Source: a virus
Length of the DNA: 64,000 nucleotides
Strand: one strand, 5' to 3'
Virus record (IMG/VR): IMGVR_UViG_3300042558_005120
Coordinates: 1-64,000 of that record
The notes under the pieces are model-generated. The model did not search any database and was not told where the DNA came from. It saw only the letters and a list, made by a program, of their open reading frames with translations. A program made the position numbers and the translations under genes. Every line of letters starts with the position of its first letter. Within the stretch, counting starts at the first letter, position 1. Positions 1 to 64,000 of this stretch are shown here, one piece after another.

Positions 1-417
1 TTAAATTTTGGGGTTTTTTTGTTTTTCTTTTTCATTTTCTTTGGGTGTTTTTTCGGATTCAATTTCTGAATCTTCTGTATCTATATCTTCGCCATCTTCA
101 TTTCTGATTTTACCTTCTTTACGTGTTTCTTTTGAAATTTCAATTGCCTTTTTGATTTTTCCTCTTCGTTCTTCAAGTTCTAGTTTTTCGATGTCATTTC
201 TTGTTAGTTTTATGTCAATGTCCAGAAGTTGAGCTTCAAGTTTATGTGAGTCCTTCATAAGTTTTCTTCTTTCTGCTTGAAGGTCATCCAATTTAGCAAT
301 TAATTCTGCCATATCAGCAGTGGTATCCCCGGAAATATTCGGGTCGACTTCTTCAGGCAACATATTTGATTGACTGTACATTTGTCTCCACTGTTCAAAT
401 TTTATCATCTTTGGCAT
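1..417 (-). CDS. Hypothetical coiled-coil protein
   Basis: A 138-residue protein that I do not recognise. Residues about 33-95 are rich in E, K, L and R with heptad-like spacing, indicating a coiled coil. The C-terminal 40 residues are highly charged (E, K, D, N) and probably disordered. It is the last complete gene of the late block, directly downstream of the tape-measure candidate, and has its own TATATA-type box about 20 bases before the ATG. The location suggests a tail or virion assembly role, which is inference. The stop codon falls exactly at the window edge, so the gene is complete. Confidence 0.75.
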   Translation of the reverse strand: MPKMIKFEQWRQMYSQSNMLPEEVDPNISGDTTADMAELIAKLDDLQAERRKLMKDSHKLEAQLLDIDIKLTRNDIEKLELEERRGKIKKAIEISKETRKEGKIRNEDGEDIDTEDSEIESEKTPKENEKEKQKNPKI

Positions 418-436
418 ATTTAGTAATTTATTTTTT

Positions 437-447
437 AGTATATATTC
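437..447 (-). promoter_or_regulatory. Putative late promoter box
   Basis: Read on the minus strand this is GAATATATACT followed by an A-rich run, about 20 bases before the ATG at 417. It matches the box found before the tube, gp26-like and accessory genes. Confidence 0.5.
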
Positions 448-452
448 TTTTT

Positions 453-3400
453 CTATCTGCCAGTTTTCATTTTTAATACTGTCATACTATCAACGGTGAT
501 ACTCGAGAATCCTTGTTGGATTGCAGAAATGATTGCTTCAGTATCAATCTGAGCTGGTTGCTGCTGTTGCTGTTGTGCCTGTGCAGATTCACCAGGCTGC
601 ATCATTGATTGCGCCTGGCTTCTTTTATCTGCTTCATTATATGCCTGTGGAGATTTATCACCCACTGTTGTACTTTTTCCTCCACCAAACGCAGCACTTA
701 CAGAGTCATTGATAAAGTTAACTATTCCTTCACTTTTTCCAATATCTACTTTGGATATTAGTATCATTGAATCCGTCCAGTCCTTAAACGCCTTGATGCT
801 AATTGGGTCCATGACTTTAAAGTTGTTAGCAAAGACGCCCATGTGTTTTGCCATATCACCGAATGACCTTACGAATTTCTCAAAAGGGTCTGCTATTTTT
901 GACAGACTTTCTGTGGTTTTTGCAAATTTATCGTACTTTTCAAGTAATGTTTGTGATAAGTTTCCATCCATTTTTGCGTAATCTGTTGTGGTAAAGATGG
1001 AACTTATAAAATAATTATAATTGTCAACTGATTTGTGAACTTTATCAGTGTCACTAAACGAACCCATCACAATTTCGGCTATTTCCTTATATTTTACACT
1101 TGCTGCTGCCAGTCCGGTTGAACCACTTTCGATTTCTCTTTTCCAAACACCATATTTTATCCCAGCGTCATACATTGCTTTAGGTAAAAAATCAACAATT
1201 GCATTTAAATTAGTCGCGGCCATTCCAAGTGTCTCTGTATTAATTCTAACTACTTTTGTAGGTGTTAATTTTCCGTCCACTATTTCATTCATCGTAAACT
1301 CACCCATTGCCATTTTTAGTACACTTTCGCCAAGTGTACCAAGCGACCCTGATATTTTTGCTAACATCTCGACACCTGCTGTTAGATATCCCTTTGCAAA
1401 CCACCCTCCTCCTTTTTTCGCATTTTTACCAAAATCGTAAAGCGCTTGAACTAAAGGATTCATTTTGGTTTTTCCAGCCTTTTCTGGGTCGTCAACATTA
1501 CCAACCAATCTCGTTATAAAATCTGCAGCCGCAGTAAAATGCCCTTGTTCTATTTTAATTGGGGCCCCAGGAACCAACTTCGCATCCTTTGTTCCAGGGT
1601 TAATCACAGTCATTGGAACAAATTCGCCGTTTGCCATTTTAAGAATTCCTTCGCCCATTGTATTAAATACAGTGCTTAAGCTTGCTAATGTATTAATACC
1701 TTCGGCTAAATAGCCATTACCAAACCATCCCCCGCCTTCCTTTGCTAGCTTTCCAAATGAAAACAGTGAAGTTACTAATGGATTTGCATTTAGCTTTCTA
1801 GCATCACCGTCCCCGGTCATTTCGGGATTACCAATTAAGTTATTAATAAATTCGCTCGCCTTTTTAAAGTGCTCTATGGTTATCTTTACAGGTGCACCAG
1901 GAACCAACTTAGCATCCGGTGTTCCAGGATTTGCTACAGTCATCGGAACAAATTCAGCTTCAGCTAATTTGAGAACACCTTCACCTACAGAACCAAGAAT
2001 TCCACTTAATTTTGCTAACATATCAATACCGTATGACATATGTCCACGACTAAACCAAGAAGAACCTCCTGATGCTGCTTTTCCAAAATCAGAAAGTGCT
2101 GTTGTTAATTGGTTATTATAAGACCCGTCAGTATTCATACCTAATAAAGCACGAACAAATGTATTGGCGTTTGTGAAATCCTGTTGGCTGAGTTTTCGTT
2201 TCGATTTAGGAACTAATTTTGCATTTTCTGTTCCTGGGTTGATAAGTTCAAATTCAACAACTTCCTGTTGTGCCATATCTGCGACACCTTTTGCAAGTGT
2301 TCCAAGTGTGCTGGATAAACGACCGAGAATGAAAATCCCAAAAAGCAGTTTAGGCATATCCGAGTATTTCAATTCACTGAACGGCTTAACGAATGCGGTT
2401 ACCGTTGCGTTTACGGCATCTTTTAACATTTCACCACTTTCTTTAGTATATTTTGCCTGCATAAACGTTTTAAGACCTTCGGTAAAAGGTCGTAGTGCAT
2501 ATCCTATTGCTGCAAAATACCCAAGACCTAAAGTTATGCCCATTACAAGTGAAAGTCCAGCAATACTACTTCCTAATGATGAAATTGTATATCCAAGAAT
2601 ATCTGCATCCTCTTTTGTTATTGGACGGACTGCATTTGCTTTTGTATATTCTGATAAACCTTTAACAAATAATATTAATGCTCCACCTAATACAATCATT
2701 AAAGCCGCACCGATTCCAACTGCGATATTAATTAACGGAGCGCCAATAACGGCTGCTGCTAATCCTAACCCTGCAATTACAGAACCCAACGCAAGTAATG
2801 AGTTGCCTCCATTTTTCCAATCATTAGCTAAAAATTCTGCAGCCCCAGATTTTACATATTTTGAAACACCCATTACAAATACAATCAGCGCCGCACCCAA
2901 TAGAATCATTAGTCCTGCTCCTATCGTAACTGTTAATGGTATACCGGTTAATAATCCCATTTCGTACATCCCCAAAACTGCAGCAGCTGCGGCTAATCCG
3001 ACAATCACAGCAGCAAGCGCCCCTAATGACACCCATCCTTCTGGTTTTGCTAAAAATTCTGCAGTTCCAGACTTATAATAAAAAACAAGGGCACCAACAA
3101 AAACTATTAAAGATGCCGCCACGATAACCATTGCAATGGCCCCGGCCATTGCTTTATCTTTTATGAAACCAAGGCCAGCAGCGGCCGCGCCCATAATAAT
3201 AATTACTAATCCTAGTTGTATTAGTTGCGCAATTGTTAAATCACCCGCCCCTGACACTTTATAAAAAGCAAGTGCAGCAACAAAGACCAATAAAGATGCG
3301 GATATAATAATAAGTGCAATTGCTCCATTTTTAGAATCTGCTTTACTTAACGCATACAATCCAACTGCTGTAAATAGCATTCCCAGCATTAATGCAAAAG

Positions 3401-4598
3401 CACCCGCCATGTAAAGTTTATTAACAGCTGGTATACCCAGAATAATCATAACCAATGAAATAACAGCAATTCCTGCAGATATCATAAGTAATGAGTCAAG
3501 TGGAGAACCTTTTTTATTTCCCTCGCCCGCTAACTTATGTGCGAGAAATAATACGCCCGCTATTGCTAATAACATTCCAACAAATACTACTCCGCCGGCA
3601 AATATTCTTTTTTGTACCACAGAAGTTGAAAGTGCAAGAATAACAAGTGTAAGAACCGCAATGCCCATAGAAATTTTCCATAATGCCCCGAGAGGGCTGT
3701 TGTCTTTGCCATCAGGCTTCCAATCTTTTGTTAATCCGTATGCAACATAAAGTGCATATGAGATTCCGACTATCATCCCAATAAATACTGAAGTTCCTTT
3801 TGCTATTTGCGGGCCAACAAATGATAATAGAATTAAAACTAAAGAGAATAATGCAATTGATTGGCCCATTTTTAATAGTGAACCCAGTGGACCTTTACTA
3901 AATCCTTCGCCAGTTCCAACAACTTTATTTACTAAATAAAGTGTTAATGCTATGGAAGCAATCACCATATTAAAAATCAAAGTACCTATTAAAACTTGAG
4001 GCGCTACTAAAGAAGTCAACGCCATAACCACCATAAACATACCAATACTCTTTGCCATTCCCATAAGTACAGCTAATGTCTCTGCTTGCTTTTTCTTCAT
4101 TTTTTCTAAGCCTACAAAAGTCTCATTCACCTTTTGAATTACTATAGAAAACATAGTCGCACCGATGATTGCCAACGGACCTAATATAGCTGCCCATGCT
4201 AATCCTTTCATTAGGTGCATGGTTCCTTTACTTATTGAATCAATGAATTTTGCAAAATGAAGTAGTTTTTCGGTGTCGTATTCTAAAACAGGGTTAACAA
4301 TATCTTTAAAAACAGTTTTGTAGAAATCGCTTATAAGAACCCTAGCGTCTGGCTTAATTAGACTTGCTTGAACTGCAACTTCAACCAAAGATTTCATATC
4401 AGTTGCAAATCCTGCTAATGGACTCATACCTATCCCGGCAGCAGGGGCTTTACCTTTACCTTTGGATTCTTCGCCTTCACCTTCACCTTCGCCTTTCTTT
4501 TTCCCTTTGTCACCTTTTTCTAATACTGCCAACATTTTCTTGTTGACATCAATTAAAGCATCTAATCTACTACTTATTTTTACACCGTCTGCTGACAT
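453..4598 (-). CDS. Probable tail tape-measure protein, rich in membrane segments
   Basis: A 1381-residue protein. Residues 1-100 hold a low-complexity charged stretch (about 32-50). Residues about 105-765 contain many hydrophobic, Gly/Ala/Ile/Val-rich segments, probably more than a dozen membrane-spanning helices. Residues about 780-1110 contain 3-4 copies of a ~100-residue repeat, each beginning near a NPGT..AKLVP motif and ending near GxxWF..GY. The C-terminus is Gln-rich (about 1340-1355). It follows the tube gene and a two-frame chaperone pair, the classic position of a tape measure. At about 1.5 angstroms per residue it would imply a tail near 200 nm. No sequence match to T4 gp29 is evident; another large virion or ejected membrane protein is possible. 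Confidence 0.6.
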   Translation of the reverse strand: MSADGVKISSRLDALIDVNKKMLAVLEKGDKGKKKGEGEGEGEESKGKGKAPAAGIGMSPLAGFATDMKSLVEVAVQASLIKPDARVLISDFYKTVFKDIVNPVLEYDTEKLLHFAKFIDSISKGTMHLMKGLAWAAILGPLAIIGATMFSIVIQKVNETFVGLEKMKKKQAETLAVLMGMAKSIGMFMVVMALTSLVAPQVLIGTLIFNMVIASIALTLYLVNKVVGTGEGFSKGPLGSLLKMGQSIALFSLVLILLSFVGPQIAKGTSVFIGMIVGISYALYVAYGLTKDWKPDGKDNSPLGALWKISMGIAVLTLVILALSTSVVQKRIFAGGVVFVGMLLAIAGVLFLAHKLAGEGNKKGSPLDSLLMISAGIAVISLVMIILGIPAVNKLYMAGAFALMLGMLFTAVGLYALSKADSKNGAIALIIISASLLVFVAALAFYKVSGAGDLTIAQLIQLGLVIIIMGAAAAGLGFIKDKAMAGAIAMVIVAASLIVFVGALVFYYKSGTAEFLAKPEGWVSLGALAAVIVGLAAAAAVLGMYEMGLLTGIPLTVTIGAGLMILLGAALIVFVMGVSKYVKSGAAEFLANDWKNGGNSLLALGSVIAGLGLAAAVIGAPLINIAVGIGAALMIVLGGALILFVKGLSEYTKANAVRPITKEDADILGYTISSLGSSIAGLSLVMGITLGLGYFAAIGYALRPFTEGLKTFMQAKYTKESGEMLKDAVNATVTAFVKPFSELKYSDMPKLLFGIFILGRLSSTLGTLAKGVADMAQQEVVEFELINPGTENAKLVPKSKRKLSQQDFTNANTFVRALLGMNTDGSYNNQLTTALSDFGKAASGGSSWFSRGHMSYGIDMLAKLSGILGSVGEGVLKLAEAEFVPMTVANPGTPDAKLVPGAPVKITIEHFKKASEFINNLIGNPEMTGDGDARKLNANPLVTSLFSFGKLAKEGGGWFGNGYLAEGINTLASLSTVFNTMGEGILKMANGEFVPMTVINPGTKDAKLVPGAPIKIEQGHFTAAADFITRLVGNVDDPEKAGKTKMNPLVQALYDFGKNAKKGGGWFAKGYLTAGVEMLAKISGSLGTLGESVLKMAMGEFTMNEIVDGKLTPTKVVRINTETLGMAATNLNAIVDFLPKAMYDAGIKYGVWKREIESGSTGLAAASVKYKEIAEIVMGSFSDTDKVHKSVDNYNYFISSIFTTTDYAKMDGNLSQTLLEKYDKFAKTTESLSKIADPFEKFVRSFGDMAKHMGVFANNFKVMDPISIKAFKDWTDSMILISKVDIGKSEGIVNFINDSVSAAFGGGKSTTVGDKSPQAYNEADKRSQAQSMMQPGESAQAQQQQQQPAQIDTEAIISAIQQGFSSITVDSMTVLKMKTGR
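783..1350 (-). repeat. Last repeat unit region of the tape-measure candidate
   Basis: This part of the 1381-residue gene encodes the degenerate final ~100-residue repeat unit (motif diverged to VDGKLTPTKVV) and the sequence after it. The repeat family as a whole is encoded between about 1,260 and 2,270. The boundary at 783 is approximate. Confidence 0.3.
1260..2270 (-). repeat. Tandem ~100-residue protein repeats in tape-measure candidate
   Basis: The encoded motif NPGT.[ND]AKLVP recurs at roughly 2230, 1920 and 1590, with a degenerate fourth copy near 1280. Between copies the pattern FxxANxFIxxLxG, then a Gly-rich GGxWFxxGY segment, then a LAxLSxxLxxxGExxLKxA helix is repeated. The copies are diverged at DNA level, so the duplication is old. 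Confidence 0.75.
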
Positions 4599-4626
4599 TA
4601 ACTTTAGATTTATTTTGACTATATTC

Positions 4627-4637
4627 TATATATCAAA
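4627..4637 (-). promoter_or_regulatory. Putative late promoter box for the tape-measure candidate
   Basis: Minus-strand TTTTGATATATAG lies about 30 bases before the ATG at 4598 and directly after the terminator hairpin at 4638-4665. This is the TGATATATA box shared with other late genes. Confidence 0.5.
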
Positions 4638-4665
4638 AGACCTGTGACTATTACGCCACAGGTCT
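4638..4665 (-). terminator. Rho-independent terminator after the tail-chaperone pair
   Basis: A 9-bp perfect stem, AGACCTGTG pairing with CACAGGTCT around a 10-base loop, followed on the minus strand by TTTT. It lies 7 bases past the stop of the 115-residue chaperone ORF and just before the promoter box of the next gene. Confidence 0.8.
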
Positions 4666-4671
4666 TGGATG

Positions 4672-5019
4672 TTAAAATTTAGGCATATTGAAACTTGGCA
4701 TCGATGGCATTTTAAATCCACCTCCCATTTTTGAAAGTTGGTTTGTATCAAATTTTGGCATATTTTCTTTCTGCTCTGACTCTTCTTTTTGCCTTTGTTT
4801 GTTCTCTCTTTCTGACCATTCTTTCTGTTTCTCCATTATGTACTCTGCTCGATAAAATTCCATTTTATCTAATTCACTTGGTTGAAGACGTAGAATTTTT
4901 AAGAGTAAAAATTCAACATCAAACCAATTCTCCAAAGATATCTGAAATAAGGAAAATAGATTTGATTCCTCCCTGAAAGTTGAGAGGAGCGGTGACCTCC
5001 GCACCGCTTGGATTGACAT
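4672..5019 (-). CDS. Tail assembly chaperone, second (out-of-frame) ORF
   Basis: A 115-residue ORF overlapping the 3' end of the gp26-like gene by 101 bases in the +1 (equivalently -2) frame. The first ~30 residues lie in the overlap and look non-native. From about residue 30 the sequence becomes a helical segment (FDVEFLLLKILRLQPSELD then FYRAEYIMEKQKEW) like the small chaperone T-domains that precede tape-measure genes, then a charged linker and a Met/Pro/Phe-rich tail. The first ATG (5019) is internal to the upstream gene. Expression may be by ribosomal frameshift from the upstream gene or by reinitiation; I cannot tell which. Assigned by position and pattern, not by a close match. Confidence 0.6.
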   Translation of the reverse strand: MSIQAVRRSPLLSTFREESNLFSLFQISLENWFDVEFLLLKILRLQPSELDKMEFYRAEYIMEKQKEWSERENKQRQKEESEQKENMPKFDTNQLSKMGGGFKMPSMPSFNMPKF

Positions 5020-5899
5020 ATCGTATTTGCGGATTTACTGAAGATGCTAAAATTTCAACCAATTTATCTAAAGCTGAAATACGAGCAACCGACCAGCCAT
5101 AAGAATCTTGGACTGCTTTGTCATAAGATGCTTGTGTTAAAGCTCTCCAATCATTAAATAAGAAAGGTGCATATTTAATAAATGCTTTATCAAAGTTTTG
5201 GCCTTGTTGTTGTTTTGTTTTAATGTAATTTTTAATAAATGACATCACACCTAATGTTGGAAAATACATAACAAATTTTTCACCATTTCTCATTTCGAGT
5301 TTGAAACAGTGTTCTTCATGGCTAAAATATTTCATCATTCTTTCATCGGGGTTAAAGTAATCAATTACATCTTTTGTTACTTCAATTCTATCACCTACAC
5401 CATCGTTATCTGTTACATTAACATATAGTTTGTTCTCTCCATTCTTAAACGTGTAGTCTCTGATAGCAAAAATAAGATAGAAACGGTCAATCTCCTTTAA
5501 GTCTTTAAATGATGCAGCACGTCCTGGGATTTTAATTTTGCAACATTTTTCAATAATAAAATTAAGCATATCATCTACACCCAATAAGTCGTTCTCGTCA
5601 ATTGTTGACCAGTGACGAATTTCAGCAACAGTTGCGGCACGAATTGCCACTTGTGTTCCGGATTCATAAAATAAACCTTGAGACGGTAGATACTCAATTG
5701 GAACATTTTTCCATCCAAGTTCAGATGCTATTGGGTCATCAACATCGTAGACTTTAAATTTTTCTGCTGTTCCTAGTGAAGTTACTTTAGCGACTTCAGG
5801 CTGTTTTGCTTGTAGAGGTTCGTTACCTACAAGCATTTGTGCTTCTTTTTCAATTTGGTCTCTTAAACTTTCAGAGTCTAAATTTTGTTCGTTTTGCAT
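4919..5899 (-). CDS. gp26: gp26-like tail/baseplate-hub assembly protein (tail chaperone)
   Basis: A 326-residue protein of the T4 gp26 type (Pfam T4 base-plate protein family), longer than T4 gp26 (208). The conserved core is visible around residues 85-115: an AATVAEIRHWSTID segment followed by DDMLNFIIEKC. The first ~50 residues are acidic and variable. It sits between the tube gene and the overlapping second chaperone ORF, then the tape-measure candidate, the order expected for a gpG-like chaperone of tail assembly. The ATG at 5899 is preceded by an A-rich leader and a TATATA box. Family placement is fairly secure; the chaperone role is inferred from the gene order. Confidence 0.7.
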   Translation of the reverse strand: MQNEQNLDSESLRDQIEKEAQMLVGNEPLQAKQPEVAKVTSLGTAEKFKVYDVDDPIASELGWKNVPIEYLPSQGLFYESGTQVAIRAATVAEIRHWSTIDENDLLGVDDMLNFIIEKCCKIKIPGRAASFKDLKEIDRFYLIFAIRDYTFKNGENKLYVNVTDNDGVGDRIEVTKDVIDYFNPDERMMKYFSHEEHCFKLEMRNGEKFVMYFPTLGVMSFIKNYIKTKQQQGQNFDKAFIKYAPFLFNDWRALTQASYDKAVQDSYGWSVARISALDKLVEILASSVNPQIRYVNPSGAEVTAPLNFQGGIKSIFLISDIFGELV

Positions 5900-5932
5900 A
5901 TTACGTTTTTTTGAGTTAAAAAATATTTATTT

Positions 5933-5947
5933 AGTATATATATCAAA
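5933..5947 (-). promoter_or_regulatory. Putative late promoter box for the gp26-like gene
   Basis: Minus-strand TTTGATATATATACT followed by AAATAAATA, about 35 bases before the ATG at 5899 and downstream of the tube-gene terminator. Confidence 0.5.
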
Positions 5948-5974
5948 GCCAATTCTAAGTAGCCATTTAAAATA

Positions 5975-6003
5975 AAAAAAGCTACCATTACTGATAGCTT
6001 TTT
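5975..6003 (-). terminator. Rho-independent terminator after the tail tube gene
   Basis: Stem AGCTA/TAGCT (extended by A-T pairs on both flanks) around a 10-base loop, with a run of seven T on the minus strand. It lies about 30 bases beyond the stop of the tube gene. The flanking A and T runs make it potentially bidirectional. Confidence 0.75.
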
Positions 6004-6031
6004 GAAAAAATATGCAAAATGATTACAAAAA

Positions 6032-6589
6032 TTATAGAATTGTTTCTTCAAAGTAGTCACAACGGAAAACAAAACCCCCGATGCGGTAAATGTCATTATT
6101 GCTGTAGTCAGTTTCAATTTTGGGTAGCGGTGAAGTAGGAAAACAAATTGGATATTTAACTTGGCGGAAAATATCACCGTTTTTGTTAAAGAAGTTGATA
6201 ATCATTGGACCACCAACATAGTCACGCTTTAGACCCATACGACCTGTCAATGGATCGTAAATTAAATCAGTCCACTGACGAAGTGCTTTATAGACATACA
6301 TTGAGTTAGCATCATCCAAGTTAACCTCGAAGTCAATTGCAACATCGTTTGTTGTCTCATCAACCATACCACCGGCAAAAGAACGCTTTGCTGATTTGTA
6401 TTTTTGCTCGATAACACCCGGTTGTTTATTGGTTTCGATACCATCGACCTTTAAAACTTGCTCCATAACTAATGTCCATGCTGAAACAGAAGGTGGAGGT
6501 GTTAACTGAATCTCAAATTGAGCATTATATATAGGCTCGTAGCGGTTCATCGCCGCCTTGGAATTTCTATAGTGTGGTAAACCTGCCAT
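6032..6589 (-). CDS. gp19: Tail tube protein
   Basis: A 185-residue protein of the T4 gp19 tail-tube family (T4 gp19 has 163 residues). The typical start, MAGLPHYRNSKAAMNRYEPI, leads into strands that contact the sheath and neighbouring tube rings. The C-terminal half shows the usual DPLTGRMGLKRDYVG loop and a final strand (FRCDYFEETI). It lies directly after the sheath gene as in T4, and has its own late-type promoter box and terminator, consistent with the high expression needed for a tube subunit. Confidence 0.9.
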   Translation of the reverse strand: MAGLPHYRNSKAAMNRYEPIYNAQFEIQLTPPPSVSAWTLVMEQVLKVDGIETNKQPGVIEQKYKSAKRSFAGGMVDETTNDVAIDFEVNLDDANSMYVYKALRQWTDLIYDPLTGRMGLKRDYVGGPMIINFFNKNGDIFRQVKYPICFPTSPLPKIETDYSNNDIYRIGGFVFRCDYFEETIL

Positions 6590-6608
6590 AATTTATTTTT
6601 ATTTTTTT

Positions 6609-6620
6609 AGTATATATCAA
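6609..6620 (-). promoter_or_regulatory. Putative late promoter box for the tube gene
   Basis: Minus-strand TTGATATATACT followed by AAAAAAATAAAAATAAATT, ending at the ATG at 6589. This is the clearest example of the recurring late box, lying just past the stop of the sheath gene. Confidence 0.55.
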
Positions 6621-6621
6621 T

Positions 6622-9600
6622 TTAAACAGCGGCAAAACCGCCTGAAGCGATTGCGCCGGTTTTGAGAACTGTAATACGGTTGATAAATTTTTGTAAACCT
6701 CTTGCTGGTTCGACTCCAATATCAAGAATACCAAAGTTTTGGTCAATGATTTCAGCAGTGTTATTAGTCTCATCCATAATTACAGAATAAGCATAGATAC
6801 CTTGACCGTTTCGAACACCATCCAAGTAAGTTTCAACAATTGTTCGGATTTGAAGACGAGTTGAAGCATCGTTAAATTCAAACAAGTAGTTTTGAAGAAT
6901 ATCAATTACAGCATCTTCAATTGTTATCAACAAGTCGCGGACGTGTAGATTATTGAATGCAGAAATTGTTCTTTGATAACCAGTTTGGTTTGCATAAATC
7001 ATTGGTCCAACATTTTTAACAACAGTGATTGGATTCAATCCAATTGGCTCCAAAAATTCACGGTCACGCAATAAGAAGTCGTATTCTAGACCATTATATT
7101 TTGCATCCGATATAACACCTCGTCTTGGACCCGCCACGATTGCATACGGTTCTCCGTTGATAAATTTACGGACAAAGTTGTTTGAAACGTGAGCAGCTGG
7201 TGGAATACTTTTATTCTTACCGTCTTCACGAAGAATGATGTTTGGCGTAAATACACCAATAAATTTAGCACCATTTTCTTCATCGGGTAAACTCCAAGTA
7301 TAAGAAGGTCCTAATGAAAGATTTCCACCCGTTGAGATATATTCGGTATTCAATACAGGTTTTGGATTTCCAGTTGCAGCATCCGGCAATTCAGTAAAAC
7401 GTGGGTCAGTACTTGCTTGGAATTCAGCCATTGAAGGCGCATTCAAGATTGCCATACATTGCATTCTATTTTTTGCAAGACGACTCAAGTATTGTTTAGG
7501 ACCCATACCAGGTTCCAATCCACCATTGAACGTGTCAATAACATAACGGTATTGAATAATATCCTTTGATTGTAAAGTTACACCAACATTTGTGGTTTCA
7601 ATTACACTCAAGATTTTCTCCAACTGCGCAGGTGTGCCTGGCATATGGAATTCAGTCATCTTGAATCCTGAAAGAGATGTAAATTGGAAACGGTCAACAA
7701 ATTTCTGAATTGGCGTAAATTTAGTAATATAGTCAATTCCGCTTAAAGAAGTAATTCCTGGGATTTGAATTGCTGTATATTCAAAATAAGGAACACCTGT
7801 TGCGGGATCGAACTTTTTCACTTTAGCAGTAATTCTCGTTAATTTTGGATTATTGGCATCGTTGTTTACAACAAAGTCACCAACTTCCAATAATGCAGCA
7901 TTTGTTGAATTTAATTTGAATTTTTTACCACCTGCAAATAAACCAGGACTTTCGATAGAAATATTTGAACTAATGTTCTTTGCTGTAGAAGAATAAACTG
8001 CAAATACAGTTTCACCAACAGCGCCAGTTTGTTGAGTAGAATCAATGTATGTATTATCCAAAGAAGCATAAGTTGCGTTGGCACGAGTTAACAATTGTGT
8101 ATCTGAATATTGGCGAACTCGAGCACCATTTAATCCATATGCCACTTTAGAGTATTGATTGCCGGCTTTACCCCATTGTAAATCAACATTTAAGTAATTA
8201 AATTGTGAACCACCTGTGCCATATTTAACACGGTCACCATCAACTACGATACTTCCTTTAATATTTGTACTCAATTTTGCACCAGGATATGCTTCAACAT
8301 AAGCAAGTTTTGTAATATCAGAATTTTCAAGATTAAATCCTGCTAAAATACCTGCTGTGTTATCTAAAACTTCACCTCTGAAAATTGTTCCGCCTGGTAA
8401 TTCTACTCTAACTAACCCACCCAATGATAAACCGTTGAGCGGATTGTTATCCGCAGCGTCTACGATTCTCACCTTTCTAAAATCAGCAATATTGCTAGAA
8501 TCTAAAACAAAGGCAGCACCTGTACCATCTTGGATATGGTGCACACCAGCAATAAGTACTGCTGGAACAACCGACTCGTCATAAAGAACTACCGTGTTTT
8601 CAGACGATTTTACTACTGTTTGGCCGAGACCGTCAACGCTGTTGATTTGTGCACTTGGATTTAAAATATATCCAAAAGTATTACTAATCGCACCACCAGC
8701 AGTTTGCAAGTCTGGAACCAGATATGGTGCTGCGGGTGCAGTTGGTGTAAATAATGTAACCTTGATAGACCCAGGCTGAACATATGCTAAAAATTCGTCG
8801 GCCGGGAATCCACTAACACACCATTTTTCAAAGAAAAATACAGGGTCTGCTGTAGGTGCTGTTACGGTAATTGTTGTTGTTGCCGTAATTACAGCACTTG
8901 AAATTTGGAAATATTTACTGTACCCAGCAGCTTCAATTAGTATAATATCACCATTTGCTGGTGTTAAGTTGTTAAAATTAACAACCTCGATAGTATTTGC
9001 TAATGTTGGAACTAATGCAGCAACAGTTTCTTCAATGTAATTTGATTCTGGTGCAGAAAAACCGTTTTCGTAATTTGTATCTGTGTGGTTAGGAGAAGAA
9101 AGTTGTAAAAGTATCTCAGAACCAGTATCAATTACGTTTTCGACTTTAACAAAATCAAATGGTGTTGCTGAACCGTTAATGCCGCTATTGGCAGCTAACG
9201 CACCGTACGTTACAACTAAAGAATTTCTGTTAAATCCATTTAACAAAGCTTCCCATTGTGCAGGTGTAAATGTTACATCACTTGGGATTGGTTTTGGAAT
9301 TGCTAAAACGTTACAGAATTTTCCACTAACACCACTGTATGCAACAGACTTTATATAAGGTGCAACAGAACCACTTGCCGGGTCATAAGTTTTTTGAACT
9401 AAATCTTGATTTAAGAAATCTGAATCCTGTCCAGTATGCGATAATACGTTTTTAATTGGTGTATTATAAGAAAGAAAATCAATTGTATCATCAGTTGTAT
9501 TGATAAGAGTATTTCCTACCATATCTACTTTATATACGCTGTTTTCATAATCGCTCAAAGCATCTTCGTTGATGTTTAAGAAAAATCCAGTAACAGCAGA

Positions 9601-10464
9601 ATTGGCATTTACGATTGTATCAATAGATTGGTTTGAACCGTTATTATCAATAAAGTTAGGAATAATACAACCAGTGAAAGAACCTAAAAGCGTAATACCG
9701 TCCAAAGAAACAAATTGATCTAAACGGTCTGCTTTAATACCACGCAAGTCAAAATACTTGCTGTAAGTTGGGTCTTGTGAAAGAAGAGGTAGATTTGTCC
9801 AATCACCTTTTACAAGATATAAGTCAACAAAATAGTCAGACAGGTAGTCTTGCGGGTTTACATAAGGCGGGATTTCATCTGCGCCATAGTATTCCTCGGC
9901 CGTAATGTTGTACTGTGTTACAACACTCGATTTACGGACAATAAAGCTTGCAACTTGTTGTCCTAAATTTACAACATTGAACAAGCGACCACGGTTTGTT
10001 GGTTTGCTATCTACAGTTGCTTGCAGATAATCAGTATCCGGGAACCAAAATCTTTCTTTGTTATAAAAAGAAGAATATAAAGCACGGGTCACATCTCCGT
10101 TTTCTTCATCTGCAGCTAAAGCAATTGAGCGATAATCAACCGCATCTCCACCTTCATTTACAGGTACGTTATTTAATGGTAATAGATTCAATGCAAATAT
10201 TGGACCTGCTGTTAAACAAGTCTCAATTGAGCGATGAAAGAAAGAACCACGAGCCTCTAATACTGAGTCGATTCGTCCAAAGATTCGGCGAGCTGTTGCG
10301 GTATCTCTTAAAAATACTGGCGCATTGAATGGTCCGATACGAGAAAAACCAACAACCAAACGAATTGTTTGAGTTGAAATAACTAGTCTCTCTGAAGCAT
10401 CAAATTCAATGGTGTAGACACCTGAAGCTTTGAACCTGTTAAGATCCAATGTAATTTTTGCCAT
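6622..10464 (-). CDS. gp18: Tail sheath protein, unusually large
   Basis: A 1280-residue protein, about twice T4 gp18 (659). The N-terminal ~230 residues (VYTIEFDASERL...RLVVGFSRIGPFNAPVF) and the C-terminal ~250 residues (PFAVAGPRRG-type segment, RDREFLEPIGLNPI, a YANQTGYQ motif, and the final LQKFINRITVLKTG strand) are the conserved sheath core that interlocks between subunits. The middle ~700 residues are beta-rich, Gly/Thr/Asn-rich insertions that probably form surface-exposed decoration domains. T4 order 17-18-19 is kept. The ATG at 10464 is preceded by CTATAAAGACTAAAATAAATA. Confidence 0.9.
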   Translation of the reverse strand: MAKITLDLNRFKASGVYTIEFDASERLVISTQTIRLVVGFSRIGPFNAPVFLRDTATARRIFGRIDSVLEARGSFFHRSIETCLTAGPIFALNLLPLNNVPVNEGGDAVDYRSIALAADEENGDVTRALYSSFYNKERFWFPDTDYLQATVDSKPTNRGRLFNVVNLGQQVASFIVRKSSVVTQYNITAEEYYGADEIPPYVNPQDYLSDYFVDLYLVKGDWTNLPLLSQDPTYSKYFDLRGIKADRLDQFVSLDGITLLGSFTGCIIPNFIDNNGSNQSIDTIVNANSAVTGFFLNINEDALSDYENSVYKVDMVGNTLINTTDDTIDFLSYNTPIKNVLSHTGQDSDFLNQDLVQKTYDPASGSVAPYIKSVAYSGVSGKFCNVLAIPKPIPSDVTFTPAQWEALLNGFNRNSLVVTYGALAANSGINGSATPFDFVKVENVIDTGSEILLQLSSPNHTDTNYENGFSAPESNYIEETVAALVPTLANTIEVVNFNNLTPANGDIILIEAAGYSKYFQISSAVITATTTITVTAPTADPVFFFEKWCVSGFPADEFLAYVQPGSIKVTLFTPTAPAAPYLVPDLQTAGGAISNTFGYILNPSAQINSVDGLGQTVVKSSENTVVLYDESVVPAVLIAGVHHIQDGTGAAFVLDSSNIADFRKVRIVDAADNNPLNGLSLGGLVRVELPGGTIFRGEVLDNTAGILAGFNLENSDITKLAYVEAYPGAKLSTNIKGSIVVDGDRVKYGTGGSQFNYLNVDLQWGKAGNQYSKVAYGLNGARVRQYSDTQLLTRANATYASLDNTYIDSTQQTGAVGETVFAVYSSTAKNISSNISIESPGLFAGGKKFKLNSTNAALLEVGDFVVNNDANNPKLTRITAKVKKFDPATGVPYFEYTAIQIPGITSLSGIDYITKFTPIQKFVDRFQFTSLSGFKMTEFHMPGTPAQLEKILSVIETTNVGVTLQSKDIIQYRYVIDTFNGGLEPGMGPKQYLSRLAKNRMQCMAILNAPSMAEFQASTDPRFTELPDAATGNPKPVLNTEYISTGGNLSLGPSYTWSLPDEENGAKFIGVFTPNIILREDGKNKSIPPAAHVSNNFVRKFINGEPYAIVAGPRRGVISDAKYNGLEYDFLLRDREFLEPIGLNPITVVKNVGPMIYANQTGYQRTISAFNNLHVRDLLITIEDAVIDILQNYLFEFNDASTRLQIRTIVETYLDGVRNGQGIYAYSVIMDETNNTAEIIDQNFGILDIGVEPARGLQKFINRITVLKTGAIASGGFAAV

Positions 10465-10481
10465 TCGTTTTAATATTTATT

Positions 10482-10494
10482 TTAGTCTTTATAG
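10482..10494 (-). promoter_or_regulatory. Possible promoter box for the sheath gene
   Basis: Minus-strand CTATAAAGACTAA followed by AATAAATA, close to the T4 late element TATAAATA and to the box at other genes here. A second TATATA (about 10508-10513) lies 15 bases further upstream; either could be the functional element. Confidence 0.35.
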
Positions 10495-10542
10495 TATTTC
10501 TATGTTTTATATATTCAGAACAAAAACACAAAAAACTGAAAT

Positions 10543-12420
10543 TTACATATCCTTAATTATTCGATAAATGCTCATTAGGTCATCAGTATTCTGAACGTCT
10601 TCATTTACTTTTCGCATAATCACATTTTTAATTGTAGGTTCGACTGTATCATATATATTCTCTACCATTTCGTAAAAATCAGTAGATGAGAAAAAAGGAA
10701 CTAAATCCACACAAGTCATTGCAATATCATCGTGACCGGTTTGTGATTCATAGCGACCTTGGGAATTTAGTCCAAATGCCGTTAGTTCGTCAACAGTTTT
10801 CTTTTCAGTAATAATAATTCTTTTTTGTTGAATTAAACTTCTTAGTTCTCTGGAATAAGATTCTTTATTATCCTTTTGTAGTTTAACACCTATCTTCATT
10901 GTGTCATTTGCAATACTGTGCTTTGTATGTAAAAATAACTCCGGATAGTAGTTTCTATTTTTTGACAGCTTTTCAACAATTATGTTACCTTTAAAGTTAA
11001 TCTCCAAAACTACCGAACAATTCTCATGGTGAAATATGCTGTAAACTAATATCTCTAATACTTTAGCAACTTCATCAACCGAAGTACTGTTTGACTGAAA
11101 TATACCAACCTGTCGAAGTCGGAAGAAACTGGATTCATCATTCCAATCCCTGGTTCCACGAATACCAACAAGAGATTGTGGCTCCATTTTAAAAATATTG
11201 ATAACTGAATAGTCGCGGCCAACACCATCACCTAAATCTAAAACAAAAACAATTTGGTCATTGACTGCATCTCTTCTCGTTGGGTCATAATCTGGGTGCC
11301 ATTTTAAATGTGTACCTAAATCTGGAAAATCTAAAAAGTCATCAATCTCGACCCACTTGTATGGCTTGCAAATTTTATTCAGAAGTTGCAATGTTTGACT
11401 TGAAAGCAATAACCTTGAAGAAGCTAAGAATTGATTTCCATATTCTTGGTTAAAAAGTTCTTCATTTCCTAAGTTAGCAATTTCTCTTTTTTTCCATTCT
11501 TCGTCTCTGCCAGGAACTTCCCACCAATCGACCCTAATAGCATTAAATGCGTTTGACTTAGTTAAAGCACCTTGGTAGATATTATAGAAAAGATTCATCC
11601 CATGGGGCGTGGACGAAATAATCATCCTAGATATCGTTGACGAAGAAAGTGTTGGATAAATTGAACGATAAAAAGGTTCCAAAAAGTTAGGATGGATGTG
11701 AGCAAACTCATCCGCATACAACAAGTGGATAGTAAAACCAATCGCTGCTGTTTTTGTTGTTGCCTGAGAATAAAGACGATTACCATTATCGAATTTCATA
11801 GTAGTTACAGCATTTGTAACGATACCTGGCTTCATAAAGAATGGCAAATTCTTTAACACGATTTTGATTTTATCTACAATCTCAGTAGTTGTTGCTAATT
11901 TATTTGCAACAACCATAGCATTTCTATCAAAGTGGAAACAAATATACCAAGCAATAAATATACTACTTGTTACAGTATTATGTGAAAGAATGCCATTTGT
12001 ATAAAAGCGATGGTTTGGATGGTTGACTGTCAAATCAAACATCGAATAATTGTTACTACTTTTTATTATTTTAATTACTCGCTCAGCGCCATCTTGTGTA
12101 TAGATATAATCACCTATTTCCAAATTGTCAATAAAAATTTGTTGTAATTTATCAGTAAAAATAATATGTTGGTCAGCAGCATATATTTTTTTACCAGTAT
12201 CTGTTTCAATCGTCCATTCTGTAAATGGCTGAGTTATATGGATATCACTAACGCCAACCCAACCCGTGTCCGACATTACTTGTATGTCTGTATTTATACC
12301 AACCGTATTGATAATTTTTTTAGATGAGTCGAATTGGTTTAATTGCAAATGGCGATACTCAAACCGTTCAATTAATTGAATAGTTTTTATAATCGCTATT
12401 TTAAGTATCTTTTTTATCAT
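10543..12420 (-). CDS. gp17: Terminase large subunit, C-terminal part, with split-intein C half
   Basis: A 625-residue protein. Residues 1-148 are an intein C-part: it holds the block-B-like segment (AADQHIIFT, about 81-89), the F block (RFYTNGILSHN) and ends HN at 148. The extein begins with Thr149 and continues the terminase ATPase straight after the Walker A lysine. Visible terminase motifs are the Walker B ADEFAHIHP (about 235-245) and nuclease acidic residues in FVLDLGDGVGRD, VLEINFKGN and GHDDIAMT. Spliced to the 110 N-extein residues encoded at 13749-14078 it gives 587 residues, near T4 gp17 (610). Its ATG overlaps the end of the endonuclease gene by 20 bases. Residues 1-40 look like an extra leader to the intein. 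Confidence 0.9.
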   Translation of the reverse strand: MIKKILKIAIIKTIQLIERFEYRHLQLNQFDSSKKIINTVGINTDIQVMSDTGWVGVSDIHITQPFTEWTIETDTGKKIYAADQHIIFTDKLQQIFIDNLEIGDYIYTQDGAERVIKIIKSSNNYSMFDLTVNHPNHRFYTNGILSHNTVTSSIFIAWYICFHFDRNAMVVANKLATTTEIVDKIKIVLKNLPFFMKPGIVTNAVTTMKFDNGNRLYSQATTKTAAIGFTIHLLYADEFAHIHPNFLEPFYRSIYPTLSSSTISRMIISSTPHGMNLFYNIYQGALTKSNAFNAIRVDWWEVPGRDEEWKKREIANLGNEELFNQEYGNQFLASSRLLLSSQTLQLLNKICKPYKWVEIDDFLDFPDLGTHLKWHPDYDPTRRDAVNDQIVFVLDLGDGVGRDYSVINIFKMEPQSLVGIRGTRDWNDESSFFRLRQVGIFQSNSTSVDEVAKVLEILVYSIFHHENCSVVLEINFKGNIIVEKLSKNRNYYPELFLHTKHSIANDTMKIGVKLQKDNKESYSRELRSLIQQKRIIITEKKTVDELTAFGLNSQGRYESQTGHDDIAMTCVDLVPFFSSTDFYEMVENIYDTVEPTIKNVIMRKVNEDVQNTDDLMSIYRIIKDM

Positions 12421-13528
12421 ATATAAAGTTTATACATTTTTCTATTGTTTTTATTGGATTTGATTTATACTCTGATTCCCATATCACCATAACTAAAAAA
12501 CCTTCTTGTTCAATTAGAGATTTTTTATTTTTATCAGATTCCCATATATCTTTTGCTGTTGTGCCTATTACTTTATGTATGTATGCTGATTCATAAGTAT
12601 TTGGATTACAATGCCAATAGTCACCGTGGAATTCTATTATTTTGTTATTGATAACAAAATCATAAGAATGTGTTATTTTTTGACTTGGAAAATATCTAAA
12701 AAACTGCTTCCCGTTTAGTGCGCTGTAATACTTATTTTTGCATTTTAAATTATCTACTATTTTTTGAATAAATTCTAATTCTAAATCCGAATAATTATTT
12801 TTAGAGAATTTAACAAAATCTCCATTTTTGTACATATCATTTATTTTTTCGCCCCATTCTTTATTTCTTTTTTGCCAAATCTTTATTCCTTTTTCCTCCC
12901 CATATTTTTTGATACACTTATCAATCGTAAATGTTCTTTGTCTTTCTTTATATTTTTCTATTGCGGTTTCTATATCTTCATATTTATTTTTCCAATATTC
13001 AAAATTAGTTTCTGTTAAGCGATTAGAGAGTGCTTGTTTGGCGAATACGGAAACAGCTTTTTCTTTGTCTTCAATATTTGAATACCCTTTAAAACTTTTT
13101 GAAAATGGTGATAATGTTTTTCGATATTCTTCGGATGTTTTTGATTTATGGTTTGGATTATTCACTCCTTTAAATTTTTTACTCATCAAAGTTCGATACT
13201 TCTCATCCTTCATATGAATTCCTGAATTCTTGGACGTGCTTTTTTTGTCAGAAAGACAGGCGACTGCAGCATTTGGAAATTCTGAGTGATAATCTTTAAT
13301 AGTTTTATCTGTATGGTGATTTTTAATATGAGTTCCGTATATTCTTTTTGCTTTATAGTTGCACCATTTACAAGTAATATAATCAATTCCTTCTATTCCA
13401 TCGAGGCTGTTTGATTTTTTAATTAGTGCCTTTTGTTTTTTTAATTCTTGGGCTTTTTCTTTGCAAACGGTTGAACAATATTTTGTTCCTGTGCCTTTAA
13501 CTGCTGTTTCACAGATTAAACATTTCAT
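12401..13528 (-). CDS. Homing endonuclease (Vsr/EDxHD type) between terminase halves
   Basis: A 375-residue protein. The N-terminus has zinc-binding patterns (CLIC...YCSTVC at 3-22; a CKWC...HIKNHH finger at about 53-74) likely to bind DNA. The C-terminus (about 255-370) is a Vsr-like nuclease domain with the EFHGDYWHCNP motif near residue 300 and a following VIWESEY segment. This matches the endonuclease family described for fractured genes with split inteins. A segment from KERQRTFT onward is shared with the endonuclease at 34697-35785. It sits exactly between the two terminase genes, has its own TATATA box, and overlaps the downstream gene. Confidence 0.8.
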   Translation of the reverse strand: MKCLICETAVKGTGTKYCSTVCKEKAQELKKQKALIKKSNSLDGIEGIDYITCKWCNYKAKRIYGTHIKNHHTDKTIKDYHSEFPNAAVACLSDKKSTSKNSGIHMKDEKYRTLMSKKFKGVNNPNHKSKTSEEYRKTLSPFSKSFKGYSNIEDKEKAVSVFAKQALSNRLTETNFEYWKNKYEDIETAIEKYKERQRTFTIDKCIKKYGEEKGIKIWQKRNKEWGEKINDMYKNGDFVKFSKNNYSDLELEFIQKIVDNLKCKNKYYSALNGKQFFRYFPSQKITHSYDFVINNKIIEFHGDYWHCNPNTYESAYIHKVIGTTAKDIWESDKNKKSLIEQEGFLVMVIWESEYKSNPIKTIEKCINFIYDKKDT

Positions 13529-13547
13529 ATTTATACTATTTTTTATA

Positions 13548-13557
13548 GTATATATTT
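13548..13557 (-). promoter_or_regulatory. Putative late promoter box for the homing endonuclease
   Basis: Minus-strand AAATATATACT followed by ATAAAAAATAGTATAAAT up to the ATG at 13528. The same box serves structural genes, so the endonuclease may be expressed late with the terminase halves. Confidence 0.5.
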
Positions 13558-13583
13558 AAAGATGAATCTTGCTTTTTGACAAA

Positions 13584-14078
13584 TCAATCCAGCCAATCAT
13601 AAATTTTCCAAAGACGCCATTTTATTTTTTCAGCAAATGTTAATTTGCGTTCCTTTTTCAGTATTATAAAATAAAGGTTTCCTAATGAAATTTCTTTAAC
13701 TTCTTGCTCCGGAAATTTCACCTTTATTTTAGTTGAATAAGAAGCACACTTCCCAATCTGGCGGCTTGCAACCATAACGTTGAAGCGATTATCTTGGAAA
13801 TCTCGTAACATTTTTTTCTGGTACCCTCTAAGTTTAATTCGAGAAATACCTTCGTCCGTCATTGAATAACAATAGTTCTCTCCAAAATAAACTACGTCAT
13901 CTGCGCATTTTGCAATTTCTTGTAGTTCCTCATCGGTATAATCGAAAACAATATCCGGTGCTCGGTAATCTATTTTACCGTCAGCAAAAGGAGAGTAATC
14001 AGCCTGTCCGCCTTGCTCTATTTTTGTAATTTCTTCATTGATCCTTTTGGTTGACCAAACCTTACCTCTACTCGACAT
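13584..14078 (-). CDS. gp17: Terminase large subunit, N-terminal part, with split-intein N half
   Basis: A 164-residue protein. Residues 1-110 are the terminase N-terminus, with the Q-motif-like GYQKKML (about 85-91) and the Walker A segment VASRQIGK ending at Lys110. Cys111 starts a 54-residue N-intein (block A, CASYSTKIKV) that stops before the usual block B. The normal Walker A Ser/Thr is missing here and is supplied as Thr149 of the partner protein, so ATP binding needs trans-splicing. The gene overlaps the gp16 gene by 11 bases. The last ~25 residues (basic, Trp-rich) are unlike other inteins and may be a tail acquired at the break. Confidence 0.9.
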   Translation of the reverse strand: MSSRGKVWSTKRINEEITKIEQGGQADYSPFADGKIDYRAPDIVFDYTDEELQEIAKCADDVVYFGENYCYSMTDEGISRIKLRGYQKKMLRDFQDNRFNVMVASRQIGKCASYSTKIKVKFPEQEVKEISLGNLYFIILKKERKLTFAEKIKWRLWKIYDWLD

Positions 14079-14727
14079 CTTCTACATCTTTTTTGATTGC
14101 GCCATCTGCTTTGTGTTCTGGGATTGCTTGGCGCAGTGTTTCAATTAGTTTTCGAGTTCCTCGGATTTGATTGCCAGTATTATCTTCAATTTCATAGTCA
14201 CCACTTTTCAGTTCCTGTGGACCTTCTGCTTTTTTGATTCGATAGTCTTCCTTTAAGGACTTGTAATTGTTTTCCATAATTACCATGAATTGCGCCATGT
14301 GTTTGACTATATCCATTTTAGCACGTTGTAATGAAGAAAGAACTTCAAATGCTCGAGGATGTACTCCACCATTATCAATCTCCTCAAGCAATTTGATAAT
14401 AGCATGCTCTGCGGTTTTCATTTGAAACAGCAAACTTGATACGGTTAGTTTATCAACTGTATTTTTTTCTCGGATATATGCAATTTCAGATATAATATCT
14501 CGGTCCAAATAGAATTCAGCAATTGCCGCAACAATTTTTCCCGCTTCATCATCTGCGACTTCTTTGACCGCCATGTAGTTTAAAAATCCTACGGTAGGTC
14601 GTTCGGGTAAAATGCTTTCAGCAAGTTTTAATGAGCTTGCTAGATTTTCATCACTGTTAATAAGTTTTTCCAATTCGTCCTTTTCATTGAGTACTTCGAC
14701 TCTTCTGGGATTTGGTTTTCTTGCCAT
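14068..14727 (-). CDS. gp16: Terminase small subunit
   Basis: A 219-residue, largely helical protein (T4 gp16 has 164). It recognises DNA and regulates the large terminase during packaging. The central helices (about 95-155, including SSLLFQMKTAEHAIIKLLEE and then AKMDIVKHMAQFM) resemble the gp16 oligomerisation core of T4-like phages. The gene ends 11 bases inside the gp17 N-part gene, the same 16-17 order and coupling as T4. The assignment rests on this context plus the helical pattern, as small terminases diverge fast. Confidence 0.75.
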   Translation of the reverse strand: MARKPNPRRVEVLNEKDELEKLINSDENLASSLKLAESILPERPTVGFLNYMAVKEVADDEAGKIVAAIAEFYLDRDIISEIAYIREKNTVDKLTVSSLLFQMKTAEHAIIKLLEEIDNGGVHPRAFEVLSSLQRAKMDIVKHMAQFMVIMENNYKSLKEDYRIKKAEGPQELKSGDYEIEDNTGNQIRGTRKLIETLRQAIPEHKADGAIKKDVEDVE

Positions 14728-14733
14728 ATTGTA

Positions 14734-16749
14734 TTATTTTGTCTGTCCAATCCAAGGAAGTTCTAATCTTGGAAGAGCGTTGTCTATGATTATAGAATAC
14801 TGCGCATCTTGGACAATGGTTTGATTTAAAATTATGATTTGTTTATTTAAGTCGTTTTCTGATCTAGAGAAAACTCGAATGTTTGTATAAGCTAAGCTGC
14901 TTGCAGGCAAACGATACTGATATCCACCTGTTGCGCTTCGATTGACATTTGTAGCAATCACCGCCTTTGAGTATATATTCTCTAAATCAGTTGTCTGTTC
15001 TGGTGTTGCTGATGACTCGTTCCATTTACGAATCCAAAGGTCTAACGAGATTTGTTGAAAGCAATTATTAACATTAAAGTAGTAAGCATACCAATTGTTC
15101 TCAACAATATTGTTCGGTAATATAAATAGGAGATTCTCAGTCTGACTAACAAAATTAAAATATCGGCTTGCATAAAGTGAAAGCTTCCAACCTGAATTAT
15201 CATCTGGGTTGAGACCATCCATCATTATAGTTTCGTAAGTTACTTCTACTTGATAACCGCTTGTTATAGACCCAGATGCCCAGTTTTGATAATAGGTATT
15301 TAAAAATTGAATAATCTCATTTCGGACTGCAATTGTAATAATAAAACCACCAACAATTGGCGTCTTTGAGACAAAATTGCCAAACACTGAAAGTCCATTA
15401 AAACGTGTAATCTTTAAAAGCGAACCCGGTTGATAGTTTCGGTTTGGAGTAATTGTAAAACTCAGTGGAGTTGTTGTTGTGCCTACAGTCCCGAGTACCA
15501 ATTGTCCTTTAACTGAATCTTTTGGCGTTTGGACTTTTGGGCCTAATTCTTTAAACCAAGCACAGACACCTAATTCATTTTCATTGCTTTCTGAAAACTC
15601 AACCTTTGCTCGATATTTAACAGCAATCTGATTTTCTAAAGGATTGAATATTGACCGCAGGTCATACTGGCTTTCGGATAAAATATTACTCCAATTCATA
15701 AGCCGAGATTCAGTAATTACTAAATTGTCATTTATTTCCAAACGAGTTGGGTCGTATTTTCGACTTCCAATTTTTGGATCATATTGCTCTGGCTTTGTAA
15801 TTTTTTCTTCTTCAACTGTAACTTCTTCATCGAAGCGCTCGATACTGTCCCATGAGATTCCGTCCAATTGTCCTCTGAGTTCCTGCGGTTCGTATCGGTT
15901 TGCTTTGGGGGCATATTTTTTTAATGCAACTTTCCAATATGCAGGTTGATACATAAAGTCTCTAAATAGATATGAGCTTTCAATTTCATAAATTCGATTT
16001 GTCAAAGGAAAGTAAATTATGTCTCTTTTCTGTGGTGCAATTCCAATCCCTAAAACCGATTCAAAATAATTCTTATCAATGTGAACTTCAAACGGCATTT
16101 CGAAATCCAAGCCAAACGGGTTGAAGTTTATTTTTGAATCTGGAAACTCATTATTTGGAACAATTACTTTTATCGTACACGGCTCATCCACATCGTATAA
16201 AGTCCACTCGTGTAAAACTACATCTTTTCCAACTGCCATTGGTACTGCTCTGGCATACATTGTATCATGGCCAAAGATTCGGTTGATAGATGCGCTTAGG
16301 TCTTTGTAAAGAACAACCGCTGGGTTTACTTGATAAGGTCGAAAGGTAAAATTCTCAAGTTTTGTTAGATTTGTTATCGAACCTTTTTCCGCAACGGTTA
16401 AGATTGGTCGGAAACCATAATAAGGGTCATCGGCATCTACGGATTGCTCAAACAATAATGTTATGTCATTGATTGTAATCGGCCCACCACCAATCAGCGT
16501 ATATCGGAAATCAACATAAAGATCTAAGTTTGGGTCTAAGTTACAAATTGCTGTTAAATTTTCAACAGTCAAATCCATCCACGAAGCACGGACCCGATTT
16601 GTTGTCCCCCATCTGAACTCGCGGCGAAGAACCCCAATACCTGAGATGTCCTCTTCCCATCCCGTCATTTTAGTTACCCATTTATACGGCTTTTGCTGAA
16701 CGATTTTTGCGTAATCTCCAATATTTGTTAGAACAGTTGTACAACTCAC
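14734..16749 (-). CDS. Large structural protein, probable neck (gp14-like)
   Basis: A 671-residue protein with a GTG start at 16749, preceded by a TGATATATAG box. Residues about 190-280 hold the pattern GLDFEMPFEVHIDKNYFE...PQKRDIIYFPLTNRIYEIES..., like the head-tail connector fold in which a PTNRxYEV-type strand recurs in T4 gp14. The position before gp16-17-18-19 is where T4 has 13-14-15. It is much longer than T4 gp14 (256), with a beta-rich C-terminal half that may be an added decoration domain. Neck identity is therefore moderate; virion location is likely. Confidence 0.55.
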   Translation of the reverse strand: MSCTTVLTNIGDYAKIVQQKPYKWVTKMTGWEEDISGIGVLRREFRWGTTNRVRASWMDLTVENLTAICNLDPNLDLYVDFRYTLIGGGPITINDITLLFEQSVDADDPYYGFRPILTVAEKGSITNLTKLENFTFRPYQVNPAVVLYKDLSASINRIFGHDTMYARAVPMAVGKDVVLHEWTLYDVDEPCTIKVIVPNNEFPDSKINFNPFGLDFEMPFEVHIDKNYFESVLGIGIAPQKRDIIYFPLTNRIYEIESSYLFRDFMYQPAYWKVALKKYAPKANRYEPQELRGQLDGISWDSIERFDEEVTVEEEKITKPEQYDPKIGSRKYDPTRLEINDNLVITESRLMNWSNILSESQYDLRSIFNPLENQIAVKYRAKVEFSESNENELGVCAWFKELGPKVQTPKDSVKGQLVLGTVGTTTTPLSFTITPNRNYQPGSLLKITRFNGLSVFGNFVSKTPIVGGFIITIAVRNEIIQFLNTYYQNWASGSITSGYQVEVTYETIMMDGLNPDDNSGWKLSLYASRYFNFVSQTENLLFILPNNIVENNWYAYYFNVNNCFQQISLDLWIRKWNESSATPEQTTDLENIYSKAVIATNVNRSATGGYQYRLPASSLAYTNIRVFSRSENDLNKQIIILNQTIVQDAQYSIIIDNALPRLELPWIGQTK

Positions 16750-16766
16750 TTAATAGTGCTTTTTAT

Positions 16767-16778
16767 CTATATATCAAA
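16767..16778 (-). promoter_or_regulatory. Putative late promoter box for the neck-like gene
   Basis: Minus-strand TTTGATATATAG followed by ATAAAAAGCAC, about 20 bases before the GTG at 16749 and directly after a terminator hairpin. The box supports the unusual GTG start. Confidence 0.5.
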
Positions 16779-16787
16779 AAATAAAAA

Positions 16788-16814
16788 AAGGGTATGAACA
16801 TAGTCCACACCCTT
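16788..16814 (-). terminator. Rho-independent terminator
   Basis: Stem AAGGGTGTG/CATACCCTT with one G-T pair and a 9-base loop, followed by TTTTTTATTTTTT on the minus strand. It ends the unit of the coiled-coil membrane protein and upstream replication genes and separates it from the late structural unit. Confidence 0.8.
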
Positions 16815-16844
16815 TAACAATCGCACTTGTTTTAAAATATTTTT

Positions 16845-17228
16845 TTATAATTGTTCGATTACTTTTAAATCGATTCCAGAATTGGCAACAGCATCTCGCA
16901 GTTTTTCTAGTTTTGCTTCAATTCTATCGGCACGTGAATCTATTTTTTTTCGTAGTTCTTGATTTATTGAATACTGATTTTCTGCATCATTTTGAATTAT
17001 GTCTCGTAACCTTTTTTCTATGACATGGATATAATCATTTAGGTAGACTTTTTCCTGTGTCAAAGTAGAACGAATGTCATCCATCGATCTGTAAACCGAG
17101 TCTAACTCCCTATGAAAAATTGTTGTGTTTATTTTTTTACTCAACCTATAGTACGCCACGGCGATTGATGCTATCAAAGCAATGGCACACAAAGTTGAAC
17201 AAACGGTAATAATGATTGTTGTAAGCAT
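16845..17228 (-). CDS. Small membrane-anchored coiled-coil protein
   Basis: A 127-residue protein with one N-terminal membrane helix (about 4-27) followed by a long charged coiled coil (about 35-115). This resembles the topology of inner-membrane spanin or other envelope-anchored phage proteins, but there is no defining motif and no second spanin gene next to it. It is the last gene before a strong terminator. Function unassigned. Confidence 0.75.
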   Translation of the reverse strand: MLTTIIITVCSTLCAIALIASIAVAYYRLSKKINTTIFHRELDSVYRSMDDIRSTLTQEKVYLNDYIHVIEKRLRDIIQNDAENQYSINQELRKKIDSRADRIEAKLEKLRDAVANSGIDLKVIEQL

Positions 17229-17266
17229 AATGTTTTTTTTGTTTTTTTAAGTGCGATTGTATATCT

Positions 17267-17677
17267 TTATTCAATTAGAGATTTAAAATTTTCAAGTTCG
17301 TCCCAAACTTTATCGCCGAGTAAAGAAACCGCATCATCAAAATCTCGACGAGACCACTGATGGATTTCACACCATTTTTGAATAATCGAATCTTCGACAG
17401 GTTGGACTGCTTTTTTCTTTTCTTTCTCTTTTTTCGTTTTAACGTACATCCAACCAGGTGTTCGATTATATTGCCCGGCCAATAAAGATTGCCAAAAGGT
17501 AACAGCTTCGGATGGATTGATTTTTAAATGATTAAAATAAGCAGCTTGAACTGGATAGCGAATGCTGCACAAACGATTGACCATAAAAAAATGTTTACCT
17601 CGCTCATGTGGCGGTACCGACTTAAATTCATTCGGCTTGGAAATCATATTGTTTATAAACTCAAATAAGTCTGCCAT
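17267..17677 (-). CDS. gp62: Probable clamp-loader small subunit
   Basis: A 136-residue protein. In T4, gp62 forms a 1:4 complex with gp44 to load the gp45 clamp. The N-terminus (LFEFINNMISKP) and the FFMVNRLCSIRYP segment (about 30-42) follow the pattern of T4-like gp62 proteins (FxxINxI..K, then pF.vNrxLS). A basic linker near residue 83 and a helical C-terminus follow. It is shorter than T4 gp62 (187). It lies downstream of the gp44 gene in the same unit, separated by RNase H and two small genes. The call is by pattern and context. Confidence 0.55.
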   Translation of the reverse strand: MADLFEFINNMISKPNEFKSVPPHERGKHFFMVNRLCSIRYPVQAAYFNHLKINPSEAVTFWQSLLAGQYNRTPGWMYVKTKKEKEKKKAVQPVEDSIIQKWCEIHQWSRRDFDDAVSLLGDKVWDELENFKSLIE

Positions 17678-17682
17678 ATTGT

Positions 17683-18783
17683 TTATTCGAAATTAGAGAA
17701 AAAATCGGAACTAAATGATTTCTTTTCGGTGATAAATTTTGTTCCACTCAACAGTGTGTTAATATCATATTTTGTAATTTTCAATCTTTGTTCCCCAACT
17801 ACTCGATATGTTTTATGAAAATCCTGTTGGATAGTTTCAGGAATCACATCACCATTTAGATATACCAGTTTAATATTACGCTCTATTCTAGCACGTAAGT
17901 CATCAATGACCGGGGTTTGTTTACAATAATTTATTATCCCTGCTGAAATCGTATCTACATACAATTTTAAATCCATGACATTAACATCAAGTGGGAGGTC
18001 GGTGTAAATCAATTCAGCTTTTTGTGGTGTGATTTTATAAGTCTTTTCACCTTTTTTCCAAGACCAAATCGGAGGAACAGCGTCACCTTTATCACCGATA
18101 ATAATTTTCTCAACGATAAATTTATGGGTATCAATTTCTTCAACATCAACCTTTCCCATCAATCCAGAGATGACATCTTTGCTGGCATTAATAAAAGTAT
18201 TTGCATCGAAAAGGTCAAAATGTGAAGATGCCGCTGCGATCCATTTCGTAAAACCAGTTGGGACAATTAACGCTCGAGACTTTGAATTGGGATTAAAAAC
18301 TACAACAAAGTTTTTATCAGTATGTCGGACACATTGTTTCATATCACCATCTCCGGTGATAATTACACTGTCTTCGCCGGCTTTAAGGAATTGATCTGAC
18401 CAAAGATAAAGTAAGTCATCGCATTCCGCGCCTTTTTCCTTGGAAACAATGAAACCTTTTTCTTTAATAATTTCGGCAAAGTCGTTAATTGATTGATAAA
18501 AATTATCCCAGTTAACGCTATCATCTTTTGTCCTATTTCCTTTATAGTCAATATCATCCGTTTCCATCGGAATATCTTTGCGCCAACTTCTGGAGTCAAA
18601 TGTAAAAACAACTTTATTCGGATGTTCAAAATTACGGATTGCGTGAGAAACATCGGTCGCCACTTTACGGACAAACATTTCTTGTTCCTTTTTTGAATTG
18701 AGCAATTTTTTCGAACTTGCATAACCACCAAATGCAAAAAGAGTTTTATAGAAAAAATAATGTCCGTCAAATATTAGATTCAT
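17683..18783 (-). CDS. rnh: RNase H / FEN-type 5'-3' exonuclease
   Basis: A protein of about 366 residues with the metal-binding Asp set of the T4 RNase H / flap nuclease family: FDGHYFFYKTL at the N-terminus, TFDSRSWRK, ECDDLLYLW, IITGDGDMKQC and GDKGDAVPP. It removes RNA primers and flaps from Okazaki fragments. The start is placed at the ATG at 18783 (MNLIFDG), because the family begins there and the 18 extra codons from an upstream start are not family-like. It lies between clamp-loader genes, in keeping with lagging-strand work. Confidence 0.85.
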   Translation of the reverse strand: MNLIFDGHYFFYKTLFAFGGYASSKKLLNSKKEQEMFVRKVATDVSHAIRNFEHPNKVVFTFDSRSWRKDIPMETDDIDYKGNRTKDDSVNWDNFYQSINDFAEIIKEKGFIVSKEKGAECDDLLYLWSDQFLKAGEDSVIITGDGDMKQCVRHTDKNFVVVFNPNSKSRALIVPTGFTKWIAAASSHFDLFDANTFINASKDVISGLMGKVDVEEIDTHKFIVEKIIIGDKGDAVPPIWSWKKGEKTYKITPQKAELIYTDLPLDVNVMDLKLYVDTISAGIINYCKQTPVIDDLRARIERNIKLVYLNGDVIPETIQQDFHKTYRVVGEQRLKITKYDINTLLSGTKFITEKKSFSSDFFSNFE

Positions 18784-18854
18784 AATTATGAGATTTTTGT
18801 ACAGTATAAATATATGAAATTTTCTCGAGACTTGCAAGGAAAACCCAATCTTTT

Positions 18855-19103
18855 TTAGTAATATCCAAAACTTTCGATTGCCCTTTTAATACTTCGTTCA
18901 AGCTCTTGGCGAAGAACAAAGATTTGATTTACTGTATTTAAGTTTCCTTTAAAGACTTGTTTTCTTTGCAGCTCATTTTGTTTGTTTACTGCATAGATAT
19001 AAATCCTTGCACCAATTTTAACAACATCGAATTTTTTCCTGGGAAGTATTGGGTATGTTGTTAATATGTAACTATCAATGTCGGAAACTCTTTCAAAAAT
19101 CAT
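18855..19103 (-). CDS. Hypothetical small protein
   Basis: An 82-residue protein I do not recognise. A Lys/Arg-rich beta segment (about 20-45, KFDVVKIGARIYIYAV) is followed by a helix (about 58-80). Its start overlaps the end of the KTSC gene by 4 bases, so the two are probably translationally coupled. Confidence 0.7.
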   Translation of the reverse strand: MIFERVSDIDSYILTTYPILPRKKFDVVKIGARIYIYAVNKQNELQRKQVFKGNLNTVNQIFVLRQELERSIKRAIESFGYY

Positions 19104-19330
19104 TCTACAACTTCAGGTTTTATATGGACACTGTATTCTCTATTTCTTAGATTTTTACCAAACCATTGACCTTTGGATGTTGCAGAAGAAAAGGATTGGT
19201 AGTCATCATAAGTAAAATTTGGATATGTATATTCGTGGCCATTATGAAAAGTCACTGTAATGTTTTCCGATATGTCATCCCAGTTTGCAGACTTGACCAA
19301 AGATGAATTTACTTCTAAATTGTATTGCAT
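19100..19330 (-). CDS. KTSC-domain protein
   Basis: A 76-residue protein that is essentially one KTSC domain: VNSSLVKSANW at the start, a TVTFHNGHEYTYPN strand pair, and the closing SATSKGQWFGKNLRNREYS. The domain is named after its Lys-Thr-Ser-Cys pattern and is found alone or next to lysyl-tRNA-synthetase-like and phage proteins; its biochemical role is not established. It is coupled to the following small gene and sits in the clamp-loader cluster. Confidence 0.75.
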   Translation of the reverse strand: MQYNLEVNSSLVKSANWDDISENITVTFHNGHEYTYPNFTYDDYQSFSSATSKGQWFGKNLRNREYSVHIKPEVVE

Positions 19331-19342
19331 AAAAAAAGTTTA

Positions 19343-20296
19343 TTAGTTTGCTAAAATCATTTGACACTCATATACCGCAGCCAACATTGAAATTGCTGGG
19401 TCAATTACTTGAATTCTTTGTGACTGATAATGTGCAGCCTTAATTACAATTTGTGGGATTTTTCCAACTAACTTTGGATGATTGTCTCTAATGTAGTCAG
19501 GCAATTCAGCACCAAGTGCAGTCAAGACATCGTCAACCTTTGAACCATAGTTGACCATTAAAAATTTATAAGTCTCAGTTGGGTCAGGTTTAGTTCCGCA
19601 AACCATTTGAAATACATCCGCAAACGAATAGTTTAATTTTTTGATGTCTTCAACTTTAATTTCAGTAACACCTTGAATTACGAAACTTTGAACTTTATTG
19701 AGAATTGTTCTCATGTCCGGGAAGTTTCTTTTTACAAATTCAATTACTGCATCTTTTTCAATTTGAATATTTGCAGCTTTCAGGATTGACCAAGTTCGTT
19801 TAATAAACTCAACCATTACTTCTTTTTCCTCTTCATTTGAAACAAAGTCAAATGATATACAATTAAATCTCGATTGTACAGGCTCTGGAACTTTATTGAT
19901 ATAATTACAAGTTGCAATAAAGCGAGCAGTGTGTGCAAATTTTTCAATCGTGGCACGAAGTGCTTTATAGAATTGGTCAGAAGCACCATCAATCTCATCA
20001 AGAATAACAACCTTGTATTTCTCAGCGCCATCCATTAACGAAATAGTCGAGCACCAATTTGTAATTTTGTCTCGAATAACATCGACGGAACTTTCATCCG
20101 AAACGTTGATGTATAAAGTTGGATAGTTTGCAGCCAATACTTTTGCTGAACTTGTTTTTCCTAATCCGGGACTTCCATAAAGAAGGAAGTTTTGATGAAG
20201 TTCACCGTTGCCGAAGGATTTGCGAATGCGGCTTGGTAGAATAAGTTGGTCAAGTGTTTTAGGGCGATACCTTTCGGTAAATAACTCTTGGATCAT
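19343..20296 (-). CDS. gp44: Clamp-loader ATPase large subunit
   Basis: A 317-residue AAA+ protein, like T4 gp44 (319). The Walker A is LYGSPGLGKTSSAK (about 39-52), Walker B is VVILDEIDGA (about 98-107), and the arginine-finger region is PVQSRFNCISF (about 150-160). With gp62 it opens and loads the gp45 clamp for replication and, in T4, for late transcription. It is followed in the same unit by KTSC, RNase H and the gp62-like gene. Confidence 0.93.
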   Translation of the reverse strand: MIQELFTERYRPKTLDQLILPSRIRKSFGNGELHQNFLLYGSPGLGKTSSAKVLAANYPTLYINVSDESSVDVIRDKITNWCSTISLMDGAEKYKVVILDEIDGASDQFYKALRATIEKFAHTARFIATCNYINKVPEPVQSRFNCISFDFVSNEEEKEVMVEFIKRTWSILKAANIQIEKDAVIEFVKRNFPDMRTILNKVQSFVIQGVTEIKVEDIKKLNYSFADVFQMVCGTKPDPTETYKFLMVNYGSKVDDVLTALGAELPDYIRDNHPKLVGKIPQIVIKAAHYQSQRIQVIDPAISMLAAVYECQMILAN

Positions 20297-20356
20297 ATTA
20301 TAATTTTTAAGAATGAATAATTTTTATTTTATATGCCGAAACGACTTGTGAGTTTT

Positions 20357-20677
20357 TTAATCCGATAAATTATTTACAAGTTTTGCAAGGACATGGCCAT
20401 GACAACCTTTTGGGTGACACCAACATCCCAAGACTTTTCCTTTTAATTCTTTAAGGTCAGATAACAACCGACGGCCATCGCCTAACAATATCCAGTTTTC
20501 GTATGCCTGGATTGCTTCTTGTCGAGATTTTACAATAAATTCAGCTCGGGTTTCTTTGTCTTTGATATGTGAAAATGGATTTCCCCATTTGCTCGGACGT
20601 CCAATATAGATATCATAGTCCTCCTTTTTACAGTGGACGACTTTACATTCTGGTGAGTTTTGATTTATCAAATTCAT
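20357..20677 (-). CDS. DUF4326-domain protein
   Basis: About 106 residues. It matches the DUF4326 pattern: IYIGRPSKWGNPF near the start, a central helix, and a closing GCWCHPKGCHGHVLA with Cys and His that may bind metal. This family is widespread in phages with no established function. The ATG at 20677 (MNLINQ) is preferred to an upstream start because the upstream 13 codons overlap the oxygenase gene and are not family-like. Confidence 0.8.
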   Translation of the reverse strand: MNLINQNSPECKVVHCKKEDYDIYIGRPSKWGNPFSHIKDKETRAEFIVKSRQEAIQAYENWILLGDGRRLLSDLKELKGKVLGCWCHPKGCHGHVLAKLVNNLSD

Positions 20678-20688
20678 TAAAATATAAT

Positions 20689-21285
20689 TTATGAGAAAGG
20701 AATGCCACCCAACCAAAAAACTAATGATTTACGAACTCCACTTGTTACTGGTGTAATACGATGAGTTAAATAGGTTGGGTAGATAACAACACTACCAGCA
20801 GCACGACTCACAGTATACCAATACTCTGGATTTGGACTAGATGCGAACTCTAAATTACCCCCACGGTAGTCATCACTGTCTGACAGTTGAACTGTGACTG
20901 CTAACTTTCGACTTGAATAAGGATGGATATCTCCAATATCCACGTGCCAATCAAAGTGATCTCCAGATTCCCATTCACAATACATAATTGGTTCGGTAAA
21001 ATCTAAAGGTTCAAATTTGAATGCCTCGCCATTTGCCCATAGTGCTAAATCGTATACTCTGCCGTACAACCAACTCCATTCATCCGTATATGGAATCCAT
21101 GCTATTTTACAGGACCTAGTTTCTTTGGCAATTTCACCGGAGACGGTTGCTTGCGACAATTCTAATTCGGCAAGTTGTTTTTTAATATTTTGAATTTCAC
21201 CAAATTCAATGCAGCTTGGTAAAGTAATGCTTGACATTCTGACTGCATTAATCTCCGGGTGCGGATTAGTATCGAGTAATATCAT
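20689..21285 (-). CDS. 2-oxoglutarate/Fe(II) dioxygenase (PKHD-type hydroxylase)
   Basis: A 198-residue protein with the 2OG-Fe(II) jelly-roll motifs: HFDWHVDIGD (HxD iron ligands at about 131-133), a distal THRITPVTSG His, and the Arg in VRKSLVFW that binds 2-oxoglutarate. It resembles prolyl-hydroxylase-type enzymes common in large T4-like phages. The substrate is unknown; a protein or nucleic acid of host or virion is possible. It lies directly upstream of the DUF4326 gene. Confidence 0.85.
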   Translation of the reverse strand: MILLDTNPHPEINAVRMSSITLPSCIEFGEIQNIKKQLAELELSQATVSGEIAKETRSCKIAWIPYTDEWSWLYGRVYDLALWANGEAFKFEPLDFTEPIMYCEWESGDHFDWHVDIGDIHPYSSRKLAVTVQLSDSDDYRGGNLEFASSPNPEYWYTVSRAAGSVVIYPTYLTHRITPVTSGVRKSLVFWLGGIPFS

Positions 21286-21287
21286 TT

Positions 21288-21602
21288 TTATTTTTTTACA
21301 AGTTCATCTTTCCAAGTACTTTCCTTTGCACTATTTCTCCACGGCCATGTTGATTTTGCTTTGGCATAGTCACCATCATTATATTCTTTAATCCACAATC
21401 TTTGTTCCCAATATTGGTCACACCCCCATACTCCGTAAATAACGAACCACATCCATTCAAAATAAAAATGCGGCTCTCTTTCACACCGGGGTGTTTCCCA
21501 TTTATCTTTCCACATTAATCCAGAGCGGGTGAGTCTTGGAAGCCAAAACCAACTATGATTTTTTTTAAATCTAATTCTAAAAACTGGCCGTTTGATTTTC
21601 AT
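21288..21602 (-). CDS. Hypothetical Trp-rich protein
   Basis: A 104-residue protein, very rich in Trp (about 14), Arg and Lys, with pattern FWLPRLTRSGLMWKDKW then FYFEWMWFVIYG. No catalytic motif seen. Small proteins of this composition occur in other large T4-like phages, but their function is unknown to me. It ends 2 bases before the oxygenase gene. Confidence 0.75.
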   Translation of the reverse strand: MKIKRPVFRIRFKKNHSWFWLPRLTRSGLMWKDKWETPRCEREPHFYFEWMWFVIYGVWGCDQYWEQRLWIKEYNDGDYAKAKSTWPWRNSAKESTWKDELVKK

Positions 21603-21629
21603 AATTATAAATTTTATTCAATATAACAA

Positions 21630-21666
21630 AAAAAGTTGGGACTTGTAAGAAAATCACCAACTTTTT
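21630..21666 (-). terminator. Rho-independent terminator after the portal gene
   Basis: Stem AAAAAGTTGG/CCAACTTTTT around a 17-base loop, with T-rich sequence on the minus strand, about 20 bases past the portal stop codon. Confidence 0.75.
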
Positions 21667-21686
21667 TAGAATAATTTTGAAATATT

Positions 21687-23312
21687 TTAGAATCCCATTC
21701 CGCCACCCATATCGTTCTGTGCAGCTTGGATTTGCTGAGCAAGTTTCATATCCTCTAAGTCCTGTGCTTGTTTTTCTTTCATCATTCTTTCGTTTGCAGC
21801 AATATCATCAGCAGAAAGTTTCATATATCTTTCAATTACAAATTTAGGTGCAAAGATTGGAACATCAGTGTCCATACCAGAAGCATCTTTCTTTTTGTCA
21901 TAGATACCCATCATTGTGTTTGCGATATTAACTCGCTGTTCCAAGATTTGCATTTCTTTTAATTCTTCAAAGATATTATCTTTATTATATCTGAGTGACA
22001 AACTTGCTTTCATTAATTCGTCTTCAGCAAGCTCTGGGTATATCAGACCAATTTGGATAAAAAGAGGCTTGAGTAATACTTCTTGGAATATTGAACGAAG
22101 ACGATTGATGAATTTAAAGAAACGAATTTCTTCACGGTCAATACCATCGGCCGAAATACTAAATTGACTTCCACCGTTTTCTTTGTCGAAGCGACTGAAC
22201 GGAATTTTCGAATCTTCTTTAACTTTATCTTTGAAATATTTAAGAGCATCAGTATCGGATAAATCAAATCCTTCACTTGCTAATACAGATATATCCGGAG
22301 ATTCACCGTTTTTACTTGGGAATAAGTAGTTTTTGTAGAATTGCATTGAAGGCGAACCGTTGATGCTTAATTCCCCAGAATCATAATCTAAATTGATATC
22401 CTCTTTATAGATATTAATCATCTCTGCTAATGATTCTTTAGCACGTTGCGGTGATTTGGTACCAATTGGGACAACCATTTTCATTCTGAACTGGGAATTC
22501 ATTGTGTTCCAAATTACACGGCTATTTTCCATAATCCTTAGTAGATTGAAAGAACGAACCATCCTTTCAACATAACTCACACGGCCTGTAAAGTTTCCTT
22601 TTGCATAAGAAATATAAATAATCTGTGAGTCCAAAAGAACTCTCTTCATTGAAGGAACGTCTTCATATTGAACCCAGATTTTTTTGAATGTTCCATCACT
22701 TCCTTTTTCAACACCCGGACGTAATGAAATAGGGTCAAGTTCTTTGAAACCCACAATGTTCTTTCCATCCGGGTCATAGATAATCTCAAAGGCAATAAAA
22801 CCGTCAATTAGAAGCTGTCGAAAATATCCCCAAGCATCCTGACCTTCAGAAAAGTGAAAGTGTGTATAGATTTTTTTAAACTGTTGACTAACTTCAGCAA
22901 TAATTTCTTTTTGATTATCCGGAGACAAAATCTCTTTTAGCTTAGTTGTGTCAATATCAGCAAAGAAATTAGAGTCATTAAAAACAATTGCTTCATCTGT
23001 AATTGTATCTACAATAAACTCAATCTCTGGATTCATTGCAAATTTTCTTAAGTAACCTCTTCTTGCCTTGTAGTCTTTGTCGAAAAACGCAATAAATTTC
23101 TTTTGTCCGACGTCGGCGAGTGCTAACGAATATAAAAATTCCTCGGGTAAATAACCTTGGTTACCAAATTCGGATTCAGTAACACCCACTGCTCTGGATT
23201 GCTTAACGACCATGTCATCGTATCGCATTCCTAAGTTAGATAAGGTTTTTAAGCTTTTTGATAATTGACCGAATATTGGATTGACGCCAACTCGGTCGAT
23301 GAAACCTGCCAT
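21687..23312 (-). CDS. gp20: Portal protein
   Basis: A 541-residue portal protein (T4 gp20 has 524). It forms the dodecameric vertex ring through which DNA is packaged and where the tail joins. The N-terminal MAGFIDRVG start, the RKFAMNPEIEFIVDTITDEA segment (about 90-110) and the C-terminal RLRSIFQEVLLKPL helix (about 385-400) are family features. The C-terminus is Met/Gln/Gly-rich. It is separated from gp17-19 here, unlike the T4 order, and is transcribed after gp4 and gp55. The leader TATATAAAATAAAAAAC precedes the ATG. Confidence 0.92.
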   Translation of the reverse strand: MAGFIDRVGVNPIFGQLSKSLKTLSNLGMRYDDMVVKQSRAVGVTESEFGNQGYLPEEFLYSLALADVGQKKFIAFFDKDYKARRGYLRKFAMNPEIEFIVDTITDEAIVFNDSNFFADIDTTKLKEILSPDNQKEIIAEVSQQFKKIYTHFHFSEGQDAWGYFRQLLIDGFIAFEIIYDPDGKNIVGFKELDPISLRPGVEKGSDGTFKKIWVQYEDVPSMKRVLLDSQIIYISYAKGNFTGRVSYVERMVRSFNLLRIMENSRVIWNTMNSQFRMKMVVPIGTKSPQRAKESLAEMINIYKEDINLDYDSGELSINGSPSMQFYKNYLFPSKNGESPDISVLASEGFDLSDTDALKYFKDKVKEDSKIPFSRFDKENGGSQFSISADGIDREEIRFFKFINRLRSIFQEVLLKPLFIQIGLIYPELAEDELMKASLSLRYNKDNIFEELKEMQILEQRVNIANTMMGIYDKKKDASGMDTDVPIFAPKFVIERYMKLSADDIAANERMMKEKQAQDLEDMKLAQQIQAAQNDMGGGMGF

Positions 23313-23362
23313 TTGTTAGTTTTTTATTTTATATAAAGAAAAAAGAAATTAGTTTTTGTATT

Positions 23363-24082
23363 TTAACCACCTGGCTTGGTGTACTTTTTCTGATTTTTTG
23401 TTGCCTTGTCTGCGCTTATATTGTGTTCTGTTAAACCTTTTTTCTTATCTATATAATCATTCCATATTGCTGCTAAACCTTTACCAGCAATGTCTTTTGA
23501 TACATAATACGGTATCTTTTCCCAGTCTTCAAGTTCAATAAGTACAGCACTTTTGATGTTATCAACAATGTAATTTCTTACTGCCCATTGATAACCTATT
23601 GTTGCCTTTTCGTTAAATAACGTATATACAAAATACCAATTTGTTAAATATTGCCAAAGGCGATTAACTGCACCTATTTGATCTTTATCAATAGCCTTTT
23701 CTGCAGCATATATATCATTTTTAAACACCTGGAAGAAATTCTCTAAAACTTCAACTCTTGTGAATTCTGGAAGCAGATTTAAATTTAAACCTTGGACAAT
23801 TACATTACCTTTTTCTGAGACGTATTGTCCATGGACTAATACTAAAGGACGTTTGTCATAGTAGTCAAGTTCTTTCTTGGTTATCGGGTCATACATCCAA
23901 GTATAAATTCGACCGGGTAAAAAGAAGTCAAATTTTCGGGCATGGAAGCGTTCGGTTGTTTCCAGGAACCCGGTATCTTCAAACGGTTTAACTGCATACT
24001 TTTGATAAAAGTAATTAAATGTTTCAGTTCTTCTTTTTCCTTTTGCCTTCTCTTCTTTATAAGCTTCCAATGGACTTTTCAT
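23363..24082 (-). CDS. Conserved virion-associated protein (unknown role)
   Basis: A 239-residue protein with a segment FFLPGRIYTWMYDP, YYDKRPLVL and GLNLNLLP (about 52-105) that recurs in T4-like phages of marine type. The C-terminal half is helical and aromatic. It sits between gp4 and the portal gene, so a role in head or tail structure is likely, but I cannot name it. Its start overlaps the gp4 stop by 4 bases. Confidence 0.7.
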   Translation of the reverse strand: MKSPLEAYKEEKAKGKRRTETFNYFYQKYAVKPFEDTGFLETTERFHARKFDFFLPGRIYTWMYDPITKKELDYYDKRPLVLVHGQYVSEKGNVIVQGLNLNLLPEFTRVEVLENFFQVFKNDIYAAEKAIDKDQIGAVNRLWQYLTNWYFVYTLFNEKATIGYQWAVRNYIVDNIKSAVLIELEDWEKIPYYVSKDIAGKGLAAIWNDYIDKKKGLTEHNISADKATKNQKKYTKPGG

Positions 24083-24585
24083 ACGCCTTTATTGTACAGA
24101 AATTTTTCAGTGATAACAACAAAAACGTAACCCATTTTTCGGGCATATTCTTTTGCTGCATCAAATTTGGATTTATTAATAATCCATTTTTTCAGTTGCT
24201 CATTGTGAGCAGTAATTTGGTTTATTGATGGCTTTTGCCCGTTAAGAACAGGTTTCTGTAAAACTGATTCGGGCTTCACTTCAACTATATAGTCGACGGT
24301 AACATCTTCAGATTTTTTAACTCGCATAAAAAAATCTACATAATACAAATGCCCCGGATGCTCCGGTTTATCAAATGGGGTTCGGTATGGAATGCCAATT
24401 GGCTCGGATGCCCAGCATACAATATCAGGTGATAAGTCACAATAGCAACAAAAACGTTGCTCCCACGAAGACCTGAAAATTATCTTCGTGGGATCACCTA
24501 TATATTTTTCAGAATTGATTAATTTGTAGTATCCTTGTTTGTAGCCTGATTTTAAAGTTGGTTTATTTTCTTTAATTTTGCTCAT
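24079..24585 (-). CDS. gp4: Head completion protein
   Basis: A 168-residue protein of the T4 gp4 (head completion) family, which has a TnsA/endonuclease-like fold and is needed to finish filled heads. Clear markers: QGYYKLINSEKYIGD, FRSSWEQRFCCYCD, WASEPIGIPY, and YVDFFMRV with a downstream VEVKPE, the acidic and Lys residues matching a nuclease core. Coupled by overlap with the next virion gene. Confidence 0.87.
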   Translation of the reverse strand: MSKIKENKPTLKSGYKQGYYKLINSEKYIGDPTKIIFRSSWEQRFCCYCDLSPDIVCWASEPIGIPYRTPFDKPEHPGHLYYVDFFMRVKKSEDVTVDYIVEVKPESVLQKPVLNGQKPSINQITAHNEQLKKWIINKSKFDAAKEYARKMGYVFVVITEKFLYNKGV

Positions 24586-24591
24586 ACATAT

Positions 24592-24936
24592 CTACAAGTT
24601 ATATAAATTTTCGTGGTCTAAAGATACTTTTGTAAGTGTTGAATTTGGATATAATTTTTTCCAACCTTTGCCGAAACCGTTTTTAATCATTTGTGTATAG
24701 TAAGCAAAAACATTTTTCGATTTTTCAGGGTTGTAACCTTTCCAGTATTTAACAATGTCCATCATAGCAAACGCAATACAATCCTCTCGGTCTTCTTCGT
24801 ATTTGTACTTTAATTTTTTTGATGCGCCTTCAGCCATTGCTCGTAACATCTTAACAGCCTTCGTGGTTAATTCTCCTTTTTCTTTAGATAATGCGATTTC
24901 TTTTCTGAGTTCTTCAGCGTTTACATAATGTGCCAT
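24592..24936 (-). CDS. gp55: Late-transcription sigma factor
   Basis: About 114 residues (T4 gp55 has 185; the C-terminal part is missing or diverged). It starts YVNAEELRKEI, then a helix AVKMLRAMAEGASKKLKY and a REDCIAFAMMDIVKYWKGYNPEKSKNVFAYYTQMIKN region that follow sigma region 2 as in gp55. It directs host RNA polymerase to late promoters together with the gp45 clamp. The start is uncertain: ATG 24936 leaves a 10-base gap to the previous ORF, while ATG 24975 would overlap it by 29 bases. I prefer 24936 because T4 gp55 begins similarly. Confidence 0.82.
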   Translation of the reverse strand: MAHYVNAEELRKEIALSKEKGELTTKAVKMLRAMAEGASKKLKYKYEEDREDCIAFAMMDIVKYWKGYNPEKSKNVFAYYTQMIKNGFGKGWKKLYPNSTLTKVSLDHENLYNL

Positions 24937-24946
24937 GTTTTTAGAT

Positions 24947-25411
24947 TTATCCTGGTCCAACAATATTGTTTTCATTTTTTAAAGCATTGATATATGCCTG
25001 TAATTCAGATATGCATATAGTTATAGAGTCAAAAGACAAATTGGTTTCAGTTTTTAAGTGTGATTCTAAGCCTTTTAATTCATCGTATATGGTTCCAACT
25101 TTTGAAATTACCATATCTATTAGTTTGTTAAATTTCTCTGGAACGTTTTCCTTTGTCTTAACTTTATTCTTTAAATCGTCTTCTGAATTATAAACGCCCC
25201 ACTCGTTAATCTCTAACTTTTTTTTTAACGATTCTTTGATACTAATATTAGCACCATCACTTTGAGCGGCTAACTTTATATCTTCCTTTTTAGAAGAAAT
25301 TTCTGCCTTCTTTATAATTTTAACATCATTACAGTTTGCAATTGCAGTGGTACCATTTTCAAAACGAATAACCACACTGTTGTCAGCATCATTGCTACCT
25401 ATTACTATACC
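24947..25411 (-). CDS. -1 frame extension of the 787-residue protein
   Basis: An open frame of 154 codons lying in the -1 frame after an A9 run at the end of the upstream gene. Read as a continuation, the sequence goes KKKGIVIGSNDADNSVVIRFENG, a plausible beta strand pair with no break, whereas a separate start would need the GTG at 25375 within that strand. The rest is Lys/Glu-rich and helical with no recognised motif. I annotate it as an extension made by -1 frameshifting on A-AAA-AAG (product about 940 residues), with an independent 142-residue protein or an indel in the A run as alternatives. Confidence 0.6.
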   Translation of the reverse strand, partial: GIVIGSNDADNSVVIRFENGTTAIANCNDVKIIKKAEISSKKEDIKLAAQSDGANISIKESLKKKLEINEWGVYNSEDDLKNKVKTKENVPEKFNKLIDMVISKVGTIYDELKGLESHLKTETNLSFDSITICISELQAYINALKNENNIVGPG

Positions 25412-27768
25412 TTTTTTTTTAGGTATTCAACGGTATCTCCAGTACCAGCACTTTCTTGCAATTGAGTGAATTTTTTGTAGTCTCTGTTAACCTTTGAATA
25501 TTCCTCTTTTACCTTTTCAATTTCTTCATTGATAATTGAAATTAAGTCTTGAACTTCTTCAGATTCAACAAGGTCCTCATCTTGAATACTAATCAATTGA
25601 GTCTTTTTTGCTTGGAGTTTGTTAATAATGTTTGTTAGTTCAGCTCTACGCTCTTCAAACATTTTAACGTATTTTGATTCCTCAGACAACATATCGGTAA
25701 ATGTATGGCCAAGGTCATAATTTGTAAATTCCATTACCATATGTTTTGCTTGTGTTGCATTACAGTTTGGATAGAAAATACTCTCTTTAACCAAAGAATC
25801 CTCACGGTTAATAAAAATCTCATGGCCAAGTTTAAAGACATCCATTTTACGGTTTGTTGCAAAATTAGGAGTGATGGTTTTAATATAATCCATCTCAAAA
25901 ATATTGTTCCAATTCTCAACAACTTTATTCACGACCGTGATGGTTTCTAAGTCACTACTATTGAAAATTCCGGATTTCAAATAAACCTGACGGAATTCAT
26001 CAATAGTTACAGTGTTATCATTAATTTTTATAGTTACTCCGTTGTTATCAGATTCGTTAATAGTAACTTTTTGATTGCGGTTGTATATTGTAATTGTATT
26101 TTCTAAAATAGAAACGTTTGGTGCTGCTAGTATTGTTGACAATTCAACAAATTTTGCTGGCAATTTAGCGAATTCAGATTCGGTTAACGGTCTAACTTTG
26201 TTTCCTTCTTTGATAAACGCCTTTCCTCTAATAGCAAAAATTTCAGAGGTTTCATTAATAATAACCGGAGAATAAACTTTACTTACACTAACATCAGAAG
26301 AATCCGCTTTCATTTGGAAGCTTTTTTCTGATTCTAAAATAACATTATATAATTTACGCAAATTATTATCATATGTGAAACCATTAAGTTTTTCTAACAG
26401 TTTTGTTCTGTTTGATGCACTTCTGTGTGTTAAGTAGTTATCTAAATCTTGTTTAAGTGCGCTTAATATAAAACTACTGTTTCCGTTTTTAGATTCGTGT
26501 AATGTTTTATAAATTTGTATATCTTCAGCATATAATTTTGAGTTTGCCTCTAATATATTGATGTGCTCTTTTACTATATGATTCCAACTCAAACCTTTGA
26601 TTTTTTCTAAAACAGGTTCGATTGCTATATACTCAGGAAGTGTTGTATAGTGTGTTAAAGATTCAATCAAATACATAGTACTTGGGTGTCTCATCAATTC
26701 TGATTCCTTTAATGACATAATTGCTCGTTTAACACCAAGATCCTTTACTGCATTGATACGAACTTCACCGTTAACAAAGTTGACAACTACTGATTCTTGT
26801 ATTGTTGACAGTCTTTCTAATAAGTATCGAGAAACAGATAATTCAAATTTTTCAAATGCCTGTTTGTCTGTATCTAAATGATTATAATCGCTGTAAGCTT
26901 CGAGTACTTCTTTACAGATTTCAATTGCTTCTAAAGATTTTGTAGATTCAATTAAACGCTCAACCCTAGATTTAAATTCCGTTTGTTTTGGTGATTTTAC
27001 AAGTACTTTAGTTTGAATAGTGGAAACATTTTCATTTACTTTTACATTTGTAGTTTCAGCAGACTCAATTGAATTATATAAATTCTTAACCGTTGGACGA
27101 ACTGCTTGGAAATATGTCATATTACCGTTTGCATCTTCTTGGATTGCAGGTGCTTCATAAACACATTTTTCTAAATTCTCCAAAACCAATTGTTTATTGC
27201 TAGCTGTTTTATACACCAAATAGTTATAAATAAGAGATTCGGTTTCGGCAATAAATTCATACTCCCCAGCAGCTTCACACTCAGAAAGTGCTTTATAAAC
27301 TTTAATATCAGTTGCGTACTTTTCAGAATTTTCAGTTAAAACATTCAAGCATTGCTCAACAATAGCATAGCGTTTTAGCGGTGCTAGATTTTCAATTACA
27401 AAATTTATTGTTTGCCACTCTGGTTTTTCGCTGTAAGCAAAAACAGATTCTAACAAATATAAAGTATTTGGATCTTTTACTAATTCAGATTTCTTTAAAA
27501 TATTTAAAGTATCTTTAACACCCAAGTTGTTTATATTTGAAATATAATTCTCAACAATAATAAAATCATTTACAGTAGGGTCAGGAAGTCCTCTAAGCTT
27601 TAATTTTACTGATTCAGTAATTTCCTTTTCAAATTTATCAGACATTTCTGCTGTTAAATTGAAATTATTGTAGGTATTATATTTTGCGAGTGCCTCATTA
27701 CATACCGCAATAACAGCAGATGATTTAGTTGAAGCTTTTAGTGTTTCGATACGTTTTTTGAAATTCAT
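25405..27768 (-). CDS. Large protein with internal duplication, slippery 3' end
   Basis: A 787-residue protein I do not recognise. Residues about 1-230 and 265-480 are diverged copies of one unit: both start with a KxRxExLxxSTKSxxxIxxCxExLxxYxxYN helix and contain a LGVKxxxxxLKxSELxxxPxTxYLxES segment. A beta-rich region (about 510-600) and a C-terminal coiled coil (about 695-780) follow. It lies between tail completion and gp55-gp4-portal genes, so a virion or assembly role is likely. The frame ends CTA-AAA-AAA-AAG-GTA-TAG, and the -1 frame continues open for 154 codons. Confidence 0.8.
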   Translation of the reverse strand: MNFKKRIETLKASTKSSAVIAVCNEALAKYNTYNNFNLTAEMSDKFEKEITESVKLKLRGLPDPTVNDFIIVENYISNINNLGVKDTLNILKKSELVKDPNTLYLLESVFAYSEKPEWQTINFVIENLAPLKRYAIVEQCLNVLTENSEKYATDIKVYKALSECEAAGEYEFIAETESLIYNYLVYKTASNKQLVLENLEKCVYEAPAIQEDANGNMTYFQAVRPTVKNLYNSIESAETTNVKVNENVSTIQTKVLVKSPKQTEFKSRVERLIESTKSLEAIEICKEVLEAYSDYNHLDTDKQAFEKFELSVSRYLLERLSTIQESVVVNFVNGEVRINAVKDLGVKRAIMSLKESELMRHPSTMYLIESLTHYTTLPEYIAIEPVLEKIKGLSWNHIVKEHINILEANSKLYAEDIQIYKTLHESKNGNSSFILSALKQDLDNYLTHRSASNRTKLLEKLNGFTYDNNLRKLYNVILESEKSFQMKADSSDVSVSKVYSPVIINETSEIFAIRGKAFIKEGNKVRPLTESEFAKLPAKFVELSTILAAPNVSILENTITIYNRNQKVTINESDNNGVTIKINDNTVTIDEFRQVYLKSGIFNSSDLETITVVNKVVENWNNIFEMDYIKTITPNFATNRKMDVFKLGHEIFINREDSLVKESIFYPNCNATQAKHMVMEFTNYDLGHTFTDMLSEESKYVKMFEERRAELTNIINKLQAKKTQLISIQDEDLVESEEVQDLISIINEEIEKVKEEYSKVNRDYKKFTQLQESAGTGDTVEYLKKKV
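25412..25420 (-). other. A9 slippery run, candidate -1 frameshift site
   Basis: On the minus strand CCTAAAAAAAAAGGTATAG contains a canonical A-AAA-AAG heptamer in the zero frame, 4 bases before the TAG stop. The -1 frame is closed by TGA just upstream and open for 154 codons downstream, so the frames overlap only around the slippery run. Confidence 0.6.
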
Positions 27769-27802
27769 TTCTTGAAATATTTTTTTATGTTTTAATTTCT
27801 AT

Positions 27803-27819
27803 CTATTATATATATTAAA
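27803..27819 (-). promoter_or_regulatory. Putative promoter box for the 787-residue gene
   Basis: Minus-strand TTTAATATATATAATAG followed by AT-rich leader up to the ATG at 27768. Spacing (about 40 bases) is longer than for the best late boxes. Confidence 0.4.
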
Positions 27820-27845
27820 GTTTTTTTCTCGAAAAATGGACATTG

Positions 27846-29405
27846 TTATTGTACATATAGTATTCCATTTGATGCGGAAAGTGTAAAATCATTATTATTT
27901 TTTGTTGTAGTGACATTGCTACTAACCTCAATTCGATTAAGTGCTTCACTAAACCCAACTATTGTACTGCCGAATGGGATTCCAATCCCGGTAACCCGTT
28001 GTCCAACTAATGGATAAGTTTCTAATAATGTGGTTACAGTTGGATTTACATTTGTTATTAGATTATTTATCGTGGACGAATCTATGTCCCCGGTAAATTT
28101 TGCTATATCACTTAAAACCAAATAATTAGATTCGTTGTTTGAATCTTCGATTTTCACTTCTAATTTTGTAATTGGCGATGGTGTAAACCCAGAACCACCA
28201 TCAACAATATTTGCTGAAAAAACAGAACCGCTGCTGATTGTTGCCTGAATTATCGGGGCAACAAATGTTGGTGGTATCGTTGGTGGTAATGGAAAAAGAT
28301 TAACTTCAATTAAATCTGTTGATGTATATCCGTATCCTTGATCCAAGACAACAATTTTATCTACCGAACCGAGTGCATCAATAATTGCTCTGACCCGAGA
28401 GTCACGGCCCGTTTCAGAAACTACTACCGACCGATGTCCTTCATTTGCTATTGGTGTTCCGTTTATATCAAAAAATGGTATTTTCCAGTCATAAGTTCCA
28501 ACGTTGTTGAGATTACGAGCAATCAGTGTCCATTCAGTTTCCCCGACAAGGCGATAGTAAAGATTAACCCTACGGATTGGGCCGGTGTTCCCCCATGAGA
28601 TTGGTAACTCTCCACTTGAAAAATATTTTTCATTTGGAACTGGAGAATTAAAAGTAAACCTTGGTTTATTATAATCTTCTGACGAGATATCAATTGTGTT
28701 GAAGCCGGCGATTCTTTTAGCATTACTAAATTCAGTTGTTCGATCTAATACCGGGAAGTAAGTTTCAACTTCAATATTGAATTTAAGTGTGGTTTTAGCA
28801 TCAGCCTGATAAGTAAACTCAAATGTTTTTTCAAGTCCATAGTCTTCGGAAAAGCCTCCCTGGCATGGAATCCTAAACCCTTTGTATGTAACAGAAAAAA
28901 CTTGATTTTTATAAAACGTTTCAACTAATGCCTGTTCAATCTTAAATGCATCTAAATAGGTATCCGTTTCGATTGTTACCTCAAACGCCATATTAATGGG
29001 AATCGAATTTAAGAAGGCACTAAATGTTTGTAGTTCACCATTAACTTCTTTAACGTAATTCCCTCTGACAAAACGATGTGTCATTTTCCCAGTGTCAATT
29101 GTTTTGGATGTTAATGTTACAATCCCTCTTGGTATTACATCATAGTTTCCATCTGCAAAATTACCTGTAAATTCACCACAGTCAAATTTTGGATGAATAC
29201 AGTCATTCCAATTTAAAAAGTAGTCTTGGAGGAATCTTTCGTCCCCGCCCATATTATAGAAAAATGGAACATAGACAGTATCAATACTGTTATCGCCTAA
29301 GATATTCTCGTAGAATATCTTGTCATTTAATAGATTAATGATTCCAACTATTACTGCTCGTGAGTGAACATCGTCGGTATTGTATTTGTGTAGAAACTCT
29401 CCCAT
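27846..29405 (-). CDS. gp15-like tail completion/sheath-stabilising protein with added C-terminal domains
   Basis: A 519-residue protein. Residues 1-240 follow the T4 gp15 layout: an early basic helix with a short loop, a VPFFYNMGGDERF segment, VIPRGIVTLTS, and SIPINMAFEVTIETD with a following helix (like gp15 IPI/YELxIxTxxxD). In T4, gp15 caps the tail tube and sheath. Residues about 255-330 look like an Ig-like domain (ISWGNTGPIRRVNLYYR...YDWKIP), and the rest is Gly/Thr/Ser-rich beta sequence, absent from T4 gp15 (272). These additions could reach the collar surface. Start ATG 29405 follows gp46 by 10 bases. Confidence 0.6.
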   Translation of the reverse strand: MGEFLHKYNTDDVHSRAVIVGIINLLNDKIFYENILGDNSIDTVYVPFFYNMGGDERFLQDYFLNWNDCIHPKFDCGEFTGNFADGNYDVIPRGIVTLTSKTIDTGKMTHRFVRGNYVKEVNGELQTFSAFLNSIPINMAFEVTIETDTYLDAFKIEQALVETFYKNQVFSVTYKGFRIPCQGGFSEDYGLEKTFEFTYQADAKTTLKFNIEVETYFPVLDRTTEFSNAKRIAGFNTIDISSEDYNKPRFTFNSPVPNEKYFSSGELPISWGNTGPIRRVNLYYRLVGETEWTLIARNLNNVGTYDWKIPFFDINGTPIANEGHRSVVVSETGRDSRVRAIIDALGSVDKIVVLDQGYGYTSTDLIEVNLFPLPPTIPPTFVAPIIQATISSGSVFSANIVDGGSGFTPSPITKLEVKIEDSNNESNYLVLSDIAKFTGDIDSSTINNLITNVNPTVTTLLETYPLVGQRVTGIGIPFGSTIVGFSEALNRIEVSSNVTTTKNNNDFTLSASNGILYVQ

Positions 29406-29415
29406 GGATTATATA

Positions 29416-31092
29416 TCACTCAATCTTTTCAACATCTAAATTGGAAAACCCATTGTTCTTTTGAACAACCACACGATAATCAAATATCTCAGTCGGTAGA
29501 GGACTGTGGTTAATAACAAATATATTTAGTTTTAATTCTCGACAAGTTTTATGTAGGACATTTAAGATATGGTAGATGCCATTCATATCAATTGAAGAAA
29601 ATATCTCGTCCAAAAAGAAAAGGTTAATACCAGAGAACCTCATTTTCATAATTCGCATTAAAGCAATGAGCACAGCAAAGTCCATTTTTTTTCTTTCGCC
29701 AGTAGATAATTGCTCAACTGCAATTTCATATCCTAAATGTTTAATGTCAACTGCAAATTCTTCATTAAATGTAACTCGGTATTCAAGTCCTAAAGCTGTT
29801 AGTACCTTTTTGATTTCTGAATTTAGAAGTGGCAAGATTTTTTTAATTGCAATAAGTTTAATTCCTCTGTCGCCAAATATTTCATCAACCAATCCGTAAA
29901 AGTTAATTCTTTTTGTTTCATTATCTTTCTTTTGGATTGCATCGTTTTTCCCACTTGTTGAGTTTTCAATAATATTTCTCAGTGCAACAGTTTGCTCATC
30001 GTTTCCATTTGATTCCGACAGTTGTTTCAATTCTTTATTTGAATTGCTAATTTGAAAGTTTGCTGCTGCAGTTTTGCCTTCAATTTCTTTTTTACTTTCT
30101 AATAGTTTTTTTCTTTTTTCACCTAATTCATTTAATTGTGTTGTTATATCAGCTAACTCTTCTTTAACCTCTTCGTTTTTCTCTAAATAGTTTTGTAACA
30201 ACTCTTTGTGATAGTCGGTATCTAAATTGGTTTCACAAGTAGGACATTGACCTTTTTGTAACAATTTTATTTTTCCGTCTCTTGCTTTTGTTTCATAATT
30301 AATTGAAGTTTGGTTTTGATTTAAAGCGTCAATTGCATCTTTCAATTCAGATTCAGCCCCGGACAGTTTTTCCAAATGTGCTTCTGCATTTTGTATATAT
30401 AATTCCAACTTTTCGATTTTTTCAATCAAGTGTTCTTTTTTCTCTTCTGCAGACTCGTTTAACTTTGTATTTAACAATTCCAATTCCAATGTTGAATTAT
30501 CAATAGTTCTAATCAGAACATTGATTTCAGTTGTAAGTTCATCAACTGCATCTTTGATTTCCCTAATTTTATTTTTAACTTTTGACCGCATATGAGTGAT
30601 AAGTTCAAGACCAAAGATTCGGTCAATGATGTTTCTTTTATCACTTGGACCCATATCCATAAAACTTTTAAAGTCGTTAATGGATAAGGAAATCATATTG
30701 TTAAAAATATAATAAGGAATGCCAAGTATCTCATCTTCCAAAAATGACTGAACATTTTTCTTCCCAGCTTGTTGATACTCAACGCCATTGACAGACAATT
30801 TGAAAAAGTTTGGAGCAACACCACGTTCAATTGTAATCTGCTCTAATCCATTTTTCTCTAACTCTATTTTAACATGGGCGTGCTTATTAAAACGGTTTGC
30901 AATATGTGCTAACTTTTTATTATCAAGTCTGCCGTATAAACCAAATTTGATTGCATCTGATAAACTACTTTTACCAGCACCATTATCACCAAGAACAATA
31001 TAAAAATTACCTTGTTGTTCATCAAATTCAATGGTCTGCCATCTGTTTCCGTATGATGCAAAGTTTTTAAAACTTACTGAACGTATTTTCAT
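29416..31092 (-). CDS. gp46: Recombination endonuclease subunit, SbcC/Rad50-like
   Basis: A 558-residue ATPase, matching T4 gp46 (560). Walker A is VLGDNGAGKSSLSDAIKFG (about 33-51), the zinc hook is GQCPTCETN (about 284-292) between two long coiled coils, the signature is LSTGERKKMDFAVLIAL (about 457-473), and the Walker B is LFFLDEIFSSID (about 485-496). With gp47 it resects DNA ends for recombination-dependent replication and host DNA degradation. Its ATG overlaps the stop of the preceding 101-residue gene (TAATG). Confidence 0.93.
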   Translation of the reverse strand: MKIRSVSFKNFASYGNRWQTIEFDEQQGNFYIVLGDNGAGKSSLSDAIKFGLYGRLDNKKLAHIANRFNKHAHVKIELEKNGLEQITIERGVAPNFFKLSVNGVEYQQAGKKNVQSFLEDEILGIPYYIFNNMISLSINDFKSFMDMGPSDKRNIIDRIFGLELITHMRSKVKNKIREIKDAVDELTTEINVLIRTIDNSTLELELLNTKLNESAEEKKEHLIEKIEKLELYIQNAEAHLEKLSGAESELKDAIDALNQNQTSINYETKARDGKIKLLQKGQCPTCETNLDTDYHKELLQNYLEKNEEVKEELADITTQLNELGEKRKKLLESKKEIEGKTAAANFQISNSNKELKQLSESNGNDEQTVALRNIIENSTSGKNDAIQKKDNETKRINFYGLVDEIFGDRGIKLIAIKKILPLLNSEIKKVLTALGLEYRVTFNEEFAVDIKHLGYEIAVEQLSTGERKKMDFAVLIALMRIMKMRFSGINLFFLDEIFSSIDMNGIYHILNVLHKTCRELKLNIFVINHSPLPTEIFDYRVVVQKNNGFSNLDVEKIE

Positions 31093-31397
31093 TATTTTAT
31101 AAAATTAATATGGTCTAATGATTTAATCATTTTGTGAAACTCTTTAATAATAGCCCCACCTTTTCTTGGATTTCCTTTGTCCGTTAATAACGGAGTCAAC
31201 CCCATACATTCTGGATTATTAGTATTGCCCCAAGCCACATAATGTGTTTTATTTATCTTCACAGGTTCTTTCAGTAAAATTAAATATCGACCATCTTCGT
31301 GTTTATAACTCATTAGTTTTAAATAATCAGTAATACATTTTATGTATTTTTCACCAGTCAACCAATCAGGTTCGTAAGTAGGTTTTGTAAAGTACAT
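31092..31397 (-). CDS. Hypothetical protein between gp47 and gp46
   Basis: A 101-residue protein I do not recognise. It has a helix around residues 12-30, a Lys-rich beta region (YLILLKEPVKINKTHYVAWGN) and a conserved-looking GNPRKGGAII near residue 78. Located between two subunits of the recombination nuclease and coupled to gp46 by a TAATG overlap, as small proteins often are in T4 (46.1, 46.2). Confidence 0.7.
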   Translation of the reverse strand: MYFTKPTYEPDWLTGEKYIKCITDYLKLMSYKHEDGRYLILLKEPVKINKTHYVAWGNTNNPECMGLTPLLTDKGNPRKGGAIIKEFHKMIKSLDHINFIK

Positions 31398-31407
31398 AAT
31401 AATAAAT

Positions 31408-32526
31408 TTAGTTAATTATCATTTCATTATTTTTTTCCATATCTCGAAGTGTCTCGTGATAGATACCAGTACTTGTTTTTATCAAACGTTCTTTAATACT
31501 AGATGTATATGCTAATTCATTAACATAAGTTTCAATTAATTTAACAATCGAAATTGAGTCAGGATTTTCAATATCCCCTTCTATATCGTCCTCAACCTTT
31601 TCACCTTCTTCTTCGGTAATAATAACGTGATTGATTTTTCGATACCCAGACAGTTTATCCATAAAGACTGCAAATGGAAATTTCAGTGACCATTGCGGTG
31701 TCATATGAATATCCACAAAGTTATTGGCAAATAGACGTTGGATTGTTTCAATGTTTTGCTCGAGCAACCATTCAAGGCGATACCGCAAAAATTTAGGTGA
31801 CCGAGTATTCTCCCAAGAAGTTTCTTCTAATGTTTCCAAATCAACTCGCCAAACAGATTTAATATTGCCTGCATCCGAACGGGTCAGCTGATAAGGCGAA
31901 CCAACCATTCTAATGTTTTTATATTTTTGTGTATAGTGAATATGGCCGGAGTAGACTTGTGTATAATTGTTGAATACTTCTGCTTCATTTCCTTCTTCAA
32001 CTTTAACATTTCTACTGAATGAAACACCCCGGACATCGGTGTGGCAAAAAAGTAAATCAGCTTTGTTTTTTGGATTTTGGACAAATTCTCTAAGTTCATC
32101 TTCCTCTTCAACCCACGGCAAAAACATCCCTGTAGATTTTCCAAAATTAACAAGCTGCGGGTTTTCAAAAACTGTTACATTTTTTGTATGTTTAAAAAGC
32201 TTCATTGAGTTTATCTCATTTGTATGCTTCATAAAAATATCGTGGTTGCCGATAATAATATAAACCGGCAAAATATCCGCAAGTGCTTCGATAATCTCTT
32301 GGCCTTTATTCATAATATACAAATTAATAGACTGTCGAGAATCAAATGTATCGCCGCAGTGAATTAGAATATCACCGGGTTTGTGTTCGGATTTAATTAG
32401 TGGAATTAAAAAATTGTGAAAATAGTCATCAATTATTTCCATCCATTCTTTAGAATTATTTCTGACACCAAAATGTGTATCTGAAATAATCCAAGCTCTG
32501 GTTGCGGGAACATTTAAAGTAGTCAT
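31408..32526 (-). CDS. gp47: Recombination endonuclease subunit, SbcD/Mre11-like
   Basis: A 372-residue metallophosphoesterase, matching T4 gp47 (339). Metal-binding motifs are clear: SDTHFG (about 15-20), GDTFDSR (about 58-64), GNHD (about 95-98), FCHTDVRG (about 157-164) and YSGHIH (about 192-197). It is the nuclease partner of gp46. Its ATG overlaps the stop of the preceding gene. The C-terminal ~50 residues are acidic and then helical. Confidence 0.92.
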   Translation of the reverse strand: MTTLNVPATRAWIISDTHFGVRNNSKEWMEIIDDYFHNFLIPLIKSEHKPGDILIHCGDTFDSRQSINLYIMNKGQEIIEALADILPVYIIIGNHDIFMKHTNEINSMKLFKHTKNVTVFENPQLVNFGKSTGMFLPWVEEEDELREFVQNPKNKADLLFCHTDVRGVSFSRNVKVEEGNEAEVFNNYTQVYSGHIHYTQKYKNIRMVGSPYQLTRSDAGNIKSVWRVDLETLEETSWENTRSPKFLRYRLEWLLEQNIETIQRLFANNFVDIHMTPQWSLKFPFAVFMDKLSGYRKINHVIITEEEGEKVEDDIEGDIENPDSISIVKLIETYVNELAYTSSIKERLIKTSTGIYHETLRDMEKNNEMIIN

Positions 32527-32945
32527 TAAAAAAGTCGTTTAATATTTTTCTTTGCGAATATTTTATACTTGCCATCCAACTCACGGATAATTCGATCTTG
32601 GTATGCAGAACCTAATTCATTAAACAGTGTCTCATACGGCGCAGTCATAAATTCAGCAATTGCTGTAAACCTTTCAACCGCAGACATATCGTCAGACTTT
32701 AATCGGTCATCAAAGTAATAATAGATTTCTGCTAAAACTGATTTGCTGTTTTTTCGTGTTTTCTCAAAGTCCCCAGAATACGGTGACTCTTTGTAGATTT
32801 TGTATAAATCTTCTTGAAGCTTTGTTTCAATATAGTCTTCGTATAAATCCCCAGTTGCTTCTTGAACTACTTTAATTTCACCAAATAGTTCATAGTCAAT
32901 ATCCCCACGGTTAAAACTATTGTTAAATATTTTATCTTCTTTCAT
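32526..32945 (-). CDS. Hypothetical protein
   Basis: A 139-residue acidic, helical protein with no motif that I recognise. It is placed between the helicase C-part and gp47 and coupled to gp47 by a stop-start overlap, suggesting co-expression with replication and recombination functions. Confidence 0.7.
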   Translation of the reverse strand: MKEDKIFNNSFNRGDIDYELFGEIKVVQEATGDLYEDYIETKLQEDLYKIYKESPYSGDFEKTRKNSKSVLAEIYYYFDDRLKSDDMSAVERFTAIAEFMTAPYETLFNELGSAYQDRIIRELDGKYKIFAKKNIKRLF

Positions 32946-32950
32946 ACTTG

Positions 32951-34072
32951 TTATTCGTTAATAATTTGTGAATCGGGGTCTTCGGTTATGGACATATAAT
33001 CATAATCAATTAAAAACTTTTTTCGAGAATTTTTGTATCCGTCATCTCGATTCGCTAACAGTTTTAACATATACTCACGGTTGGCGTGCATAATTTCATC
33101 TTGGATGATACCAAACATAGCATCCACCGTATGACCTAAACCCGAAGACTCGGAAATATTAGTAATATTCAAATCAGTACTGCCGAAACCACTTCTGTTG
33201 ACTTGAGTTGCTGTGATAATTGCCCATTCATTTCGCATTGCCATGGCACGTAGGTCTTCAGCGATTTGTTTAATTTTCATATACATATTTTCGCTGTTTG
33301 GATTTCTCCAGTTTTTCAAGATATTAATGTAATCCAGGACAATTACTTTGAATTTAATACCTTTCATCTCTTCCATTTTCCTTAGATACATTTCCAAATC
33401 GGGAACACCTGCAGATGAAGTCGGAAATTCTTTTACAAATAATTTACCAGGCATCTGTAAATTGTTATAACCGATGCCTGCTAATTTTTTCTTAACCGCA
33501 ACTTTGTCTCTGGCAAAGTCACCATATTCTCGCATACTGATTCCAAGCATATTTGCACCCAAACGTTTGATTACTTTACGGTCTCGCATCTCTAAAGAGA
33601 TTACTGCAGTATTATAACCAAGTTTTACAGAATTAGATGCCACGTTTGCTAACCAGATAGAATTGTGACTTAATATACCGTTTGTATAGAACCTACGATT
33701 CTCATCTGAAAGTTGTAAATCATACATATTCTCGTATGTGCCAGTTTGGTTGATTGAATAAATCATCTCTGGTCCACTATCAGTGAGTATGTAATCACCT
33801 ATTTCTAGTTCATTGATAAATGTTTCAGAAAAAGCATTCAAGCCAGAAGAACATTTATACACAATATGAGTGTCAGCAGCACGTAAATTGAAAGATTCTG
33901 TTTTAATCTCCCATACTTCGTATTCTACTGTTTTGCCTATTGCTTTAATATCAACCCACCCGGTATCTGTTAAAACTTCAAATTCTTCTGTTCTATCTCC
34001 AAAAGTGAATGTTTCTACAAATTTTTTATACGGTCTTTCTTCTTCTGTTTTTTGAATAAAATCTTTTTGCAT
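32951..34072 (-). CDS. gp41: Replicative helicase, C-terminal part, with split-intein C half
   Basis: About 373 residues from ATG 34072 (an in-frame TTG 18 bases upstream is less likely). Residues 1-137 are an intein C-part with block-B-like RAADTHIVY (about 64-72), ELEIGDYILTDSG and the closing RFYTNGILSHN. The extein then starts with Ser, giving GEMKIGK-S across the splice, i.e. a restored Walker A. Helicase motifs follow: ISLEMRDRK (H1a), VIVLDYINIL (Walker B) and ITATQVNRSG (H3). Spliced with 197 N-extein residues this gives about 433 residues (T4 gp41: 475). The intein part is clearly homologous to that of the terminase. Confidence 0.9.
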   Translation of the reverse strand: MQKDFIQKTEEERPYKKFVETFTFGDRTEEFEVLTDTGWVDIKAIGKTVEYEVWEIKTESFNLRAADTHIVYKCSSGLNAFSETFINELEIGDYILTDSGPEMIYSINQTGTYENMYDLQLSDENRRFYTNGILSHNSIWLANVASNSVKLGYNTAVISLEMRDRKVIKRLGANMLGISMREYGDFARDKVAVKKKLAGIGYNNLQMPGKLFVKEFPTSSAGVPDLEMYLRKMEEMKGIKFKVIVLDYINILKNWRNPNSENMYMKIKQIAEDLRAMAMRNEWAIITATQVNRSGFGSTDLNITNISESSGLGHTVDAMFGIIQDEIMHANREYMLKLLANRDDGYKNSRKKFLIDYDYMSITEDPDSQIINE

Positions 34073-34126
34073 ATTTTTTATTTTAATCAATACAATTTGC
34101 TGATACTTTAATTTTCTCGGAATTTT

Positions 34127-34642
34127 TTACCAGTTTGAATTAGTTGAATTTGTTTTTATGTGTTTATCATAACTAATAATTATTTCCTCTAGATCTTTTT
34201 TAAGTGATTCCATAAGTTCAATCCAATTTTTTTTAAATAAACAAGATTTTGATGTGCCTGGATATTCTTCCTGGGGTTCTAATATTAGAAAGCTGCCATT
34301 ACAATCACTGGATGAATATTTTACATTGTCAACAATTATTTTGTATTTAAAATCTTTCATAAGGATTTTTATTGTATATGAATACCAAAAGGTAAGACCG
34401 TTATTAGAAATTTCTTTTATAGTACCTTTTATTATAATAATACCGTTTTCCTTATCATCATTTTGAATAACTTCTTTAGATGATTTCCATTTTTCGGCAA
34501 TAAAAAATTTTGTATCTGAATAAATCTCATCTTTTGTTTTTTCTACAGAATCAATTTTCTCCCATGTAAAGTTTTTCTGAGAATACGAATAAAAAGATGA
34601 TAACATCATTAGTGCAATCATTAGATACTTAATAGTTTTCAT
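34127..34642 (-). CDS. Secreted DUF4468-like protein (Bacteroidetes-type cargo)
   Basis: A 171-residue protein with a clear N-terminal signal peptide (MKTIKYLMIALMMLSSFYSYSQ; cleavage likely before Gln22, as is common in Bacteroidetes). The mature part has a DEIYSDTKFFIAEKW segment and VIQNDDKENGIIIIKGT, which match the DUF4468 pattern seen in Bacteroidetes envelope proteins. It does not belong to the T4 core and interrupts the space between the endonuclease and the helicase C-part. Likely picked up from a host; an envelope or surface role in the infected cell is possible. Confidence 0.7.
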   Translation of the reverse strand: MKTIKYLMIALMMLSSFYSYSQKNFTWEKIDSVEKTKDEIYSDTKFFIAEKWKSSKEVIQNDDKENGIIIIKGTIKEISNNGLTFWYSYTIKILMKDFKYKIIVDNVKYSSSDCNGSFLILEPQEEYPGTSKSCLFKKNWIELMESLKKDLEEIIISYDKHIKTNSTNSNW

Positions 34643-34696
34643 TTAAGTTATTTTTAGTTTGTTTATAGAATAATTATAATTTATATGAAAAAATAA

Positions 34697-35785
34697 TTAA
34701 TTAGTTTTATTAATAAAATTAACACAATCGGAAATAACTTTCTCTGGATTATTTCGATAATCATTTTCCCATACAACTAATACTTGGTATCCACATTTTT
34801 CTATTAAATGTATCTTTTCAGTGTGAGCATCCCAAATTTCCTTTGCGGTTTTTTGTATCATTTTGTGGAAATACGTTGATTCATAAGTAGAAGGATTACA
34901 ATGCCAATAATCACCATTGAACTCAATAATTTTTTTGTCAATTACAAAGTCGTATGCAAAACACTTTTGTACTTCTGGAAAAAATCGAAAATATTGTTTT
35001 TGCCCGTTAAGTGCACAGTAATAAGTAGTGGAAGGCTCTAATTGGTCAACTATAGATTTAATTAATTCTAATTCAACAGAAGAGTATATGGTTTTACAAA
35101 TTTTTGTGAACTCACCGTTTTTGTATTTTTCTTCAATCTTTTTGCTCCATTTTATATGTCTTTCTTTCCATACCTCAGGGCCTAAATCTGAACCATATTT
35201 GTCAATACATTTTTCTAAAGTAAACGTTCTTTGTCTTTCCTTTTGCATTTCTTTAGCATCTTTAATTGTATATCCTTTGTTTAACCAATATTCCAATTCT
35301 AAAGGTGTTCTGCCTTTATATAATTCAGGATTATTTCGTATTTTATCTAAAAATACGCCAACCATTGAATTTGTTTGCTTCTTTTGTTGTGCTAAAGCTT
35401 CTTCTTTAGAATATCCTTTGTTTTCCCAATATTCTATTGTATTAAAATGCTGTCCAGGGTTTTCCTGTTTAGATTTACTTATGTTCTTTCCTCTTTTATT
35501 ATAAGAGCTGTTAATCTTATTAACAGCTTGCTCATAAGTTAATCCGAACTTTTCCATCTGCCACTGTGGGTTTGTTGTTAATTTAGCGGTCGCTGTTTTG
35601 TTTTTTAATTCATTGACTTTAGTAACCGCTTCATTATACGTTAAACCAAATTTTTGTATCTGATAATCTACAGAATACGGATTAGATTTTTTCCCCTGTA
35701 TCTCTTTAATTTTAATCAATGCTTCCTCTTCTGATAATCCAAACTTTGTCATTTGATAACTGACGTCTTTCCAACTTTTTCTCAT
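34697..35785 (-). CDS. Homing endonuclease (Vsr/EDxHD type) with repeat array, between helicase halves
   Basis: A 362-residue protein. Residues about 1-185 contain five imperfect repeats of ~30-40 residues around a [YW][QW]xxKFGLTYxxAVxKIN or YWxxKGYSxEEA core, a likely sequence-reading DNA-binding array. Residues about 185-360 match the other endonuclease here: KERQRTFTLEKCIDKYG, then a Vsr-like nuclease with EFNGDYWHCNP and VVWENDY. It lies between the two gp41 genes, as expected for a mobile element that homes into the split-intein locus. Confidence 0.8.
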   Translation of the reverse strand: MRKSWKDVSYQMTKFGLSEEEALIKIKEIQGKKSNPYSVDYQIQKFGLTYNEAVTKVNELKNKTATAKLTTNPQWQMEKFGLTYEQAVNKINSSYNKRGKNISKSKQENPGQHFNTIEYWENKGYSKEEALAQQKKQTNSMVGVFLDKIRNNPELYKGRTPLELEYWLNKGYTIKDAKEMQKERQRTFTLEKCIDKYGSDLGPEVWKERHIKWSKKIEEKYKNGEFTKICKTIYSSVELELIKSIVDQLEPSTTYYCALNGQKQYFRFFPEVQKCFAYDFVIDKKIIEFNGDYWHCNPSTYESTYFHKMIQKTAKEIWDAHTEKIHLIEKCGYQVLVVWENDYRNNPEKVISDCVNFINKTN

Positions 35786-35843
35786 AGTTTGTAATGAATA
35801 TTTTAAATTATATATTCATTGGAGAGATGAAAATTTATGCAAA

Positions 35844-36536
35844 TTAATATGGGATAAATCGTTTATGGAATTCACCAATTTCAATTTCTTCAACAACTCC
35901 TGTTTTTTTGTTTCGGACAGCAATTTTGGCATCAGATGTGGTGCATTTACCAATTTTCATTTCACCGATAAAACAAAAAAGAGCTTTGCTGTACCATCCA
36001 CCGCCTAAGATTAAATCGAGATAAGGATATCCCGTAGAGAAAGTATCTGATGTTGGTTGCTCGTGGCTGTCGGGATTAAAGAAATCCAAACCTTCGTCAA
36101 ATCCAAATTGAATATTATTCCGGTCAGTGATAATCGACTTTGCAGTTTGGACAACATCTTTAATGTTCTCGGCATTGATTTTTGTATTTTTCAGATAGGC
36201 TATCAAATCCATTACTGAAAGATCCAAATTTTTAAATTCAATCCAAGATTGTGCAGTCTCAGAAATCCAGGTTGTGTCGAATTCAGAAAGACGAGTTTCA
36301 AAAATCATTTCAATTTTGGTCGAAGAAAGGTCATCCCCCAATTCTTGCATTTTTGAAATCTCAACACATTGTGCTGATGTAGGTACTTGAGAGTATTTTT
36401 GAATAAACTCAACAGATATTTCATAAAGTTTTCGAATATCTGGAGAATCAAAAAACCTGGGTTTCACAATATCCAACAGCTCTTTGTTGGCCATCAGATA
36501 GTGATAAAATATTTTTTCGAGGTGTGGTGCTGTCAT
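35844..36536 (-). CDS. gp41: Replicative helicase, N-terminal part, with split-intein N half
   Basis: A 230-residue protein from ATG 36536 (MTAPHLEK; the in-frame TTG 15 bases upstream is less likely). Residues 1-197 are the helicase N-domain and start of the RecA fold, ending in FIGEMKIGK (Walker A lysine 197). Cys198 starts a 33-residue N-intein (CTTSDAKIAV...), one of the shortest natural N-parts I would expect, stopping before block B. Without the partner the Walker A serine is absent, so helicase activity should depend on splicing. The last residues (FHKRFIPY) precede the stop. Confidence 0.9.
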   Translation of the reverse strand: MTAPHLEKIFYHYLMANKELLDIVKPRFFDSPDIRKLYEISVEFIQKYSQVPTSAQCVEISKMQELGDDLSSTKIEMIFETRLSEFDTTWISETAQSWIEFKNLDLSVMDLIAYLKNTKINAENIKDVVQTAKSIITDRNNIQFGFDEGLDFFNPDSHEQPTSDTFSTGYPYLDLILGGGWYSKALFCFIGEMKIGKCTTSDAKIAVRNKKTGVVEEIEIGEFHKRFIPY

Positions 36537-36566
36537 AGATATTATATGCAAAATTAGTTAAATAGT

Positions 36567-36866
36567 TTACACCCAAGGCATATAGGTTAACTTAAATCGA
36601 TCTTTATTTTTTTCCAATTTAATTAGACTATCACTGTTAGGATTTACTAATTTATCCAAAAAAGTTCTTAGTTCTTCAATTGTACTAAAATGATATTTCA
36701 TTCCTGACCAAACTTGCTCTGGCAAAAAATCTTTACTTAGTCTATTTAAGTCGTCCAAGGTTGATACCAACGCATAACAGAGGTCGTCATACGTTGGGTA
36801 ACCAGGCATTTCTTGATAGACACCAAGTAAGTATTTAATCGGTAATTTAGACTGATTAATTTTCAT
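36567..36866 (-). CDS. Hypothetical protein
   Basis: A 99-residue protein I do not recognise, with two predicted helices (about 25-45 and 60-75) and Tyr/Pro-rich termini. Its ATG overlaps the last 11 bases of the UvsX C-part gene, so it is probably coupled to it. It precedes the helicase N-part. Confidence 0.7.
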   Translation of the reverse strand: MKINQSKLPIKYLLGVYQEMPGYPTYDDLCYALVSTLDDLNRLSKDFLPEQVWSGMKYHFSTIEELRTFLDKLVNPNSDSLIKLEKNKDRFKLTYMPWV

Positions 36867-37566
36867 CTTCTAAAATGGTGTTTGCAATTTCATCGTCTTC
36901 CAATTCGTTGATTTCATTAATATTTGGAAGCATAAATGTTTTCTTGATAATTTTTTCATCCAACTCTTTAAGAACTTCTTGCGTGATTATTTTTGCTGTA
37001 AAAAGTTCATTAGGCTTAATTGAATCTGCAAGGTGGCGAACAGCGATTGTCCTGGAAGTTTCCTTTCCTTCAAAGTAAAGGACTTCCTCGACCCCATTTT
37101 CTCGTGTTACTGTAAAACGAGTATTTGCTATTTCCGCTTGTTCGGCCGGAGACTTCTTATTAAATTCCTTTTCGGTAATAAGTTTACCTCTTTGTATTCC
37201 ACAAGTTTCCCAATTCATATACTCTTCTAAGCCAACAAAGCGGTTCATACCGCGAATAAAACTGATGTGAAACTTAATTGGAATTGGTCGAGCAAAACGA
37301 TTCTTTGCAGGTTTAGATGTAACAATAATTCCGGTTCGATTAGTTCCATCTTCCTTTAATTGTGCCTTGCTTAGTTGCAATATAATTGAAGCATTGTATA
37401 TTGCCCCGCCTCCACCACTGATTGTTTGTCCAGGGATATACGACCCGATCGAATTGTGCATCACAACCCCATCTTTGGACAAATAATGATGTGCAGTTGC
37501 AACTTCAATATCGTACACCGTATTTAAGTCACCCTGTTCTTTTTTAAGAAGTTTTAATTTTTTCAT
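36856..37566 (-). CDS. uvsX: UvsX recombinase, C-terminal part, with split-intein C half
   Basis: A 236-residue protein. Residues 1-38 are a classical short intein C-part (YDIEVATAHHYLSKDGVVMHN, cut here as block G, ending HN). The extein begins Ser39 with SIGSYIPGQTISGGGGAIYN, the loop-L2 and DNA-binding region of RecA/UvsX, followed by the C-terminal strand-exchange core (KPAKNRFARPIPIKF) and an acidic tail (about 205-236) typical of UvsX. Spliced with 208 N-extein residues the protein would have about 406 residues, near T4 UvsX (391). Confidence 0.9.
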   Translation of the reverse strand: MKKLKLLKKEQGDLNTVYDIEVATAHHYLSKDGVVMHNSIGSYIPGQTISGGGGAIYNASIILQLSKAQLKEDGTNRTGIIVTSKPAKNRFARPIPIKFHISFIRGMNRFVGLEEYMNWETCGIQRGKLITEKEFNKKSPAEQAEIANTRFTVTRENGVEEVLYFEGKETSRTIAVRHLADSIKPNELFTAKIITQEVLKELDEKIIKKTFMLPNINEINELEDDEIANTILEDEN

Positions 37567-37604
37567 TGTTTGTTTTTATTTTCAGAAATCATACATTTTT
37601 GTAC

Positions 37605-38513
37605 TTATTTAACAAAAATTTCATCACCTTCTTCTAATTCATCAGCAGTAATCCAAGAATCCGTACTTGTAATATCATCTGGGTTAACCAAGAATAAGTG
37701 AAGTGGAGAACATTCAATTTTAATATCACCTTCAAAGTGTAGTTTAATAGTTCGGGTGTTATCATATTTAAATGTATCAACAACCGGCTGTGGTCCATCG
37801 ATTGTCATAACCACATCATTAATTTTGATTTCTTCTAGTTTTTTGCAAGTACCGTCTGCCATTTGTACTTCTGTATCACCTAAAGCACAAGCATAAGTGT
37901 GGTTTGTAAATATAAACGGGATTTTAAATTCAGCAAGGTCAGTTGTGATAACTCTAAAAAGTGAACGAAGATCTTGCTGTTTTGTCATATCCTTTTTCTC
38001 ACTTCCACTTGCAGCATCTACTTTTTCTTTTGTTGTTGCCAAGTTTCCTAATGAGTCTAACACCAACATAATTTTCGGAAGTTCAGTTCCTTTTTCTTTT
38101 GCTTTGCGTAAAGTGTCACATAAGTTAGCAACAAAGTGTCGGACTTCTAATGAAGTTGCAACTGGTTGGTAGCGAACTTTATCTGGGTCAATTCCAAAAT
38201 TTCTCATTATATCTTCATCCACTGCTGCTTCAGAGTCACAATAAATAATATTGTAACCCATCCTTTGAGCTTCACGGCAAGCATTTAATGTTAAAAAAGT
38301 TTTGCCCGTTCCTGACTCACCCGCAAAACAAATTGAACGAGAATTAGGTATCCCGCCAAAAAGTGAACCCGTTAATTGCGCATTTAATAAATAGTTACCA
38401 GTATCAATCCACTCATCAATTTTTGAAAAAGTATTCCCGGTAATAATTGAACCCTTTGGGTTGATTTTGGATAACACCGTATCCAATTCTGAAAAAGAAA
38501 ATCCTTTTGCCAT
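37605..38513 (-). CDS. uvsX: UvsX recombinase, N-terminal part, with split-intein N half
   Basis: A 302-residue protein. Residues 1-208 are the RecA-like core: Walker A AGESGTGKTF (about 66-75), IIYCDSEAAVDED, Walker B IMLVLDSLGNL (about 150-160) and FIFTNHTYA at the splice edge. Cys209 starts a 94-residue N-intein with block A (CALGDTEVQM), block B-like CSPLHLFLVN and a DELEEGDEIFV end. This is the usual split position between the N and C intein parts, unlike the atypical splits in gp17 and gp41. Only 38 bases separate it from the C-part gene and no endonuclease is present. Confidence 0.92.
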   Translation of the reverse strand: MAKGFSFSELDTVLSKINPKGSIITGNTFSKIDEWIDTGNYLLNAQLTGSLFGGIPNSRSICFAGESGTGKTFLTLNACREAQRMGYNIIYCDSEAAVDEDIMRNFGIDPDKVRYQPVATSLEVRHFVANLCDTLRKAKEKGTELPKIMLVLDSLGNLATTKEKVDAASGSEKKDMTKQQDLRSLFRVITTDLAEFKIPFIFTNHTYACALGDTEVQMADGTCKKLEEIKINDVVMTIDGPQPVVDTFKYDNTRTIKLHFEGDIKIECSPLHLFLVNPDDITSTDSWITADELEEGDEIFVK

Positions 38514-38527
38514 ATAATTTTTTTATT

Positions 38528-39715
38528 TTAAAAAAGTGCAGTTCGCACAAAAAGCTCTTCAGGTATTGAAGGGATGCCCATTGAATTTAAAAATCGGTTC
38601 ATTGGTTCGATAACACATTTTGCAAACTGAATATCATAGTCAACCTCGGGTGCCATTTCAGTAGGGAAACCGCCTGGCAGATATCCAAAGATATTCTGCC
38701 CGGCAGGACCCTTTGATTTTGCATAATAGTATCTAATTTTGTCACCTGATTTGATAAGCTCGTATTTGTTTTTCCATTTTGAGTTATGGACCAAATAGTT
38801 ATGATACCCGGCAGCTCGAACGTGAATGGGACAATTTGGATTTATTATAAAAGTGTCTCGGTCATTTGCGATTCCTTTCTCATAGTCATTGATACTTGAA
38901 GACATCGAAATTGCTTCAATATCACTTAACATAAATTCTTCCTTTTCTTTCTTTAAACGTTGAACGAATTTTTTAAGATCCAACTTGTTTCTTTCTTGAA
39001 AAAGAATAATTAACAAATCTTTTAGTCTTTTTCGAGCAAATGCAGGTGTAGAAGATTGAACAATCTCTACACCCTTTGCATCAATTTTGCTTTGTGGTTG
39101 GTAGCGAATACCATCGCCTTTGCCGGTTTTCCAAGCCTTATCCATAACGTATTTTTTCTTTTTCAAGAAAATAGCTGAATACGAAAGGGTTTCAAATTCT
39201 AGGTTTTGAATATTTTCTGTTCCAGATTTTTCTGCAAATTTTGCAAAATTCTTATCCAAATATTGTTTTAACCTAAGTTTGTAAATTTGATGTATCAGTT
39301 CTTCTGCGGACCCGTTCCAATCACATCCATTAACAACTTCTTGGAAAGTAATATAGACCGAATCTGTATCGCCATAAACTGATACATCATTAATTACTCG
39401 TTCAACTCTGGTTAGACCAAGCTTTGTGTGCAGCTCTTTATCTCGATACCAAAATTCTGAAAAATAACGATTCATAATACTTTGAACAAACTTGATAAGT
39501 TCTTGTCCTTGAAGCGTAATTGCTTCTGCAACTTTAATATTAAAACCAACAAAGTACGCGGATGCGGTTGCACCATAACAGCTGTTGATAAAGATTTTTA
39601 TTGCTTGTTCTTCATTTTTTTTGATGTTCATTAAAGAAGTTAATCTTTCGATTTCAGCTTTAATGTCATCACGACTTGCAGAAACTAAATCAATGTTCGA
39701 ATATTTTAAATCCAT
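38528..39715 (-). CDS. gp43: DNA polymerase (family B), C-terminal part
   Basis: A 395-residue protein holding the second half of the T4 gp43 polymerase: fingers motif B KIFINSCYGATAS (about 42-54), motif C VYGDTDSVYI (about 113-122, catalytic Asp pair), the KKKYVMDKAWK thumb-proximal segment, and the thumb. It starts in the fingers coiled coil. No intein sequence is present at its start. The N-terminal half is 10.8 kb upstream at 50475-51875; together they make 861 residues (T4: 898). It directly precedes UvsX and follows the clamp gene. Confidence 0.92.
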   Translation of the reverse strand: MDLKYSNIDLVSASRDDIKAEIERLTSLMNIKKNEEQAIKIFINSCYGATASAYFVGFNIKVAEAITLQGQELIKFVQSIMNRYFSEFWYRDKELHTKLGLTRVERVINDVSVYGDTDSVYITFQEVVNGCDWNGSAEELIHQIYKLRLKQYLDKNFAKFAEKSGTENIQNLEFETLSYSAIFLKKKKYVMDKAWKTGKGDGIRYQPQSKIDAKGVEIVQSSTPAFARKRLKDLLIILFQERNKLDLKKFVQRLKKEKEEFMLSDIEAISMSSSINDYEKGIANDRDTFIINPNCPIHVRAAGYHNYLVHNSKWKNKYELIKSGDKIRYYYAKSKGPAGQNIFGYLPGGFPTEMAPEVDYDIQFAKCVIEPMNRFLNSMGIPSIPEELFVRTALF

Positions 39716-39726
39716 TTTTATATTTT

Positions 39727-40458
39727 TTATTCAACTTTACCTAATGTCAAAATAGTGTCGGTTTCCAAAGAATGGAATATCAAGCGGTCATCTGACATAT
39801 AAGTTTTAGCATCTTCTTTGTCAAGGAATGCAAACTGATTCTTGTAAACAGAAGTTGCAATTTTTGCTTTGGTATTATTTACATTACACAAACTGTAGTT
39901 GTAAGATTTACCACGTGCTGAAAGAACACCTTTAGCTAATTCAAATGTTAGGATTTTTTGATCCGAGTCAATTGTTCCAAGAGAAGCAATTTTTGATTGG
40001 ATATCCTTTGTTAAAACAAAGTCAACTTCAGCCGCATCAGTACTTGCGATTTTTGACATTAACTCATCTGAGATGTGAGTAAACAATCTAAGACTCGCAC
40101 ATGGGAAATTGATTTCCAATTCGGGACTTCTTAATACAATTTCAGTTCCAACAGTTTGTCCGTCAACAGTTTCAGTTTCAATTCGCATTGTAACATCATT
40201 CCCGGTAAAGTGTGAGAAAGCTTTAATCAGTTTATCTAATGAATAAACACCAATTAATACAGTGCTGTCAGTAGATTCATCGTACTCAAAAATTTGACTC
40301 AATTCAATTTTTGAATATTTAACCACACTTTTCTCAGGGGTGTGAGTTTTTGCTTTTAGGTAATCACCTTCGATTTCAAGAAGTAAAGTGTTTGAAATTG
40401 ATTGAAAGCGTTTTAGAAAAGTTACCAAATCATTGGTAGAATGAATTTTAAAAGTCAT
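39727..40458 (-). CDS. gp45: Sliding clamp
   Basis: A 243-residue protein (T4 gp45 has 228) with the clamp-like repeated beta-alpha layout: an N-terminal helix NDLVTFLKRFQSI, a DYLKAKTHTPEKSVVKYS strand region, and a C-terminal DDRLIFHSLETDTILTLGKVE. It forms the trimeric ring that tethers gp43 and, in T4, activates late promoters through gp55 and gp33. The position directly before gp43 (C-part) supports the call. Sequence identity to T4 appears low. Confidence 0.8.
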   Translation of the reverse strand: MTFKIHSTNDLVTFLKRFQSISNTLLLEIEGDYLKAKTHTPEKSVVKYSKIELSQIFEYDESTDSTVLIGVYSLDKLIKAFSHFTGNDVTMRIETETVDGQTVGTEIVLRSPELEINFPCASLRLFTHISDELMSKIASTDAAEVDFVLTKDIQSKIASLGTIDSDQKILTFELAKGVLSARGKSYNYSLCNVNNTKAKIATSVYKNQFAFLDKEDAKTYMSDDRLIFHSLETDTILTLGKVE

Positions 40459-40525
40459 AATTTGTTTTTTAAGTTAATTTAAGAAATGATTTATTTAAAT
40501 AGTATGCAATTTTAAGTAAAAAGTT

Positions 40526-41917
40526 TTATTCATCTTGAGCATCGTCAATAGCGTAATATTCGATTCCATCGATTTCAGTTGGTTCATCTGAGGTTAGTAG
40601 TGAGTTGAAAAGATTTTTCTGATTCTGCGTTGACCTTACGATTGAACCATCTACCATATTTTGAAATGCTGATTCAGCATTTCTTAATTCTTCTTTTTGC
40701 TGAATAATACTTTTTTCCAATTCTGTAATGGTTTTGATTGTTTTATTGTACTCATCTTCAGACATTGTTTTTAGCAATATCGAATTTAATCTTCTTCTAA
40801 TTGTGTCATTGCTTGTTAAAGTATCAATAAACTCATCAATCTCAGTCTGTTGTCTCATTGATTTGCTGGAAATCATATATTTTAAGTAGGCATTTTTGCA
40901 TTTTTGGAATTCCAATTCCTCAGTGTCAACTTTGAGATAATATCGCAACCTTTCAACATTTAAACTTGCAATTCGATACTTATAGTCATCAATATAGTCT
41001 TCAACACGATTGTAGTTAATTACAACTCCATCTTTAACAAAAACCAAAGTTTCGGTGATTAGCAATTTGGTTGCTTTATCTACCTTTATTTTTAAGTCTT
41101 CCCACTCGGGGATTGTACCTTTGTGTTTAAAAACTATTTCAACTTTCTCCGAAGAATTATTTGTAATTGTACAATTTGGTAAGTCTTCAGTAAATTGATT
41201 AATTTTCTTAAGGAAATTTGTGTATTTCATTAAAGGTGGAAGATCTGTTACCTTAATTGTTTTTGCCTGCTCGTTGATTTCAACAGACCCAGTAATCAAC
41301 CAAGACTTATCCAAACCTTGGTACCTTGTAATTTTTCCAGTAAATCCTTGGAAATGTGGTTTAACTTCTTTAACTTTGCCATCAAGATATTTTTGAATGT
41401 CTTCAAGTTTTCTAGGAAGAATTGTTGTTTTATAACCAACTGCAATTCCTACAATCATTGTAGTCAAACCAATTGGTAAGTCAACCCATAACGGGTCCCA
41501 ACTATCACTTTCATTTTTCTTATTTAAGAAATGACTTTTCTTAATAATCTCTGAAATTTTGGAATTGATTTTAATTGAAGTATAACGTGCCGCAGATGCG
41601 GTGTTATCCACAGGTGTTCCAAAGAAACCATCGCCTTCCAACAGTGAAATACTGTTTCCATAAGGACGTGCTAATTTATTGATGGCTCCGGTTAATGCCA
41701 TATCGCCATGGTGGTACCCTCCAGAAATACAAGCACCAACTAAAGAAATTGTTTTGTTGAAATGGTGGGGCGCATTCATTAGAATAAATCTTTGGACATT
41801 TGTCAAAGCATCATCAAATGCGGGTATTCCTCGGTTTTCTAAAACATAAAGAGCATAGTTTCTGAAGTTAACATCTATATGTTTTGAGACCGAAAGGGAA
41901 ATTGGTTTTGCTTTCAT
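40526..41917 (-). CDS. gp52: DNA topoisomerase II medium subunit
   Basis: A 463-residue GyrA/ParC-like subunit (T4 gp52: 442). The breakage-reunion domain shows NVQRFILMNAP, a GGYHHGDMALTGAINKLARPY segment and the catalytic tyrosine in TASAARYTSIKI (about 112). The C-terminal part is a long coiled coil. It acts with gp39 (44217-46043). Leader CATATAAAGTAAAAATGATAATATG precedes the start (ATG 41917). Confidence 0.92.
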   Translation of the reverse strand: MKAKPISLSVSKHIDVNFRNYALYVLENRGIPAFDDALTNVQRFILMNAPHHFNKTISLVGACISGGYHHGDMALTGAINKLARPYGNSISLLEGDGFFGTPVDNTASAARYTSIKINSKISEIIKKSHFLNKKNESDSWDPLWVDLPIGLTTMIVGIAVGYKTTILPRKLEDIQKYLDGKVKEVKPHFQGFTGKITRYQGLDKSWLITGSVEINEQAKTIKVTDLPPLMKYTNFLKKINQFTEDLPNCTITNNSSEKVEIVFKHKGTIPEWEDLKIKVDKATKLLITETLVFVKDGVVINYNRVEDYIDDYKYRIASLNVERLRYYLKVDTEELEFQKCKNAYLKYMISSKSMRQQTEIDEFIDTLTSNDTIRRRLNSILLKTMSEDEYNKTIKTITELEKSIIQQKEELRNAESAFQNMVDGSIVRSTQNQKNLFNSLLTSDEPTEIDGIEYYAIDDAQDE

Positions 41918-41968
41918 ATTATCATTTTTACTTTATATGAAATATTCAGCTCAAAGTTTTCAATAAAA

Positions 41969-41994
41969 AAAGCATTAGGAATTCCTAATGCTTT
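41969..41994 (-). terminator. Rho-independent terminator
   Basis: An 11-bp perfect stem, AAAGCATTAGG/CCTAATGCTTT, with an AATT tetraloop and a T run on the minus strand, directly past the stop of the ferritin-like gene. It is symmetrical, so it could stop transcription in either direction. Confidence 0.85.
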
Positions 41995-42022
41995 CGATAA
42001 ACTAGTTTCAGTGTTTGAGTTT

Positions 42023-42382
42023 TTATTTTAAAGTCAAAAGATATTTTAACTTCATCAATGCGGCTTGAATCTCATCTCGGATATTTGCAAGTTCGCTATC
42101 CTTATCAGACATAAAGGAATCACTGATAAAATCAAACATACCATCAATAAATGCGTTTACGTTAATGGTATCATAGTCTGCAAAACTTACATCTTTCATT
42201 CCACCTAACTTAGGGCGTTGATATTTTCCACTGTAAACCTCAATCATTTGGTCGAACAGGTCATTCAGTGTTTCATAAGTTTCGCCAAAGGCATTGTGTT
42301 CAGCAAAAGATTCGGTTTGCCAATGCAATAATCTAAGTTGTCCTTGCATTTGGATGATGTTTGTCAGTAATTCCTTTTCCAT
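42023..42382 (-). CDS. Small helical protein, Dps/ferritin-like (DUF5856-type)
   Basis: A 119-residue all-helical protein. The first helix (QMQGQLRLLHWQTESFAEHNAFGETYE) has the HWxTxSFAxHxAxGxxYE pattern like Dps/ferritin-like four-helix bundles and the phage family DUF5856. Metal binding or DNA protection is possible but unproved, since only some ferroxidase ligands can be matched. It stands alone between two terminators or A-rich leaders. Confidence 0.65.
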   Translation of the reverse strand: MEKELLTNIIQMQGQLRLLHWQTESFAEHNAFGETYETLNDLFDQMIEVYSGKYQRPKLGGMKDVSFADYDTINVNAFIDGMFDFISDSFMSDKDSELANIRDEIQAALMKLKYLLTLK

Positions 42383-42490
42383 TTTATTTAGATTTAATAT
42401 TTATTTTAGTTTTTTAATTTTAAAGAAGCGCTTCTTCCTCCCATAACTTGGAACGAATTGTGTTTCCTGCAAAACCCGAATAATAAAAAA

Positions 42491-42748
42491 TTATGCGCCT
42501 CTTTCAGTATCTCTCATATATCTTTTATGCAGCTTTTCAAATTCTTCAAGTAACTTCATCCCTTCAGCCTCTCCAAAATATAAAACAATACCAACTGCTA
42601 ATGCGTCCCATCCATCTTCATAATTTAACTTACTTTTTCCTGCAGCTGATTGCACAGTAAATACCGTACTTGACCATTGTTTATAGTCGTACTTAATTTT
42701 GTTTGCTTCGTTTAACGAAAAGCTTTCAAATGTTTTAATTCTTTCCAT
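42491..42748 (-). CDS. Small protein with capsid-targeting-like N-terminus
   Basis: An 85-residue protein starting MERIKTFESFSLNEAN, the shared N-terminal peptide of this phage (see findings), with a gp21-like cleavage point after the Glu before Ala. The mature part (about 70 residues) has a YDYKQWSSTVFTVQSAAGK segment and two helices. Function unknown. It follows the AAA+ gene that also carries the peptide. Confidence 0.75.
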   Translation of the reverse strand: MERIKTFESFSLNEANKIKYDYKQWSSTVFTVQSAAGKSKLNYEDGWDALAVGIVLYFGEAEGMKLLEEFEKLHKRYMRDTERGA

Positions 42749-42769
42749 ATTTTTTTGTGTTTTTTAATT

Positions 42770-44173
42770 TTATACATAACGTTCAGCCATACGTTTCCAA
42801 TTTGCTAACCCACCTAATTTAAAACCAGCTGCTTTTACAAATGTTCTCATACTAACAGATTTTGAATCTTTCATAAATTCAAAAATTTCTTCTTTGTCAG
42901 CAAGTGATAATTCCATTGGTTCAAGTTTTGGAAGTAGAACTCGCATTCTTTCAACAAGTGTTGCGTCATCTGGGCTAACATCAACTAATATTGATCTTGA
43001 ACGAATTGCACCATCGGGATCTGCTTTATCCTTTGGAAGATTTGAGATAAAAATAACCTTTCCAGTAAAGTTGAAATAAGAAGGGAATTCTCCGTTTTCC
43101 TGAGCTTCAAGTTCTCCATCTGGGTCATCCTCATAAATCTTAGGGTCATACAATTCACCTTTCATTCTCTTTTGGTAACTAATCTTACGAACCTTTTTTG
43201 TATCAAGTGCTGCTTTAAGAATATTACGACCGTTTTCATCGCGGAATACTGCATCACAGTCATCAAACACAACAATCTTATCATTGTATTGGAAAAACTT
43301 TTTGTACATCTGTATTGCAGAAACAGCACCTGAGATAATTGTATAATCAACCTCAGCAGTTAGTCCCTCATCTTTCAACGCCTTTTCAACATTATAAGTT
43401 TTACCTGTACCGGCTTTACCAGAGATAAATAAACTATTCATGCCAGGTGCATTGGCAGCAATTCTTCCAGTAATATCATAAATATCTTGTAATGTCTCTT
43501 CAAGATATTGAACTTTATCTTGCAAAGTCATAGTATTTTTTTGTTCAACTGGTGATTCTTTCTCAGTTGCAACCACACCTTCTTTGAAATCGTATATCAT
43601 ACGTCTAGGCACACCAAGCTGTTTGGAAATTTCTCTAACAGATTTTCCGGCATCAAGCAATGCTTCGATTTCTCGTACTTCATTTGGTGTAAGAGAGCCT
43701 TTGGCTTCATAAAGAAGATTATCCATATCCTCATTTTCAAAAATCGTTTTTGCATAAGCTGGATTTGAAATAATCAAAATAAATTCACCAACCAATTTTG
43801 TAATTGGGAACCGTTCAGATGTCATAATATAAGTGGCAACATCTGCAGCGTGATCTTCATAATATTCCAATCCACCAACGATTGCACCTCTGCTAGCAGT
43901 TGGAGGTGTAACACGGAAAGCAGATGTTCCTTTGTTTGCATAGAACATAACACCATCTATGTCTTGGCCTTGAATTGTTTTTGTAACAACAAAAGGAAAT
44001 TTCATATAGCCGTTTCCGGTTTCGCGGTTAACCATCGCAGCAATTAGATCTGCAGCTTTGCTCAGTTTTGGAAAATATCCATCAACCTTTGTCATTAAAT
44101 CCGCAGCTTCAAATAATTGCTTTTTTGACTCATTAATAAATGAGTCGTAATCTTTAAGATATCGTAATCCCAT
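42770..44173 (-). CDS. AAA+ ATPase with capsid-targeting-like N-terminus
   Basis: A 467-residue protein. The N-terminus (YLKDYDSFINES, residues 5-16) matches the shared capsid-targeting-like peptide. Residues about 150-200 hold a helix-turn-helix (SLTPNEVREIEALL...SVREISKQLGVPRRMIYDF). The AAA+ domain spans about 225-420, with Walker A ISGKAGTGKTYN, Walker B IVVFDDCDAVF and a sensor VIFISNLPKDK followed by the arginine in AIRSRSI. The N-terminal 30-145 region is beta-rich. A DNA-remodelling or motor role is plausible. It lies next to gp39 with a TGATATATAAAC box before the start. Confidence 0.8.
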   Translation of the reverse strand: MGLRYLKDYDSFINESKKQLFEAADLMTKVDGYFPKLSKAADLIAAMVNRETGNGYMKFPFVVTKTIQGQDIDGVMFYANKGTSAFRVTPPTASRGAIVGGLEYYEDHAADVATYIMTSERFPITKLVGEFILIISNPAYAKTIFENEDMDNLLYEAKGSLTPNEVREIEALLDAGKSVREISKQLGVPRRMIYDFKEGVVATEKESPVEQKNTMTLQDKVQYLEETLQDIYDITGRIAANAPGMNSLFISGKAGTGKTYNVEKALKDEGLTAEVDYTIISGAVSAIQMYKKFFQYNDKIVVFDDCDAVFRDENGRNILKAALDTKKVRKISYQKRMKGELYDPKIYEDDPDGELEAQENGEFPSYFNFTGKVIFISNLPKDKADPDGAIRSRSILVDVSPDDATLVERMRVLLPKLEPMELSLADKEEIFEFMKDSKSVSMRTFVKAAGFKLGGLANWKRMAERYV

Positions 44174-44196
44174 ACTAATATTTTTTTTATTTTAAT

Positions 44197-44210
44197 AGTT
44201 TATATATCAT
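44197..44210 (-). promoter_or_regulatory. Putative late promoter box for the AAA+ gene
   Basis: Minus-strand ATGATATATAAACT followed by ATTAAAATAAAAAAAATATT up to the ATG at 44173. The box overlaps the end of gp39, so the AAA+ and following gene may form a late unit within the replication block. Confidence 0.5.
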
Positions 44211-44216
44211 TTTACT

Positions 44217-46043
44217 TTAGCGACCTTCTAACCATTTTTTTCTTTTATCTGAACTATTTCCAAATGCCATTTCGATAAATTTGCCTGCAGAACGGTCATT
44301 TTTAATTTTAAACATTTTTCGGTCATCCATAACATGGCCCCAGTCTTGAATACTCAATGAACCTAATCCCTTTAAATACCTAACATTTTTATAGTTCGTA
44401 TTTTCATTTATATATTTACTCCACTCATCGGTTGAATAAAAGTATTTTCTTTTTCCTCCGACTTCTGCAGTTATTAAAGGAATGATTAAAATATTAAGTT
44501 TTCCACTTTCGATTATTTGTGGAAACCATCGGTGAAATAGATTAATAATCAAAGATGCAATGTGTCCAATTCCGTCAGGGTCTGGGTCAGTTGCTATTGT
44601 GATATTTGTAAAACTGCAATTTGTTCCGTCATTTGGCTCGAGGTTTAGGATTTGCATCAAGTCAATAATCTCATCATTGCTTGACAAGTCACTTAATGTC
44701 CTAGCATTTTTAACCTTTCCTTTTAATGAATAAACACCGTCGATTCTTGGGTCTCTTTTTTGTAAAACAGATGCCATCGCAGATAGGCCTTCAACTATAA
44801 ATAAAGTACCTTTACTTTGTGATGGCGGAAAATATTTGTCACTGATTTTTTTCTTTGCAGCTTTCTTTTTACTTTTAATGGTTTTTAATTCGGCCTCTCT
44901 GGTATACTCGTCAATACTTTTTTGAACCAAATTAAACAATTCAGATTTTGGTAATTTACTGAAAAACCCTGCCTTAAAATGTTTGTGTAGAACTTCTTGA
45001 ATTTCAGACTTCTTAATTGCATAACGAGTTTTGTTTTGGTCAGCAAACTTAACTAATGCAGGTGGAAGGTTTAGAACCAACATTGTTTCAAAGAAGTGGT
45101 GAGCATACTGATACTTAAAAATATCATTTGCCCAGTCAGTAACAATTTTTTGATGGATACCTGTACAATTCGCACCGTTGATAAATGAAATACTTGTACT
45201 ATTTTCAGATTTTGGCCACATCAAAATCGAACCTATTTTACTCGTTACTGTAAATGTATCTTTAGGCAAGAAGTTAACATCCAAGTTTATTTTTTTTCCA
45301 TCGAAGATAAATTCAAAATCTAGGTTTGAAATAACAGGGTCGTTCTTTTTTAAGTAGTTTCGGAAAACAAACATCGAGAAAAGATATTCAAAGTCCCATT
45401 CGCTGGCTTTGAATGTGTCTTTTCTTGGAATAAATCGAACAGTCGTTCCAAGTGGTGTCCGATTTCTTTTGTTTAATTCTTCATGGAATTTTTTAAATTG
45501 CTTCCATTTGATTTGAAAAGAAACATCTAGGTTTACTGTATGGATTTCAAATTCATCCGAAAGCATATTTACTAATGCAGCACCCACGCCATTTGTTCCG
45601 ATTAAGGCATCTTCAGAAGTTTCATTATAAAAATTTGACCCGGCACGTAGCATTGACACTGCGGTCTCAACATTTGAAACTCCAGTTTTCGAGTTTTTCT
45701 TTTCGGCATTGATAAATCCGTTTCCGGTATCAGTTACAGTAACTTCTCCGGATTGACTATCTATAGACACGGTAATTTTTTTCATTTCGCCATTAAGCCT
45801 TTTTGCTTCATCAAAGGCGTTGTCTACTATCTCGTTAAGCATTTTATAAAAACCGACTGAAATTGTTTTACTTTTTTCAATCAATTTCCCGGATTCAATA
45901 ATGTGAACTTTTTCTTCGCTCAGGTCGACAGAACCAACATACATAGTTGGCCTCAATAAAGTATGTTCAAAATCACTTAAAGAAACTATTTCCTTTGAGC
46001 TGCTTGCGGACTTTTTAGATAAATTTTTTTCTTTCGTTGCCAT
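44217..46043 (-). CDS. gp39: DNA topoisomerase II large (ATPase) subunit
   Basis: A 608-residue GyrB-like protein from ATG 46043 (MATKEKN), which overlaps the stop of the upstream gene (TAATATG); the TTG six codons upstream is less likely. The GHKL ATPase is clear: LNEIVDNAFDEAKR (about 68-81), VTDTGNGF, and GTNGVGAALVNMLSD (about 145-159). A TOPRIM domain has LFIVEGLSAM (about 395-404) and TDPDPDGIGH (about 470-479). With gp52 it forms the phage topoisomerase. In T4 the large subunit is split as gp39 and gp60; here it is one gene. Confidence 0.92.
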   Translation of the reverse strand: MATKEKNLSKKSASSSKEIVSLSDFEHTLLRPTMYVGSVDLSEEKVHIIESGKLIEKSKTISVGFYKMLNEIVDNAFDEAKRLNGEMKKITVSIDSQSGEVTVTDTGNGFINAEKKNSKTGVSNVETAVSMLRAGSNFYNETSEDALIGTNGVGAALVNMLSDEFEIHTVNLDVSFQIKWKQFKKFHEELNKRNRTPLGTTVRFIPRKDTFKASEWDFEYLFSMFVFRNYLKKNDPVISNLDFEFIFDGKKINLDVNFLPKDTFTVTSKIGSILMWPKSENSTSISFINGANCTGIHQKIVTDWANDIFKYQYAHHFFETMLVLNLPPALVKFADQNKTRYAIKKSEIQEVLHKHFKAGFFSKLPKSELFNLVQKSIDEYTREAELKTIKSKKKAAKKKISDKYFPPSQSKGTLFIVEGLSAMASVLQKRDPRIDGVYSLKGKVKNARTLSDLSSNDEIIDLMQILNLEPNDGTNCSFTNITIATDPDPDGIGHIASLIINLFHRWFPQIIESGKLNILIIPLITAEVGGKRKYFYSTDEWSKYINENTNYKNVRYLKGLGSLSIQDWGHVMDDRKMFKIKNDRSAGKFIEMAFGNSSDKRKKWLEGR

Positions 46044-46044
46044 A

Positions 46045-46701
46045 TTAATAAGTAGTGTCAATAAAATCTTTTTTCAAAACAGAACATTTTTCGTATTCTT
46101 CGAGAATTTCAAAGTGCTTAATCATTTTACTAATTATATCAATTCTTTCTTTGGACGTTGCAAGTTTTATCTGCAAGAACATATCCGAAAAGATAATATT
46201 TTTTTGTTTAAACTTATCTGGATTTTTAATTATAAAGTTATAAACATTCGAATAAAATAATCCAATGTCGCCTTTGGTTTGAAGTTCATCTTCAGGATTA
46301 AATATCCATTCCTCAACGGGTTCTGTTGGTTCTATTCCTTCATTTACTTGTCTTTGATAATCAAGTGCCTTTTGGATTGTTAGCAAAACTCCATTATCTA
46401 CAGCTTCTGTTTGATAGTCAGTCCTAACGTTTTCATCAAAAAGTTCAAGTTCATCAGGCATTTGTAAAACTGGGACTGTAACAACATCACCATAAAGTGG
46501 AACTCCAAAAACTAAAGATGCAATTTGATTTAATGGTTTTTTTCTAGCCATTCCGGTCTCATCGTAAATTAACCAAAAATGGTCAAAACATAAAGGGTCG
46601 ATTGAACTTCCGACTATATCATGGATTTCACCTAATGTAAATGATTCAGTTCTGGGATAAAGAACTGAAACCATGTGATCCACACTAATTTTTACTGCCA
46701 T
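46045..46701 (-). CDS. DUF3846-like protein
   Basis: A 218-residue protein. Residues about 40-80 (DHFWLIYDETGMARKKPLN then SLVFGVPLYGDVVTVPV) follow the DUF3846 pattern (E/D-G, then N, then PLxGDVVVV). The C-terminal 60 residues are helical and end in a UVR-like stretch (FEILEEYEKCSVLKKDFID). Function unknown. It is coupled to gp39 by overlapping stop and start codons. Leader GCATATAAAATAAAAAATG precedes the start. Confidence 0.65.
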   Translation of the reverse strand: MAVKISVDHMVSVLYPRTESFTLGEIHDIVGSSIDPLCFDHFWLIYDETGMARKKPLNQIASLVFGVPLYGDVVTVPVLQMPDELELFDENVRTDYQTEAVDNGVLLTIQKALDYQRQVNEGIEPTEPVEEWIFNPEDELQTKGDIGLFYSNVYNFIIKNPDKFKQKNIIFSDMFLQIKLATSKERIDIISKMIKHFEILEEYEKCSVLKKDFIDTTY

Positions 46702-46753
46702 AAATTAGACATTTTTTATTTTATATGCAAATTTTGCTATTGAGTTTTAACAA

Positions 46754-46785
46754 AAAAAGAAAGTCCGTTTCCAAACTTTCTTTTT
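46754..46785 (-). terminator. Rho-independent terminator after nrdA
   Basis: An 11-bp stem AAAAAGAAAGT/ACTTTCTTTTT around a 10-base loop with extended A and T flanks, 5 bases past the nrdA stop codon on the minus strand. Confidence 0.85.
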
Positions 46786-46790
46786 ATTAA

Positions 46791-49190
46791 TTACGCCGAA
46801 CATCCAAAACAGTCAAAAGGTGAATCTTTTGGTTTTTGTGGTAGAACATCGGGGTCTTTAGCCTTTTCAAATTTGCTAATATCAATGCCCAAATGCTTTG
46901 CGCCTGTCGAAATTGCCTTTCCTTTAAAGTAATATGAAAGTGTTTTTAATCCTTTTTTCCAAGAATAAAAATGTGCTGAAGAAAGTTTCGATAGCGTTGG
47001 TTTTCCAATATAAATATTCATTGATTGTGATTGGTCAATGAACGGCCCACGATCTGCGGCCATATCAATTAGTTCACGTTGCGGAATTTCCCAAATAGTT
47101 CGATACTTTTGAATTAAGTGCTCTAATCTTTTAACTTTTGCTTCATACTTACGGTCGTCTGAGTCGAGATATCTATTGAAATTAATATTTTGAATTGAAC
47201 CGTCATTTAAAATGATTTCATCTTTCAAATCCTCGGACCAAATTCCAAGTTTTTCAAGGTCGCTGATTAAATACTTATTGATAATTGTAATTTCTCCACC
47301 AATTACACTGCGATTAAATATTGCTGAATGTGCTGGTTCAGTCATTTCATACGAACCAGTAATTTTTGCTGAACTCGCAACTGGCATTTGAGCTGTCACC
47401 AATGAATTGGAGATTCCGTGCTCCATTATGTTCTTTTTAAGTTCTGCCCAGTCCCACATTCCTGACAAATCATCTTCTGTTAATCCCCACATATCCCATT
47501 GAAGTTTACCGTTTGCTACAGGTGAACCTTCAAAGTAGTGATATGGTTTATATTCTCCGGATTTGCACAATTCCATGCTTGCAGTTAATGCGGCAAAGTA
47601 TATTGTTTCAAATATCTTTTTATTAAGCTGCTTAGCTTCAGGTGAAGTAAATGTTAAATCCAATAAATAGAAAACATCTGCGAGACCTTGTGTTCCAATA
47701 CCGATTGCTCTTTGTTCTCGTCCACCTTTTTCTCCTTTTGCTGTTGAATAGTTGTTTATATCAATAACTAGATTCAATGCTCTGACTATTTTTTTAACTT
47801 CTTGATACAACTTATCAAAATCAAATCCATTGCCAGAAACGAAATTCTTTAACACAATAGACGATAGTGTACAAATCGCAGTTGTTTCCTCATCCGTTGC
47901 TTGGAAAACCTCAATACACAAATTTGATTGTTTTAAGACACCAATATTTTGGTGATTGGTTTTTCTATTTGCGCTGTCCTTTGCTGCTAAATAAGGAACA
48001 CCCGTTTCAATCTGGGCTTCGATAATGCTGTTCCAAAGTTCTTGAGCTTTAACTTTAACACCAATTCCCGCATCGATTGCTAATTGATAATTTGCTTCAT
48101 ATTCTTCACCGTAACACTCGTGCAAAGGTTTAATCCCAGCTTTCAGAATATCATTTGGACAAAACAAATACCAGTCATCGTTAGACTCAACAGCTCGCAT
48201 AAAGTTATCTGGAACCCATAATGCTGTAAACAAATCTCGGGCACGTTGTTCATCCTTTCCTGCTTGTTTTTTGATTTCCAATAAATCAAAAATATCTTTA
48301 TGCCAAGGCTCAATGTAAATTGCAGCAACACCCGGACGTCTGCCTTGTTGGTTAAAAAATCTTAATGACTCATTAACAATTTTTAAGTATTTCAATAGCC
48401 CACCTGCATAACCACCTGATGAAGAAAGCCGGCTTTCTTTACTTCTAATGTTTGACATACATAATCCAATTCCTGCAGCATCGGCTGAATAAACAGAGAT
48501 ATCTCTTAGCGTATTAAGCAATCCATCTCTGGAATCACCGTCATTATAATGCAAAACACAGGATGCCAATTGTGGTATCTTTGTCCCGGCGTTAATCATA
48601 ATTGGTGTTGCCGGGGATATTAATTGATTTGATAAAGATTTATAATAGTCAATTGCTTCTTCAAATGTTTTTGTGACCCAAAGTGCAACTCTCATATACA
48701 TATGTTGAGGACGTTCTACTACTACGCCTGTCGGCTTTCTCAACAAATACATTTCCCGTAAAGACTTCCAAGCAAAATAATCAAAATTAAAATCGTTATC
48801 ATGGATAAGTTCCGAGTCGATTTTTTCTGCTCCATACTTTTCAATAATGGCAATTAAACCAGGATTGATAATGCCGTCCTCAGCTAATTCCTTCATAGTT
48901 TCACTAAAGCTGGTTTTTGTTTCTCTGTGGTATGAAGAAATTGCAATACTTGCTGCAAGTTTAGAATAATCGTGGTGACTACCTGTATATGCTGCCGCCA
49001 ACTCAGAAATAAGTTTGTCAATTTGAGAAGTTTTCAGAATACCATCAGTTGGTACTGATGTGATAACCTTTGCAAAAATCTCGACCGGGTTTGTTTTTAA
49101 GTTTTTGTTTGCTTTGTTAATACGAGTAAGGATCTTCTGTGGCGCAAACGAAACCACATCGCCGTTTCTTTTTTCAATTTTTAATGACAT
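46791..49190 (-). CDS. nrdA: Ribonucleotide reductase large subunit, aerobic class Ia
   Basis: A 799-residue protein (T4 NrdA: 754). It begins with an ATP-cone-like segment (KIEKRNGDVVSFAPQKILTRIN), which is the allosteric activity site. Catalytic residues are seen in LASCVLHY (first Cys), SNLCIEVF (NxCxE) and AICTLSSIV (third Cys). The C-terminal Cys pair is FDCFGCSA, which accepts electrons from thioredoxin or glutaredoxin. It converts ribonucleotides to deoxyribonucleotides for phage DNA synthesis. No intein is seen in this gene. Followed by a strong terminator. Confidence 0.95.
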   Translation of the reverse strand: MSLKIEKRNGDVVSFAPQKILTRINKANKNLKTNPVEIFAKVITSVPTDGILKTSQIDKLISELAAAYTGSHHDYSKLAASIAISSYHRETKTSFSETMKELAEDGIINPGLIAIIEKYGAEKIDSELIHDNDFNFDYFAWKSLREMYLLRKPTGVVVERPQHMYMRVALWVTKTFEEAIDYYKSLSNQLISPATPIMINAGTKIPQLASCVLHYNDGDSRDGLLNTLRDISVYSADAAGIGLCMSNIRSKESRLSSSGGYAGGLLKYLKIVNESLRFFNQQGRRPGVAAIYIEPWHKDIFDLLEIKKQAGKDEQRARDLFTALWVPDNFMRAVESNDDWYLFCPNDILKAGIKPLHECYGEEYEANYQLAIDAGIGVKVKAQELWNSIIEAQIETGVPYLAAKDSANRKTNHQNIGVLKQSNLCIEVFQATDEETTAICTLSSIVLKNFVSGNGFDFDKLYQEVKKIVRALNLVIDINNYSTAKGEKGGREQRAIGIGTQGLADVFYLLDLTFTSPEAKQLNKKIFETIYFAALTASMELCKSGEYKPYHYFEGSPVANGKLQWDMWGLTEDDLSGMWDWAELKKNIMEHGISNSLVTAQMPVASSAKITGSYEMTEPAHSAIFNRSVIGGEITIINKYLISDLEKLGIWSEDLKDEIILNDGSIQNINFNRYLDSDDRKYEAKVKRLEHLIQKYRTIWEIPQRELIDMAADRGPFIDQSQSMNIYIGKPTLSKLSSAHFYSWKKGLKTLSYYFKGKAISTGAKHLGIDISKFEKAKDPDVLPQKPKDSPFDCFGCSA

Positions 49191-49206
49191 TATCTAATCG
49201 GTTTTT

Positions 49207-50157
49207 TTAAAAATCTTCTGTAAATGTGAGTGGCTCACCAATTCTCGCCTTTTGGTAGTCGATTGTTCTGCCTTCAAAGAAATTGTTTTTGGTTTCAATT
49301 GCTATCTGTTCCATAAATTTAAATGGATTACTAACTCCAAAATGTTTTGGTAATCCAAGTTTAACAAACAATCCGTCAACAACAAACTCTAAATATTGCT
49401 TCATCAAATTCGAGTTCATACCGATAAGTGAAACCGACAAAGATTCTGTAACAAATTCCTTTTCAATTTCCAAAGCGGAAAGTAGAATTTCTTTAATCTT
49501 TTCAGCAGAAGGACGTTGTTCGATATGGTTATTTAAAAGATTGATAGCAAAATCACAATGCAAATTTTCATCTTTAAAAATTAAACCATTTGCTTTTGCT
49601 AGTCCTAACATTAATCCTCTCGATTTTAACCAAAAAATTGAACAAAACGAACCGGAGAAAAAGATGCCTTCGACTGCGGCGAATGCAACTAATTTTTCTT
49701 GGAACGTCCCGTTCTTAATCCAATCAAGTGCCCAGTTTGCTTTTTTCTGAACGATTGGCATATTTTCCAAAGCGTTAAAGCATTCGGCTTTTTCTTTTGA
49801 GTTTGAAATATAAGTATCAATTAACTGAGAATAAGTTTCTGAATGCACGGTTTCCATAAAAATTTGTATCGAATAAAAAGAGCGAGCCTCAGGATATTGA
49901 ACATCATTATAAAAATTCAAGGCTAAGTTCTCATTAACGATTCCATCACTTGCTGCAAAAAATGCCAAGATATTTTTAATAAAAAAGCGTTCATTGTCTG
50001 TTAAAGATTTCCAATCTCGGATGTCGTCTGACAAATCAATCTCGGCCGCGTGCCAAATTGCAGCTTCGTGTGCTTTATAAAAATCCCAAATATCGTGATG
50101 GATAATTGGAAAGGTAACAAACCTGGCATTGCTCGGTTCTAAAATTTTTTCGTTCAT
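49207..50157 (-). CDS. nrdB: Ribonucleotide reductase small subunit
   Basis: A 316-residue diiron protein (T4 NrdB: 388). Iron ligands appear in WHAAEIDLSDD (Asp/Glu), MNFYNDVQYPEARSFYSI is the helix leading to FMETVHSETYS (ExxH), GIFFSGSFCSIFW, and DENLHCDFAINLL (ExxH). The Tyr of SFYSIQIF sits at the position of the radical tyrosine. The C-terminal EPLTFTEDF is the tail that docks on NrdA. Located 16 bases before nrdA. Confidence 0.94.
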   Translation of the reverse strand: MNEKILEPSNARFVTFPIIHHDIWDFYKAHEAAIWHAAEIDLSDDIRDWKSLTDNERFFIKNILAFFAASDGIVNENLALNFYNDVQYPEARSFYSIQIFMETVHSETYSQLIDTYISNSKEKAECFNALENMPIVQKKANWALDWIKNGTFQEKLVAFAAVEGIFFSGSFCSIFWLKSRGLMLGLAKANGLIFKDENLHCDFAINLLNNHIEQRPSAEKIKEILLSALEIEKEFVTESLSVSLIGMNSNLMKQYLEFVVDGLFVKLGLPKHFGVSNPFKFMEQIAIETKNNFFEGRTIDYQKARIGEPLTFTEDF

Positions 50158-50158
50158 T

Positions 50159-50473
50159 TTATTCTGGTTTTTTTATTATATTTAAAATTTTCTCTACTAA
50201 CGGGTACTTTAAATGAGCACCTAATTCGGGTGTTAAGTATATAATCAGCAAAACAATAAATGAAAAATTATTTTCATCAACATAAGTAATTATATCAAAG
50301 TCTTCCCATTTTTCTGAATATGTCTCTAAATAGTCGACTATACTTTTTAATTTATTTTGGTCATCCTGAATCTCTTCTAGCGTATAATTTAGTTTTTTTA
50401 TAATATACGGTTTGTTGGTACGGTTTTCTAATTTATTTATTATACTATCAATAATTTCAATTTTGGTTTTCAT
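50159..50473 (-). CDS. Hypothetical protein
   Basis: A 104-residue acidic protein I do not recognise, Ile/Lys/Glu-rich, with an N-terminal helix (KIEIIDSIINKLENR) and a hydrophobic segment near residues 68-80 (FSFIVLLIIYLT) that could be buried or membrane-associated. It is tightly packed between polymerase N-part and nrdB with 1-base gaps. Confidence 0.7.
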   Translation of the reverse strand: MKTKIEIIDSIINKLENRTNKPYIIKKLNYTLEEIQDDQNKLKSIVDYLETYSEKWEDFDIITYVDENNFSFIVLLIIYLTPELGAHLKYPLVEKILNIIKKPE

Positions 50474-50474
50474 T

Positions 50475-51875
50475 TTAATTATTTAATTGTTGTTCTAAAT
50501 ATTGAATTTCTGCTTCGATTGCTTCGTATTCTTTTTTTGCTGTTTTACGTTTATTATAATAATCAGTCAAAACTGTGCGAAAGATTGAATCTTCCTTTTT
50601 ACTAAAAACTGCCCCGGATGCAGTCAAAATTTCCTTTTCAAAGTCAACAGTTTCCCCAACTTTAATGTTTCGCAAATAAGAGTCCGGAGAAATATTCCAT
50701 TGGCGCATAATAAATGGATATAGAGAAGCAAAGTCCAATGAACCCACCCATTCGTATAATCCAGTTTTCGGGTCAACAACAAAGGCACCTTCGTACTTGC
50801 CTTTTTTCTTTTCAACCTTTTCAGATTTTGGTATTACTTTATTTCGATTTAAACACTCACGGCACATCGCGGCTTCTGCCATATAGATTGGAGAAAATGC
50901 TCGATTGATTTCAACCTTGGTTATGTTTGCAAGTGTTAAAAATGTTTGCAATGTGTTGAGCTTTTCATCAATCAGTTCAACTAATTTGGTATCGACCACA
51001 TTATAAAAAATATACGACTCAAAATCATTATTATATAATTCTTGTAGTGAACCGTTAAATTTTACTTTTTGTACACCCAATGCAGCACTTGCAACAAAGT
51101 CCAGGGTATTGTTTTCTTTAATGTCAACAACCCGATCCCATTTTTTATAGATATCCATATAGTCAACAATCAAACGGTGCATTGGCATCGGATTATCCTT
51201 TCCAACTAATTTCCCAGAAACCGATGAAGGTTTCATATTTATATTAAGTCGCTTACAACGGTTTGTTAAATATTGCCAGTCAAATTTTGTAAAGTTCCAA
51301 CCAGTTAGTAGTGGTAATTTTAAAATTGCTTTATGAAAAAAACTAACTAACATATCGTACTCACTTGAAAACTTCAAATAAGTAAATTCCATAACCATCC
51401 CATTCAACTGCTTTTCCAAGTGTTGATTCATTCGGTTCTCAATACTTTTGATTTGTACTGCAGATAAATCCTTTAATCCCATACAGATCATTTTCTTGCC
51501 ATTACAAAATGCAATTGCTGTTACTGGGTATTTTGCAGTTTCTGGTTTTGGCCATTCGTCTCCAATCTCGACCTCGATATCCATGAACCATTTCTTTGGA
51601 GTATTAAATTCGTAAATTTCATCTATGGTTCCTGACGGCAAAGATTCGATATATTCAATTACTCTAAAGTTAGAGATGTTCTTTGCCTTTTTCTTTTTTA
51701 CTGGCTTGTCGTCCCACGATAAAGTACCAGGATAGGATTTTTCGCCGGACTTACAATACTCCCAATTATACATTTCCTCTTCAGGGATTCTTATGTTTTT
51801 TATCGAGATACCACCTTCTTTATTAAAAAAGGAAATGTTTAATTCTGAGTTTTCTTGTTCAATATCAATTATCAT
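50475..51875 (-). CDS. gp43: DNA polymerase (family B), N-terminal part
   Basis: A 466-residue protein holding the first half of gp43. The 3'-5' exonuclease motifs are KWFMDIEVEIGDEWP (Exo I, about 110-118), GWNFTKFDWQYL (Exo II, about 190-200) and YNVVDTKLVE (Exo III, about 290). Polymerase motif A is SLDFASLYPFIMRQWNI (about 377-393). It ends in the fingers coiled coil (EYEAIEAEIQYLEQQLNN), without an intein. The catalytic motif C is in the other gene at 38528-39715, so activity needs assembly of both. Splitting of gp43 in the fingers is known from Aeromonas T4-like phages. Confidence 0.93.
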   Translation of the reverse strand: MIIDIEQENSELNISFFNKEGGISIKNIRIPEEEMYNWEYCKSGEKSYPGTLSWDDKPVKKKKAKNISNFRVIEYIESLPSGTIDEIYEFNTPKKWFMDIEVEIGDEWPKPETAKYPVTAIAFCNGKKMICMGLKDLSAVQIKSIENRMNQHLEKQLNGMVMEFTYLKFSSEYDMLVSFFHKAILKLPLLTGWNFTKFDWQYLTNRCKRLNINMKPSSVSGKLVGKDNPMPMHRLIVDYMDIYKKWDRVVDIKENNTLDFVASAALGVQKVKFNGSLQELYNNDFESYIFYNVVDTKLVELIDEKLNTLQTFLTLANITKVEINRAFSPIYMAEAAMCRECLNRNKVIPKSEKVEKKKGKYEGAFVVDPKTGLYEWVGSLDFASLYPFIMRQWNISPDSYLRNIKVGETVDFEKEILTASGAVFSKKEDSIFRTVLTDYYNKRKTAKKEYEAIEAEIQYLEQQLNN

Positions 51876-51897
51876 ACTGTAAATTTTATAAAAAATA

Positions 51898-51924
51898 GGA
51901 TTTAATTTTCTATGAATTAAACCC
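51898..51924 (-). terminator. Rho-independent terminator
   Basis: A 10-bp stem GGGTTTAATT/AATTAAATCC (one G-T pair) with a 7-base loop, followed on the minus strand by TATTTTTTATAAAATTT. It closes the accessory unit and lies just before the polymerase N-part gene. The 147 bases between 51876 and 52022 otherwise show nothing recognisable. Confidence 0.7.
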
Positions 51925-52022
51925 TATAAAGTTTTTTAAAAAAATATGATAATTCTAAAACTTTTTTTCTGCTTTCTGCATAAAATAACTATGAGTAGTT
52001 TCGGAAGGTTAAGTATCTAAGC

Positions 52023-52631
52023 TTACCTTTGAGCAACATAACCAGACAAGATCTTTGCATCCTCAATCATTTGATCTTTATGAGTCATAACATCAGATTC
52101 TTTTTCTCCAATATGGTGCCCAACAATAAAACCAATTAAATACTTTTCAATTGAATAGATTGGAACAGTAACAAATTGAGTAACGCCCAGCTTTTCTAGC
52201 TCTTTTTTATCTTTGTAATCAATATCTTCAATATCAATAAGAAAGCATTTTTCAGACAGCATTCTTGTTACCCACTGCGGATATTCTGAAGTTAAAACGT
52301 TTTGTTGAAGTCTTTTGAGTTTTTCGTAACCGGGTGCAACAGATTCATAAGTCATTGAAAACTTCTTCATACTTTTGCCATGAAAGAATTTACCACCGTT
52401 ATGAAATTGAAATATTGAGGCCCTGTCAAAATGATAATTTTTTCTAAATGTTTCCAGCCATTCCTGAACTGCAATCATTTCAATAGCATCTACTTCATTA
52501 ATTATCTCATCCTCTTTCTTTTTCTTCTGAGAAATTCTATAGTCTAATTTAGTTTTAACAACAACGGTAATTAATGCTACACAAATAGTACCAACTGTTG
52601 TAATTAGTGTCTGAATAACATCTACGCTCAT
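52023..52631 (-). CDS. Membrane-anchored GAF-like domain protein
   Basis: A 202-residue protein with an N-terminal membrane helix (about 6-26) followed by a basic stretch (KTKLDYRISQKKKK), then a GAF-like domain: YHFDRASIFQFHNGG..FHG, FSMTYESVAPG, and FVTVPIYSIEKYLIGFIVGHH. Such membrane-anchored GAF-like proteins recur in large phages; ligand and role are unknown. Sensing or host envelope interaction is an inference. It overlaps the next upstream gene by 4 bases. Confidence 0.7.
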   Translation of the reverse strand: MSVDVIQTLITTVGTICVALITVVVKTKLDYRISQKKKKEDEIINEVDAIEMIAVQEWLETFRKNYHFDRASIFQFHNGGKFFHGKSMKKFSMTYESVAPGYEKLKRLQQNVLTSEYPQWVTRMLSEKCFLIDIEDIDYKDKKELEKLGVTQFVTVPIYSIEKYLIGFIVGHHIGEKESDVMTHKDQMIEDAKILSGYVAQR

Positions 52632-53227
52632 TTCATTTTGCTATTTTTCTTCATCCAACGTTTAACCCATTTTTTGTATTCCTCGTAGGACATAACTCCA
52701 ATTTTATCTTCTTTATTATCAATGTTGTTATCAAACCGGTCACCCGAACCAAGCGTGCCAAGTGTTGGCATTACCACATTACCAACACCGCTTGTATTAT
52801 TCACAGTTGCAGGTGTACCAGGTGGAACTGGAACTGAGGAAACTCCAGATTCTGTTACTTCCTCCTCTTCATCTTCGATAAATTTCATAAATTTTTTCAC
52901 TAATGGATCTTTATTGTCTTTATTTGCGTATGGTAACATTGGCGCTACATTTGATACATAAGAATAAAATTGCGGAAAAGGCCCACCACTTAAAAAACCT
53001 GTTAAATTTTCTTTAACTTTCTTTTTCGGTAAGTCTTTAATTTTTGTTTCAGCAAATCTTTTTAATTCGGCTTTTGACATTGAATCAGCAAGGTCAGAAA
53101 TTTGATCTCGGTATTCGGCGTCTATTTCTTTTGGGTCAGTACCTTCATCCCCGCCACTAAGCTTAAACTTTTTTACTTGATAGGCTTGTGCCATCAATTT
53201 CTGCTGAGATTGTGATACTGCTGGCAT
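52628..53227 (-). CDS. Conserved phage protein with MPAVS-type N-terminus (DUF3008-like)
   Basis: A 199-residue protein. The first ~75 residues (MPAVSQSQQKLMAQAYQVKK then an Asp/Glu-rich region and SDLADSMSKAELKRFAETK) follow the DUF3008-type pattern (MPAxSxxQQrLMgxAy...l...MS...l..fA.T) found in many phages, of unknown function. The middle (about 80-165) is Pro/Gly/Val-rich and likely disordered (SSVPVPPGTPATVNN), and the C-terminus (EEYKKWVKRWMKKNSK) is basic. Confidence 0.7.
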   Translation of the reverse strand: MPAVSQSQQKLMAQAYQVKKFKLSGGDEGTDPKEIDAEYRDQISDLADSMSKAELKRFAETKIKDLPKKKVKENLTGFLSGGPFPQFYSYVSNVAPMLPYANKDNKDPLVKKFMKFIEDEEEEVTESGVSSVPVPPGTPATVNNTSGVGNVVMPTLGTLGSGDRFDNNIDNKEDKIGVMSYEEYKKWVKRWMKKNSKMK

Positions 53228-53228
53228 A

Positions 53229-53564
53229 TTAACCTAAATCTGTAATTTTGCTATGAACACGCTCACCAAGTTTTGAAAGAGAGTAATGCTTTTCTCCGTT
53301 TTTTTCAACAACATTAAAGTATTGCTCATTTCTTCTCACCCATTGCGGTGATGTTGTTCTTTGTGAGCCTTCGTTCATGCCTTTAATAAATTCGTATAGT
53401 GCAGCCTTTGTTACTGTTTTGTTTTCTTTAACAAAAGATAAAATTCTTTCACGAACAGGCGCATAGTCTGAAACAACTGTTGCTGGATGATTATCTGTGT
53501 ATTTTCTTTTTACGGTTATAAGTGATTCACTTAAGAAAGTTTCGAAATCCATTATAAAACTCAT
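53229..53564 (-). CDS. Winged-helix-like protein with capsid-targeting-like N-terminus
   Basis: About 111 residues from ATG 53564 (MSFIMDFETFLSES), which aligns residue by residue with MKHIKTFESFLNE in the sister proteins. A GTG 27 bases upstream lies inside the late promoter box and is rejected. The remaining part looks like a small winged helix (YAPVRERILSFVKENKTVTKAALYEFIKGM; QWVRRNEQYFNVVEKNGEKHYSLSKLGE), with a DNA-binding role plausible. The cleavage point would be after Glu13 before Ser. Confidence 0.7.
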   Translation of the reverse strand: MSFIMDFETFLSESLITVKRKYTDNHPATVVSDYAPVRERILSFVKENKTVTKAALYEFIKGMNEGSQRTTSPQWVRRNEQYFNVVEKNGEKHYSLSKLGERVHSKITDLG

Positions 53565-53579
53565 ATCTTTAATTTTTTT

Positions 53580-53590
53580 AGTATATATCA
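53580..53590 (-). promoter_or_regulatory. Putative late promoter box deciding the start of the 53229-53564 gene
   Basis: Minus-strand TGATATATACT followed by AAAAAAATTAAAGAT directly before ATG 53564. The box overlaps the alternative GTG start, which argues that the ATG is real. Confidence 0.5.
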
Positions 53591-53612
53591 CTTAAGAGTT
53601 AGTGTAATTTTA

Positions 53613-55424
53613 TCAAACATAAAAAACACTGTCGAATCTGGATTTTACTAAATACCAAAACGGGTGCATTTCCTCAGGTGTTAGTTTCTGAAACTCTGTT
53701 TCACTTGTTCCAATTTCAATTACCTCAAGTGCATCTTTGTATAATTTTTTTGAAATTTTCTCAAGTTTCCATTTATATCCTTTTTCGCCCCAGATCGCTT
53801 TGAAATTTTTTGTTTCCATCTCAAATAATTCATAATTATTTACAGAACAATAAATGTGCTCTGGTATAAAATTATCACATTTAGTAATTACTTTCTGAAT
53901 AAGTGGAATGTCTAATATATAATATCCAAGAAAAATTTCATTTCGATTGTTTACAAATCTAGACGCTATTTTCTCAACGTCTTGAGTTTGCATATGAAGA
54001 AAATCATCCTTTACATCGTGGAAAAGAATAATTCTTTTCTTTGTCTGTTTGTGGATATTCTCTAATTGGTCAACTAATTTTTTCGTAATTAAAGAAAGAT
54101 TACATACAACAACAGTTACCGCTTCTTTTTGCTCGTATGACCTTTCGCCGTCGAAAAAGGATTCTAATAAAACAATCGACTTTTCAACTTTACTGTCATC
54201 TGAGCCAGATTCTTTTTTATCTTCTTTCTTTTGACCTTCTTTTTTGTCTTCTTTCTTGTCTTCTTTCTTGTCTTCCTTTTTGTCTTCCTTTTTGTCTTCC
54301 TTTTTGTCTTCCTCATTTAAAATAAAATTAAACTCTAAAAAGGAATAGTCACTTTCAACAAGCCTTGAAATTTCTTCAATTTTTGTATTAAAGTTATTAA
54401 CAATACTTTCACTTAATAGACCGCTTGGGTATTTTGGCTTCTTTAAATTTGCTAGAAATACAGTAAACAAATATTCGTATCTACTATCACTTTCGATAAT
54501 TTGACTTGTTGTTTTGTTTGAAATCCACTGCGAGTTGAAATTTCCACTTTTCTCTAAAAATTTAGGACGCTCCAGACCGGAATCCAAAAAGTCAGGTCCT
54601 TTTGCTTCAACAAAGGAATTAAAAATTTCTGATACGGTTTCCAAATATGCAATATCCGTATCCTTTGTGTCCGATTTAATTTTATTAATGTTAATTGTAT
54701 TGATGTGCTCGCAAATTTCTAAAAGTAAAATATCAAAAAGATGCCCTCTCGATTCCTTTTTACTTTCAATAACTGTATCACTTTCAAGTTTGAAAAGCAA
54801 ATCCTGTTGTTCAAATACAATCGAATCTATTTGCTGTTGGGCTTCATTTAGTAATCCTTTAACTGGGAAAAAGGATTCATTGATTTGCTCAGATTCAGAT
54901 TTTGCAATACTTACTAATTGTTCTATGCTTTCTTCACTGAGTTCACCTTCGAAAAGAGGTTTATTCCATTCGCACCCAAAAATACTTGACCATCTTTCTA
55001 AGACCTTTGAATCTTTGATGTCTCTGGAAATGTCTGAATCTGGTTTTCTGATTGTGATATCCGTTAAGACTAATCCTTTTCTAGGTCGTCTTTCATAACG
55101 TGTGGATAACGGTGCATTGGTTGGAAACCATGAAAACCCGAACCGATGGCGTGGAGGTATTGAGTTTTTAATTTCGGACGGCAAGCTTTGAATATGCGTA
55201 ATAGCCTGTTCATATAAGTCATTAATTGTGCGGTCAATTTTATTGAGCGGAACCTTTCCGTTCTTTCCATAGAAATAAATTTGATAATTATCTTGGTTTT
55301 TTTCAAACGCAAACCGATAAGCATCGAACTTTTCAGTGATGCGGGTTTCTCGTTTCAGAGTCTCACGAAGACCTTTTTCTCCGACTTTTTTGTAGAGTTC
55401 TCTAATATTTTTAATCCCAGCCAT
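53613..55424 (-). CDS. Nucleotidyltransferase-like (ligase-fold) protein with KKED repeat linker
   Basis: A 603-residue protein. Residues about 25-190 resemble the adenylation domain of ATP-dependent DNA/RNA ligases: TEKFDAYRFAFEK (KxDx motif I with Ala in place of Gly), RFGFSWFPTNAPLSTRYERRPRKGLVLTDI (motif III-like). Residues about 190-370 are helical and of no known family. A (KKED)n linker follows at about 370-398, then a C-terminal ~200 residues (VVVCNLSLITKKLVDQLENIH, RIILFHDVKDD) like a nucleotidyltransferase Rossmann segment lacking the usual HxGH. A repair or RNA-modifying enzyme is plausible; the substitution leaves activity uncertain. Confidence 0.55.
   Translation of the reverse strand: MAGIKNIRELYKKVGEKGLRETLKRETRITEKFDAYRFAFEKNQDNYQIYFYGKNGKVPLNKIDRTINDLYEQAITHIQSLPSEIKNSIPPRHRFGFSWFPTNAPLSTRYERRPRKGLVLTDITIRKPDSDISRDIKDSKVLERWSSIFGCEWNKPLFEGELSEESIEQLVSIAKSESEQINESFFPVKGLLNEAQQQIDSIVFEQQDLLFKLESDTVIESKKESRGHLFDILLLEICEHINTININKIKSDTKDTDIAYLETVSEIFNSFVEAKGPDFLDSGLERPKFLEKSGNFNSQWISNKTTSQIIESDSRYEYLFTVFLANLKKPKYPSGLLSESIVNNFNTKIEEISRLVESDYSFLEFNFILNEEDKKEDKKEDKKEDKKEDKKEDKKEGQKKEDKKESGSDDSKVEKSIVLLESFFDGERSYEQKEAVTVVVCNLSLITKKLVDQLENIHKQTKKRIILFHDVKDDFLHMQTQDVEKIASRFVNNRNEIFLGYYILDIPLIQKVITKCDNFIPEHIYCSVNNYELFEMETKNFKAIWGEKGYKWKLEKISKKLYKDALEVIEIGTSETEFQKLTPEEMHPFWYLVKSRFDSVFYV
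54241..54312 (+). repeat. Six tandem 12-bp units encoding KKED repeats
   Basis: Six consecutive 12-base units, TTTTTGTCTTCC and one- or two-base variants, on the plus strand. On the minus strand they encode the DKKE tetrapeptide array of the 603-residue protein. The last three units are identical, showing recent replication slippage. Confidence 0.9.
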
Positions 55425-55448
55425 TTTAATATTTTGTTTAAATTCTAA

Positions 55449-55460
55449 TTATATATCAAA
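55449..55460 (-). promoter_or_regulatory. Putative late promoter box for the 603-residue gene
   Basis: Minus-strand TTTGATATATAA followed by TTAGAATTTAAACAAAATATT before the ATG at 55424. It overlaps the end of the SNase gene region. Confidence 0.45.
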
Positions 55461-55461
55461 G

Positions 55462-55842
55462 TTAAATAAGGTAGCTTTCGGCGAAACCGGATGCGACCAT
55501 TTTTTGGTTGATGTTTACATAGGTAACAGTTTTAATTCCTTCATTTAGTGTTGTAGTTTCCAAATAAATAGTGCCCAGGATCCTTCCGTATTTTTCAGAT
55601 CGATCTTTGATACTTTCTAAAATAATTGATTTTCCCATTATCATTGATGCTAACCAAGATTTTGCTGCTAACCCAGACTTTCGAGTTTCGCCCTTAAGTT
55701 CAGGTGTATTAATTCCGTATAGTCTGATTTTTTGCTTGTGTAGTGTTGTCCAAAAACCAAGATCAATATCAACTGTAATAGTGTCGCCGTCATAGACATC
55801 GGTAACAAATGCTTTGTAAAGATAAAAGTTATTTAGTTCCAT
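55462..55842 (-). CDS. Staphylococcal-nuclease-like (thermonuclease) protein
   Basis: A 126-residue SNase domain: VTDVYDGDTITVDIDLGF (catalytic Asp), a basic strand with KIRLYGINTPEL (Arg then Thr-Pro-Glu), and SEKYGRILGTIYL (second catalytic Arg). It is a Ca-dependent DNA/RNA endonuclease fold without a signal peptide, so it would act in the cytoplasm. Host DNA breakdown is possible. Confidence 0.9.
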   Translation of the reverse strand: MELNNFYLYKAFVTDVYDGDTITVDIDLGFWTTLHKQKIRLYGINTPELKGETRKSGLAAKSWLASMIMGKSIILESIKDRSEKYGRILGTIYLETTTLNEGIKTVTYVNINQKMVASGFAESYLI

Positions 55843-55867
55843 GGATAATTTATTTTTTGACTAAAAA

Positions 55868-55891
55868 AAGGTCACAATCAATTGTGACCTT
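55868..55891 (-). terminator. Rho-independent terminator after the holin-like gene
   Basis: A 10-bp perfect stem AAGGTCACAA/TTGTGACCTT with a TTGA loop and a run of seven T on the minus strand, about 25 bases past the stop of the 57-residue gene. Confidence 0.9.
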
Positions 55892-55914
55892 AAAAACAAA
55901 GTTTATATGTTTTT

Positions 55915-56088
55915 CTATTTTCCAGCTTTGTCAATAATTGACCAAACGCCGCCGGTTAACGCAATTACTGAACCGCTGATTTCTGCCCATAACGGTTCGT
56001 CTAATAATCCTTTCATAACAAGAATACCGCCAACGAATGTAAGTCCATGACGGACGATTCCTAAAATTTGTTCTTTTGTTAGTTTCAT
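55915..56088 (-). CDS. 57-residue holin-like membrane protein
   Basis: A short gene missed by length filters. It encodes MKLTKEQILGIVRHGLTFVG at the start, a Gly-rich hydrophobic stretch, then a second apolar segment (ISGSVIALTGGVWSIID) and a basic end. The IxGIVRHxLTxxGG...LTGxxWSIxxK layout is recurrent in phage small membrane proteins of the holin-like (Pam3 gp28-type) class. Evidence for real coding: ATG with an A-rich leader, correct length, terminator 25 bases after the stop, and no better frame in the region. Function as a holin is an inference. Confidence 0.75.
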   Translation of the reverse strand: MKLTKEQILGIVRHGLTFVGGILVMKGLLDEPLWAEISGSVIALTGGVWSIIDKAGK

Positions 56089-56150
56089 AATAATAGAGTT
56101 TTTTTAAAATCCAAATTTCTTTGAACTGTATCAATTACTTTTCTAAATTT

Positions 56151-56807
56151 TTATTGTGCTATTTTAATATCTGTTGGTTTTATTATACTATCGAAAGTAA
56201 CAACAGACTTCATATCCTCTGGCATCAATGGGTCAACCCACCATGTATATCCCTTAGCGTTAATTTCCAATATAACCGGGTCGGGTATTTTAAAGTAATT
56301 AGTTATTTTTCTTGCTGCTCCAATTGATGTTACGCCAAAAACAGCTGCGTATAATTGCATTGTAACATTTTCACCAGATAATCCTTTACTGAAAGTTGAT
56401 GAGTGTGCCTGTGCCTCAGAAGCAATCAGCCCTTTTTGCATTATATTATCAAGATTTGCTTTTGCTGCAACGTGGAATACTTTTCTTGCTTTTACTGGTT
56501 TTGCAGCAATCATTGTTTTCATTTCGTTATCACTTGAATATCCTCTTAATGTTTTTAAAATAAGAATATTCTTATGCTGTCTACCATATTTTTCAATATC
56601 TGCTAATGTTTGTTTGATTTGTAATTCAGTAGAGGTGTCTATATTTACTAACACTCCGTTATCGAATACTTTAACTTCGGCAAAGCCATTTTTTTTAAAA
56701 ATAGCCGCAACATCTTGTTTGACTGCATTTGGATTGTAATTAGATTCATTGATTGAATCCAATTTAGACTCAAGCAAAAATTCATTAAATGTAAAAATTC
56801 TTTTCAT
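56151..56807 (-). CDS. ADP-ribosyltransferase-like protein with capsid-targeting-like N-terminus
   Basis: A 218-residue protein starting MKRIFTFNEFLLES, the shared packaging-type peptide. Residues about 20-75 form a small alpha-beta domain. Residues about 105-218 look like an ADP-ribosyltransferase/KptA-type fold: KVFHVAAKANLDNIMQKGLIA (H and following helix), a Ser/Ala-rich loop, VILEINAKGY, and a terminal WVDPLMPEDMKSV...IIKPTDIKI strand in place of the IPPExI ending. In T4, Alt is a capsid-injected ADP-ribosyltransferase, so the pairing of signal and fold is telling. The assignment rests on pattern only. Confidence 0.6.
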   Translation of the reverse strand: MKRIFTFNEFLLESKLDSINESNYNPNAVKQDVAAIFKKNGFAEVKVFDNGVLVNIDTSTELQIKQTLADIEKYGRQHKNILILKTLRGYSSDNEMKTMIAAKPVKARKVFHVAAKANLDNIMQKGLIASEAQAHSSTFSKGLSGENVTMQLYAAVFGVTSIGAARKITNYFKIPDPVILEINAKGYTWWVDPLMPEDMKSVVTFDSIIKPTDIKIAQ

Positions 56808-56815
56808 AATATTTT

Positions 56816-57253
56816 TTATTTTATTTCAACGTTGCGTTTTGCCTTAGCGGACAAATATTGAGGTATCAGTGTTTTGTAAAGTCTTCTGCGTTTTTCATCA
56901 GTTGCATCAATGATTACAGTTTTGTCATAACCATATGAATCTAAAAATTTTTCTATGATTGTGGTTATGGTTTTAAATAAAGTTCTAACATTACCTTCAC
57001 CGGTCATCTCAAAAGTATCAATCTTATTAAAATCTCCTTTATCAAGTCCAAATGATAGATCAAATTTCCCTTCTTCTGCGCGGTATTCTCCTGAATAAAA
57101 CACCACTTTGTATTGTTGCGTTGGCGAATTAAAAGTATATTCAGCGGTAAGTAATTCATCTTCATCGTCATATTGTTCCTCTTCTTCTCGAAAAGGATAT
57201 GGTTTTTCTAAACTTTCATTTATAAAGTCTTCAAATGTTTGGATGTGTTTCAT
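56816..57253 (-). CDS. Hypothetical protein with capsid-targeting-like N-terminus
   Basis: A 145-residue protein starting MKHIQTFEDFINES. After an acidic stretch (EEEEQYDDEDE, about 22-33), residues about 37-145 form a beta-alpha domain with YKVVFYSGEYRAEEG, TFEMTGEGNVRTLFKTITTIIEKFL and KTVIIDATDEKRRRLYKTL. This ending resembles acetyltransferase-like or unknown phage domains in which an Arg/Lys-rich helix follows a strand. No function assigned. Confidence 0.75.
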   Translation of the reverse strand: MKHIQTFEDFINESLEKPYPFREEEEQYDDEDELLTAEYTFNSPTQQYKVVFYSGEYRAEEGKFDLSFGLDKGDFNKIDTFEMTGEGNVRTLFKTITTIIEKFLDSYGYDKTVIIDATDEKRRRLYKTLIPQYLSAKAKRNVEIK

Positions 57254-57271
57254 TTTGTATTACTTAAATTT

Positions 57272-58174
57272 TTATTTACTGATGAATTTTTTGAATTTAT
57301 CTAAAAACTCAATAAAATCTTTATCAAATAAATTTATACTTATTCCAATATCTTTTAATGATTCGATATAGTCAGAGAAATATTTTTTATCATATATCGT
57401 AGATTGTTCCAGAGTTTTAATTCCTATATTTGGGTACATTTTTTTATAACCTATATAAGTTTTGTAGTCATTCTTCTCAACGTATTGTTTCAATTTATCC
57501 AAATTCCTATCAATTATGCCAACATTTTTTTTGTAATCAGAATCTTCTAAATTATCAAATGAATATTCATAAAATAATTTCTCTAAAGTATCGAAAGTTG
57601 TATTCCAATCATATATACTTTTGGCAAGATCATCTCCCTGAAATTTAGTTTTTACATATGGAAGTATTTCACTCTTTTTTAATTCTGAATCCTTAGCCCA
57701 CTTAGGATATTTCTTTTTTAATTTATCAAGTAATTTGGAAATCATTTCCGCAATCATGTCTGGCCAAATTATAGTATTATCTTTATAAAGCCCAACACCT
57801 TCGTCATAAATCTCCTTGAAATCCCTTCCTTTATTTATATGCAAATAAACAGCGCCATACTCATTAGCATCAACATAAAATAGAGAAGTAATGTTTTTTC
57901 TATTTTGTGGGGTATTATCAACATCATAAAATTCAATGATTGAATCAATAATTGAATTTGTAACAACATCTATAATAATGCTGGACTTATTTATTCGAGC
58001 TACGTCAAATCTAATTTGCGTCTCATTCTTACCAATTTTAGTAAGACCTTTTTTATGACCCGTAATTTTGGTTAATGCATCAATTAAATTATTTGATATA
58101 AATGTCTTTGCATCGTAACTATCTAACGATTTCAATTCGTTTAAGAAACTTTCAAATGTTTGAATATATTTCAT
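57272..58174 (-). CDS. Hypothetical protein with capsid-targeting-like N-terminus
   Basis: A 300-residue protein starting MKYIQTFESFLNELKS. Residues about 25-150 are mixed alpha/beta (SIIIDVVTNSIIDSIIEFYDVD); residues 150-300 are Lys/Asp/Tyr-rich and helical. No motif recognised. It has the motif but with Leu rather than a small residue after the Glu, so cleavage is less certain. Confidence 0.75.
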   Translation of the reverse strand: MKYIQTFESFLNELKSLDSYDAKTFISNNLIDALTKITGHKKGLTKIGKNETQIRFDVARINKSSIIIDVVTNSIIDSIIEFYDVDNTPQNRKNITSLFYVDANEYGAVYLHINKGRDFKEIYDEGVGLYKDNTIIWPDMIAEMISKLLDKLKKKYPKWAKDSELKKSEILPYVKTKFQGDDLAKSIYDWNTTFDTLEKLFYEYSFDNLEDSDYKKNVGIIDRNLDKLKQYVEKNDYKTYIGYKKMYPNIGIKTLEQSTIYDKKYFSDYIESLKDIGISINLFDKDFIEFLDKFKKFISK

Positions 58175-58189
58175 CTGTTTTTTGATATT

Positions 58190-58477
58190 TTATTCACCAT
58201 ACCAAGAATATCCATACTCTTCATATTTGCTATGGACTTCTTTTGGTGTTTTATCTTTATACCATGCAGAACCCAATTTTTGAGAAAGCCCTAATTTCAC
58301 AGCTTCACGTTCAATGGCATCCATTTTTTTAATTTCTGCCATGTTATAGTTAGAGTCCTTTACTTTTTGACCTTGTGCATACATATCATCAAGAAGTTTC
58401 TCTACTTTTTTAGGATCTAATCCCTCGTTTAGTTCTGCTTCATTCAAGAAGCTTTCAAATGTTTTGATGTGTTTCAT
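58190..58477 (-). CDS. Small protein with capsid-targeting-like N-terminus
   Basis: A 95-residue protein starting MKHIKTFESFLNEAELNEG, one of the closest matches to the consensus peptide, with Ala after the Glu. The remaining ~80 residues are a helix-rich, charged region ending with KEVHSKYEEYGYSWYGE. Function unknown. Confidence 0.78.
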   Translation of the reverse strand: MKHIKTFESFLNEAELNEGLDPKKVEKLLDDMYAQGQKVKDSNYNMAEIKKMDAIEREAVKLGLSQKLGSAWYKDKTPKEVHSKYEEYGYSWYGE

Positions 58478-58482
58478 AATAA

Positions 58483-58842
58483 TTATTTCTTTAATTTTTT
58501 AGCAAAGTTTATCAAATAATCATTAGCAAAGTCTTCTATTGTTTTTATATAGTCAGGTATTTTTTCAGTTCTAACTTTTATTGCTAATTTTCCCGCCTTT
58601 GTTAGAATTAGAGCAACTTTGCCATCCTCATAACCTAATTTGTAATGACTGACATTTAATGTTTTATAAGTACCGAACTTATCGCCCATAGCTAATCCTA
58701 ACCCAACGTCTGCTTTTGGTAGATTCTGAGCTGGAATTTCGGAAGAAGGTACTGATGTAAGAATATAATTTAATGATTTACCTGTGGCTTCTATAATAGA
58801 TTCTTCATTTAAGAAGCTTTCAAATGTGTGGATATGATTCAT
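58483..58842 (-). CDS. Hypothetical protein with capsid-targeting-like N-terminus
   Basis: A 119-residue protein starting MNHIHTFESFLNEES. The rest is alpha/beta (SLNYILTSVPSSEIPAQNLPK, then KLGYEDGKVALILTKAGKLAI and a C-terminal helix). No family recognised. It is 5 bases upstream of the next gene in the cluster. Confidence 0.75.
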   Translation of the reverse strand: MNHIHTFESFLNEESIIEATGKSLNYILTSVPSSEIPAQNLPKADVGLGLAMGDKFGTYKTLNVSHYKLGYEDGKVALILTKAGKLAIKVRTEKIPDYIKTIEDFANDYLINFAKKLKK

Positions 58843-58857
58843 CTGTTTTTTGTTATT

Positions 58858-59085
58858 TTATTCATCTCCGTAAAGTTCGTGATATTTTTTAGTGTGCTTG
58901 GACGTTTTTAGCAGTTTCTTGCCTTTAGTATCACCTGGCATTTCTTTGTATGCTTTGGGGTCATCGTCATCCATATCAGCTTGTTTTGCGATTTGTGCTT
59001 TCTTCTTGGCTGCAGTACTCTTTGAGATTCCCTTAAAGTAGCCGCCTTCTCTTACAAATTCTTCAAAAGATTGTGTATATTTCAT
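58858..59085 (-). CDS. Small basic protein with capsid-targeting-like N-terminus
   Basis: A 75-residue protein starting MKYTQSFEEFVREGGY. The cleaved remainder would be a Lys-rich, mostly helical 60-residue peptide (AAKKKAQIAKQADMDDDDPKA; KTSKHTKKYHELYGDE). Similar small Lys-rich proteins ending in a KYHExYG motif are recurrent in phages. Charge and packaging-type signal recall T4 internal proteins. Its start overlaps the receiver gene by 4 bases. Confidence 0.75.
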   Translation of the reverse strand: MKYTQSFEEFVREGGYFKGISKSTAAKKKAQIAKQADMDDDDPKAYKEMPGDTKGKKLLKTSKHTKKYHELYGDE

Positions 59086-59534
59086 TTTTCTACTACAAAT
59101 TTTGGCTTGCCCTCTATGGCCTGTGTATATTTCTTACCTGTTTCCTTACTTAAAGCCTTTAAGTAATTGTTTATGTAACTAATAATGTTTTTGGCTCCAA
59201 CCGGATTGTCCGAATGTACTGTTATCTCAGGAAACTCTTCTCCACTAATGACTTTTTCATCACACAAGTCCATGTGATATTCCACCAGCCAGTCTGCTGC
59301 AGATTTACCAGTCTTTTCAGAACCGCCTGTAAAATCATTAAGGTCGTGGTCAAAAGATATTTTGCTAATGTTGTCAAGGCCGTGTTTTTTGACCGCCTTT
59401 ACAAAGTCTGAGTAGGTTCTAACAATAATCCACTTCTTGTCAATAGGAGTTCTCAGGTCATCCAGGTATATCCACACACCGTTAGAATTGCTGGATTCAT
59501 TCAAGAAGCTTTCAAATGTTTTAATGTGTTTCAT
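59082..59534 (-). CDS. Cyclic-phosphate-processing receiver-like protein with capsid-targeting-like N-terminus
   Basis: A 150-residue protein starting MKHIKTFESFLNESSNS. Residues about 20-125 match a receiver-like domain described as a cyclic-phosphate processing receiver: WIYLDDLRTPIDKKWIIVRTY, ISKISFDHDLNDFTGG with the SFDHDL motif, and DWLVEYH plus EITVHSDNP. Acidic residues (LDD, DHD) probably bind metal. The family is often linked to RNA or nucleotide phosphate metabolism; a function in phage is unproved. Fits a packaged enzyme acting early on host nucleotides or RNA. Confidence 0.72.
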   Translation of the reverse strand: MKHIKTFESFLNESSNSNGVWIYLDDLRTPIDKKWIIVRTYSDFVKAVKKHGLDNISKISFDHDLNDFTGGSEKTGKSAADWLVEYHMDLCDEKVISGEEFPEITVHSDNPVGAKNIISYINNYLKALSKETGKKYTQAIEGKPKFVVEK

Positions 59535-59543
59535 TATTATGCT

Positions 59544-59885
59544 TTATTTTTTAGGATTGAATCCAGAATCTCTTGCTTCTTTGGCTAAATCTTTATCTGC
59601 TTTCCCCCATGTTCCTTCACCGCCAGATAAAAAGCTGTTAACTCTGGCGTACGCCCACTGTTCCTGTCCTGCACCTGGACGGTGTCCGCTTTTCCATGCT
59701 GCCATTCCACGGCGAAAAACTGCACGAATTATCCCAATCGGACATCCGGATTCGTCGGCTTTATTCTTTACGCCGGTCTCCAGCTCTTCGCTGCCCAACG
59801 GTCCGCGGTCAGTAGACTTCTGTTCGTTATCATCGGCTTCGTGTAAATAATCCAGCAACCAGCTTTCAAATAATTTTATAAACAT
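59544..59885 (-). CDS. Conserved phage protein with capsid-targeting-like N-terminus
   Basis: A 113-residue protein starting MFIKLFESWLLDYLHEADDN, a variant of the shared peptide with cleavage after HE before Ala. The core VFRRGMAAWKSGHRPGAGQEQWAYARVNSFLSGGEGTW (about 57-93) recurs in phage proteins of unknown function (DUF5824-like). The sequence has an uncommonly high G+C and no obvious catalytic motif. Confidence 0.7.
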   Translation of the reverse strand: MFIKLFESWLLDYLHEADDNEQKSTDRGPLGSEELETGVKNKADESGCPIGIIRAVFRRGMAAWKSGHRPGAGQEQWAYARVNSFLSGGEGTWGKADKDLAKEARDSGFNPKK

Positions 59886-59886
59886 T

Positions 59887-60798
59887 TTATTTTCTTATTT
59901 TATTAATATCCTCTACAAATACTTTAATTGCCTCTTCTGGGTCAAATATACTGAACTGTGGCGCTTGGTTAACTTCTAAAACATACCATTCACCTGTATC
60001 TTTATTTTGTACTAGATCAACACCAGACGTATAGAAACCCATAGAATCATGAGCACGTTTTGCTATATTCATTTCTTCAAATCCTAATGCTACTCTTTTG
60101 CCCGTTCCGCCTAATGAAATATTATTTCTAAATTCTCCGGCTTCTTGACTTGAGCGCTTAACTGTAAATACGTTTTTGTTTCCAATAAAGAAAACACGGT
60201 AATCACAGTCATTCGGAATAAACTCCTGAATTAACAAAACATCATTTTTTAATTTTCCTGCTACTCGTTTTAATTCGGTTTCATTCTTAACAATTGTAAC
60301 ACCTCTTCCTTGTGAGCCGTGTGCGGGTTTTAAGACAATTGGAAATTCATAGTTAGTAGAAACAAAATCAACATTGCAACTTGAGCCTGTGCAGGTATAT
60401 GTTTTAGGAATATTCACATTATTTTCAGATAGCACTTGTAGCTGTTTATATTTATTGCTAGTATATCTTGGTTGTCCGTAACAAAGAAGTGATATGTCCT
60501 TTTCTTTACAGTATTTTTCTACCAACAGAAAATTTTCATACGCATCTGTATCGGCACCATACGAATTAACCAATCCAATAAATACCAATGAATACTCATC
60601 TAATTTCGTTGTATTGTTGAATAGATGCCCATCAAAAAAGTGTATATTATCCAAACTTGAGAATTCTGAGTCGCTGATGTATTTTTTAGTTAACTTTTCT
60701 ACATTATACATCTTATCTTCCATATCACTACAGTCAAAGGAAAAATCTAAAAATAAAACAGGTTTACGTTTATCTAAAAAATCAAAATATGTAATCAT
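59887..60798 (-). CDS. ATP-grasp ligase (RimK-like)
   Basis: A 303-residue protein from ATG 60798; an in-frame TTG 27 bases upstream overlaps the TATATA box and is rejected. Residues about 125-295 form an ATP-grasp domain: PIVLKPAHGSQGRGVTIV (phosphate loop), LLIQEFIPNDCDYRVFFIG, SLGGTGKRVAL and the metal site WYVLEVNQAPQFS. It resembles RimK/glutathione-synthetase-like enzymes that add amino acids to peptides or proteins. The N-terminal part has DFS and DGHLF segments. Unlike its neighbours it lacks the packaging-type peptide, so it probably acts in the infected cell. Confidence 0.8.
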   Translation of the reverse strand: MITYFDFLDKRKPVLFLDFSFDCSDMEDKMYNVEKLTKKYISDSEFSSLDNIHFFDGHLFNNTTKLDEYSLVFIGLVNSYGADTDAYENFLLVEKYCKEKDISLLCYGQPRYTSNKYKQLQVLSENNVNIPKTYTCTGSSCNVDFVSTNYEFPIVLKPAHGSQGRGVTIVKNETELKRVAGKLKNDVLLIQEFIPNDCDYRVFFIGNKNVFTVKRSSQEAGEFRNNISLGGTGKRVALGFEEMNIAKRAHDSMGFYTSGVDLVQNKDTGEWYVLEVNQAPQFSIFDPEEAIKVFVEDINKIRK

Positions 60799-60814
60799 AT
60801 GTAAGTAATTATTT

Positions 60815-60825
60815 TTATATATCAA
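60815..60825 (-). promoter_or_regulatory. Putative late promoter box for the ATP-grasp gene
   Basis: Minus-strand TTGATATATAA followed by AAATAATTACTTACAT ending at ATG 60798, lying right after the stop of the upstream gene. It shares the box with late structural genes. Confidence 0.5.
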
Positions 60826-61350
60826 TTACCAAGGCTCATCGGATGTAAGACCTAATTGCTTATAAAAAAGCGATGGACCATAACACGCCCAGAACCCGGC
60901 CTTGTTTGGATCCATTTTTTTCTGTAAATCACATTGGTGTCTAGACCAAAAATTGGCTGCAGCACCAGGATCGCTATTTTTAATACTTAATCCAGAAGCA
61001 TCGCCCCATTCTATCTTCTTTGCAATTATATTGCCTTTCTCATCCACTTTTCCGCTGTTTCGATATACAACGAATTTTTTGTTTCCACCTCTGCTAGGCG
61101 TATCTAATTCAACTTGGCGGCCATCGTATATTGCCTTTTTTCCAACTTCTAAATTTTTTGCCATCCAGGCGGCTTTGTCATTAAGAATAATATTGCCTTC
61201 GTCCCAGTACTTTTTAGTCTCTTCAAAAAGGCTTTTGTATGCATCACTGCCTAAACGGTAAATGCTATTAGTAACGTCCAACCCATTGTCCATGTGGTAC
61301 TGGAACCCTTCACTAACCTGAAAGTCTTCAAATGTCTTTACGTATTTCAT
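60826..61350 (-). CDS. Hypothetical protein with capsid-targeting-like N-terminus
   Basis: A 174-residue protein starting MKYVKTFEDFQVSEGFQ, with cleavage expected after Glu14 before Gly. The rest has AWMAKNLEVGKKAIYDGRQV and KNSDPGAAANFWSRHQCDLQ then a final KAGFWACYGPSLFYKQLGL. The repeated Cys and His (HQCD, WACYG) could bind metal. No family recognised. It ends 1 base before the ATP-grasp promoter. Confidence 0.75.
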   Translation of the reverse strand: MKYVKTFEDFQVSEGFQYHMDNGLDVTNSIYRLGSDAYKSLFEETKKYWDEGNIILNDKAAWMAKNLEVGKKAIYDGRQVELDTPSRGGNKKFVVYRNSGKVDEKGNIIAKKIEWGDASGLSIKNSDPGAAANFWSRHQCDLQKKMDPNKAGFWACYGPSLFYKQLGLTSDEPW

Positions 61351-61711
61351 TCTTTAGTGCTTTTTCTATAGTTTTATCAACTCCCCATTCCGGTAAATCT
61401 GTATAGTCATCTTCACTCTTACCTTTTTCAAAACCACTATCTTCAATTTTTACCGCCATTCCTCGATATTTCTTTTCAAAATCTTTAAGTGATTTTTTCC
61501 CGGCACCATCAAAAAACTTTCCGTCGTCTTCTATAAAGTAATGCTGTATTGTAGGACTTGGTTTATATGTTTTGTCAAGAATCCCCCATAGTTGTGACTC
61601 GGGATGTAAGGCTTTGTACGTAGCTGCATATGCCCCACAATAACCATCAACCGTCCAAGCAAGAGTTCCTGAATTGTCTGTAAAACTTTCAAATGTCTTT
61701 ACGTATTTCAT
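61328..61711 (-). CDS. Hypothetical protein with capsid-targeting-like N-terminus
   Basis: A 127-residue protein starting MKYVKTFESFTDNSGTL. The remainder has DGYCGAYAATYKALHPESQLWGILDKT, IQHYFIEDDGKFFDGAG, then a charged helical end. The CG.YA pattern with a later HYFI and D could be a papain-like or transglutaminase-like Cys-His-Asp arrangement, as in phage-borne peptidase-like domains; this is weakly supported. It overlaps the next gene by 23 bases. Confidence 0.68.
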   Translation of the reverse strand: MKYVKTFESFTDNSGTLAWTVDGYCGAYAATYKALHPESQLWGILDKTYKPSPTIQHYFIEDDGKFFDGAGKKSLKDFEKKYRGMAVKIEDSGFEKGKSEDDYTDLPEWGVDKTIEKALKNEIRKDI

Positions 61712-61718
61712 ATATTAT

Positions 61719-61928
61719 TTATTTTTTATATTCTGGAGATTTTACTTTTTTACCTTTGTCGGGACCACCTTCTCTCGGTATCATACCTTGTGCAATCAAT
61801 GAAGTTTTAACACCAAACGGAATATCCTTTCCGCTTTCATAATCCTTTTTATATTTATCAAGTGTTTCTTTTGCGTATGGCGAATCTTTTTCTTGTATAA
61901 AATATTCAAAGGATTTAATGTGTTGCAT
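61719..61928 (-). CDS. Small protein with capsid-targeting-like N-terminus
   Basis: A 69-residue protein starting MQHIKSFEYFIQEKDSP. The rest is charged (YKKDYESGKDIPFGVKTSLIA then GKKVKSPEYKK) and Lys-rich. The residue after Glu is Lys, so cleavage is less certain. Function unknown. Confidence 0.72.
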   Translation of the reverse strand: MQHIKSFEYFIQEKDSPYAKETLDKYKKDYESGKDIPFGVKTSLIAQGMIPREGGPDKGKKVKSPEYKK

Positions 61929-61941
61929 AAAAATAATTTAT

Positions 61942-62166
61942 TTAAAATTTAAGATTGCCACGTTCAACAGAATAGCCTTCCTTTGCTAAAATTGGTTCCA
62001 CTGCTGTTGCGATTGCATTACCTAACTCTGTAAACAATGCCATATCAAAATTAACCAGACCCAATCCAATGACTGCGTTTTTAATATTATACCTTGATAT
62101 AATCCTTTTTTCATTTATATCTTCTGATTCTGAAATCGAGAATTCTTCAAATTTTTTAATTTTCAT
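61942..62166 (-). CDS. Small protein with capsid-targeting-like N-terminus
   Basis: A 74-residue protein starting MKIKKFEEFSISESEDINE, with cleavage plausible before Ser. The mature part (ISRYNIKNAVIGLGLVNFDMA then ALFTELGNAIATAVEPILA) is alpha/beta, with no known function. Confidence 0.72.
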   Translation of the reverse strand: MKIKKFEEFSISESEDINEKRIISRYNIKNAVIGLGLVNFDMALFTELGNAIATAVEPILAKEGYSVERGNLKF

Positions 62167-62168
62167 TT

Positions 62169-62774
62169 TTATAAGTATTTTTTTAATTCATTATAATATT
62201 TATGTAAAACAGGTGGCATCATTGAGTCAAATGTAGATTTATCATCAGCAGAAATTGCATTTCTAACTGCTGTTCCACTTGCGCCATCTTCATCTCTATT
62301 ATTTACTGACTTGACCATGAATTCCTCGGGTATGGAAATTCCATATTTTTCTTGAAACTGTTTAGCTCTCAGGATTTGCTTTTCATAATCAGATAAACGA
62401 TCTGAACCACACGCCATTCCAATGGGCTCGAAGCCGTCTCGCCTAATGAAATCTACCACGTTTGAAACAAAATTAGGATGCTCTCTGTCTGTCTTATAAA
62501 TTATAAAATCAGCAATAAATGATCTATACTCCTTTGCGATATCTTTTCCTATTTTTGCTAAAAGCTGCTCTGGAAAAGGAGACTTACTGTTTTGTGAAAG
62601 TATTTGAACCGGAATAACCTTTGCGCCAAAAACTTCAGACGCTCTTTTGATTGAACCTAAGTGCCCATTGTGAAAAGGTTGAAATCTACCAGGGAAGTAA
62701 ATTATCCTTTCTGAATTTGCTTCATATATTTGCGATTCGGCAAGAAATTCTAAAAATGAGTTAACGTATTTCAT
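62169..62774 (-). CDS. Nucleotidylyltransferase (NadM/NadR-like) with capsid-targeting-like N-terminus
   Basis: A 201-residue protein starting MKYVNSFLEFLAESQIYE (cleavage expected after Glu13 before Ser). Residues about 24-165 are an HxGH-type nucleotidylyltransferase: IIYFPGRFQPFHNGHLGSIK, an FGAKVIPVQILSQNSKSPFP segment, ACGSDRLSDYEKQI and ASGTAVRNAISAD with the GTxxR substrate site. This is the class of NMN/nicotinate-mononucleotide and pantetheine-phosphate adenylyltransferases. Delivery with the DNA would supply NAD metabolism early; the substrate is unproved. Confidence 0.75.
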   Translation of the reverse strand: MKYVNSFLEFLAESQIYEANSERIIYFPGRFQPFHNGHLGSIKRASEVFGAKVIPVQILSQNSKSPFPEQLLAKIGKDIAKEYRSFIADFIIYKTDREHPNFVSNVVDFIRRDGFEPIGMACGSDRLSDYEKQILRAKQFQEKYGISIPEEFMVKSVNNRDEDGASGTAVRNAISADDKSTFDSMMPPVLHKYYNELKKYL

Positions 62775-62783
62775 TTGAATTTT

Positions 62784-63698
62784 TTATTTAATATCCCAGT
62801 TTACTGGAGTATAGGCATTGATTTTTGCTAAAACATTATCAGCAATTTGCTCGGCCGCAATTGTTGGTTTGCCTGCTCTTTTTACATAAACGTAAAAAGA
62901 CTCAGTTAGCATTACGGTTTTACCTTTTTTATGTCGAGACACAACTCCAATTTCGGCTGGAATAGTTTGTTGTTTTGTTACCACTTCAGTATCAACTCCG
63001 GCCTGGACAAAAGTAAAGACAATATCGCCATTCATATATCTATTAATTTCTTCACCCATTGTAATAAGTTTTAGCATTGTTGCTGATGCACCTTCGTGGG
63101 TGCCAAATAAAATATTACCCGGAACAACCCGAGAACGACTAAGGTTTTGTTGCTGTGCTACTGAAATATGATTAATAACCCATACAATATGAATGTGGTC
63201 CGGGTCATATCCAAGTTCATTTGCAAATTGAGTAATCTCATTAAGTTTTTTGATGTTCTTTAAAGTAACATCAAAAATTAAATTAGGTTTTCGATCTGGA
63301 GCTGCTGCCAATACTGAAGCATACATTCTTTGCATCTTCTTTTCGTCTACGCCGTATTCATCACCAACCACTGCGTGTAACTGTGCAACATCTTCGGGTG
63401 TTTTGAGATTCATTTTTGTAATGTCTATTCCGGTTTCTGCTTTTGCTTTTGCCGCGAAATTCTTGCTTTTCATTGCGAGTGATTTCAGCTCATCAACATC
63501 AAACACCCAGCCGTCAAGACCAATTAAATTATCTTTAATAAATCCTTTTCCGCTACCAGCACCACCTGCCATAATTACAATATTGCCAAACGGCTGATAA
63601 GGTTTGTTGTTGAAAACTATCAGTTTTTCTAATAGTTCATCTTTTGAATTGGATTCCCTAATAAATTCAGTAAGGGATTTTAAGTACTTTAAACCCAT
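62784..63698 (-). CDS. P-loop kinase-like protein with capsid-targeting-like N-terminus
   Basis: A 304-residue protein starting MGLKYLKSLTEFIRES (cleavage expected after Glu before Ser). Residues about 38-240 contain a P-loop: NIVIMAGGAGSGKGFIKDNL, a GWVFDVDELKSLAMKS segment, ILFDVTLKN and VWVINHISVAQQQNLSRSR, then a GTHEGASATMLKL. The layout resembles polynucleotide kinase/zeta-toxin-type enzymes that phosphorylate nucleotides or sugars. A likely packaged enzyme; substrate unknown. It shares its N-terminus with the AAA+ protein at 42770-44173. Confidence 0.75.
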   Translation of the reverse strand: MGLKYLKSLTEFIRESNSKDELLEKLIVFNNKPYQPFGNIVIMAGGAGSGKGFIKDNLIGLDGWVFDVDELKSLAMKSKNFAAKAKAETGIDITKMNLKTPEDVAQLHAVVGDEYGVDEKKMQRMYASVLAAAPDRKPNLIFDVTLKNIKKLNEITQFANELGYDPDHIHIVWVINHISVAQQQNLSRSRVVPGNILFGTHEGASATMLKLITMGEEINRYMNGDIVFTFVQAGVDTEVVTKQQTIPAEIGVVSRHKKGKTVMLTESFYVYVKRAGKPTIAAEQIADNVLAKINAYTPVNWDIK

Positions 63699-63712
63699 TT
63701 TAATAGTTTTTT

Positions 63713-64000
63713 TTATAAAGAAAGAAGCATATCAACAACCTCTTGTTGTGGAAACAAATCAACTTTTCCGGCTTGGACATTTGTATGTAACCATACGCCT
63801 GGGGTTTTATTACATAGTGCAACATCTACTTTGTCAAATGCGCTTATTCCATGTTTCTTGATTTGTTCAACAATACCTTTTCTTGGATCAATACCGTCAC
63901 GGTTAGCAACCCAAAGAATCCAATCCTTTAGGACGGCAATCTGTTTGTCAGAATATCTGTGCCAATGTTTGAATCCTCTAAATGCCTGTGCTAATTCAAC
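63713..64000 (-). CDS. N-acetylmuramoyl-L-alanine amidase-like protein, C-terminal part (truncated at window edge)
   Basis: Ninety-five C-terminal codons and the stop are visible. The segment RGFKHWHRYSDKQIAVLKD and the ending KTPGVWLHTNVQAGKVDLFPQ with QEVVDMLLSL look like the end of a phage amidase or peptidoglycan-recognition domain. The start is beyond position 64000. It lies upstream of the kinase-like gene. A lysis role is possible. The call is tentative because the catalytic His and metal site are outside the window. Confidence 0.5.
   Translation of the reverse strand, partial: VELAQAFRGFKHWHRYSDKQIAVLKDWILWVANRDGIDPRKGIVEQIKKHGISAFDKVDVALCNKTPGVWLHTNVQAGKVDLFPQQEVVDMLLSL

Follow-up and report, generated by a model that had tools for sequence, protein, structure and literature searches.

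The junction between the Lys and the Ser or Thr of the P-loop (Walker A motif) is a classic intein insertion site (PMC5050341, PMC6195587). The +1 residue of the mycobacterial intein DnaBi1 is the P-loop Ser (PMC6195587), and the mycobacteriophage intein TerL1-a lies between the Lys and the Thr of the P-loop (PMC5050341). The annotated TerL intein of Salmonella phage Maynard is located at the equivalent position (ARQSGK/C...HN/T; slashes mark junctions). These three inteins are contiguous, and DnaBi1 belongs to class 3. Among the split inteins, gp41-1 also interrupts a T4-like gp41 helicase and has a Ser at +1. It is canonically split into an N-terminal half (IntN) of 88 aa and a C-terminal half (IntC) of 37 aa, and its native loci read ATQTTRSGY/C...HN/SSSDVELTDTSESFGL (SSSDV after the junction). 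VidaL, with an IntN of 16 aa (S1 split), is located in the P-loop of uvsX, where its native loci read GESG/CLPKEAVVQIRLTKKG...HN/SGKS; a Vsr-like endonuclease lies between its halves in locus L189. In the fractured genes of Dassa 2009, free-standing homing endonucleases of the EDxHD (Vsr-like) type, such as I-Bth0305I, are reportedly encoded between split intein halves. Finally, AceL-TerL, GOS-TerL and Cat occur in a phage ATPase gene and combine a short IntN of 25-37 aa, which ends after alpha1, with a long IntC that ends in TNGI(L/V)SHN. This post-alpha1 split has been named S2 for AceL-TerL and GOS-TerL (PMC13014065).

The locus described here was found in bases 1-64000 (the window) of an IMG/VR virus record of 109,206 bases. 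The window contains T4-like replication and structural genes, most of them on the minus strand. Its gp41 helicase gene is interrupted between the Lys and the Ser of the Walker A motif (GEMKIGK/S) and is distributed over two genes (Table 1), with the elements transcribed in the order N-extein, IntN, endonuclease, DUF4468 gene, IntC and C-extein. A preliminary description of this DNA had reported an N-part ending in GEMKIGK and followed by a Cys-initial IntN of 33 residues, and a C-part of about 137 intein residues up to TNGILSHN, followed by a Ser that restores GK-S. The coordinates confirm the former to the base, and the latter is confirmed as well. The N-part (36536..35844) reads ...GEMKIGK/CTTSDAKIAVRNKKTGVVEEIEIGEFHKRFIPY and then stops, while the C-part, read from ATG 34072, contains the IntC terminus RRFYTNGILSHN/SIWLANVAS. 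The spacing of 1.8 kb given for the two genes corresponds to ~1.77 kb from the stop of IntN to the ATG of IntC. Both exteins match the DnaB-like replicative helicases of PHROG 19 (E 5e-11 for the N-extein and E 4e-40 for the C-extein), and the C-extein additionally matches Pfam DnaB_C (E 3e-13). The start codon ATG 36536 is kept among relatives, and the joined gp41 helicase is predicted to comprise 433 aa.

Table 1. Features of the split gp41 and TerL loci (window coordinates)
Feature	Position	Strand	Description
gp41 helicase N-extein	35946..36536	-	197 aa; ATG 36536; C-terminal GEMKIGK (first part of Walker A)
gp41 IntN	35847..35945	-	33 aa, Cys1 to Tyr33; stop 35844-35846
Endonuclease, free-standing, EDxHD/Vsr-type	34697..35785	-	362 aa
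Nuclease core	34766..34951	-	D279, E288, G291, H295 and E340
Probable passenger gene, DUF4468 / PHROG 4002	34127..34642	-	171 aa
gp41 IntC	33662..34072	-	137 aa; ATG 34072; C-terminal TNGILSHN
gp41 helicase C-extein	32954..33661	-	236 aa; first residue P-loop Ser (+1); stop 32951-32953
Entire insert	33662..35945	-	2,284 bp; precisely missing from L021
TerL IntN	13587..13748	-	54 aa; directly after ASRQIGK
TerL-associated endonuclease	12401..13528	-	375 aa; same family as the gp41 one, 42% identical (six-row alignment)
TerL IntC	11977..12420	-	148 aa; TNGILSHN terminus before T(+1)

The two halves carry the residues of a class 1 intein, namely Cys1, H68 (block B), H135-N136 and Ser+1, which are invariant or nearly so in the IntC alignment and the IntN survey. 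The block B motif is A-D-x-H (A-D-T-H in the window), with A65 and H68 invariant in the alignment; the Thr of the canonical Thr-x-x-His is Ala in this intein family. The block F His is an Arg in the window, L018 and L028 (NRRFYTNG versus NHRYYTNG in most relatives). As they are variable within the intein family, the typical block B Thr and block F His were treated as presumably non-essential, and these departures could affect the splicing rate. AceL-type inteins likewise depart from canonical residues.

When compared with known inteins, as had been proposed earlier, IntC was closest to VidaL in fold and to Cat in sequence. The AlphaFold (AF2) model of IntC (pLDDT 89.7) has 33 PDB matches at E ≤ 0.001, led by inteins and indicative of a Hint fold, with VidaL (6vgv; E 3e-7, TM 0.68) as the best match and Cat and gp41-1 also present; the best PDB match by sequence is Cat IntC. 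Together, IntN and IntC align over their full length with contiguous TerL inteins, including that of phage Maynard, which belongs to the same sequence family, and this alignment positions the split point in the loop after alpha1. An IntN of 33 aa and an IntC of 137 aa, encoded by two genes, represent an atypical, AceL-like split (S2). The initial identification of an atypically split intein in the Walker A motif of gp41 is supported.

We are highly confident that this is a fractured gene: a class 1 intein that is mobile and atypically split has inserted, together with its homing endonuclease, into the P-loop of the replicative helicase, and its halves would splice in trans. The analysis itself shows the anatomy of the locus, its empty site, its conservation, signs of purifying selection and, in the models, a Hint and a Vsr-like fold. 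The known behaviour of these families suggests that trans-splicing, cleavage and homing take place and that an active helicase would need splicing. The two helicase halves would be translated separately, upon which the 33-aa IntN (beta1-beta2-alpha1) would dock on the 137-aa IntC to complete the Hint fold. The acyl group of Lys(-1) would pass to Cys1, Ser+1 would attack and the C-terminal Asn would cyclise, joining the exteins as GEMKIGK-SIWLA. This would restore the Walker A motif, with the +1 nucleophile becoming the P-loop Ser, and the spliced product would span the junction ...GEMKIGKSIWLANVAS.... In this way, the gp41 halves very probably rejoin after translation, and the gp41 element is real and probably active in trans-splicing. 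During co-infection, the EDxHD endonuclease would probably cut gp41 alleles that lack the intein, at the codons of the P-loop, and repair would then copy the entire insert across (homing).

Such an intein-less allele was identified among the 23 loci with a C-part, most of which encode an uninterrupted gp41 reading ...GEMKIGKSIWLAN.... L021, in which gp41 is uninterrupted, is 97% identical to the window phage at the DNA level. After removal of bases 33662-35945, the window and L021 align without gaps and share 51-60 bases in each block of 60. Because L021 aligns in this manner without it, the insert is a precise, gene-disrupting and dispensable addition. TerL of L021 is also intact, with 98% identity to the window TerL.

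The same gp41 codon is interrupted in six distinct alleles, namely those of the window (identical in L002 and L025), L018, L028, L003, L010 and L023. As in the window, a full endonuclease is present between the halves in L028, L010 and L023; it is reduced to a 71-aa remnant in L003. In L018, which lacks an endonuclease, the IntC ATG follows the IntN stop after 66 bases, yet gp41 is still split because this gap contains in-frame stops. This recurrence, both in the identical record L002 and as independent alleles with the same layout on other contigs, argues against an assembly artefact. The gap-free alignment to L021 and the six alleles also show that the pattern did not arise by chance. Introns do occur in replication genes of T4-like phages, so that an RNA-level interruption (group I/II intron) was considered as well. 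It was rejected: both intein halves are conserved as protein-coding sequence, and Rfam gave no intron match in 32400-37000, its single match being SNORD21 at E 0.94, far below its cut-off. We therefore attach next to no probability to either an intron or an artefact.

The whole C-part of L018 is 84% identical to that of the window. Between these two phages, dN/dS is 0.02-0.03 for the exteins, 0.08 for IntN and 0.12 for IntC, figures that are rough as dS is near saturation. Neither half contains frameshifts or stops. From this comparison, both halves of the intein appear to be kept under purifying selection. A recently acquired, now decaying intein, with weak or lost splicing and a phage that survives in mixed infection, would agree with the sister allele that differs by only ~3% and with the passenger gene that is new to the locus. 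The open reading frames, the intact invariant motifs and the conservation of the same intein in L018 make such decay very improbable. Alternatively, as in the genes-in-pieces ribonucleotide reductase, the unspliced helicase might function as two subunits, with the intein remnants as inert tails; free-standing endonucleases are known to split phage genes whose products work as two peptides (nrdA, an example cited in PMC10448857). Here, however, the break falls between the Lys and the Ser of the P-loop. The intein segments are complete, their nucleophiles and terminal HN are under purifying selection even in the endonuclease-less L018, and distant phages retain the same pairing, which leaves only a very slight chance for a two-subunit helicase.

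The fractured-gene reading is further supported by the endonuclease. Its presence between the halves, as stated in the preliminary description, was verified. The protein consists of about five helical repeats of the KFGL..EEA type, followed by a C-terminal nuclease domain. It matches PHROG 22677 (E 9e-19) and, in the PDB by sequence, gives weak Vsr matches. D279, E288, G291 and H295 are invariant in 33 relatives and E340 is nearly invariant. The best PDB match of its AF2 model is I-Bth0305I (3r3p; prob 1.00, weak E 0.054), and the next sensible fold match is Vsr (prob 1.00, weak E-value). The gp41 locus thus contains a free-standing endonuclease gene with Vsr-like catalytic residues and fold between the intein halves, as in fractured genes. 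It differs from them by the additional DUF4468 gene. This additional gene, initially called host-like, matches PHROG 4002 as well as the Pfam family (E 5e-8) and may be phage-borne. Among six related contigs searched, it is present in the identical record alone, and it is probably a passenger.

With regard to the insertion site, the native gp41-1 loci place gp41-1 at F295/G296 of the window C-part, 159 residues downstream of the P-loop Ser, in line with the earlier suggestion that it resides elsewhere. VidaL is inserted in a different protein, three residues upstream of K/S. The AceL-TerL and GOS-TerL type also differs in protein and site, as judged by a terminase relative (L107) with the site FE/CEFFG and a Cys at +1 instead of a helicase P-loop; AceL and GOS themselves presumably also occupy TerL sites other than gp41 K/S. 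Identity of gp41 K/S with the site of gp41-1, VidaL or the AceL type was rejected, since the native loci and the relative read elsewhere. The site is thus distinct from these, as anticipated, but the K/S or K/T junction of P-loops was already classic for contiguous inteins. The novelty is also smaller than implied, as split inteins in helicase P-loops occur in about twenty IMG/VR loci. No GenBank phage record covered at least 80% of the C-part, i.e. the helicase version was not found in isolate phages, and no GenBank phage record was found to join IntC to a helicase. IntC resembles 309 GenBank records, and those among the listed matches that bear an informative annotation are terminase genes. 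The gp41 arrangement belongs to a known kind, and, as far as could be checked, no split intein of the gp41 helicase at K/S has been described before.

A second split intein interrupts TerL of the same phage at ASRQIGK/C...HN/T (junctions 13749/13748 and 11977/11976). The assertion that both inteins occupy the same Walker A position proved correct, TerL K/T being equivalent to gp41 K/S. A profile search of the 109-kb record returned two clear IntC places, both within the window. Recent copying of the intein within this genome, from gp41 to TerL or the reverse, was rejected based on the tree groupings of both IntC: that of gp41 groups with the gp41 inteins of L018 and L028 (100/99) and that of TerL with the TerL intein of L124 (99/82).

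A scan for IntC, using an alignment that included non-P-loop members, yielded 416 candidate stretches. The best 80 of these 416 were kept, ranked by similarity to the window, which narrows the sample; for IntN, a separate profile restricted to intein residues was used. Forty-eight of the 55 distinct IntN matches directly follow GK, two more do so after register correction and one follows SK; the others are located at a second TerL site (2/55) or are truncated duplicates (2/55). The +1 residue of the 62 distinct IntC in this survey of the best 80 of 416 is Thr (35), Ser (25) or Cys (2). The host proteins, named by eye from sequence, are DnaB/gp41 helicases, TerL, the gp44 clamp loader, a gp46-like protein, Clp-like ATPases and one more ATPase. 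The family appears to be dedicated to P-loops and, judging by this survey, most atypically split inteins seem to reside in P-loops. In the intein tree, which is based on 116 columns and leaves many forks without resolution, inteins mostly track their host protein (10 label changes, where at least 7 are needed and shuffled labels give 28). Supported mixing was observed for the TerL inteins of L118/L127 with the helicase inteins of L120/L133 (96/98), and such groupings are consistent with occasional moves between P-loops.

Spread between motors is possible because a preceding GK and a following Ser/Thr are common to P-loop ATPases. We rate it slightly below an even chance that the family is dedicated to Walker A K/S or K/T and spreads between unrelated motors of one phage (helicase, terminase, clamp loader, SMC-like, Clp-like), leaving several essential motors in need of trans-splicing. 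Several motors of one phage being split simultaneously might also fit a split intein that is kept as a switch, with condition-dependent trans-splicing setting the time at which active helicase is assembled. For DnaB and RadA, inteins in the P-loop have been reported to act as conditional sensors (PMC6195587), and in L018 and other loci the intein is still present although the endonuclease is gone. Such persistence is nevertheless expected anyway since precise loss is rare, and the intein is dispensable because the sister phage L021 is entirely without it. A switch is therefore rather unlikely.

The breadth of the P-loop family, together with the splitting of two motors of one phage by it, is the main surprise of this analysis. 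With its native junction GK/S, the gp41 locus contributes a naturally split intein with a short IntN (33 + 137 aa), for which the near-isogenic intein-free phage offers a control, useful both for a ligation tool and for a homing test, and the analysis also supplies the native genomic context of the tool intein VidaL, the uvsX P-loop. In the usual locus of the family, the endonuclease is free-standing in the gap, and some loci have lost the endonuclease yet stay split. In the relative L124, the endonuclease is fused to IntC; the endonuclease may occupy the very position at which these inteins are unusually split.

Between the window and L021, a 97%-identical phage locus with an uninterrupted gp41, synonymous divergence of gp41 is unequal across the insert, with a dS of 0.04 in the N-extein and 0.20 in the C-extein, which possibly reflects a co-conversion tract left by homing. 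The endonuclease between the two gp41 halves carries about five tandem helical repeats at its N-terminus ('K-F/K-G-L/Y-S-x-E-E-A'), and its relatives also contain several repeat copies; these repeats are perhaps a modular DNA-recognition array.

The phage's own uvsX is divided by a canonically split intein (...SHTYA↓CALGD in the N-part and HN↓SIGSY in the C-part; arrows mark insertion points), with a short gap and no endonuclease between the halves. The gp43 DNA polymerase is also encoded as two fragments, separated by about 11 kb, and the junction between them shows no obvious intein. In L018, a locus with a split gp41, gp43 is divided at YGDTDS↓V by a split intein that has a Vsr-like endonuclease of its own.

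Other uvsX genes are interrupted as well. The tool intein VidaL has its native home in the uvsX P-loop of IMG/VR contigs L189-L192, with an EDxHD endonuclease present in L189 and absent from L191. The uvsX P-loop of L010 is split at HN↓TGKT, directly downstream of an EDxHD endonuclease gene. The uvsX of L003 is interrupted by a canonical-type split intein, and an IS605 OrfB/TnpB-like ORF occupies the usual place of a homing endonuclease.

Among TerL genes, that of a Flavobacterium MAG contig harbors two split inteins, one with a P-loop-type junction (HN↓TTTT) and another of the AceL/GOS-TerL type (FE↓CEFFG). In L124, a single ORF joins the endonuclease to IntC and the TerL C-extein, an intermediate between embedded and free-standing endonucleases. 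In a Candidatus Izimaplasma contig (L105), a DnaB-like helicase has a contiguous intein at K↓S, and the next gene is free-standing, endonuclease-like and carries zinc-finger-like repeats.

Coordinates of the features in the window and comparison loci
Locus	Feature	Positions
Window	gp41 endonuclease	34700-35785
Window	split uvsX	36856-38513
Window	gp43 pieces	38528-39715; 50475-51875
L003	split uvsX	1226-4338
L003	IS605 OrfB/TnpB-like ORF between uvsX halves, zinc-ribbon motif	2184-3428
L010	split uvsX with EDxHD endonuclease gene	543-3294
L018	split gp43	885-3687
L105	DnaB-like helicase with contiguous intein, and endonuclease-like gene (Candidatus Izimaplasma)	1172-4258
L107	TerL (Flavobacterium MAG)	1-2544
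L124	single ORF fusing endonuclease, IntC and TerL C-extein	3415-6474
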